A stretch of 28,182 nucleotides of DNA from a virus. The stretch is from IMG/VR virus record IMGVR_UViG_3300013005_000130, positions 1 to 28,182 of that record; one strand, given 5' to 3'. Positions 1-28,182 of the stretch are shown here, piece by piece. The position numbers and the translations under genes were made by a program. Positions within the stretch are counted from its first letter, which is position 1. Every line of letters starts with the position of its first letter. The notes under the pieces are model-generated. The model was given only the letters and a program-made list of their open reading frames with translations, searched no databases and had not been told where the DNA came from.

Positions 1-163
1 ATTAAAGCAAGAGGGATACGGTGAGGACGGAGACAAAGACGAAGAAATCGTAGATCGTTGGTTCCGTGAACTGTGTGCTAATGTAGTAGTCGATGGTGAT
101 TTTGGCGGTCCTGTAAACACAGGTTTAATTGATATTAAAACAGTGAAGAAAGATAATCTATGA
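1..163 (+). CDS. C-terminal end of an unrecognised phage gene (partial)
   Basis: An open frame enters from the left edge (first full codon at position 2) and ends at TGA 161-163, giving about 53 residues that end in VKKDNL. The visible part is acidic (GEDGDKDEE) and then has a region around DRWFRELCANVVV. The stop overlaps the next start in an ATGA arrangement, so it is probably translationally coupled to the nuclease gene at 160. I do not recognise the family from this fragment, and its true start lies outside the window. Confidence 0.7.
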   Translation, partial: LKQEGYGEDGDKDEEIVDRWFRELCANVVVDGDFGGPVNTGLIDIKTVKKDNL

Positions 164-1164
164 ATTATATCTTAGTCGATACAGCAAACACATTCTTTCG
201 TGCAAGACATGTCATCAACGGTGACGCTGATATCAAGTTAGGTATGGCGTTTCACATCACACTAAACAGTATTCGCAAAGCATGGCAGCAATTCGAAGGC
301 AGTCATGTTATCTTCTGTTTAGAGGGACGTAGCTGGCGTAAAGATTATTATACTCCTTACAAAGCTCAACGTGCCGCTCAACGTGCCGCACACACAGAAA
401 AAGAACAAGATGAAGAAAAAATCTTCTGGGAAGCATTTGATACATTCAAAGACTTTATCGCAGAAAAGACCAACTGCACTGTACTACAAAATCCACAGTT
501 AGAAGCAGATGATTTAATCGCTGGTTGGATACAGAGTCATCCAAATGACAAACATGTGATTATCAGTACGGACACAGATTTTGTGCAATTAATTGCACCT
601 AATGTCACACAGTACAATGGTGTGATGGAACATGTAATCACACACGAAGGAATATTTGATGACAAAGGCAAGCCAGTCATTGACAAAAAAACACAACAAC
701 CTAAAGCAGCTCCAAATCCAGAATGGCTGTTGTTTGAAAAATGTATGCGTGGTGATACCAGTGATAATGTCTTCTCAGCGTATCCGGGTGTGCGTACTAA
801 AGGCACAAGCAAAAAAGTGGGTCTTACTGAAGCGTTCGAAGATCGTAAAAGCAAAGGATATGCGTGGAACAATCTCATGTTACAGAGATGGTCTGACCAC
901 AACGGTCAAGAACATCGTGTGTTAGAAGATTACGAACGCAATCGTCGACTTATCGATCTAACTCATCAACCAGATAATATCAAAGAGATAATTACGAATA
1001 CAATTTCCGCTGCTACCGCTGAACAAAAGAATGTGAGCCAAGTTGGTATAAGATTAATCAAGTTCTGTAATCTATGGGATTTGAAAAAGATTGCTGATCA
1101 AGCACAGAGTTATGCAGAACCACTCAATGCTAGATACACGAACTCAGAGATTGTGACAGCATGA
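160..1164 (+). CDS. rnh: T4 RNase H-type 5'-3' exonuclease / flap endonuclease
   Basis: This 334-residue protein looks like the FEN/5'-3' exonuclease family that includes T4 RNase H (305 residues), which removes RNA primers and flaps from lagging-strand DNA. Visible family features are the N-terminal metal-binding Asp (D7 in ILVDTANTFFRAR), the basic arch segment around residues 57-71 (GRSWRKDYYTPYKAQR), the acidic pair D117-D118 in LEADDLI, D138 and D140 in STDTDFVQL, and GDTSDN at 198-203, followed by a Gly/Lys-rich helix-turn-helix-like stretch (residues 210-221). These correspond to the metal-ligand aspartates of the family. ATG 160 overlaps the upstream stop by four bases. It would act with the phage replisome in the cytoplasm. 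The assignment to the family is firm; the symbol is by analogy to T4. Confidence 0.9.
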   Translation: MNYILVDTANTFFRARHVINGDADIKLGMAFHITLNSIRKAWQQFEGSHVIFCLEGRSWRKDYYTPYKAQRAAQRAAHTEKEQDEEKIFWEAFDTFKDFIAEKTNCTVLQNPQLEADDLIAGWIQSHPNDKHVIISTDTDFVQLIAPNVTQYNGVMEHVITHEGIFDDKGKPVIDKKTQQPKAAPNPEWLLFEKCMRGDTSDNVFSAYPGVRTKGTSKKVGLTEAFEDRKSKGYAWNNLMLQRWSDHNGQEHRVLEDYERNRRLIDLTHQPDNIKEIITNTISAATAEQKNVSQVGIRLIKFCNLWDLKKIADQAQSYAEPLNARYTNSEIVTA

Positions 1165-1184
1165 TCACCCCACAGGAGATAGTG

Positions 1185-1661
1185 ATGACAGACATACACG
1201 CTAAACCTATCATAGCAAATAAATTTTGGATCGTAGAAGAGAATGGCGAGAAGATTGCCACTCTGAGAAAGGACGATGACAATAGATTTTTCATGAGCAA
1301 TGAGACAGGAGTAACTATTTACGAAACCAAAGATAGTTTAACTAAACAGTTTGGTAAAAAGTTTTTCACCGTAAAGATTGTCAAAGAGGCCGATACGGCA
1401 CTGCCTAATGAAGTTCATGGGTATGCTACTAGCACCGAGCCTCACAACGCCATGTTTGATATTCGTAAGAAACTACCACTGTTCACAAAAAGCAGTGATT
1501 CAAAAAGTCTATACTGTGCCGGATACTACTGTATCAAATTTGAGAAAGGGTGGGTCAAGAGTTTTTGTCCTAAAAAGATCACCTTAGAACGCTATCCATA
1601 CCAAGGTCCGTTCAAGACAGAATTAGAGATGAAACAGGTATTAGCCAATGTCACAAAGTAA
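1185..1661 (+). CDS. phage protein of unknown function, 158 aa
   Basis: I do not recognise this protein. The frame is open from ATG 1161, but the start is placed at ATG 1185 because AGGAG at 1174-1178 lies six bases before it; the 1161 ATG would overlap the previous stop and has no ribosome site. The product is hydrophilic and basic, without a signal peptide or membrane segment, and has a Cys/Tyr-rich stretch around YCAGYYCIKF and repeated Lys-Lys pairs. Its stop lies 14 bases inside the next gene, which suggests coupled translation. It sits in the replication-side block of a T4-like genome, so a DNA- or RNA-metabolism accessory role is possible but not shown. Confidence 0.75.
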   Translation: MTDIHAKPIIANKFWIVEENGEKIATLRKDDDNRFFMSNETGVTIYETKDSLTKQFGKKFFTVKIVKEADTALPNEVHGYATSTEPHNAMFDIRKKLPLFTKSSDSKSLYCAGYYCIKFEKGWVKSFCPKKITLERYPYQGPFKTELEMKQVLANVTK

Positions 1662-1896
1662 CTTACCAGAAATACTTCCTACAGTACAAAAACTTATTCA
1701 AAGAATCAGTGTTGCTGAACGTAGCCAACAGAAAGAAATACGTATTAGTATGCAAGAAGCTAGAGATCTCACTGCAGAATTAGCACTGTTAACAGCTAAA
1801 CTAGGAAGCACTGTCAGCGAAATACACCAAATGTTAGCGGCAATCAAAGAATCTACTACCCAGATAGACGTGAAATTCGACGGCGGGCAGTTCTAA
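1648..1896 (+). CDS. small helical phage protein, 82 aa
   Basis: An 82-residue protein that starts at ATG 1648, overlapping the upstream gene by 14 bases, with an AGGT-type ribosome site about seven bases before the start. Residues about 12-70 have the hydrophobic spacing of a long amphipathic helix or coiled coil (LIQRISVAERS, then LTAELALLTAKLGSTV). There is no membrane segment. In T4 the genes just after rnh include small regulators (dsbA, gene 33), but I see no motif linking this protein to either, so function is unknown. Confidence 0.7.
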   Translation: MSQSNLPEILPTVQKLIQRISVAERSQQKEIRISMQEARDLTAELALLTAKLGSTVSEIHQMLAAIKESTTQIDVKFDGGQF

Positions 1897-1902
1897 AAAA
1901 GA

Positions 1903-1910
1903 CATAAATA
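1903..1910 (+). promoter_or_regulatory. T4-like late promoter box CATAAATA
   Basis: CATAAATA lies in the 41-base gap between the stop at 1896 and ATG 1938. It matches seven of eight positions of the T4 late box TATAAATA, which is read by a gp55-type sigma without a -35 element. With T4 spacing, transcription would start near 1916. A ribosome site (AGGA, 1926-1929) and ATG follow. Assignment is by motif and position only. Confidence 0.5.
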
Positions 1911-1939
1911 TATACGTGGTTAATTAGGAACACGTATAT
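1910..1939 (+). promoter_or_regulatory. inverted repeat around the ribosome site of the 1938 gene
   Basis: ATATACGTG (1910-1918) and CACGTATAT (1931-1939) are perfect inverted repeats: a 9-bp stem with a 12-base loop. The loop holds the ribosome site AGGA (1926-1929) and the 3' arm takes in the first two bases of the ATG at 1938. RNA made by read-through could fold this hairpin and hide the start. RNA started from the adjacent late box, near 1916, would lack most of the 5' arm. Confidence 0.55.
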
Positions 1940-2222
1940 GAGTAGACCCAAGCCAAAAGTTCTTTTAGAGTATGCTAACAAAGAAACCTATAAGATTGAG
2001 CAGATTCTTGACTCGGAAGCCATCTGGGCTGTGTTCTACAACGGCCAGCCTTTCAATCTCAAAAGCGGTAGTCTGATAGCCAGTTATCCAGGTCCAAAAT
2101 ATAAAAAGGTGTCATTTTCAAATCCAGGTCATGCACACAATCTAGCAAAGAAATTAAATCGACTGTTTAAGACCAAAGACTTTGCAGTTTACAAACTTAC
2201 TTCTGGCGAAGAGATCAAATAA
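1938..2222 (+). CDS. phage protein of unknown function, 94 aa
   Basis: A basic 94-residue protein (N-terminus MSRPKPKVLLEY) with no signal peptide or membrane segment. The start is fixed by AGGA at 1926-1929 eight bases before ATG 1938. The middle holds an aromatic stretch (AIWAVFYNGQPFNL) and a Lys-rich C-terminal part (AKKLNRLFKTKDF), which could suit nucleic-acid contact. It is the first gene after the late-like box at 1903-1910, and its start lies in a hairpin. I recognise no family; it resembles small conserved proteins of T4-like aquatic phages only in style. Confidence 0.75.
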   Translation: MSRPKPKVLLEYANKETYKIEQILDSEAIWAVFYNGQPFNLKSGSLIASYPGPKYKKVSFSNPGHAHNLAKKLNRLFKTKDFAVYKLTSGEEIK

Positions 2223-2223
2223 C

Positions 2224-2622
2224 ATGAACAAAGATGCCTATACCAAGGCGTTCTTGCAGGCAGCAGAAATACCAATCACTGAAAAAACAATCAAAGACTA
2301 CAAAGCTGTGTGGTGGTGGAGTTTTAGAAACAAAGATCGAGGTGGTTTGAGATTAACCGAGCAGGCCTTGGAATTCATTGAAGAACATGCTAAAATAAAA
2401 ACTTATAAAATAGAATTTCCTAAAGAATTTGCATTCACTCCACAGGTATTGCTTTGGTTAGACAATTATATCGATTCACCGTTCTTTGTCAACAAAAAAC
2501 ACATCATTGTAATGAAAGAAAAAGCTGCTTTTGAACTATATCTGCTCAGCGGCGATGTTCGCAAGTTGGGACATAATAGAGCCATGAACAAAAGACTTAG
2601 CCAAGAATCCACCCCCGAATAA
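2224..2622 (+). CDS. conserved-type phage protein of unknown function, 132 aa
   Basis: The start is ATG 2224, one base after the previous stop; an upstream in-frame TTG at 2182 lies inside the preceding gene and is less likely. The protein has a distinctive Trp-rich N-terminal part (AVWWWSFRNKDRGGLRLTEQ, residues about 23-42) followed by a mixed domain with LLWLDNYID and a C-terminal stretch LSGDVRKLGHNRAMNKR. I have an impression of similar proteins in T4-like cyanophages and pelagiphages, but no function is known to me. There are no membrane or secretion signals. A transcription or replication accessory role would fit the position but is inference. Confidence 0.75.
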   Translation: MNKDAYTKAFLQAAEIPITEKTIKDYKAVWWWSFRNKDRGGLRLTEQALEFIEEHAKIKTYKIEFPKEFAFTPQVLLWLDNYIDSPFFVNKKHIIVMKEKAAFELYLLSGDVRKLGHNRAMNKRLSQESTPE

Positions 2623-2630
2623 TCCCACTG

Positions 2631-2638
2631 TATAAATA
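2631..2638 (+). promoter_or_regulatory. T4-like late promoter box TATAAATA
   Basis: An exact match to the T4 late promoter box lies in the 24-base gap between the stop at 2622 and ATG 2647. With T4 spacing the RNA would start at about 2644, leaving a leader of roughly three bases. No ribosome site is visible before the ATG. Confidence 0.55.
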
Positions 2639-2646
2639 TTTTTACT

Positions 2647-2919
2647 ATGTTCGACCTTAATCCCATGGATGTTTTACAACAGCGAAATTTGCGTACGATT
2701 GCTCCGCATTTTTCTACGTTCACCGTTACTGAAACTGAGTTGTTTAATGGCGTGGAAGATTGGGTTCGAACAAAGCTCAAAGGCAGATATTATATCTGTG
2801 CAAAACCTGCTGTAGATCGCAGCGGGAATCTTAGATCTTCATGTGTAATAGGATTTGAAGATCATCAAGAACTAACTTATTTCATGCTTGCATGTCCACA
2901 CCTAAGGAGAACACAATGA
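2647..2919 (+). CDS. phage protein of unknown function, 90 aa
   Basis: A 90-residue soluble protein that starts eight bases after an exact TATAAATA box, so an unusually short or absent leader is predicted. No Shine-Dalgarno is visible before ATG 2647; a second in-frame ATG at 2665 also lacks one. The sequence shows a conserved-looking core (EDWVRTKLKGRYY, then CAKPAVDRSGNLRSSCVIGF). Its TGA overlaps the next ATG (ATGA, 2916-2919). The family is unknown. Confidence 0.65.
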   Translation: MFDLNPMDVLQQRNLRTIAPHFSTFTVTETELFNGVEDWVRTKLKGRYYICAKPAVDRSGNLRSSCVIGFEDHQELTYFMLACPHLRRTQ

Positions 2920-3143
2920 CAGAAGAAATCAATGAAACAACCAGCGCAGAACCCGTTGCTGAACAAGCAGCACCTGCGGCAGCTGCACCTGATTTAAATA
3001 TCAGCGACCTACTAGCAGTAAAAAATATCATAGAAGTTGCTACTTCAAGAGGTGCGTTCAAAGCCGCCGAACTAGAAGCAGTGGGTAAAACTTTTAATAA
3101 ATTAAACACTTTTCTAGAATCTGTATCTAAAAAGGAAGCCTAA
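2916..3143 (+). CDS. small Ala-rich phage protein, 75 aa
   Basis: The start is placed at ATG 2916, because AAGGAG (2904-2909) lies six bases before it and the ATG overlaps the upstream TGA; the earlier in-frame ATG 2892 lies inside the previous gene. The N-terminal 30 residues are acidic and Ala/Pro-rich and probably disordered. The C-terminal part (NISDLLAVKNIIEVATSRG, then AFKAAELEAVGKTFNKLNTF) looks like a compact helical domain. The layout resembles small proteins I associate with T4-like cyanophages, but no function can be stated. The next gene starts directly after its stop. Confidence 0.75.
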   Translation: MTEEINETTSAEPVAEQAAPAAAAPDLNISDLLAVKNIIEVATSRGAFKAAELEAVGKTFNKLNTFLESVSKKEA

Positions 3144-3794
3144 ATGCGAAGCCTAAAACACATAGGTAGAATTCAAAACACAGGAGTCAAAGTATTGGTG
3201 GTGTTTAGAACTCTTCCCGGAGAGTCAAATATGGCTCTAGTATTACCTGTAGCACAACTACCAGATCAGTATCATGACGCAATCATGACCTTGGTAGAAA
3301 CTGATCAGGCACAAGATGCGTTTGAATTTGGCGAAATCATGCACATCCGTCTATTTCCAGATGGCAGACCTATGCTGAGAGCTATGCAAGCTGATGGTAG
3401 ATTGATCAAAGTGCCTACGGATTCCGTAATGATGACTCCTACTACCAACGACACTGTGCTGTTAGCCAATCTCAACACATTAATCGCTGAACAGAAAAAC
3501 TGCACTATCGACGATCTATGCAAATTTGTAGCAGGAGCACCATCAGCTAAGCCAGTGGTCAAAGATATAGCCACTGTCAACGATATGACGCCGGCAGTGG
3601 ATTCAGATATTCCTGCTCCTATTAGAGCACAGGCTGACACAAACGCTGCACTGTCTGATCGTGATCTTGCTAAATCATATCGAAGCCAAGCAGATGCCAT
3701 GTACAAAGAAGCAGCTAGACTACGCAAAGAAGCAGATAACTTAGATCCGGTTATTAAAAAGACCAAAAAGGTAGAAGACACTGTTGATGCCTAA
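3144..3794 (+). CDS. phage protein of unknown function with C-terminal helix, 216 aa
   Basis: ATG 3144 directly abuts the upstream TAA, and AAGGA sits about eight bases before it. Residues 1-135 form a mixed domain (GRIQNTGVKVLVVFRTLPGE; then KVPTDSVMMTP). A variable linker follows, and residues about 168-210 form a charged helix (AKSYRSQADAMYKEAARLRK), likely a coiled coil that could mediate partner binding. There is no membrane segment. It belongs to the same closely packed + strand run as its neighbours. I do not recognise a characterised family. Confidence 0.75.
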   Translation: MRSLKHIGRIQNTGVKVLVVFRTLPGESNMALVLPVAQLPDQYHDAIMTLVETDQAQDAFEFGEIMHIRLFPDGRPMLRAMQADGRLIKVPTDSVMMTPTTNDTVLLANLNTLIAEQKNCTIDDLCKFVAGAPSAKPVVKDIATVNDMTPAVDSDIPAPIRAQADTNAALSDRDLAKSYRSQADAMYKEAARLRKEADNLDPVIKKTKKVEDTVDA

Positions 3795-4092
3795 TCCCTT
3801 GTTCAAACCTCCGCGCCATCTTGTAAAAGAATGGCCGGAGGTTTTTGAAGATCTTTATATGAACACCATGCCTGTGGCCTATCTAGATTCAGTGAGATTA
3901 GATTTCACTGATGGCAGGGTATGGGAGATAGATGTTCGAACTGAATTAACCAAGCAATCTCCCGAGGGAATTGCAGAGATTCTGTTCAGCACTCTTCAGG
4001 AATATAAAGACGAAATCAAGAAAATTGATTTCAAAGTAGACATTGAGAAACTCAAAAAAGACATATTAGATTCAACTAAAACTATATTCTAG
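3787..4092 (+). CDS. phage protein of unknown function, 101 aa
   Basis: The start is taken as ATG 3787 (a TTG directly before it is less likely). It overlaps the end of the upstream gene by eight bases. The 101-residue product has the N-terminal segment PPRHLVKEWPEVFEDLYMNT, a strand-like DGRVWEIDVRTEL and a helical Lys/Asp-rich C-terminus. It is the last gene of the + strand block: its stop overlaps the convergent dehydrogenase gene by 11 bases, and a terminator follows 49 bases later. Function unknown. Confidence 0.75.
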   Translation: MPNPLFKPPRHLVKEWPEVFEDLYMNTMPVAYLDSVRLDFTDGRVWEIDVRTELTKQSPEGIAEILFSTLQEYKDEIKKIDFKVDIEKLKKDILDSTKTIF

Positions 4093-5299
4093 TATTTCCA
4101 TAATGAATAACTAGATGTTCGTTTGAAATAAAAGTTCTCCAAGGGTCAATAACAATTGACCCTTTTTCTATTTTACAATATAGGGTTTGAGTTTCTTCGA
4201 ATCCCCGATATTCATAGGTGACTTTTTTGTTATGAGCCAATAACACAACTCCATAACATGCTTCTATGTTGTCACCGGTAAGAGGATCAATGTATGTAGG
4301 AGGATAACCAAGTTCATTACAATAGTGTCCGATTAACAAACTATAACTACCGTCGCAATATTCAACGTTTGGTTTGTAGGCCTTTCCATGTATAAAAATA
4401 TTCATGTTATTTTCTTCAGCATATCTAACTAATTCTAATGCTAAATTTTTTGCCTGTATTTCTCGAGCATTCATAATACTATCAAATAAATCGTATCCTA
4501 GATCGAGTTCGTGAGCGAGATATCTTAGAGCAATATTGTCTCTAGGATGACATGCACCGCCGTCGCCCATGCCAGCTTTCATGTATTGAGGACCCATGAT
4601 ACGCATAGTAGATTTGGCAAGAGCATCTGTAACAACATCAACATTAATATTACCTTGCTTCATTGCTACATCTTGAATCATGTTTACCAGACCAATTTTA
4701 GCACTAATAAATGTATTATAGAATACTTTTATACATTCACACTCGTCCCAAGTACCTATCTCATACCTTGGATTGTTTTCCATTACAGTTTTATAAAAAT
4801 CTACAAGCTTCTTAGCATCTCCTGTTAGACTACCATCTTCTGTGCCTATCATTACCATTTCCGGGTTTATCATGTCCCACGACACACTGCCCATGGCAAT
4901 CAAATACGGATTATAAACAAATTGAGTATTGGTCACGAGAGGTGCGAATTCTCTACGTGTGGTTCCTGGAAGCACAGTTGAAATAAGAACTAACAACTGG
5001 TTCGGATACATATGTTCGTTGGCTTTAATCAAACAATCTTTAACAATGTCGTAGTTAAAATCTTTCGGAGGTAAGTGTGCGGTTGGTCCCCTTCCGTCGT
5101 ACTGCTTATTATGAGGAGTAGGCACTGCAATAAAAACAATATCTGTGTCTTTGATACAATCTCTTATCGAGCTTACCACATTAATTTTATCACTAGAAAC
5201 TTGTGCAACATCGAATCCCGTTACATAGTGTCCCTTATCAGCTATTGCTTCTGCACAAGGCATCCCTAATTTACCTAAACCGATAAATCCTATTTTCAT
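4082..5299 (-). CDS. UDP-glucose/GDP-mannose dehydrogenase family protein
   Basis: This 405-residue protein belongs to the NAD-dependent nucleotide-sugar dehydrogenases, which oxidise the C6 alcohol of an NDP-sugar to a carboxylate (NDP-uronic acid). An N-terminal Rossmann motif is visible (GFIGLGKLG, residues 4-12). The middle-domain helix has K191, N195 and K201 (KVFYNTFISAK), and the catalytic Cys is C250 in GDGGACHPRD, where the usual family form is GGxCxPKD. The C-terminal NAD/UDP-sugar domain starts near GKAYKPN (305-311) but has a divergent DGSYS in place of the usual D-x-R-x-S-P. Length is near the family norm. It reads opposite to both neighbours. Substrate cannot be told. A late-like box and an AAGG ribosome site precede ATG 5299. 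Confidence 0.88.
   Translation of the reverse strand: MKIGFIGLGKLGMPCAEAIADKGHYVTGFDVAQVSSDKINVVSSIRDCIKDTDIVFIAVPTPHNKQYDGRGPTAHLPPKDFNYDIVKDCLIKANEHMYPNQLLVLISTVLPGTTRREFAPLVTNTQFVYNPYLIAMGSVSWDMINPEMVMIGTEDGSLTGDAKKLVDFYKTVMENNPRYEIGTWDECECIKVFYNTFISAKIGLVNMIQDVAMKQGNINVDVVTDALAKSTMRIMGPQYMKAGMGDGGACHPRDNIALRYLAHELDLGYDLFDSIMNAREIQAKNLALELVRYAEENNMNIFIHGKAYKPNVEYCDGSYSLLIGHYCNELGYPPTYIDPLTGDNIEACYGVVLLAHNKKVTYEYRGFEETQTLYCKIEKGSIVIDPWRTFISNEHLVIHYGNTRI
4141..4167 (+). terminator. rho-independent terminator for the + strand block
   Basis: AAGGGTCAAT (4141-4150), loop AACA (4151-4154) and ATTGACCCTT (4155-4164) form a perfect 10-bp stem, and the run of five T covers 4163-4167. It lies 49 bases after the stop at 4092. 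The same bases code for GSIVIDP in the opposing dehydrogenase gene. On the - strand the T run becomes an A run before the stem, so the signal works one way only. Confidence 0.85.
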
Positions 5300-5309
5300 A
5301 AAATTCCTT

Positions 5310-5336
5310 AATAAATATCATAGCATATTATTTATC
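5310..5336. promoter_or_regulatory. two-way late-promoter-like imperfect palindrome
   Basis: The gap between the divergent starts at 5299 (-) and 5347 (+) holds AATAAATA on the + strand (5310-5317) and GATAAATA on the - strand (5336-5329). With T4 late spacing, both transcripts would start near 5323. The arms also pair (AATAAATAT with ATATTATT, one bulged base, six-base loop), so on either strand the box lies in the 5' arm and the ribosome site follows the 3' arm. The region is very AT-rich, so chance pairing must be considered. Confidence 0.45.
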
Positions 5337-5346
5337 GAGGCAAATT

Positions 5347-5847
5347 TTGTACAAAAGAGATTTAATAGAACCATTCTGGACACTAGAACATCGATATTTA
5401 AATTATCAACGGGAACCTTTCAATTGTACTGAAGATGTAATACGTTGGAAATCTCAGGGATACTCTCAATCGCATTTTACAGGTTTGATGTTTGATATGA
5501 AAAATAGTATGCCTAACTGGTGCGCACCTTTCTTTTCCATTTTTCAAGGTTTAAATATAGGTCTAAGTTTTTATAGAATGGACACTTGTAATATATTGCC
5601 TCACCATCGAGATAGTTATGAATATTACAAAAAAATATTTAATATAAAAAATAATATGTCGATTTCGAGAGCTGTTATTTTTCTAGAAGATTGGAAACCA
5701 GGACATATTTTCGAAATAGAAGGAAATTTGTTGTCAAATTGGAAAGCAGGAGAATACATTCTATGGCAGTATGATACCGAGCATATGGCAGCTAACCTAG
5801 GAATAGAACCTCGTTATACTGCACAATTAACTTTCACGAATGTTTAA
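5347..5847 (+). CDS. 2-oxoglutarate/Fe(II)-dependent oxygenase-like protein (TTG start)
   Basis: This 166-residue protein shows the facial-triad pattern of Fe(II)/2OG oxygenases: H87-x-D89 (LPHHRDS), distal H146 (YDTEHMAAN), and R156 ten residues later, the usual 2OG carboxylate anchor (EPRYTAQLTF). It is short but covers the core double-stranded beta-helix. The start is TTG 5347, supported by GAGG (5337-5340) six bases upstream; no ATG fits the N-terminus. Such enzymes hydroxylate or otherwise oxidise proteins, sugars or small molecules; the substrate here is unknown. It overlaps the following aminotransferase-like gene by eight bases, suggesting a shared pathway. A closer relative could be the aspartyl/prolyl hydroxylase branch, but I cannot decide. 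Confidence 0.7.
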   Translation: MYKRDLIEPFWTLEHRYLNYQREPFNCTEDVIRWKSQGYSQSHFTGLMFDMKNSMPNWCAPFFSIFQGLNIGLSFYRMDTCNILPHHRDSYEYYKKIFNIKNNMSISRAVIFLEDWKPGHIFEIEGNLLSNWKAGEYILWQYDTEHMAANLGIEPRYTAQLTFTNV

Positions 5848-6424
5848 TAAAATTTTAGAATTCGAAAATGCTCTCGCTGAGTACACTGGAGCCCCCTATG
5901 CTATCTCAACAGATTGCTGTACTCATGCTATAGAACTATGTCTCCTTTACAACGATATATCAACTTGTAAGTTCACTGCATATACATATCTTAGCATACC
6001 AATGACTATGGTCAAATTAAACATTAGTTTTGAATATATTGAAGAATCGTGGATAGGTGAATATCAGTTTCATGGAACTAACATATGGGACAGCGCAAGA
6101 CGCTTAGAAAAAAATATGTATAGACAAGGAACAATGCAATGCTTAAGTTTTGGTCACACCAAACCTTTAAATAATGGTAGAGGTGGAGCAATACTACTAG
6201 ATGATAAAACTGCATATAACAAAATAATTAAAATGCGATACGATGGTCGAGATCTAGCTGTAAGTCCGTGGGTAAATCAAAAACATTTTTTGTTAGGTTA
6301 TCATTATAAAATGAACCCTGAAGAGTGTATAAGTGCTTTGGAAAAATTAAAAATCTACAAAGAAAGTAATCCAATTTATGTAGAATACCCCGATTGTAGG
6401 AAAATAAAAATTGATAAAAAGTAA
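5840..6424 (+). CDS. half-length DegT/DnrJ/EryC1/StrS-type PLP protein
   Basis: The 194-residue product matches the large domain of sugar aminotransferases of the DegT/DnrJ/EryC1/StrS family. The PLP-anchoring Asp is seen in IWDSARR (D84), and the Schiff-base Lys in LSFGHTKPLNNGRGG (K108). A GYHYKMNPEECISALEKL segment then matches the family stretch that follows. Normal members are about 360-400 residues; here the protein stops right after that point, so the whole C-terminal domain is absent. No remnant is seen downstream, where the next gene begins in another frame. It may be a natural short form working with a partner, or a reduced enzyme. The family's role is to transaminate keto-sugars. 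It overlaps both neighbours (8 and 14 bases). Confidence 0.78.
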   Translation: MFNKILEFENALAEYTGAPYAISTDCCTHAIELCLLYNDISTCKFTAYTYLSIPMTMVKLNISFEYIEESWIGEYQFHGTNIWDSARRLEKNMYRQGTMQCLSFGHTKPLNNGRGGAILLDDKTAYNKIIKMRYDGRDLAVSPWVNQKHFLLGYHYKMNPEECISALEKLKIYKESNPIYVEYPDCRKIKIDKK

Positions 6425-7322
6425 TAACGAGTGGAATCAACTTCAAGAAGTAATATTAGGCACAGCTACCAATGCACATTGGCCTGTAGTATGTCCTATA
6501 TTTAGAAATTTAGAAAACACAACAGCATGGAAAGAAACTCCTGTTTCGTCTGGACCAGTTGATATAAAAATTATAGAAGAGACTAACGAAGATTTAGAAA
6601 AATTCCAAATAGTATTAGAATCATTAAATGTCAAAGTATATAGACCCAAAGATTTAGATTTTCAATCATTTGACGGTATGTATAACTATTGTCCTAGAGA
6701 TAGAGTATTGGTGGTAGGCGACACTGTCATCGATGCACCGATGTTATATCCGACTAGAAAAAAAGAATTATCGGCTATTAACCACCTGCTAAATGATCGT
6801 ACAATTGTCTGTGAAGATTCGTCTGTGATTTTTGATGCAGCTAATATTTGTAGACTCGGACAAGATCTGTTATATCTCGTAAGTGACAGCGGAAACATTG
6901 CAGGAGCTAATTGGTTACAACAAATTTTACCGGAACATAGAATACACATTCTCGATAATATCTATAGTGGTGTTCATATCGATAGCACCATATCACCTGT
7001 TAGGGAAGGATTAGTTGTGTTAAATGCAGACAGAATAAACAACAATAATTTACCGACTGTTTTCAAACACTGGGATAAAATTTGGATAGAAGGAACAAAT
7101 ATAATTCCGCAAGGTTTTGTTAACTACCCCTATGCGAGTAAATATATTGCTCTTAATTTCTTAACCATAAATCCGAATCTTGTAATATGTGACCCCAATC
7201 AAAGCTATTTAAGGGCCGAACTGTTTAAACATAAGGTTGAAACTATAGGAGTAGAATTAAGACATAGTAGAACATTAGGTGGCGGACACCACTGTGTCAC
7301 ATTAGATCTAGTCAGGGCATAA
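6411..7322 (+). CDS. amidinotransferase (glycine / inosamine-phosphate amidinotransferase family)
   Basis: This 303-residue protein resembles the family that moves the amidino group of arginine to an amine acceptor (glycine in AGAT; scyllo-inosamine phosphate in StrB1). The catalytic triad is visible: D142 (FDAANICRLG), H189 (GVHIDSTI) and the nucleophile C295 in LGGGHHCVTLDL, matching human AGAT D254/H303/C407 in order and context. PRDRVLVVGDTVIDAPM near residues 95-111 is a further family segment. It is shorter than AGAT (about 420 residues) but complete across the core. The start is TTG 6411 with AGGA at 6398-6401. Next to sugar enzymes, an amino-sugar or amino-acid acceptor that becomes guanidinylated is a likely but unproven product. 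It overlaps the mini-aminotransferase by 14 bases. Confidence 0.88.
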   Translation: MIKSNNEWNQLQEVILGTATNAHWPVVCPIFRNLENTTAWKETPVSSGPVDIKIIEETNEDLEKFQIVLESLNVKVYRPKDLDFQSFDGMYNYCPRDRVLVVGDTVIDAPMLYPTRKKELSAINHLLNDRTIVCEDSSVIFDAANICRLGQDLLYLVSDSGNIAGANWLQQILPEHRIHILDNIYSGVHIDSTISPVREGLVVLNADRINNNNLPTVFKHWDKIWIEGTNIIPQGFVNYPYASKYIALNFLTINPNLVICDPNQSYLRAELFKHKVETIGVELRHSRTLGGGHHCVTLDLVRA

Positions 7323-7323
7323 C

Positions 7324-8562
7324 ATGGAATATACACAAGATATTTTTTGGAATAATATTCCTAATACGAAAGGAAGAATTTATAAAAAATTAGGATTTTT
7401 AGAAAAAAAATCTATTAAAAATACTTTTTTAAAAGATTTAAAAAACCCGTATTATATATGGACCGGGTGTGGTCGAATACATCAATTAGAAAATATAATC
7501 TTAATTCCTAAAATACAAAATAGCATTAGAAGAAAAGAAATTTATTTCTTTCTATACGAACCAATATGTATTAAAATAAATGATTCCTATAACAGATCTT
7601 TTTATAGTGAATTTGGCCCCAACGATGATCTTAGTAACATAATTTCCGAAGAATTAGAAAGTATAAAAATATTTGTAAAAAATAATAATATTGATAATTT
7701 TAGAATTTTTACCTCTGATTACAATATACAGTTAATACAAACAAGGTATCCTGATTTAAAAATTAATTGTCTTGATATTTTTCTTAGAGATGTATCAAGG
7801 AACTATTCAAATTTACTACAATTACGGGCAAGGCCTGTAATAGCGAATAATAATGATTGGCTATTACAAAATAATATCACTAAAAAATTCTGGTGCGGTA
7901 ATTGGAGATATGCAATTCACAGGCATATTATTATGAGTTATTTGGCCACTATAGACGGAGTTTATACTTGGAACTTAAAATGTTCATATGAAGAATTAGA
8001 AAAAAACAATTGGTTTGATTTGAAGAATTTTGAACAGACTGATCCTGTTCGATATACTCAATTAAAAACAGGTGTGGACTATCTTTACAATAATATATTT
8101 GTAATAGATCAAAATATTGATGCAGTCGTTGTTAAAGGATACGATGAAGTAGTTATACCAGGAAATAATGCTCCCATGCCGAATAAACAATTTTTACAAA
8201 GTTACATAAGTAGTTTTTGCGGAATTATTAACGAAACCAGATTTGCTCAACCTTTCGGATACTTTAGTGAAAAAACACTAACTGCATTATATTCAAAGAT
8301 TCCTATAGTATTAGTTGCACCGCCATATACGTTGGAATACCTCAGAACGTTTGGTTTTAAAACTTTTGATAAATGGTGGGACGAAAGCTATGATATTGAA
8401 ACAAATCATCACAAGAGAATAATTAAAATATTTGAGGTTATTGATTATATAAATTCTAAATCTATAGAAGAACTAAAAAAAATATATTCTGAAATGGCAG
8501 AAATTTTAAATCATAATCAAGAAATAACAAAAACTATTCAATGGAACGATAAAATACTATAG
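7324..8562 (+). CDS. glycosyltransferase-like protein, GT10-style C-terminal motif
   Basis: This 412-residue protein is a paralogue of the genes at 10737-11906 and 12732-13970. The shared parts are an NWRYAIHRHI segment (about 193-202) and a C-terminal block from about residue 302 (INETRF, then FSEKTLTALYSKIPIVL, FGFKTF and DESYD at 353-357). This block resembles the donor-binding region of fucosyltransferase-type (GT10) proteins seen in phages, which is the basis for the call; the acceptor is unknown. The N-terminal half is not recognised. The gene is extremely AT-rich (one 60-base line, 7381-7440, has only 6 G/C), unlike the fibre genes. It ends by overlapping the convergent radical SAM gene by 29 bases. 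Confidence 0.6.
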   Translation: MEYTQDIFWNNIPNTKGRIYKKLGFLEKKSIKNTFLKDLKNPYYIWTGCGRIHQLENIILIPKIQNSIRRKEIYFFLYEPICIKINDSYNRSFYSEFGPNDDLSNIISEELESIKIFVKNNNIDNFRIFTSDYNIQLIQTRYPDLKINCLDIFLRDVSRNYSNLLQLRARPVIANNNDWLLQNNITKKFWCGNWRYAIHRHIIMSYLATIDGVYTWNLKCSYEELEKNNWFDLKNFEQTDPVRYTQLKTGVDYLYNNIFVIDQNIDAVVVKGYDEVVIPGNNAPMPNKQFLQSYISSFCGIINETRFAQPFGYFSEKTLTALYSKIPIVLVAPPYTLEYLRTFGFKTFDKWWDESYDIETNHHKRIIKIFEVIDYINSKSIEELKKIYSEMAEILNHNQEITKTIQWNDKIL

Positions 8563-10702
8563 GCTTAGAAACAGTATTAGACAATTCGATGTTATTAATA
8601 CTAGAATTATTCCAAGTTCCTTCTCCTTTCCAACTCCAATTAAAATTCCAATCCGTAATTTGATTTAAGTAAAATTCTTCATTTAACAAATTATCAAAAT
8701 CCTCATGACTTCTTCCGTTTTCACCCCATTTAGGTTTCGCTAGTTGTCTTGCTCGAATTGCAGCATTGCCTTGCATCCTAGAAAATTCTTGAGCAAAAAA
8801 TGGTCCGTGGCGATACTCTTCTCTGGTGTCATTTGTTGAATCATATCCTTGTATAAAGTCAATTTTAAAATCTGCATTCCACTTTCCTGATTTATCAATT
8901 TGAAAATTATATTCTGCTGTGTAGAGACCGGTACCAAAGTGCCCTCCGAATTCTGCAACATCCATAGCAGGATTAAATTTTATACAAATATCGTATCCAC
9001 CGCGAGCTCTCCAAAGGGTTCTTAAAATAGGCCATATTTCATTTACAAGAGAATCAGCATACGGATTAATCTCTGTGGTAATTATATTATAATCAAAATT
9101 TTCGTACGAAATTTCATTTTGAATCGAATCATCGTGAAAACTTAACTTATAATGACTCTTCTTTAATTCGGGACGAAACGGATAGGTAAAAGATTTTTCT
9201 GTAATTAGGCTATCAACAAAAATATTAAAAGATTTTACTCTAGTTAACACATGACTACCTCCTAATTTAAAATCTTTGGTAATCCAAAATCCTAGATACT
9301 TGTGAGACGACAGATTAAATCTATCAGGATTTTGTCCTACAATGGTTTCTGGACCCATTCCAAATCCCATGCCGGTTCCTATATTATTAATATTCATGTT
9401 TCTATTTCTCCACAAGAATGTCATAGTATCGGCAAAATCTTGATATGTTTCTGTCGGAAATCCAACTATCCAATTTGTTGCTGCTTCGATTCCAACTGCC
9501 TTGCCATCTCGAAAGTTCTGTTCCATTTCGGATATTGTTACACCTTTATCGATATCGTTAAGGACTTTCTGGCTACCTGATTCACACCCATAATTTAGTG
9601 CAATGCATCCGCTGTCTGCGAGATCCTTTAAATATTCAAGATCCATTCTTCCATCACATCTGGCATAGCCTGTCCATTTTATTTTTAATCCTTTAGCTAT
9701 TACACCTTTGGCAAATGCTCGAAGTTCTTTAAGATTACCGTTAACAAGACTATCAATAAACCAAATGATATCTGTACCTTTATTATAATATAGCCATTCA
9801 ATTTCTGCAAGTGCATCAACTGCTTGCCGTTGTCTGTATTTCCAAAAGTGTGTTTCTTCACAGAAAGTGCATTTTGCTGTGCAGCCACGACTGAGCTCAC
9901 TGTTTACTCCATTTGGAATATCGTAATCATTGAAATCAATCGACGAATAATCGGGCATCGGCAATTTATTAAGATTAATCCGTTGCCCTTCTGGTTGTTG
10001 AATATACTGTGGGGTATTATGTGTTATACCTAGTTCAACTTCGTTCAATATATCTAAAATTGCTTGTTCACCTTCACCGTTTACTACATAATCATAATAT
10101 GATTCGATATTAAACCAACCATGTTGAACATTACTTCCGCCAACAACGATTTTTACATTCGGTAATTGTTTTTTAATTTCTTGAATCATCCATTTAGTAG
10201 GTTCTTCATTAAATTGATAAACAGAGAATCCTAATAGATCCGGTTTTAAATCTACTATTTGTTTTAAATAATCGTTTAAGATTTCTTGAAATAATGGGTG
10301 TACGAATTTATAATAGTTTTCACCGACCCACCGCCAACTACTTGCCGAATTCCATAAACTAAAATTCGTTGATGGCCCTATTGCTATTTTATATTTCCAC
10401 TCCTTAAAACATTTTGAATTTATGTCTAAGATAGTAGACTGATAACCAGCTTCTTTAGCAACCGCACTCAATCTAGCAAGATTAAAAGGAGGAAATGTAG
10501 CTGCCCATTCCGGAAGCAATACTAATACTAATTTAGTTTTTCTGGTAGCATAATCAATCGATACGGTAGTAACATTTTTTTGCACCGATGGTTTAGCATA
10601 AGGTGAGATAGCCTTTAACATATTTAAATGTCGATCATTTGCATCGTTAGGGATTTCTCTAGATTCTGATTTTTTTCGATGCAGATTTAAATTAAATACC
10701 AA
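8534..10702 (-). CDS. radical SAM protein with B12-binding-like N-terminal domain (TTG start)
   Basis: This 722-residue protein has three parts. Residues about 57-245 look like the Rossmann fold of cobalamin-binding radical SAM proteins (VLVLLPEWAATFPPFNLARL, LLGFSVYQFN, VVGGSN, YVVNGEGEQAI). The classical DxHxxG motif is not seen, as is common in this group. The radical SAM domain follows with C274-x3-C278-x2-C281 (RGCTAKCTFC), GCESGSQKVL (372-381) and WIVGFPTET (411-419). The last 220 residues are a domain I do not recognise. Known relatives include methylases and ring-modifying enzymes, so a methyl transfer or carbon-skeleton change on a sugar or peptide is possible. The start is TTG 10702 with AAGGA (10713-10709) six bases upstream; there is no nearby ATG. 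Confidence 0.85.
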   Translation of the reverse strand: MVFNLNLHRKKSESREIPNDANDRHLNMLKAISPYAKPSVQKNVTTVSIDYATRKTKLVLVLLPEWAATFPPFNLARLSAVAKEAGYQSTILDINSKCFKEWKYKIAIGPSTNFSLWNSASSWRWVGENYYKFVHPLFQEILNDYLKQIVDLKPDLLGFSVYQFNEEPTKWMIQEIKKQLPNVKIVVGGSNVQHGWFNIESYYDYVVNGEGEQAILDILNEVELGITHNTPQYIQQPEGQRINLNKLPMPDYSSIDFNDYDIPNGVNSELSRGCTAKCTFCEETHFWKYRQRQAVDALAEIEWLYYNKGTDIIWFIDSLVNGNLKELRAFAKGVIAKGLKIKWTGYARCDGRMDLEYLKDLADSGCIALNYGCESGSQKVLNDIDKGVTISEMEQNFRDGKAVGIEAATNWIVGFPTETYQDFADTMTFLWRNRNMNINNIGTGMGFGMGPETIVGQNPDRFNLSSHKYLGFWITKDFKLGGSHVLTRVKSFNIFVDSLITEKSFTYPFRPELKKSHYKLSFHDDSIQNEISYENFDYNIITTEINPYADSLVNEIWPILRTLWRARGGYDICIKFNPAMDVAEFGGHFGTGLYTAEYNFQIDKSGKWNADFKIDFIQGYDSTNDTREEYRHGPFFAQEFSRMQGNAAIRARQLAKPKWGENGRSHEDFDNLLNEEFYLNQITDWNFNWSWKGEGTWNNSSINNIELSNTVSKPIVFYRSIE

Positions 10703-10736
10703 AATTATTCCTTTTCAATATTTTAACAACTAAAAA

Positions 10737-11906
10737 CTAAATTGTCAATGATGTATGTATAAACTCTGTTTTGTTTTTTAACACATAATAATTGTAATTA
10801 CAAATCTTTCGAGCTTCGACTAAAAAAGTCTGTAGCTCTTGATCTTTTAAATTACATAATCTGTGTACTTCTTTAACTATGGCAAACATTCTCTCGTCAT
10901 CTTTTACAATGCTATCATATGATTCATCTATAATACTTTCAAAAGTTTTGTAACCTAGTTTTTTAAGATACTGTAAAGAATTAGGCACACTTACTATCAC
11001 AAACGGATGTTTCATTGCGATACATTTAAAAATTTTTTCGCTTAAAAAAGGCACACCGTCATACCCGGACTTAGTATGGAATGTTGTTTCAGTAACTATA
11101 CTAAAATATGTATCAAGATAATATACATCCGTTGATCTTGTTTGTTCTGCACGATTGGTTACTAAATCGTTGGTATCTAAATACATCAACGGAAGTTCTT
11201 TTATTTTTATGTTTCTTTTAAAAATCTCTAACATTGTCGGAGAATCAAAATAATACCTATGCATTTCTGCCCACCGATTATCCCATGTATCTTGATCGAA
11301 GTCTGATTTACCAAAACTAATATATCCGTGGTCGATAAGATTGTAATTATGAAGTAATGTTAGTAGAACAGGTCGATGCAAACGCCAACGTCTGTTGAAG
11401 TTTATATATTTTTTCTTATAATCCTTAATACTTAAAGTATCTATAGGTTTTGTTATTTGGTGTTGAATAACATCCCATAGTTGATATTCAAACATTGACC
11501 ACCATTCGACACTTATTTGATCTTGATTAAATTTTTCTGCAAGATGTTTAACATGTTCGTGCATTGTGGGCACCGAAGACATAAAGATAATCTGACTTGC
11601 GGGAATTTTTCCAGGTAATACAATATTATAATAAATTCCATCAGCTGATTTTAGGAAAGGTTCAAGACCGTTGTCTAATACAACGTATACTTCTCTATTT
11701 CGAATCCTATTTAAAATATCTAATGGTATGAGATCTAAGATATCAAACAACCTAAAACTATTATGACAAGAAAATTGACAATACCAATATTCAAAATTTT
11801 CATTTTTTCTAGCAGATATTCCGGTCGACCCATCAATTAACTCTAATCTAGGGTTGGCCGAATCGTATGTTATTAGATATGGAAATTTTGGATTTAAGCA
11901 GGGCAT
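10737..11906 (-). CDS. glycosyltransferase-like protein, GT10-style C-terminal motif
   Basis: This 389-residue protein is a paralogue of the genes at 7324-8562 and 12732-13970. It shows NRRWRLHRPVLL (171-182), VTETTF (271-276), SEKIFKCIAMKHPFVIV (289-305), LGYKTF and DESYD (327-331). The pattern resembles the donor-site half of fucosyltransferase-like phage proteins, so a glycosyltransferase is likely; sugar and acceptor are unknown. ATG 11906 is the first start after an in-frame stop but has no clear ribosome site. A 74-base AT-rich gap separates it from the upstream SGNH gene, and 34 bases separate it from the radical SAM gene downstream. Confidence 0.6.
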   Translation of the reverse strand: MPCLNPKFPYLITYDSANPRLELIDGSTGISARKNENFEYWYCQFSCHNSFRLFDILDLIPLDILNRIRNREVYVVLDNGLEPFLKSADGIYYNIVLPGKIPASQIIFMSSVPTMHEHVKHLAEKFNQDQISVEWWSMFEYQLWDVIQHQITKPIDTLSIKDYKKKYINFNRRWRLHRPVLLTLLHNYNLIDHGYISFGKSDFDQDTWDNRWAEMHRYYFDSPTMLEIFKRNIKIKELPLMYLDTNDLVTNRAEQTRSTDVYYLDTYFSIVTETTFHTKSGYDGVPFLSEKIFKCIAMKHPFVIVSVPNSLQYLKKLGYKTFESIIDESYDSIVKDDERMFAIVKEVHRLCNLKDQELQTFLVEARKICNYNYYVLKNKTEFIHTSLTI

Positions 11907-11980
11907 CGGAGTCTTGTAGGTAAATTAGGATTAGTGAAATTGTATATATTAATAAGAGGAATTTTTTTTATTCAATATTT

Positions 11981-12739
11981 TCATAATCGAGTAACGTATG
12001 CTCTTTTAAATGTTAAATCATCAAAATTTCTTACATTTTCCATTTTAGTTTGTTCATGTTGAACAAATTCAATAGTATCATTCAACCAACAGTAGTCCGG
12101 AAATAGTTTTTTAAGATAATTAAAGTGCTGAATAGGACTAGGATGATAATCTGCGGTTTGCCCTCCTTCCTTGCGGATAGGATGTTGAGGCCATTTACCT
12201 TTTAATTCAAAAGTTAATATGTCTGGTAATAATTTATCAAGTGTTGGTTTGTATAACTCAAGCAGCTGTTTGACATTTTGATCCATTTTTTTACTTGTTG
12301 ATTGTAAGTGATCAAACGGAGCCATATTTAACATATAATGGTCAACGCTGAGGTTTTCAAGTAGAGTACTGGCTAAGGTTATTAAATTTAAATCTCGTAA
12401 CAGATACCCAGTTGGATCTGCATATTTTTGTACAAAGTTGTCGTCATAATAATTTTGAGTATAGATGTTGCCGGGTGTAAGCCAACTGTTATTAATATAT
12501 CGATCTTCCCTCGATACTCCAGACCACATTATCATAATTAAATCAGTATCATTAAAACTGTGTCGCAAACTTGCTTCGGTTAGTTGACACGATATAAAAA
12601 GATTGCCGCCACCACTTTGGCCGTAATTATGAAATTCCGGAATTTCTTGTGAAATAATATCCGCCCAGGTTGGCCATCCGTACGAGGTCATACTACATCC
12701 GAATGCAAAAAATCGTTTATATTTTTTAAAATCAACCAT
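11981..12739 (-). CDS. SGNH/GDSL hydrolase-like protein
   Basis: The start is ATG 12739, with AGGAG (12751-12747) seven bases before it; the frame is open from 12784 but that start lies deeper in the upstream gene. The 252-residue product has FAFGCSMTSYG with S16 as the likely nucleophile (block I), NYGQSGGGN (38-46, block II), and a C-terminal TADYHPSPIQH with D197, H199 and H205 (block V). Family members are esterases and acetyl- or acyl-transferases that act on sugars and lipids, so adding or removing an O-acyl group from a phage glycan is plausible. It shares the H-P-x4-H spacing with the protein at 15141-16082. The block III Asn is not obvious, which leaves activity uncertain. Confidence 0.7.
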   Translation of the reverse strand: MVDFKKYKRFFAFGCSMTSYGWPTWADIISQEIPEFHNYGQSGGGNLFISCQLTEASLRHSFNDTDLIMIMWSGVSREDRYINNSWLTPGNIYTQNYYDDNFVQKYADPTGYLLRDLNLITLASTLLENLSVDHYMLNMAPFDHLQSTSKKMDQNVKQLLELYKPTLDKLLPDILTFELKGKWPQHPIRKEGGQTADYHPSPIQHFNYLKKLFPDYCWLNDTIEFVQHEQTKMENVRNFDDLTFKRAYVTRL

Positions 12740-13970
12740 TAAAATACTCCTTAGAAGATTCAATAGCTTGAGATAAAGATTCATGATAAAAGTGTCTGTT
12801 TCTAATTAAATGAAAATTATGTTCTATGGTGCTTCTAGATTCCATTATACGTTTAACCTTTGCTTCTCGAGATAACTGTATCCACCATTGTAAAATTTCA
12901 TGTGTCTTAAAAAATCTTTCTTGATGGTCAGTAATATCATTGTACGATGGGTCTATCCCGCACCAATCTATTTTAAATCCCAAATCTTGAATAGCTCTAA
13001 GCGTACCGGCAGAAGCCAGCAAAATTAACGGATGTCCGAATGCTATCGGTTTATAAATTTTTTCGGTAGGAAATACAACATTTTCATTAAATTTGGTTTC
13101 TGTTACAAACGACATTAAACTATTATTGTAAAACATATGATTATAGTATTCAGCGGCATTAGTATTCGACCAATTACCATCGACAAATCTAGGGTAATGG
13201 GTTTCTAACACACCGGAAAATTCTTCTATACTTACGTTTACTATGTTTGCTCCGGCGTGATCTGTGAGAGATATTTCATTACATGAGATAATGCCTTTGT
13301 CTAATAATTTATTTTTCGCAAGATAATAACAATGAGCACCTCTATGAGATCTATAAACCCTATTTAAACTAGTAAAATCAAATTCAGCAACAGCAATTGC
13401 CGTATCAATTGATGGACTAGTAGGTAGGAATTTCTTATTAAAAAACAAATTAGTAAAATGACTAGAATATTGAACATCAAACATTTTAGGATGATTGGTA
13501 TTTTCTAACCATAGATCATAATCTTTTTTAATTGTAAAATTACCTTGTATGATTAATATTGACCCGGGTGGTAACCCAAGTTCTATCATAGCATTCGTAG
13601 TAGATAAAAATGCATTTTGATCAACAATATTCATTGAGCCACCTTCTTTATCAGCAGCTATTATTATTCTAATTTTTTTATTTTTAACTAAATTTATCAA
13701 TTCATCTGATAGGTAAGAAAGTATATGCTTAGTTGGCACATCCGGGCCGCGACATACACCCGCCCACCATATCGGATCTGCATTCACATCAATAAAATAA
13801 CCTCCAGGTTCGTCGACCCTAGATATCAAATCTACCTCAACATTCATTTCTTCTAAATGTTTTTTTATATCAGTTCCCCTAGATACTAACCACCAATTGC
13901 TCTTTCCTCGAGACTGTAGTGGCAATAAATTTGACTCGTTAGGTGTTAATGTGTCAAAGTAAATTTTCAT
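12732..13970 (-). CDS. glycosyltransferase-like protein, GT10-style C-terminal motif
   Basis: This 412-residue protein shares with its two paralogues an NRVYRSHRGAH segment (203-213), FVTETKF (288-294), FPTEKIYKPIAFGHPLIL (300-317), LGFK and a DPSYND variant (340-345) of DESYD. The N-terminal 200 residues differ from the paralogues (WWLVSRGTDIKKHLEEM; then DPIWWAGVCRGPD), which suggests a different acceptor. ATG 13970 overlaps the upstream radical SAM stop (ATGA), and its own TGA overlaps the SGNH start by eight bases, so the three genes look translationally coupled. The call rests on motif likeness only. Confidence 0.6.
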   Translation of the reverse strand: MKIYFDTLTPNESNLLPLQSRGKSNWWLVSRGTDIKKHLEEMNVEVDLISRVDEPGGYFIDVNADPIWWAGVCRGPDVPTKHILSYLSDELINLVKNKKIRIIIAADKEGGSMNIVDQNAFLSTTNAMIELGLPPGSILIIQGNFTIKKDYDLWLENTNHPKMFDVQYSSHFTNLFFNKKFLPTSPSIDTAIAVAEFDFTSLNRVYRSHRGAHCYYLAKNKLLDKGIISCNEISLTDHAGANIVNVSIEEFSGVLETHYPRFVDGNWSNTNAAEYYNHMFYNNSLMSFVTETKFNENVVFPTEKIYKPIAFGHPLILLASAGTLRAIQDLGFKIDWCGIDPSYNDITDHQERFFKTHEILQWWIQLSREAKVKRIMESRSTIEHNFHLIRNRHFYHESLSQAIESSKEYFNG

Positions 13971-15151
13971 ATGAATAACTCTCGTAATTCTGGAAAAGTA
14001 TTAACAAAACTCCTATTTCTAATTGTATCGTAATGAATTGTGGTGTTCATAAATTGTTTTCTCAGCATCGGATCATAATTAGAATTTTGTAAGTATGTAA
14101 TTACTTTTTGTATTTCTTTATTAATAGATTGAGTGTAATTTAGATTGTTTAATTTGTTCATAATTATTTTTTTTAAATCATCTGGAATAACATCTGCACT
14201 ATAATAATTAGGATTCATAATATTATAAAAATAAGGATAAAAATTATTATCAGAAAATAATTTACTTTCTAACAAATAATTTAAAAATTCAGGTATGGTA
14301 AAAAGATTAAAAACAGAAATCACCGATCCGGTTTGTAGTTTGACATGAGGTACTTCTTGTTGAACCGTTTTAATATTATATTCGATATCTTTCCAAACAG
14401 TACCTTCTCTAATATATTCTGCTCGTTCTCCCCAGCTATCTATGCTTGCGTTGATATTAACATTAGAAAAGTTTTTCCATAGATCAATAACTGATTTATT
14501 TTTATATTTTAGATTACTTAAATTAGTATTATAGTCAATTTTTACATCGGTTTTTCCTATTGAAATTAAGTGTTCTAGTATGGAATAATGTTTATCAGTA
14601 AGCAGTGGTTCGCCTCCGGCAAAATAAAAAACCTCGATATCTTTTAGATATGGCAAGAATTCATTGTATAATTTATCATTAGAATCGCCACCGGCTATAA
14701 TATAAACATTTTTAGTTTGTCCTTGAGCATTATCTTCTTGTGCCCATGTAGATGAATAAGTACTGCTGCAACTGAGACATTTGAAATTACAAATATTACT
14801 CCATCGTATATCAAAGTGGCGCAATGATAATTCTTCTAAAAACCCATCTTCCTTTGTATTGTCTACAAGATTAAAGAATTTCTTATATTCGTTGTTTCTA
14901 CTCTGTCTAACACTCTGAATTCCTTTGTCTTCTGCTTGATAGCAGCCAGTACACTCAGCACATCTATCGCCGGCAAGCATTTTTTTTCTCAAATTTTTAT
15001 AACTGTCATTATTCCATATTGTTTTTACAGTTTCATTTCGCAAGTTACCGAGCGGTTTATGATGATCTGCAACGCAACAAGGAAGAACAGAACCATCCGG
15101 GTTGGCATAGATATGTATCCAAGGTAAGATACAAAATGTTTTAGATATCAT
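13967..15151 (-). CDS. radical SAM protein with N-terminal SPASM/twitch-like Cys cluster
   Basis: This 394-residue protein begins with a Cys-rich domain (FCILPWIHIYANPDG, C25-C26, then C64, C67, C70 in GDRCAECTGC) of the SPASM/twitch type, which binds an extra Fe-S cluster. The radical SAM domain follows with C121-x3-C125-x2-C128 (ICNFKCLSC) and GGEP at 179-182. The usual order in SPASM enzymes is radical SAM first; here the extra cluster is N-terminal, as in the paralogue at 16057-17430. Related enzymes modify peptides or sugars by radical chemistry; the substrate here is unknown. The start ATG 15151 overlaps the SGNH-like gene upstream by 11 bases and has an AGGATGGAAAG ribosome region. Confidence 0.85.
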   Translation of the reverse strand: MISKTFCILPWIHIYANPDGSVLPCCVADHHKPLGNLRNETVKTIWNNDSYKNLRKKMLAGDRCAECTGCYQAEDKGIQSVRQSRNNEYKKFFNLVDNTKEDGFLEELSLRHFDIRWSNICNFKCLSCSSTYSSTWAQEDNAQGQTKNVYIIAGGDSNDKLYNEFLPYLKDIEVFYFAGGEPLLTDKHYSILEHLISIGKTDVKIDYNTNLSNLKYKNKSVIDLWKNFSNVNINASIDSWGERAEYIREGTVWKDIEYNIKTVQQEVPHVKLQTGSVISVFNLFTIPEFLNYLLESKLFSDNNFYPYFYNIMNPNYYSADVIPDDLKKIIMNKLNNLNYTQSINKEIQKVITYLQNSNYDPMLRKQFMNTTIHYDTIRNRSFVNTFPELRELFI

Positions 15152-16082
15152 CTTTCCATCCTGCTTTTCTAATTAAGTACTGTGCCCATAATAAATGAGA
15201 GAATTCGTTTGGATGGTGTGAATGGAGCGGATTGCCTTTGATAAAATTATTAGATTGCTCTATAATATCTATTTCCTTCAATAACAGCGATTTATCAAAT
15301 TTAACAGTCTTATAACTACCATCATTGATTATTGAATCGAGCCACCCTACAGAATAAAATGACGGTGCTTGTAACTTAGTCCCTAATATGCTTGCAGAAT
15401 ACTGTATCCAAGTTTTATCTACAATTTTAAAATTTCGTTCTTGTTTTTTAGAATTTATTTTACAGAAATTTTTCCATAATACACATTCTAAATTATTATA
15501 TTGAGAAATAATCGATTGATACTGATCAAAAAAAATATCGTCGTATCTTTCTAACCAATCGCTAAATGTGAGATGTTCGGTGCATTTGATTAATTTATGT
15601 AGGGGATGATTACGTAATTCATCAACGAGAGATTGTTCTCTCGATGGCTCTGTCATTTGCATACACACATAGATTTTTTCGTAATTTAATGCACTGGTTT
15701 TTTTCAATATTCTTTCTAGTTCAGTAAACATATAAAAATTACAATTTCCAGGTACTGCATATTGATATAAATCGGTATCAAGCATTGTTGCCATACGCGG
15801 TCCTAGGGTAAAAAATAGTTGTGTTTCAAAATTAAATTTCTCAATTCCTGTAGCTATTCCTTTAACTGCTTCACCGTAGGTCCAACTTTCGCCAATTACT
15901 ATTAATAGATTTTTTCTTTTTCTATTCACATGAAATTCTGTATACTGAGCCGGGCGTTCGATCCAACCTGGTTTAAGATTATTGTCTACAAAATCAATTT
16001 GCACAGAGTCTTTTAATAGATAATATATCGGATTATTTTTTATATGTGCTGTTATATTATACTGCGATAGCATTACAATCAT
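15141..16082 (-). CDS. SGNH hydrolase-like protein
   Basis: This 313-residue protein shows LLIVIGESWTYGEAV with S66 as the likely nucleophile, a QYAVPGNCNFYMF segment that fits the Gly/Asn blocks, and a C-terminal HSHHPNEFSH. There H290 and H296 keep the H-P-x4-H spacing also seen in the SGNH protein at 11981-12739. It is therefore probably an esterase or acyltransferase-like enzyme, but low similarity leaves room for a non-catalytic role. It lies between two radical SAM genes and overlaps both (26 bases upstream, 11 downstream). Two nearby ATGs (16082 and 16073) are possible starts; neither has a strong ribosome site. Confidence 0.6.
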   Translation of the reverse strand: MIVMLSQYNITAHIKNNPIYYLLKDSVQIDFVDNNLKPGWIERPAQYTEFHVNRKRKNLLIVIGESWTYGEAVKGIATGIEKFNFETQLFFTLGPRMATMLDTDLYQYAVPGNCNFYMFTELERILKKTSALNYEKIYVCMQMTEPSREQSLVDELRNHPLHKLIKCTEHLTFSDWLERYDDIFFDQYQSIISQYNNLECVLWKNFCKINSKKQERNFKIVDKTWIQYSASILGTKLQAPSFYSVGWLDSIINDGSYKTVKFDKSLLLKEIDIIEQSNNFIKGNPLHSHHPNEFSHLLWAQYLIRKAGWKDDI

Positions 16083-17430
16083 CCATAAATGTTACTAATT
16101 GAGGAAATGTTATTTTAAAATCTGTACCTCGGCGGCGATCATATTCGGTAAACCAATTAAAGAAGTCTCTGCGCCCCTCTTTTACTTTTTCTGGTGTATA
16201 GACCGTGGTTTCCATGTATTTTACCACTCTTAGAAATTTCTCATACTCTAAGTTACTGAATTTGCTGGGGTTTTTATCGTCTAAATTGGCTAGAATGAAG
16301 TCTAGATGGTTTATCATGTAAGGCATAAACTCGTCTTTGGGTAGAATATTCATATCATACTGCAGAGGTTCTTTAAGGAATGGAGTGTCAAATCTCACTC
16401 GTTGTGGTTTATCTTGATCACTGCTGTTGTATTTTTCACGCCATTGCAGGATTTTAGCCAATAATGTTTGAAAATTCGTTACAGTAAGTATATTGAATGT
16501 GATCATAAAAGTCACTGGCAGTCTAGTTTTTGAGAGATAACGATCTAGATTACTTTCCCATAAATCTAAATCTAATCCTGTACGAATGTATTCTGCAGGA
16601 GCTCCCCACGTATCTATGCTTGTGAAGATTTTAAAATTTTTAATACAGCCAGTATTAACTAGATTGTTTACCTTTTCAATCAATCGATCAATTAATATAG
16701 ATTTCACACCGAAATTACTGTTGATGTTTAATTCTAAATTTGGTAACGGGTTTATTTCTAGGTCATCTAAAAGACGCCATGTGCTTTGTTGCAGCAAAGG
16801 TTCGCCGCCAGTGATACGTAGAATCGTCAAGGTCTTGCGAACTTCGGGCCACCAACGCCACCATGCTTCTACATAGGGATTAGTTTCTTCTTCGTGAATT
16901 TTAAACCAATCAATATCATTACGATGATTTTTCACCATTGTGTACGGACCATGATCTTTGATTTCTTTGTAATAACTGCTGCTGTGTTTGGGATGACAGT
17001 ATCCGCATTTGAAATTGCATTCGTTACCAAATGAAATTTCTATATACTGCGGATTTATGTTTTGATCCCAGTCACCGTTTTTTATCTGTGCAAAGCGCTG
17101 GTCTGTATAGATTGTGGCATTTCTTTCTTTTCTATCCGATATGTAATCGTCTCCTAGCTTTTCTATATTCCAGCAATAATTACAACCCTTGGGCTTGCCT
17201 CCGTTAAGCATGTCGAGACGCTCAAGTTTTTTTTCTGCGGTGTTGTGTAATGCACTGGGATCAATCTGTATTTCTTGTAGAGGTATTTTATGAGGTGCAG
17301 GATGATAACAACTGTGCGTTTCTCCTGTTTGTAGATAGATAGTGGTATGGTGCCATTTAGCCATACAGAATGTAGGACTAATTTCATTCATTATAGGTAT
17401 AAATGTTTTAATCTTTTCTACATCGTTCAT
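16057..17430 (-). CDS. radical SAM protein with N-terminal SPASM/twitch-like Cys residues
   Basis: This 457-residue protein is built like the one at 13967-15151. An N-terminal segment with C22, C41, C83 and C86 (FCMAKWHHTT; GCNYCWN) comes first, followed by the radical SAM core C138-x3-C142-x2-C145 (ECNFKCGYC) and GGEP at 208-211. IDTWGAPAEYIRTGLD (about 276-291) matches IDSWGERAEYIREGT in the paralogue, so the two derive from a common ancestor. The C-terminal third is longer here. Catalysis would need a [4Fe-4S] cluster supplied by the host. ATG 17430 is preceded by AGAGGAAC and overlaps the upstream gene by 23 bases. Its local base composition looks less AT-rich than the genes around it. 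Confidence 0.85.
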   Translation of the reverse strand: MNDVEKIKTFIPIMNEISPTFCMAKWHHTTIYLQTGETHSCYHPAPHKIPLQEIQIDPSALHNTAEKKLERLDMLNGGKPKGCNYCWNIEKLGDDYISDRKERNATIYTDQRFAQIKNGDWDQNINPQYIEISFGNECNFKCGYCHPKHSSSYYKEIKDHGPYTMVKNHRNDIDWFKIHEEETNPYVEAWWRWWPEVRKTLTILRITGGEPLLQQSTWRLLDDLEINPLPNLELNINSNFGVKSILIDRLIEKVNNLVNTGCIKNFKIFTSIDTWGAPAEYIRTGLDLDLWESNLDRYLSKTRLPVTFMITFNILTVTNFQTLLAKILQWREKYNSSDQDKPQRVRFDTPFLKEPLQYDMNILPKDEFMPYMINHLDFILANLDDKNPSKFSNLEYEKFLRVVKYMETTVYTPEKVKEGRRDFFNWFTEYDRRRGTDFKITFPQLVTFMDDCNAIAV

Positions 17431-18454
17431 TGAACTGTTCCTCTAACCAAGTAAAGTCATTTATCATTTTTAGTGCTTCTAGATTATTTTTATTTTCTGA
17501 TCCGTAGTCTCTACCGGCTCTAGCACCATCTAAGGCATATTCATCTGTGGATTTATTACACCACACATTTAATCTATATTGTGTTTCTTCACCCTGCTGA
17601 CGATCTATAATCTTACTAGATAATTTCACGCATTCTCTAAAGGCTGATTTCCAAGTATTAAATGGATCTGTATTAAATGCTGTTATATTAGAAACACTAT
17701 CTATTACTTTAAAATTATTACTAATACTAGTAGTCATATCAGTAGTGTTTACATCCATGTTTATGGTTTTTTCTCTTGGCAATAATTTTACTCCGCCATA
17801 TCCGTACACTAAATCATTTATAGGATTTCGACTGTGCCAAACATGCACATAAGATTTTTCATATCTAGGAACTGCATAATCAAATTTAAAATCTTCTACA
17901 ATTATAGCATCACCGTCTACTACATAAAACATGTCTGTTTCTGCTAATTTAGCTGCGGCAATATGTGCTTGATGAATTCCGTTAACTCCGTGAACACGAT
18001 TAACTAACGGAAATCTATTTTTTAAATTTATAAAATTATCATCGGCATTGGGTTCATTATAACTGATAAACACAATGTCATACTTTTCGAGTATAGGGTC
18101 AGAAGCAACAATGTTTATCTCTTTCTTTTCAACAAAAAACCTATTATCGAATTCTCTTTGAGATATAGTCAGACCTTTGGGAATTAAACAAATACCATCC
18201 TTGTGTTCACCATTTTTAAATACGTGTACATACATATCATCCCATTTAGTAGCTCGGTATGATGATAGATCAAAATCTTTTCTTATTTCAAGGTCATCCC
18301 ATATGACCCAAAACATTTTAGTAAAGGATTTTTTAAAAATATCTTCAATCCTTTGACAATTTTCTACAAACTGTGCGTTTGAAAATCTAGAAGAAACCAA
18401 CTGCTTTTTTTCTGCAGATATAAAATTTCTACTTACGAAAAATATGTCATACAT
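17408..18454 (-). CDS. DxD glycosyltransferase-like protein with N-terminal extension
   Basis: This 348-residue protein is a paralogue of its upstream neighbour. The shared block starts near residue 125 (YDIVFISYNEPNAD, then RVHGVNGIHQAHIAAAKLAE) and leads to VVDGDA, with D180 and D182 as the DxD-type metal/nucleotide-sugar site of GT-A glycosyltransferases. A further match is YGYGGVKLLPR against YGNGGLKLW. About 120 extra N-terminal residues are specific to this copy (YDIFFVSRNF; FWVIWDDLEIRKDFDL). The start is taken as ATG 18454, which overlaps the upstream TGA by eight bases; TTG 18475 is possible. Sugar and acceptor unknown. Confidence 0.65.
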   Translation of the reverse strand: MYDIFFVSRNFISAEKKQLVSSRFSNAQFVENCQRIEDIFKKSFTKMFWVIWDDLEIRKDFDLSSYRATKWDDMYVHVFKNGEHKDGICLIPKGLTISQREFDNRFFVEKKEINIVASDPILEKYDIVFISYNEPNADDNFINLKNRFPLVNRVHGVNGIHQAHIAAAKLAETDMFYVVDGDAIIVEDFKFDYAVPRYEKSYVHVWHSRNPINDLVYGYGGVKLLPREKTINMDVNTTDMTTSISNNFKVIDSVSNITAFNTDPFNTWKSAFRECVKLSSKIIDRQQGEETQYRLNVWCNKSTDEYALDGARAGRDYGSENKNNLEALKMINDFTWLEEQFNERCRKD

Positions 18455-19331
18455 TTTTATAATAGGTAAGCCCAAGATTTATAGTTTCATCATATAAATC
18501 TAAAGTAAATTTGCTTTGTTTTTCGTCAAGCCACGGCCAATCTAAGCCTAACTTAGCTCTCAAATGATAACCTAAATCTTGAGCATCATGTTCTACATCG
18601 AAATGCTTAACTTTAGTTTCATAGATTTCTCTCAACACTTCAAAATCTCGGACCTGGACGTAATCCCAGTCTGTGCAGTTAGTCATCCACGTTCCCATTC
18701 TAGCACCGAGTACGGCATATACTCCGTTTTCTTCGTGCATTCCAACGGTGCTCCACATACGTAATCTATGAATATTATGCCACCAAACACGTTCTCGAAT
18801 TTCTTGCGGGGGGACTTTTTCTCCGTCAAGTAAAGTCATCTTAACACCTTCACGGAATCCTGCTCTCCATGCTTGAAATGGCGATCCTGTGATAATACTG
18901 GTGCTATACACGCTAGGAAAATGTTGATATCCGTCTTCCCAACAAAAATCTACCTGGGCTCGATCACTTGTGGAATTTTCATGTGTTTTCATATCGAGCA
19001 CAAAATTCTTATTCCAGAGTTTCAGTCCACCGTTTCCATATCGCAATCCATTGACGTTATTTTGACCGCACCAACAATATACCTGTGTATTTGTGTTGCT
19101 CATATCAATATCTAGATTAAAAAATTTAGGATTAACAATGTTGTCTGCGTCAACAGTAATAAACCAATCAGTATCAGAAAGTTCTGCTGCGGCTTTGTGT
19201 GCGTGATCTGACCCTTTTACTCCGTGTACACGTTTAGCCCAAGGTACTTTATTACACAGGTCAGCATAATGCAAATCTGCATTAGGTTCGTCGTAGCTTA
19301 AAAATACTACATCAAATTCTACAATTTTCAT
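18447..19331 (-). CDS. DxD glycosyltransferase-like protein
   Basis: This 294-residue protein starts with a GT-A-like Rossmann segment (FDVVFLSYDEPNAD), then RVHGVKGSDHAHKAAAELSD and ITVDADN, where D61-x-D63 is the likely metal/nucleotide-sugar site. The C-terminal half has SPFQAWRAGFREGVKM, which is matched in the paralogue by DPFNTWKSAFRECVKL. No membrane segment is seen, so it is likely cytoplasmic. ATG 19331 overlaps the upstream stop (ATGA). Together with the next gene it looks like a duplicated transferase pair acting on successive sugars, which is inference. Confidence 0.68.
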   Translation of the reverse strand: MKIVEFDVVFLSYDEPNADLHYADLCNKVPWAKRVHGVKGSDHAHKAAAELSDTDWFITVDADNIVNPKFFNLDIDMSNTNTQVYCWCGQNNVNGLRYGNGGLKLWNKNFVLDMKTHENSTSDRAQVDFCWEDGYQHFPSVYSTSIITGSPFQAWRAGFREGVKMTLLDGEKVPPQEIRERVWWHNIHRLRMWSTVGMHEENGVYAVLGARMGTWMTNCTDWDYVQVRDFEVLREIYETKVKHFDVEHDAQDLGYHLRAKLGLDWPWLDEKQSKFTLDLYDETINLGLTYYKNV

Positions 19332-19945
19332 TTGTATTCTATCACATAATTTTTAAATAATCTACGTGTATACACACTGAATGTATCATAATTTAAATTT
19401 TTTATTATTTTATTTTTACCAATTAGTTCATTAATTTTTATAGAAAACATCTGATAAATCCCGTTAGGATCATTGTATTCGGTGATTAAAAAATCCATAA
19501 CAGTATTTCCATCCCAAACAACATTTCTTGGTTTTAGATTTATTTGATGTTTCTTGGTACCGCCAAATTCTTGAGACAATTGTATTTTTAATGTTTTGGT
19601 CTTCGCAGTATATGTTAAAAATATATCTGGTTGTGTGATATCAGTATATTCAGACGATACAATTCGATGTAACACATCGTCTAATTTTGTCAGTGTTTTT
19701 ATTTCAGCTATTTCTAATTTTCCCGAATTGATGTCTATTAAACATTTTTCAATTTGTATTTCTGCTGAAATAATACTTTGTGCTAGTTCGAGATCGATTG
19801 GTACTTGGTTGATTTGATCAGTGAATGCATAGTCAGGGCCCACGCTTTGAACCTTACCAGTCAAGGGATCAAACACTGCAACATAGGTCACTTCTGGAAG
19901 TTTATATTCAGCTAACCATTTATCAAAATCTTCTATCGTTTCCAC
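19328..19945 (-). CDS. phage protein of unknown function, 205 aa (GTG start)
   Basis: The start is GTG 19945, with AGAGGAAA a few bases before it. This 205-residue soluble protein has an N-terminal part with YVAVFDPLTGKVQSVGP and an acidic helical middle (LAQSIISAEIQIEKCLIDI). It does not look like an enzyme and I recognise no family. It lies inside the glycosyltransferase run, overlapping the gene on each side by 13 and 4 bases. A virion or scaffold protein that serves as target of the neighbouring transferases is possible but is only a guess from position. Confidence 0.7.
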   Translation of the reverse strand: METIEDFDKWLAEYKLPEVTYVAVFDPLTGKVQSVGPDYAFTDQINQVPIDLELAQSIISAEIQIEKCLIDINSGKLEIAEIKTLTKLDDVLHRIVSSEYTDITQPDIFLTYTAKTKTLKIQLSQEFGGTKKHQINLKPRNVVWDGNTVMDFLITEYNDPNGIYQMFSIKINELIGKNKIIKNLNYDTFSVYTRRLFKNYVIEYK

Positions 19946-20772
19946 GCTATTTCCTCTAAAATATGAATTAGCTCTCTATCAATTTTATTTTTTTCTACGT
20001 AATGAACTATATCATTTTGTTGATAATTACCTATTTTCAATCGACCGTGTTTATTGAGATAGAAACCAACATGGTCACTCCATGTATCTGCTGGCCATGG
20101 CCAATTCTGCAGGAGCGGTTTCATATGCACTACTCTTGGAAATTCTAAGGGATAAGCAATATCATCGGCAATATCTAATATTTGTGCAGCTAGAGCAAAT
20201 GCTTCGTCGGTTCCCATAATTTTTGGTTTATAGGCTGTTAAGAAAATATTTGTAAACTCTACAGGATATTGTATAATATATCTACCCAGATCAAAGAAGT
20301 CCTTGGTTATCGTTGCATCTTTTCGAAAAAAGGTCCACATAGAGTATAGATCGGGTAATTGATTCGCATCAAAGGTTTTTCTATAATTTCGATTAGTTGC
20401 TACATCACCTCTGTATGTGTAAACCTTGTTGGCCACATATAGATCACAATTTTCAACGAAATAATCTATCCAATGACTGTAATCTCTGGTAAACAACATA
20501 TCAACATCTAGACAAACTGTATGTTCAAAAGGAGATAGCTGATCCATCCAAGATCTACCATTCCAGAACGTCTGTTCGTCCCAGGATATAATGTGATCAA
20601 ATACCCAAGGACTTTTTAACTGTTCAACTTTTTCTTTATCATCTATTACCAGTGCTACTTTGTCATAACCTGGTTTTTGTGTGTTTTTTATACTAAGAGC
20701 AAGACCATATGCCAATTGCAGATAGTCAACAGTGTCGCTGTGTGATACGATAAGCAAATAGCCAAAATTCAT
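19933..20772 (-). CDS. glycosyltransferase, GT8-like
   Basis: This 279-residue protein looks like a GT-A/GT8-type transferase. The N-terminus reads GYLLIVSHSDTVDYLQLAYG, followed by VCLDVDMLF with D89-x-D91 as the metal-binding DxD, a GTDEAFALA segment later, and a C-terminal HMKP stretch (VVHMKPLLQNW) that fits the GT8 C-terminal His region. The length is typical. It is a paralogue of the gene directly upstream. ATG 20772 is preceded by GGAG and overlaps the upstream stop (ATGA). The sugar is unknown. Confidence 0.75.
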   Translation of the reverse strand: MNFGYLLIVSHSDTVDYLQLAYGLALSIKNTQKPGYDKVALVIDDKEKVEQLKSPWVFDHIISWDEQTFWNGRSWMDQLSPFEHTVCLDVDMLFTRDYSHWIDYFVENCDLYVANKVYTYRGDVATNRNYRKTFDANQLPDLYSMWTFFRKDATITKDFFDLGRYIIQYPVEFTNIFLTAYKPKIMGTDEAFALAAQILDIADDIAYPLEFPRVVHMKPLLQNWPWPADTWSDHVGFYLNKHGRLKIGNYQQNDIVHYVEKNKIDRELIHILEEIAWKR

Positions 20773-21629
20773 ATTAACTCCAACAATTGCTGTTGATTTC
20801 TAATAATACTCTGCTTGTTCATGATATGAATGTCAACTCCAGATATTGATGCAGCACAATAATTATTATCTAATTTATGATCTATAAGAAATGTTAAACG
20901 TCGATTATCAACACTATACAAAATATCTCTGTCGAGTGCAGATAAAATGGGTGGTAATGTTCCTAGATTAGATTCAACATACCCATCTAATATATGTTTG
21001 CTCACACTGAAAGCAATGTCATTTCTAAATTGTCGATGATCAAATCTAAAAACATCAGCATAGTGTCTATAATTTTCTTTAACGTGATTAACTGTATCAA
21101 AAAATAAGCGTGTATTTTGATTTTTAGTGAACATTATTGTAGTAGCCCAATATAATTTTACACCAGTATCTGAAATGTGTCTATCAAGATATTTCATTCT
21201 ATCTTGACTGTTAATATCATTTATAGATTCACCTATCAATAAATCGCAGTCTGTATGCCAATACTTGTTGAGAACATCGGAAAATATTAAAAAGTCACTG
21301 TCTATTAATAGAGTTCTATCATATGGCGTGAGACTCCAAGCAGAGTCTCGATTTACATTTATAAACGGTACTGTGCTACTGGTTTCGCCATCGTTAAGAC
21401 GTCTTTGATTATCAGTCACAGGTCTATCAACTGTGATGATGTTTTCAAAAACTGTATTAGCTATATCAAATGTTTGTGATTGTTTCATCCACGATATAGT
21501 AGAATCGTCAGTTACTAACGACACTGGCATAGACAAATGTTTTTTAGCTAGGCCAGCGCTGATAACAGCCATTAGTGCATAATCAACTGCACGAGTGTTA
21601 TGAGCATAGATTAATATACCGTGTGTCAT
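20769..21629 (-). CDS. glycosyltransferase, GT8-like
   Basis: This 286-residue protein has the same plan as the gene at 19933-20772. It shows an N-terminal GILIYAHNTRAVDYALMAV, then YDRTLLIDSDFLIF with D110-x-D112 as DxD. The C-terminal end is less like GT8 (HIMNKQS is the only His-containing candidate), so the acceptor side may differ. There is no signal peptide. It overlaps the 116-residue virion-type gene by an ATGA, which ties the transferases to the structural module. Confidence 0.7.
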   Translation of the reverse strand: MTHGILIYAHNTRAVDYALMAVISAGLAKKHLSMPVSLVTDDSTISWMKQSQTFDIANTVFENIITVDRPVTDNQRRLNDGETSSTVPFINVNRDSAWSLTPYDRTLLIDSDFLIFSDVLNKYWHTDCDLLIGESINDINSQDRMKYLDRHISDTGVKLYWATTIMFTKNQNTRLFFDTVNHVKENYRHYADVFRFDHRQFRNDIAFSVSKHILDGYVESNLGTLPPILSALDRDILYSVDNRRLTFLIDHKLDNNYCAASISGVDIHIMNKQSIIRNQQQLLELI

Positions 21630-21976
21630 GTATCTAATAATTTTTCTACAGACCTACTTTTTTTGATGTTTTGATAATGTTCAAAATATTCATTAGTAAC
21701 TTGGAAATATCTATCAAATATTTGATCACGGAATAATGTAAGATCATCTATAAGTATAGGATTTTGATTGATATCTAATAACACCACTGCATGTGTTCTA
21801 CCTTTGGTAATCAAGATTTCTACAAAAGTCAAGAGATCTCTGTCTATGCGAAAAATGCCCCCATTGATACCATAGGTAAGTTTGGCTTCCGAACGTTCTT
21901 TGAGGGTTTTTTTCTGTACGGAAAAAGTCTGTTGATAATTAGAAAAATCCAGAACTTTAGCGAGTTGCTCTTGCAT
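21626..21976 (-). CDS. small virion-module protein of T4-like aquatic phages, 116 aa
   Basis: This 116-residue protein contains YGINGGIFRIDRDLLTFV, AVVLLDINQNPILIDDL and a C-terminal helical YFEHYQNIKKSRSV. I associate this plan with small conserved proteins encoded beside virion genes of T4-like cyanophages, but that is from memory and the function is not known. ATG 21976 has GGAG directly before ACAAC and ATG, adjoining a perfect palindrome that holds a late-like box. As first gene of the run that continues into the transferases and radical SAM genes, it probably marks the 5' end of a late transcript covering them. Confidence 0.7.
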   Translation of the reverse strand: MQEQLAKVLDFSNYQQTFSVQKKTLKERSEAKLTYGINGGIFRIDRDLLTFVEILITKGRTHAVVLLDINQNPILIDDLTLFRDQIFDRYFQVTNEYFEHYQNIKKSRSVEKLLDT

Positions 21977-21984
21977 GTTGTCTC

Positions 21985-22010
21985 CTAAATAAACTGTGCA
22001 GTTTATTTAG
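21985..22010 (-). promoter_or_regulatory. perfect palindrome with late-promoter-like box and ribosome-site edge
   Basis: CTAAATAAAC (21985-21994) and GTTTATTTAG (22001-22010) are perfect inverted repeats; one more T-A pair closes a four-base loop. On the - strand ACTAAATA (22011-22004) resembles the late box, and with T4 spacing the RNA would start near 21998, in the loop. The 3' arm ends in AG of the AGGAG ribosome site of the 21976 gene. There is no T run after the stem, so a terminator is unlikely. Confidence 0.6.
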
Positions 22011-22034
22011 TGGCTGAACTCAGTTGGGAAGAAA

Positions 22035-23009
22035 TTAAGAACCAGTAACGGATCCGACAGTTACAGTAGGATTGGTGACTGTGAATACTGCACTACTAGG
22101 TACCATTATACCTGTGGCGTACAGCAAGGAAACTGATACAGTTAATGTACCATCTACACTGTCTGTATAATCTGGAACAGGATTACTCGGATGTTGGCCC
22201 GGATCTGTATAACCATCTGTGAATACCACACGTATTTCTCCAGAAGCTGCTGTACCAGAACTGTTACTGGCAACATCAACGCACCTAGCCTGTATTTGAT
22301 AATTGTTAGAACCATAAGGACTGCTAGCGGTGGCTGTGTAAAAAGTTTGAAAAGTGCTGGTGGTTTTATACCAATTCGTTCCATCGTTCGGAGAAGTACC
22401 TGTGCTTGGCACAGCACCGCCAAAACTCTGTGTACCTGCCGAACTTAACAATGATGTCCAACTGGTATTCTGAGGTTGAGCACCACCTCCTGATCTAGCT
22501 GCACTGATTCGAATTTTACCGCCGCTGTTGAACCAATATCTAGCTAGATTACTGTTGGCCCAATTAAATTGTATGGTGCAGGTGCACTGAGAGATCCACG
22601 CACCGGTTCTTGATTGTGAAACAGCAGTGGTTGTGGCGCTTTCTCCTGCTGCTACCGTGAATCTAAAAGTGGTGATATTGGTTGCCCAATCATCATACTG
22701 TTTCTGCGGCACATCCAACGTACCAGTATCAGGGGTGAATGTTGCTGTGTATCTGATCGTGTTACCTTCTGCTACCTGTGCTGTAGTAGGATTAACACCG
22801 TTGATATGCTTATAGGCATTTATAATATCAAATCTTAGGTTAGCCCATTCGTTGATAGTTACCTTAGTACCTTCTGCTACAGCAACACTGTTGATTCTAG
22901 CCTGCTGTCCGTATCCGGAATTTCCAGAACCGTCGCCCAGAATTGTGACTATTTTGTTTCTGATATCATTGTAATCTGCTTGTACGATTTTACTATTAAC
23001 AGCTGGCAT
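22035..23009 (-). CDS. virion structural protein (tail/fibre module), paralogue 1
   Basis: This 324-residue protein has the plan of structural proteins of T4-like cyanophages and pelagiphages. An N-terminal helix-rich head (KIVQADYNDIRNKIVTILG), the sequence GSGNSGYGQ, and a long Thr/Ser/Gly-rich beta part (RYWFNSGGKIRISAARSGG; SSPYGSNNYQIQARCVD) end in a short beta domain. It shares all of these with the next gene, which indicates a tandem duplication. It would be virion-bound, probably with the adsorption apparatus. The ATG lies five bases after an exact TATAAATA box and has no ribosome site. Confidence 0.8.
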   Translation of the reverse strand: MPAVNSKIVQADYNDIRNKIVTILGDGSGNSGYGQQARINSVAVAEGTKVTINEWANLRFDIINAYKHINGVNPTTAQVAEGNTIRYTATFTPDTGTLDVPQKQYDDWATNITTFRFTVAAGESATTTAVSQSRTGAWISQCTCTIQFNWANSNLARYWFNSGGKIRISAARSGGGAQPQNTSWTSLLSSAGTQSFGGAVPSTGTSPNDGTNWYKTTSTFQTFYTATASSPYGSNNYQIQARCVDVASNSSGTAASGEIRVVFTDGYTDPGQHPSNPVPDYTDSVDGTLTVSVSLLYATGIMVPSSAVFTVTNPTVTVGSVTGS

Positions 23010-23014
23010 AGGAA

Positions 23015-23022
23015 TATTTATA
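23015..23022 (-). promoter_or_regulatory. T4-like late promoter box TATAAATA
   Basis: An exact TATAAATA reads on the - strand from 23022 to 23015 in the 16-base gap between the stop at 23026 and ATG 23009. With T4 spacing, transcription would begin at the A of the ATG, giving a leaderless message. Confidence 0.55.
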
Positions 23023-23025
23023 TAA

Positions 23026-23916
23026 TTAAGAGGCTGTAACTACACTAAATGAATAGGCGGGACTAGCCACTGTGAAAGTACCGCTAGGTTGTAAAAGTCC
23101 TGAAGCTTTGAGTTCTGATGCAGCTATAGTTAATGTTCCATTAACAAGATCTCCGGGTGCTGGAGCACCAGGATCAACATAGCTGTCAGTAAGAGTCACC
23201 CGTAAAAACAATTGTGTGGCTGTGCCTGTGGAGTTATTAGAAACATCAGTCCGTGCTTCTAGACGATAATTATTAGCGGAATACGGACTGCTTAACGAAC
23301 TCTGATAATAGATTTGAAAACTATTGGTAAGAGTATAATAATTAACAGCACCTGTATCAGCTCCAAACGACTGTGTGCCTACGCTGGCTAAAAAATTAGT
23401 CCATGCATTAATCTGTGCAGTAGACGAACCTCCACTTAGTGTAGTTGTAAATCTCACTTTACCTCCACTATTAAAAAAATATCTAGCTTGATCGGCTGTG
23501 GAAAATGTGCAGGTCAGAGTGGCAGTTAATGATGTAGACCAGGGAGTACTGTAGGTCAGGTTAGCTGTTGAGTTGACTACCGACTGACTACCTGCTATTT
23601 GAAATCGATTGGCTATGGCCTGTTCTAGTATGGTATCATAATTGCTGTTAGGCGAACTTGCTCCAAATCCGATAGGATCACCGACATTTACAGTAACCAC
23701 TCCCGGTAATACCCCGTCTTGATGCAATTTGATATTAATTATGTCAAATTTTATTAAATCCCATTGGGCCTTGGTGATGGTATTCCCAGTAAACACATCA
23801 GAACTCTGTACCGTCTGACCATATCCTCTAGTACCCGATCCTGTACCTATCAAGGATTGAGCTTTGTCCTGTATGGTCACATACTGCGCTGCAAGGATAT
23901 TAGTCCCTTGAGTCAT
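23026..23916 (-). CDS. virion structural protein (tail/fibre module), paralogue 2
   Basis: This 296-residue paralogue of the gene at 22035-23009 has the same order of parts: GSGTRGYGQ near residue 35, WDLIKFDIINIKLHQDGV, RYFFNSGGKVRFTTTLSGG, SSPYSANNYRLEARTDVS and the ending VNGTLTIAASELKASGLLQP. No catalytic motif is seen; it is a structural protein by type. ATG 23916 overlaps the upstream TAA by one base (TAATG). The two copies differ throughout, so the duplication is old or they are under diversifying pressure. Confidence 0.8.
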   Translation of the reverse strand: MTQGTNILAAQYVTIQDKAQSLIGTGSGTRGYGQTVQSSDVFTGNTITKAQWDLIKFDIINIKLHQDGVLPGVVTVNVGDPIGFGASSPNSNYDTILEQAIANRFQIAGSQSVVNSTANLTYSTPWSTSLTATLTCTFSTADQARYFFNSGGKVRFTTTLSGGSSTAQINAWTNFLASVGTQSFGADTGAVNYYTLTNSFQIYYQSSLSSPYSANNYRLEARTDVSNNSTGTATQLFLRVTLTDSYVDPGAPAPGDLVNGTLTIAASELKASGLLQPSGTFTVASPAYSFSVVTAS

Positions 23917-25718
23917 TACAGCACCAACGCTTCGATTAGTTTGATACCCTCGTCATCGCTGCTTTCGAGAGCAACAGCAAAAACTCTGTTGGCATCTGAT
24001 GGTGCCATCACAGCACATCCGTGATCAGCAGCAATTAAATCTTGTCCCTTTTTAATTCGACCAATGACCTTGACTGGAACACGACCTTTAAGAGCCACAT
24101 ACACACCGCCTTCTAGATCTTTATTCATCATAAATGCAGGACTATCACTGATAACTCCTACGGCACGTTGATTTTGCGAACACGCAGTGATCTCTTTTTC
24201 TCCACCTATAACCACAACTGTACCTACAGCATATTCTCGGTCTGGAAGATATTTTTCAGCTAGGTCCGCATATCTTGCTGCTGTGGCTGTGCCGTTGAAG
24301 ATGTTTGCAGTGACATTGGCACTGACATCTCTAGCAACGATACTGTATGCTGTGGCTGTTAACCGTGCTGTGCGATATTGTGTACTGGCTGTGCCGTCTG
24401 CCCATGTTGGGTCTACTCTAGCATCTGTTCTATCAATAAAGGTTCTATCTACTTTATCAGCTATACCAATAAACTGATTAGCTACAAGATTACCACTGCT
24501 GTTGCGTACAGCTATTGTGGCCACTGCTGATCCTGGAACTGTAGCACTGCTGTCTAGACCATTTAATTGTCCTGCATTAGCAGCCGTTGAAGCTGAACCG
24601 ATCACTGCACCTGTGAGAGTTCCTACTATGTTAGCTCCGGCAAAACCAATCTGTTTAGTAGCAGCATTGATGATTACATCGTTATCGTTGGCTAGTACAT
24701 TACCTTTGTGGACGCCGGTGGTATTACCTGTGACTGCACCTACCAAAGAGCCAGTAAAAGTAGTAGCATACACATTGCTCCATGCTAGTGTAGATGTGCC
24801 AAGAGTGTAAGTATTTCCAACTCCTGGGATAATTCCAGTGGGTGTTAAAATAGCTATATCACGTTCATCAGTGGTTTCGGTAACTGTGATTCTGAACGTG
24901 ATGTTATTGCCTAAGCGATTTTCTACGATCACCTCATCCCCATTTTCTACTCTAACTCGAAGATCGTTGCCGTCACCTAATTGAAATCCAGGATCCTTGA
25001 AACTAACTTCTGATGTGAATATCGTTTCACCGATCTTAAGATATTGATCGCTGGCAAAGCCGCCCAGTTTATCTGCATTTGAAGCAGTACCCCAAAATCT
25101 AAAATCATCTGAGCTTACACCTGTTTGAGACTTGGCCAGTGTAATGCCTTTCTTGATTACTGTAAAATCATCGATGGCATTTTTGGTGTTGTCAAGAGTA
25201 AATGCTGTTTTGCTGGCAATGGCCACAGTTTTGTCGTCTGTGATTACTTTGAGTACAGTATGCGGACCTTCAGCTGTAGTTAAAGTTCCATAAACCACAG
25301 CTGCAGAAATAATACTGCTGCCTAGATCAGGACTGGCAATAGGTCCTACCAGGGTGAATTCAGTACCTGTGTAAGCATACAATTGTTTTGCACCCGTGTC
25401 CCACCAAAAATCACCTGTGGATAGTCCGCTGGGTGCTGATGCGCTGGCTTCTGCGCCGCTAGCTACTTTAAATCTTGCGCCATCATAATATTTTAATTTC
25501 TTTGTAGCAGTATCGAACCAAATCTGCCCTGTGATTGATTTTGGTGGTGCTGTAGTATTTGCAAAATTTTCTAGAAGATGCAGAAAATTCTCATTTTGCA
25601 CTTCACCATAGCCTGCGTAATTTTTACCAATAAATCTCAGGTCGGTGGTGGTGTCGATGGTGCCGTCTGCTACCGATGTTACAAACGCACCGCTAAATTT
25701 ATTGACTTCGTATGACAT
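23916..25718 (-). CDS. tail-fibre-type virion protein, 600 aa
   Basis: The N-terminus holds a helical lead (NENFLHLLENFANTT) and then two copies of a short Trp/Tyr box, GQIWFDTATKKLKYYDGARF at 64-83 and GDFWWDTGAKQLYAYTGTEF at 102-121, also present in the large fibre at 26110-28182. The middle is a Gly/Thr/Ala-rich fibrous region (TGNTTGVHKGNVLANDN). The C-terminal 130 residues start at ADLAEKYLPDREYAVGTVVV and form a compact domain with GRVPVKVIGRIKKGQ, of a type found at the end of phage fibres. Receptor contact or trimer closing is likely. ATG 25718 has AGGAAC upstream and a late-like box at 25743-25750. Confidence 0.82.
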   Translation of the reverse strand: MSYEVNKFSGAFVTSVADGTIDTTTDLRFIGKNYAGYGEVQNENFLHLLENFANTTAPPKSITGQIWFDTATKKLKYYDGARFKVASGAEASASAPSGLSTGDFWWDTGAKQLYAYTGTEFTLVGPIASPDLGSSIISAAVVYGTLTTAEGPHTVLKVITDDKTVAIASKTAFTLDNTKNAIDDFTVIKKGITLAKSQTGVSSDDFRFWGTASNADKLGGFASDQYLKIGETIFTSEVSFKDPGFQLGDGNDLRVRVENGDEVIVENRLGNNITFRITVTETTDERDIAILTPTGIIPGVGNTYTLGTSTLAWSNVYATTFTGSLVGAVTGNTTGVHKGNVLANDNDVIINAATKQIGFAGANIVGTLTGAVIGSASTAANAGQLNGLDSSATVPGSAVATIAVRNSSGNLVANQFIGIADKVDRTFIDRTDARVDPTWADGTASTQYRTARLTATAYSIVARDVSANVTANIFNGTATAARYADLAEKYLPDREYAVGTVVVIGGEKEITACSQNQRAVGVISDSPAFMMNKDLEGGVYVALKGRVPVKVIGRIKKGQDLIAADHGCAVMAPSDANRVFAVALESSDDEGIKLIEALVL

Positions 25719-25742
25719 GCTGTGATGTTCCTAGTATGTTGT

Positions 25743-25750
25743 TATTTATG
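25743..25750 (-). promoter_or_regulatory. T4-like late promoter box CATAAATA
   Basis: CATAAATA reads on the - strand from 25750 to 25743, directly after the stop of the 25751-26107 gene. With T4 spacing the RNA starts near 25737, leaving a leader of about 19 bases with AGGAAC before ATG 25718. This is the most conventional of the late-like boxes in the window. Confidence 0.6.
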
Positions 25751-26107
25751 CTATATTATCCTTGCAGCAGCAGCCTGTCTCTGCTGCTCAAGTTGTAGAT
25801 ATTCTACATCTGATAAACTTGTGGGTATATTCAGTGCTTTTTGTCGCAAATGTCGAAGGACTTTCCAATCTGTCGAATTCAAAAACTCCCGCTCTTGTGC
25901 ATTGGATAGATCTTTGGCTTTTTGTATTGTGATAGCAGAATCTACAGCCTTCACTGTGCTATCAGTTATATCAAAATAATGTGTTTGTGCTGCTATTTGA
26001 TTAGCCTGTGCGTCTGAAATTTCTTTCACAGTTACTGATCCAGGAACGTTAGGTTGATAATTTAATATGCTAATTATCTTACTATCTTCTATACAAACAT
26101 AATGCAT
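25751..26107 (-). CDS. tail-fibre assembly-like protein, 118 aa
   Basis: The start is set at ATG 26107, with GGAG (26117-26114) six bases before it; an upstream TTG at 26119 is in frame but overlaps the fibre gene. The N-terminus is a beta-like segment (HYVCIEDSKIISILNYQP). The C-terminal half contains REFLNSTDWKVLRHLRQKA followed by a Gln/Ala-rich helix, a pattern like the C-terminal region of phage tail-fibre assembly chaperones. It lies between two fibre genes, the usual place for such a chaperone. The family call is by pattern only. Confidence 0.65.
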   Translation of the reverse strand: MHYVCIEDSKIISILNYQPNVPGSVTVKEISDAQANQIAAQTHYFDITDSTVKAVDSAITIQKAKDLSNAQEREFLNSTDWKVLRHLRQKALNIPTSLSDVEYLQLEQQRQAAAARII

Positions 26108-26109
26108 AA

Positions 26110-28182
26110 TTAACTCCAAATAGCCAAGTAGTTTGCTGCGGGGGTTGAACGTTGTTCTGTGTTCTGTACGTAGACTCTAATTCTGTCGCTTAACTCACTC
26201 CATGTACACCTCATCGAATCGTCTCCATTAACGCCGCCGGCATAATGAATCACCGCAATACTAGGTATGAATGCCACAAGATTAGTCATTGTTTTTCCGC
26301 TCGGAGGAAACACATCAAAAAAGTTACGACTATTATTCCACGAACCTACTTGATTTGTGAATCCAGACGTACTATATACAGTGTTGCCAGATGTAAAAGT
26401 ATATTGAGGCAATCTATTATCAACGTAGGTTTTTGTAGTAGCGTGATTTGCATTCACAGGAGCACCAACTAACGTTAGATATCCAGTCATAGTGCTGCCT
26501 GCTAGAGCTACTTTGGTAGCGTCAGTGGCAGTGACTGTGATGTTTTGTGTCCCATCAAATGATACACCGTTGATGGTTCTTGCAGTTTGTAACTGTGTAG
26601 CAGATCCTGCATTTCCTGACACTGTGCCTGTCACATTACCTATGAGATTGGCTGTGATAGTTCCCGCTGAAAAATTGCCGCTGCTATCACGTGCTACTAC
26701 CTTACTGGCAGTATTGGTAGTTGTGGCATCTACAGATATTGTCACAGCAACCGTACTGTTATAGGAGGCCGCCGACGCACTAGTAGCAGTGTTAACCATA
26801 TTAACATAACTGCCTTTGGTTAATTGTTCCGTAGATAATGCATCCCAGACAATAGTTCCGGCCTGTGCCTTCAACACATATCCGGCTGTGCCTAATCCTA
26901 ACATAGCAGTTGTACCAGCCGCTGTTTGATAAGGAATAGAACCAGCTCCGCCACCTGGAAGATTTGTAGCTGTGGTTGCTAAGGTAGCTGTAGTAGCGTT
27001 GCCAAAAAAGTCGTTGGCATAGATGCCGTTGAATTTATATCCTGTTATACCAAGATTGGTTGTGTTGTCGCCTATAATAGCAGGAGCGTTTGGTCCACCA
27101 AGGCCCAACGAAGTTGCAGAATTAACAAAGTTAACATCCGGGCCACTTGTGCCCATATCAAAATTTAAACGTCCTGTGGCAGATCTAATTGTTGGTGTAC
27201 TAGAATCAACAAATAACCTAAGTTGACTACCGCTGCCTACAGTAACACCAGTGTCTGCGACAGTTAACGAATTTAATGTTCCTACTTGGTTAAGAGATGA
27301 AAGTGTTATACCACTGTTTAGAGTCGTGCCAGTCAGTGTGTCTGCGGCTGCTGTGACTGTGATATTATTAGTGCCATCAAAGTTTATACCGTTAATAGTT
27401 CTTGCTGTGGCTAATCTAGTAGCTGTGGATGCATTGCCGCTGAGTTGAGCACCGACAAATTGATTAGCCTGTACAGTATTGAACACACTAGTACCACTAT
27501 TAGCAGTAACATTACCTGTAACGTCGCCAACAAAAGTTGCGCTGATAGTGCCAGCTGAAAATCCACCTTCTGAATTTCGTGCAACTACCTTACCTATGCT
27601 GTTAGAAGATGTCGCATCTACACTCCAAGTGATTTCTGAACTGCCATCAAAATCTGAGCCGAGAATATAGGTACCTTTTTTCAGATAATTTGTTGTAGAA
27701 CTTTTGACAGTGATGTTTACGTCGCCGGTAAACGGTACTCCATTGATTAATCTTGCAGTTTGTAATTGAGTAGCTGTGGCTGCATTGCCTGTGACACTGC
27801 CATTGATTTTAGCTGTAGAGGATAAGTTTATACCGACTTGTAAATTATTTTCAAATCCTGCAACACTGTTGCTGCTGTTAATTGTGAAGGCTACGCTGGT
27901 ACATATGGCTAAAGGAACACCGTTGGTTTCTAAAAATATCACAGGCCGAGCAGTACCGTTGACATCATTTATAGTTGCCGATCTTGCTTTAGTAGAAAGA
28001 AATCCTTCAACTGACTCAGGCCCTATCAATCGCCATTCAGTGCCGGTATAGATAAAAAGTTGATTGATTGGTGTTTTTAACCATAAGGCACCTGCATTGG
28101 TGTTAGGCGGTTCAGTGACACTGACTGTGGCTGAACCGATGGGATTCCATTGTGTGCTGTCATAGGCATAGGCAGTGTCGTC
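26110..28182 (-). CDS. large tail-fibre protein (partial, N-terminus outside the window)
   Basis: The frame is open to the right edge, so 690 residues are visible and the start is missing; a TTG at 28029 is internal. The visible N-terminal part has the fibre box GALWLKTPINQLFIYTGTEW, as in the gene at 23916-25718. Then comes a repetitive fibrous region with repeats of the form TARTINGxxFDGTxNITVTA, common in phage tail fibres. A linker HATTKTYVDNRLPQYTF leads to a C-terminal head of about 100 residues (FFDVFPPSGKTMTNLVAFIP), probably the receptor-binding tip. The assembly-like gene follows after two bases. It is the likely host-range determinant of this region. Confidence 0.85.
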   Translation of the reverse strand, partial: DDTAYAYDSTQWNPIGSATVSVTEPPNTNAGALWLKTPINQLFIYTGTEWRLIGPESVEGFLSTKARSATINDVNGTARPVIFLETNGVPLAICTSVAFTINSSNSVAGFENNLQVGINLSSTAKINGSVTGNAATATQLQTARLINGVPFTGDVNITVKSSTTNYLKKGTYILGSDFDGSSEITWSVDATSSNSIGKVVARNSEGGFSAGTISATFVGDVTGNVTANSGTSVFNTVQANQFVGAQLSGNASTATRLATARTINGINFDGTNNITVTAAADTLTGTTLNSGITLSSLNQVGTLNSLTVADTGVTVGSGSQLRLFVDSSTPTIRSATGRLNFDMGTSGPDVNFVNSATSLGLGGPNAPAIIGDNTTNLGITGYKFNGIYANDFFGNATTATLATTATNLPGGGAGSIPYQTAAGTTAMLGLGTAGYVLKAQAGTIVWDALSTEQLTKGSYVNMVNTATSASAASYNSTVAVTISVDATTTNTASKVVARDSSGNFSAGTITANLIGNVTGTVSGNAGSATQLQTARTINGVSFDGTQNITVTATDATKVALAGSTMTGYLTLVGAPVNANHATTKTYVDNRLPQYTFTSGNTVYSTSGFTNQVGSWNNSRNFFDVFPPSGKTMTNLVAFIPSIAVIHYAGGVNGDDSMRCTWSELSDRIRVYVQNTEQRSTPAANYLAIWS
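26520..27790 (-). repeat. internal fibre repeats (two long copies, one partial)
   Basis: Within the large fibre gene, about 27340-27640 and 26520-26750 code for related blocks: SVDAT, VVAR(N/D)S, G(G/N)FSAGTI, an insert of Val/Thr/Gly residues, then TARTINGxxFDGTxNITVTA. A third, shorter copy (TARLINGVPFTGDVNITV) lies at about 27700-27790. Boundaries are approximate. The DNA copies differ at many codons, so they are not recent exact duplications. Confidence 0.7.

Follow-up and report, generated by a model that had tools for sequence, protein, structure and literature searches.

An exchangeable block of radical SAM, SGNH and glycosyltransferase genes in an uncultured T4-like virus of bacteria

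T4-like phages are already known to carry modules related to the one described here, all of them uncharacterised, and clusters of radical SAM genes have been noted in these phages since 2010 with no function assigned. The Campylobacter phages CP220 and CPt10 have an interchangeable radical SAM module with a glycine amidinotransferase-like gene and genes of the nucleotide-sugar-transferase fold, and since these clusters are non-homologous between otherwise similar phages, they are taken to be exchanged en masse (Timms et al. 2010, PMC2853527). The module lies near baseplate genes, and no SGNH gene is recognised in it. In pelagimyophages, a host recognition cluster lies between vrlC and gp14, and the part of that report available to us does not describe SGNH partners, a fixed core or late promoters (Zaragoza-Solas et al. 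2020, PMC7029224). The cultured Synechococcus phage S-SCSM2R has one run of genes (SSCSM2R_301-310) for 2OG oxygenases, transferases, a mini-DegT protein, a radical SAM protein and an amidinotransferase, which is not beside the tail fibres and has no annotated SGNH gene. In Vibrio phage K566 (VPHK566_0303-0314), four twitch radical SAM genes are interleaved with two GT8 genes and other transferases, and a single late-promoter motif occurs in 29 kb, at the start of one unit. This locus adjoins LpxC and an annotated PagP, and no SGNH gene is recognised there either.

The locus studied here comes from the IMG/VR record IMGVR_UViG_3300013005_000130 (positions 1 to 28,182, the whole 28,182-nt stretch being called the window), and the phage is an uncultured T4-like virus of bacteria. 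As in the T4-related CP220 and CPt10, several radical SAM genes are clustered with an amidinotransferase-like gene and glycosyltransferase-type genes and are replaced en bloc, but the CP220/CPt10 radical SAM proteins match the present families weakly or not at all, and the amidinotransferases are 24% identical. S-SCSM2R shares the 195-amino-acid mini-DegT protein (41%) and the amidinotransferase (40%), while its radical SAM protein matches none of our families; for K566, identity is 23%. The island is bounded by fibre genes and rnh, and the pelagimyophage cluster by vrlC and gp14 (PMC7029224). On the best reading, it is a late-expressed, exchangeable glycan-building cassette with a virion protein or host LPS as its target.

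The seven - strand open reading frames of the original prediction are all real and correctly placed; overlaps of 4-26 bp link the five at 11981-17430, and those at 10737-11906 and 8534-10702 come next, after gaps of 74 and 34 bp. The natural boundaries differ from those of that prediction, as the locus consists of a conserved core and, behind it, a 12-kb plug-in block (4092-16095), which includes + strand genes too. The core common to the phage group runs from the fibres through x116 (21626-21976), which opens the core operon, the GT8a-like and GT8b-like proteins (20769-21629 and 19933-20772; the GT8 label is a sequence pattern only), x205 (19328-19945), GT2a (18447-19331) and GT2b (17408-18475) and usually to TWI2 (16057-17430), all on the - strand here, with TWI2 belonging to the conserved flank of the block. 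GT2a and GT2b are paralogous GT-A-like glycosyltransferases, part of the basis for GT2a being weak, and GT2b diverges more than its neighbours; both genes are found in all 17 backbone-anchored loci that reach the tail side. The conserved x205 belongs to no known family, and no relatives of x205 or x116 were identified. The core operon adjoins tail-fibre genes in relatives as well.

Four related loci (L032, L034, L036 and L074) match the window at 78-93% DNA identity on both flanks of the block and have essentially no DNA match to it inside, the sole matching piece being 246 bp of L032 at 69%. In place of the block at 4092-16095, the relatives carry other sets of enzymes of the same kinds, exchanged en bloc. 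The modular cassette that had been proposed from the sequence is supported. Since L032, L034 and L074 have fibre proteins about 83-93% identical to those here and yet carry unrelated blocks, block and fibre do not co-vary. The fixed set of neighbours, the swap boundaries, the SGNH/GT-B partnership and the late-promoter signature described below were followed over roughly two hundred loci; the viral contigs of relatives are mostly fragments.

TWI2 and TWI1 (13967-15151, - strand, in the variable block) are both twitch radical SAM proteins, with whole-protein scores of 313.9 and 396.5 bits against NCBIfam NF033640 (curated cutoff, 170). The CxxxCxxC cluster (C121/C125/C128) and the N-terminal C7/C67/C70 are invariant in 24 sequences, and the N-terminal profile of the TWI2 family, in which a twitch/SPASM region precedes the rest of the protein, matches the twitch domain of BtrN. 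TWI2 occurs in hundreds of viral contigs (427 viral relatives, of which the best 80 are 78-100% identical). The motif IDxWGxxAEYIRxG that had been claimed for both proteins is present, as I-D-[ST]-W-G-x-x-A-E-Y-I-R-x-G. The third radical SAM protein (8534-10702, - strand) was also correctly recognised as such, but it is of the cobalamin-binding type, unlike the other two, with a methyltransferase-like architecture and both PF02310 (43.8 bits) and PF04055 (63.8 bits) above cutoff.

The original prediction held that radical SAM, SGNH and glycosyltransferase genes form a tandemly duplicated unit. Paralogous sets do exist (TWI1/TWI2, GTa/GTb/GTc, GT2a/GT2b and GT8a/GT8b), but TWI1 and TWI2 are only ~26% identical, are separated by a fully supported branch (100/100) and each group with their own bacterial proteins. 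SGNH1 (15141-16082, - strand) and SGNH2 (11981-12739, - strand) show no detectable homology on profile comparison (0.5% probability), and SGNH1 is missing from many loci that keep TWI1-GTa-SGNH2-GTb. The paired genes hence have separate histories by the tree for the twitch genes and by profiles for the SGNH genes, which refutes the repeated unit for these two gene types and leaves tandem duplication hardly credible as an account of the locus. What stands is the neighbourhood itself: in many relatives, SGNH genes have a glycosyltransferase or twitch gene as neighbour. SGNH1 lies between TWI2 and TWI1 in 28 cases, SGNH2 nearly always adjoins a GT-B gene, and SGNH3, a Pfam-confirmed GDSL family, does so in 18 of 18. 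Distance correlations were 0.86-0.95 among TWI1, GTa, SGNH2 and GTb and lower for SGNH1, but those with backbone genes were about equally high, and the values therefore do not show that the four genes are transferred together separately from the backbone.

The families were also expected to co-occur elsewhere, and in other viral loci they do. In a sample anchored on a backbone gene, 8 of the 20 closed cassettes that contain a twitch gene also carry SGNH-type genes, compared to none of the 9 that lack one (one-sided Fisher p = 0.03, for sequences that are related to one another). This does not extend to the bacterial twitch loci, where neither SGNH nor GT-B families were seen with these profiles. 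There, the twitch genes are found near other sugar, transport or PqqD-like genes, and some have ABC-2 type exporters nearby. Peptides are frequent substrates of SPASM/twitch radical SAM enzymes, and a PqqD-like protein adjoins TWI2 in the Bacteriovoracaceae locus L164, which would fit twitch enzymes acting on a peptide or protein, either RiPP-like or a virion peptide, with the sugars as a secondary decoration. Late promoters would suit a virion peptide. However, nothing PqqD-like and no small gene resembling a precursor was recognised in the phage locus, and most partner enzymes belong to nucleotide-sugar chemistry; we consider a peptide substrate unlikely.

Pfam and PDB sequence searches gave nothing useful for SGNH1, SGNH2, GTa or x205, and structures were therefore predicted for SGNH1 and GTa. 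The SGNH1 model (AF2, pLDDT 90) resembles TesA (Z 11.3-11.4, rmsd 2.8 over 158) and the CE2 carbohydrate esterases (Z about 11), placing the modelled protein in the SGNH fold as an esterase/acyltransferase-like member that appears to be without the classical catalytic triad. Ser66 (in GESWTYGE) and His290 are invariant in 21 sequences. Block V of SGNH proteins usually reads D-x-x-H-P, whereas SGNH1 has an invariant His at the Asp position (HxxHP) in the same 21 sequences. SGNH2 has no Pfam match and is SGNH-like by sequence: S16 (in FGCS..T), D197 and H199 are invariant in 15 relatives, as are GCS and D-x-H-P, and its block I and GxGN block match the profile of SGNH3 at 46% probability. The H-P-x4-H motif predicted for both proteins is present and its first His is the block V His, but the last His is not conserved among the SGNH2 relatives.

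GTa (12732-13970, - strand), GTb (10737-11906, - strand) and GTc (7324-8562, +), which converges on the B12 radical SAM gene, are paralogues; GTa and GTb belong to the same family cluster at about 21% identity. The GTa model (AF2, pLDDT 88) aligns with several GT-B enzymes at Z 13.2 across some 290-297 residues, with Z ~13 to Gtf3/GtfC, T4 BGT (12.8) and the phage HY126 glycosyltransferase and 12.0 to FUT9. As modelled, GTa is a two-domain GT-B glycosyltransferase that is not recognisably GT10. The GT10 style assigned earlier found no support in sequence profiles, with 0 of 23 family members matching Pfam Glyco_transf_10 at E 0.05, and FUT9 is tied with several unrelated GT-B families; because it is among these many tied matches, the structure does not exclude GT10. 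The resemblance to T4 BGT, among other GT-B enzymes, would also fit glycosyltransferases that hypermodify phage DNA as in the T-even phages, and the exchange of the block recalls anti-restriction traits, which are often swapped. No thymidylate synthase/dCMP-hydroxymethylase-type gene was found in nine viral records, one of 160 kb, although the records may be incomplete; the thymidylate synthesis gene recognised by motif is ThyX, not ThyA, and late expression would be late for modifying a genome. T4-type DNA glycosylation was rejected as the main reading on the absence of that gene family from these records, and we regard it as very improbable.

The left part of the block encodes further candidate sugar enzymes. 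A nucleotide-sugar dehydrogenase-like gene (4082-5299, - strand) forms its left end, matching TIGR03026 at E 2.6e-44, under that family's curated cutoff. A 2OG-Fe(II) oxygenase-like gene (5347-5847, +; 27% to S-SCSM2R_308, annotated as a 2OG-Fe(II) oxygenase) opens the + strand unit and is followed by a mini DegT/DnrJ/EryC1 aminotransferase of 194 amino acids (5840-6424, +; PF01041 E 1.4e-16), which keeps the SFxxTKxLxxGxGG lysine motif and is 41% identical over its full length to S-SCSM2R_305. The amidinotransferase-like pentein (6411-7322, +) has a C-terminal GGGHHC motif and is 39.7% identical to the S-SCSM2R inosamine amidinotransferase and 24% to that of CP220. The earlier proposal of sugar chemistry is supported. 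In tblastn searches of cultured phages, TWI1 had only distant Vibrio phage matches, and none were found for TWI2, SGNH1, SGNH2, GTa, GT2a or GT8b.

A finding new in the present work is that transcription units of the blocks begin at T4-type late-promoter motifs, as judged by the motif ATAAATA. Of the 28 genes that open a new transcription unit within a block, 22 are preceded by it, as against only 3 of 382 internal genes. Of 440 sites in 2.6 Mb, 82.5% lie 5-90 nt before an open reading frame, compared to a median of 10% for permuted motifs. In T4-like cyanophages, the reported late promoter is NATAAATA (PMC2984593). In the window, a putative divergent pair (5311-5335; ATAAATA at 5311 on the + strand and 5329 on the - strand) serves the 2OG oxygenase and nucleotide-sugar dehydrogenase units. 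A further candidate, TATAAATA (23015-23022, - strand), lies upstream of the fibre gene, which itself comes before the entire - strand run, with no other - strand ATAAATA from there down to 8534. In relatives, x116 often has a late promoter of its own (ATAAATA within 150 nt in 57 of 79).

Overall, the locus probably serves to make an unusual sugar decoration at a late stage of infection, the virion or host surface sugars being the most likely site. The sugar would be made and tailored in the cytoplasm by the nucleotide-sugar dehydrogenase, the mini-aminotransferase, the amidinotransferase, the 2OG oxygenase and the B12 and twitch radical SAM proteins, and attached by the GT-B, GT8-like and GT-A-like transferases, while the SGNH proteins may acylate or deacylate what the transferase next to them produces. 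The target is the least sure step; it is most likely a virion protein, for instance the tail fibre, so that a swap of the block would change the decoration on the same virion. Three things favour a virion protein: late promoters, linkage to fibre genes and the lack of anything membrane-bound among the encoded proteins, no strongly hydrophobic segment being found in the cassette proteins of the window. Were the fibre the substrate, block and fibre might be expected to co-vary, and they do not. The ABC-2 type exporters beside some bacterial twitch genes also speak against the best reading. We put forward only tentatively, at somewhat short of even confidence, that 4092-16095 forms the variable half of a late-expressed locus for modifying glycans, with a virion protein, for example the tail fibre, as the most likely target.

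The absence of co-variation also fits modification, from the cytoplasmic side, of LPS or some other glycan at the host surface, which would block superinfection or keep the progeny from adhering to debris. LPS core synthesis commonly involves GT8-type transferases, and the twitch and GT8 genes of Vibrio phage K566 point to lipid A or LPS through their proximity to LpxC and the annotated PagP. The same argument from GT8 and the LPS core is made for the pelagimyophages (PMC7029224). Genes under late promoters would act rather late to exclude superinfecting phages, yet still in time to protect progeny. Wzx-type flippases and the lipid-carrier transferases of the Bac_transf families had no match in nine viral records, and Wzx/PGT-dependent O-antigen export was rejected accordingly, but modification of the core would not need such genes. 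We consider a host LPS target a serious possibility, if a lesser one. To return to the virion, a fuller form of that reading is combinatorial late glycosylation, in which a widespread group of uncultured T4-like phages would place sugars made by radical SAM enzymes, and edited by SGNH enzymes, on their own adhesins or on other virion proteins, and would diversify this decoration by swapping the plug-in block behind a fixed transferase core; taken with all its parts, this is possible but rather doubtful.

In conclusion, the locus gives the radical SAM clusters of T4-like phages fixed neighbours, swap boundaries, SGNH/GT-B partners and a late-promoter signature, and it suggests cultured phages as the place to look for the product. 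If the product is on the virion, phages would here diversify their surface by means of unusual sugar chemistry, and if it is on LPS, they would have a late receptor-masking system.

The virus record of 28,182 bp has at one end rnh, whose best matches are the RNase H of large T4-related phages, and at the opposite end tail-fiber genes, and contigs of its relatives encode a T4-type gp23. The seven minus-strand genes of the original prediction lie where it placed them (8534-17430). The five in 11981-17430 overlap one another by 4 to 26 bp and the following two come after gaps of only 74 and 34 bp, which suggests that all seven form one co-transcribed run. Its two twitch-domain radical SAM genes, TWI1 (13967-15151) and TWI2 (16057-17430), belong to NCBIfam NF033640 with scores far over the cutoff; in profile comparison, the N-terminal portion of their family matched the BtrN twitch domain, and the family alignment shows no variation in the CxxxCxxC motif or the N-terminal cysteines. 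The radical SAM protein encoded at 8534-10702 is of the B12-binding type, not the twitch type.

Searches with sequence profiles gave no confirmation of SGNH1, SGNH2, or the genes labeled GT10; for two of these doubtful proteins, GTa and SGNH1, the fold was established with AlphaFold2 from alignments of viral relatives. The GTa model (12732-13970; pLDDT, 88) matched Gtf3/GtfC, the phage HY126 transferase, T4 BGT, and others at a Z of ~13 and FUT9 at 12.0, so that on the model GTa is a GT-B glycosyltransferase whose fold is clear and whose family is not; the predicted glycosyltransferase stands, and its assignment to GT10 was not supported by sequence profiles. SGNH1 (15141-16082; pLDDT, 90) was modeled with the predicted SGNH fold, its nearest structures being TesA and CE2 carbohydrate esterases; all 21 relatives compared keep Ser66 and His290, and block V has an invariant His where Asp is usual. 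For SGNH2 (11981-12739), the same label relies on GCS and D-x-H-P motifs kept in 15 relatives and on a profile alignment to a Pfam-recognized GDSL family that pairs the correct blocks at 46% probability.

The run had been read as a repeated pairing of radical SAM, SGNH, and glycosyltransferase-like genes, which neither the twitch tree nor the SGNH profile comparison bore out. A 100/100 branch in the tree of 88 twitch proteins separates TWI1 from TWI2, with bacterial members, chiefly Bdellovibrionota and Bacteroidota, on each side. The SGNH1 and SGNH2 profiles showed no similarity to each other, and many relatives carry TWI1-GTa-SGNH2-GTb (GTb, 10737-11906) without SGNH1. What recurs is the adjacency of enzyme kinds and not repeated pairs: in 28 cases SGNH1 is flanked by TWI2 and TWI1, SGNH2 adjoins a GT-B gene in nearly all cases, and SGNH3, a separate family, does so in 18 of 18. 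SGNH and twitch genes also co-occurred in other loci: a backbone gene served to locate 29 closed cassettes, and a gene of SGNH type was recognized by motif in 8 of the 20 that had a twitch gene and in none of the 9 that had not (P = 0.03; sequences related). Some relatives have unusual proteins. The TWI1-type open reading frames (ORFs) of L032 (11349-13811) and L093 (11364-13814), at ~817 to 821 amino acids about double the normal length, are perhaps fusions. A 531-amino-acid protein of L192 (12146-13741, minus strand), with no Pfam match, bears an SGNH-like GCSYTAG motif on its C-terminal part, preceded by an unrelated N-terminal part to which no family could be assigned, and may be a fusion. 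A Bacteriovoracaceae metagenome-assembled genome (MAG; L164) encodes a PqqD-like 95-amino-acid protein (8557-8844, minus strand) divergent from an adjoining TWI2-type gene (8945-10336, plus strand), with a carbamoyltransferase nearby, possibly a bacterial peptide-modification locus.

IMG/VR contains 427 relatives of TWI2, and the gene order around it is fibers, x116, GT8a, GT8b, x205, GT2a, GT2b, TWI2, a variable block, and conserved genes toward rnh; these viral contigs are fragments whose genes were predicted with a simple ORF caller, families were labeled with profiles built from the window's own families, and the core GT8 and GT-A labels have weak or no Pfam support. In a set anchored on a backbone gene, all 17 loci reaching the tail side had GT2a and GT2b, 9 of 17 had TWI2 in plain order, and most of the remainder had little besides a reversed thyX-like gene. 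Within L171-L250, this gene (RHRSFSFQEFSQRY), identified from its RHR motif, fills the GT2b-x101 site where the cassette is absent. In four relatives (L032, L034, L036, and L074), DNA identity to the window is 78 to 93% at 1-4091 and outward from ~16,100, with essentially no DNA match in 4092-16,095; judged from these alignments, the block is exchanged whole and TWI2 lies outside it. Blocks of other relatives hold the same enzyme kinds from other families, namely, an epimerase, 2OG oxygenases, different SGNH and GT-B proteins, and additional twitch genes. A 153-kb contig (PBPT01000082.1) in a Candidatus Neomarinimicrobiota bin that also contains T4-type gp23 genes carries fibers, x116, GT8, GT2a, and two TWI2-like genes; it is likely a T4-like phage of this group that was mis-binned. 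In L052 (11973-12830, minus strand) and 23 more loci, a QueE-like radical SAM gene close to rnh may reflect 7-deazaguanine metabolism in the phage group.

The late promoter is TATAAATA in its T4 type and NATAAATA in its cyanomyovirus form (PMC2984593). The window contains 6 ATAAATA sites where 17 would be expected, and all six lie 6 to 36 nt upstream of a same-strand gene. Of the 440 sites in 202 loci (2.6 Mb), 363 (82.5%) fall 5 to 90 nt ahead of an ORF start, compared to a median of 10% and a maximum of 29% for twenty permuted motifs. In the variable blocks, the motif lies within 150 nt of 22 of 28 first genes of new transcription units versus 3 of 382 internal genes; relatedness among the loci means that the events counted are not independent, but the difference is large all the same. 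A divergent pair at 5311 and 5329 starts the plus-strand unit (2OG oxygenase, DegT, amidinotransferase, and the transferase GTc) and the NDP-sugar dehydrogenase gene, and the site nearest to the long minus-strand run, at 23015, is ahead of a fiber gene. From this motif, we infer that the locus would be expressed late.

The window encodes an NDP-sugar dehydrogenase, a mini-DegT aminotransferase, an amidinotransferase, an oxygenase, radical SAM enzymes, seven transferases (three GT-B and four others), and SGNH proteins, a set that points toward chemistry on nucleotide sugars and glycans. This chemistry is probably cytoplasmic, since the window's cassette proteins have no strongly hydrophobic segment and no Wzx-type flippase or Bac_transf gene was found in nine viral records. 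The same nine records contain no thymidylate synthase/HMase-type gene, which argues against T4-style DNA glycosylation. Late promoters and linkage to fiber genes favor the virion as the target, a reading that we hold tentatively; counting against it, fiber proteins are ~83 to 93% identical in phages whose blocks differ. That mismatch speaks for lipopolysaccharide (LPS) as the target instead, as does Vibrio phage K566, where four twitch and two GT8 genes lie inside 12 kb (L251, 13965-25244) with genes for a phage LpxC (PF03331; E = 1e-40) and for a protein annotated as PagP; we consider LPS somewhat less likely than the virion.

The locus is of a kind already known from T4-like phages, though uncharacterized. 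In Campylobacter phages CP220 and CPt10, five radical SAM genes and one for an amidinotransferase make up an interchangeable module (PMC2853527), and the hypervariable host-recognition island of pelagimyophages includes transferases and cassettes of radical SAM genes (PMC7029224). The nearest enzyme set among cultured phages is that of Synechococcus phage S-SCSM2R, which has in common with the window the amidinotransferase (40%) and the mini-DegT (41%). The latter DegT/DnrJ/EryC1 aminotransferase (194 to 195 amino acids; 5840-6424 in the window and 13293-13880 in L252), also present in other viral loci, is about half the normal length, keeps the lysine motif, and is possibly a functional mini-enzyme. 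To this known kind of locus our findings add features of which we found no earlier description in a literature incompletely covered: the partnership of SGNH with GT-B genes, a core that stays fixed, the exact borders of the swapped block, and a signature of late promoters.
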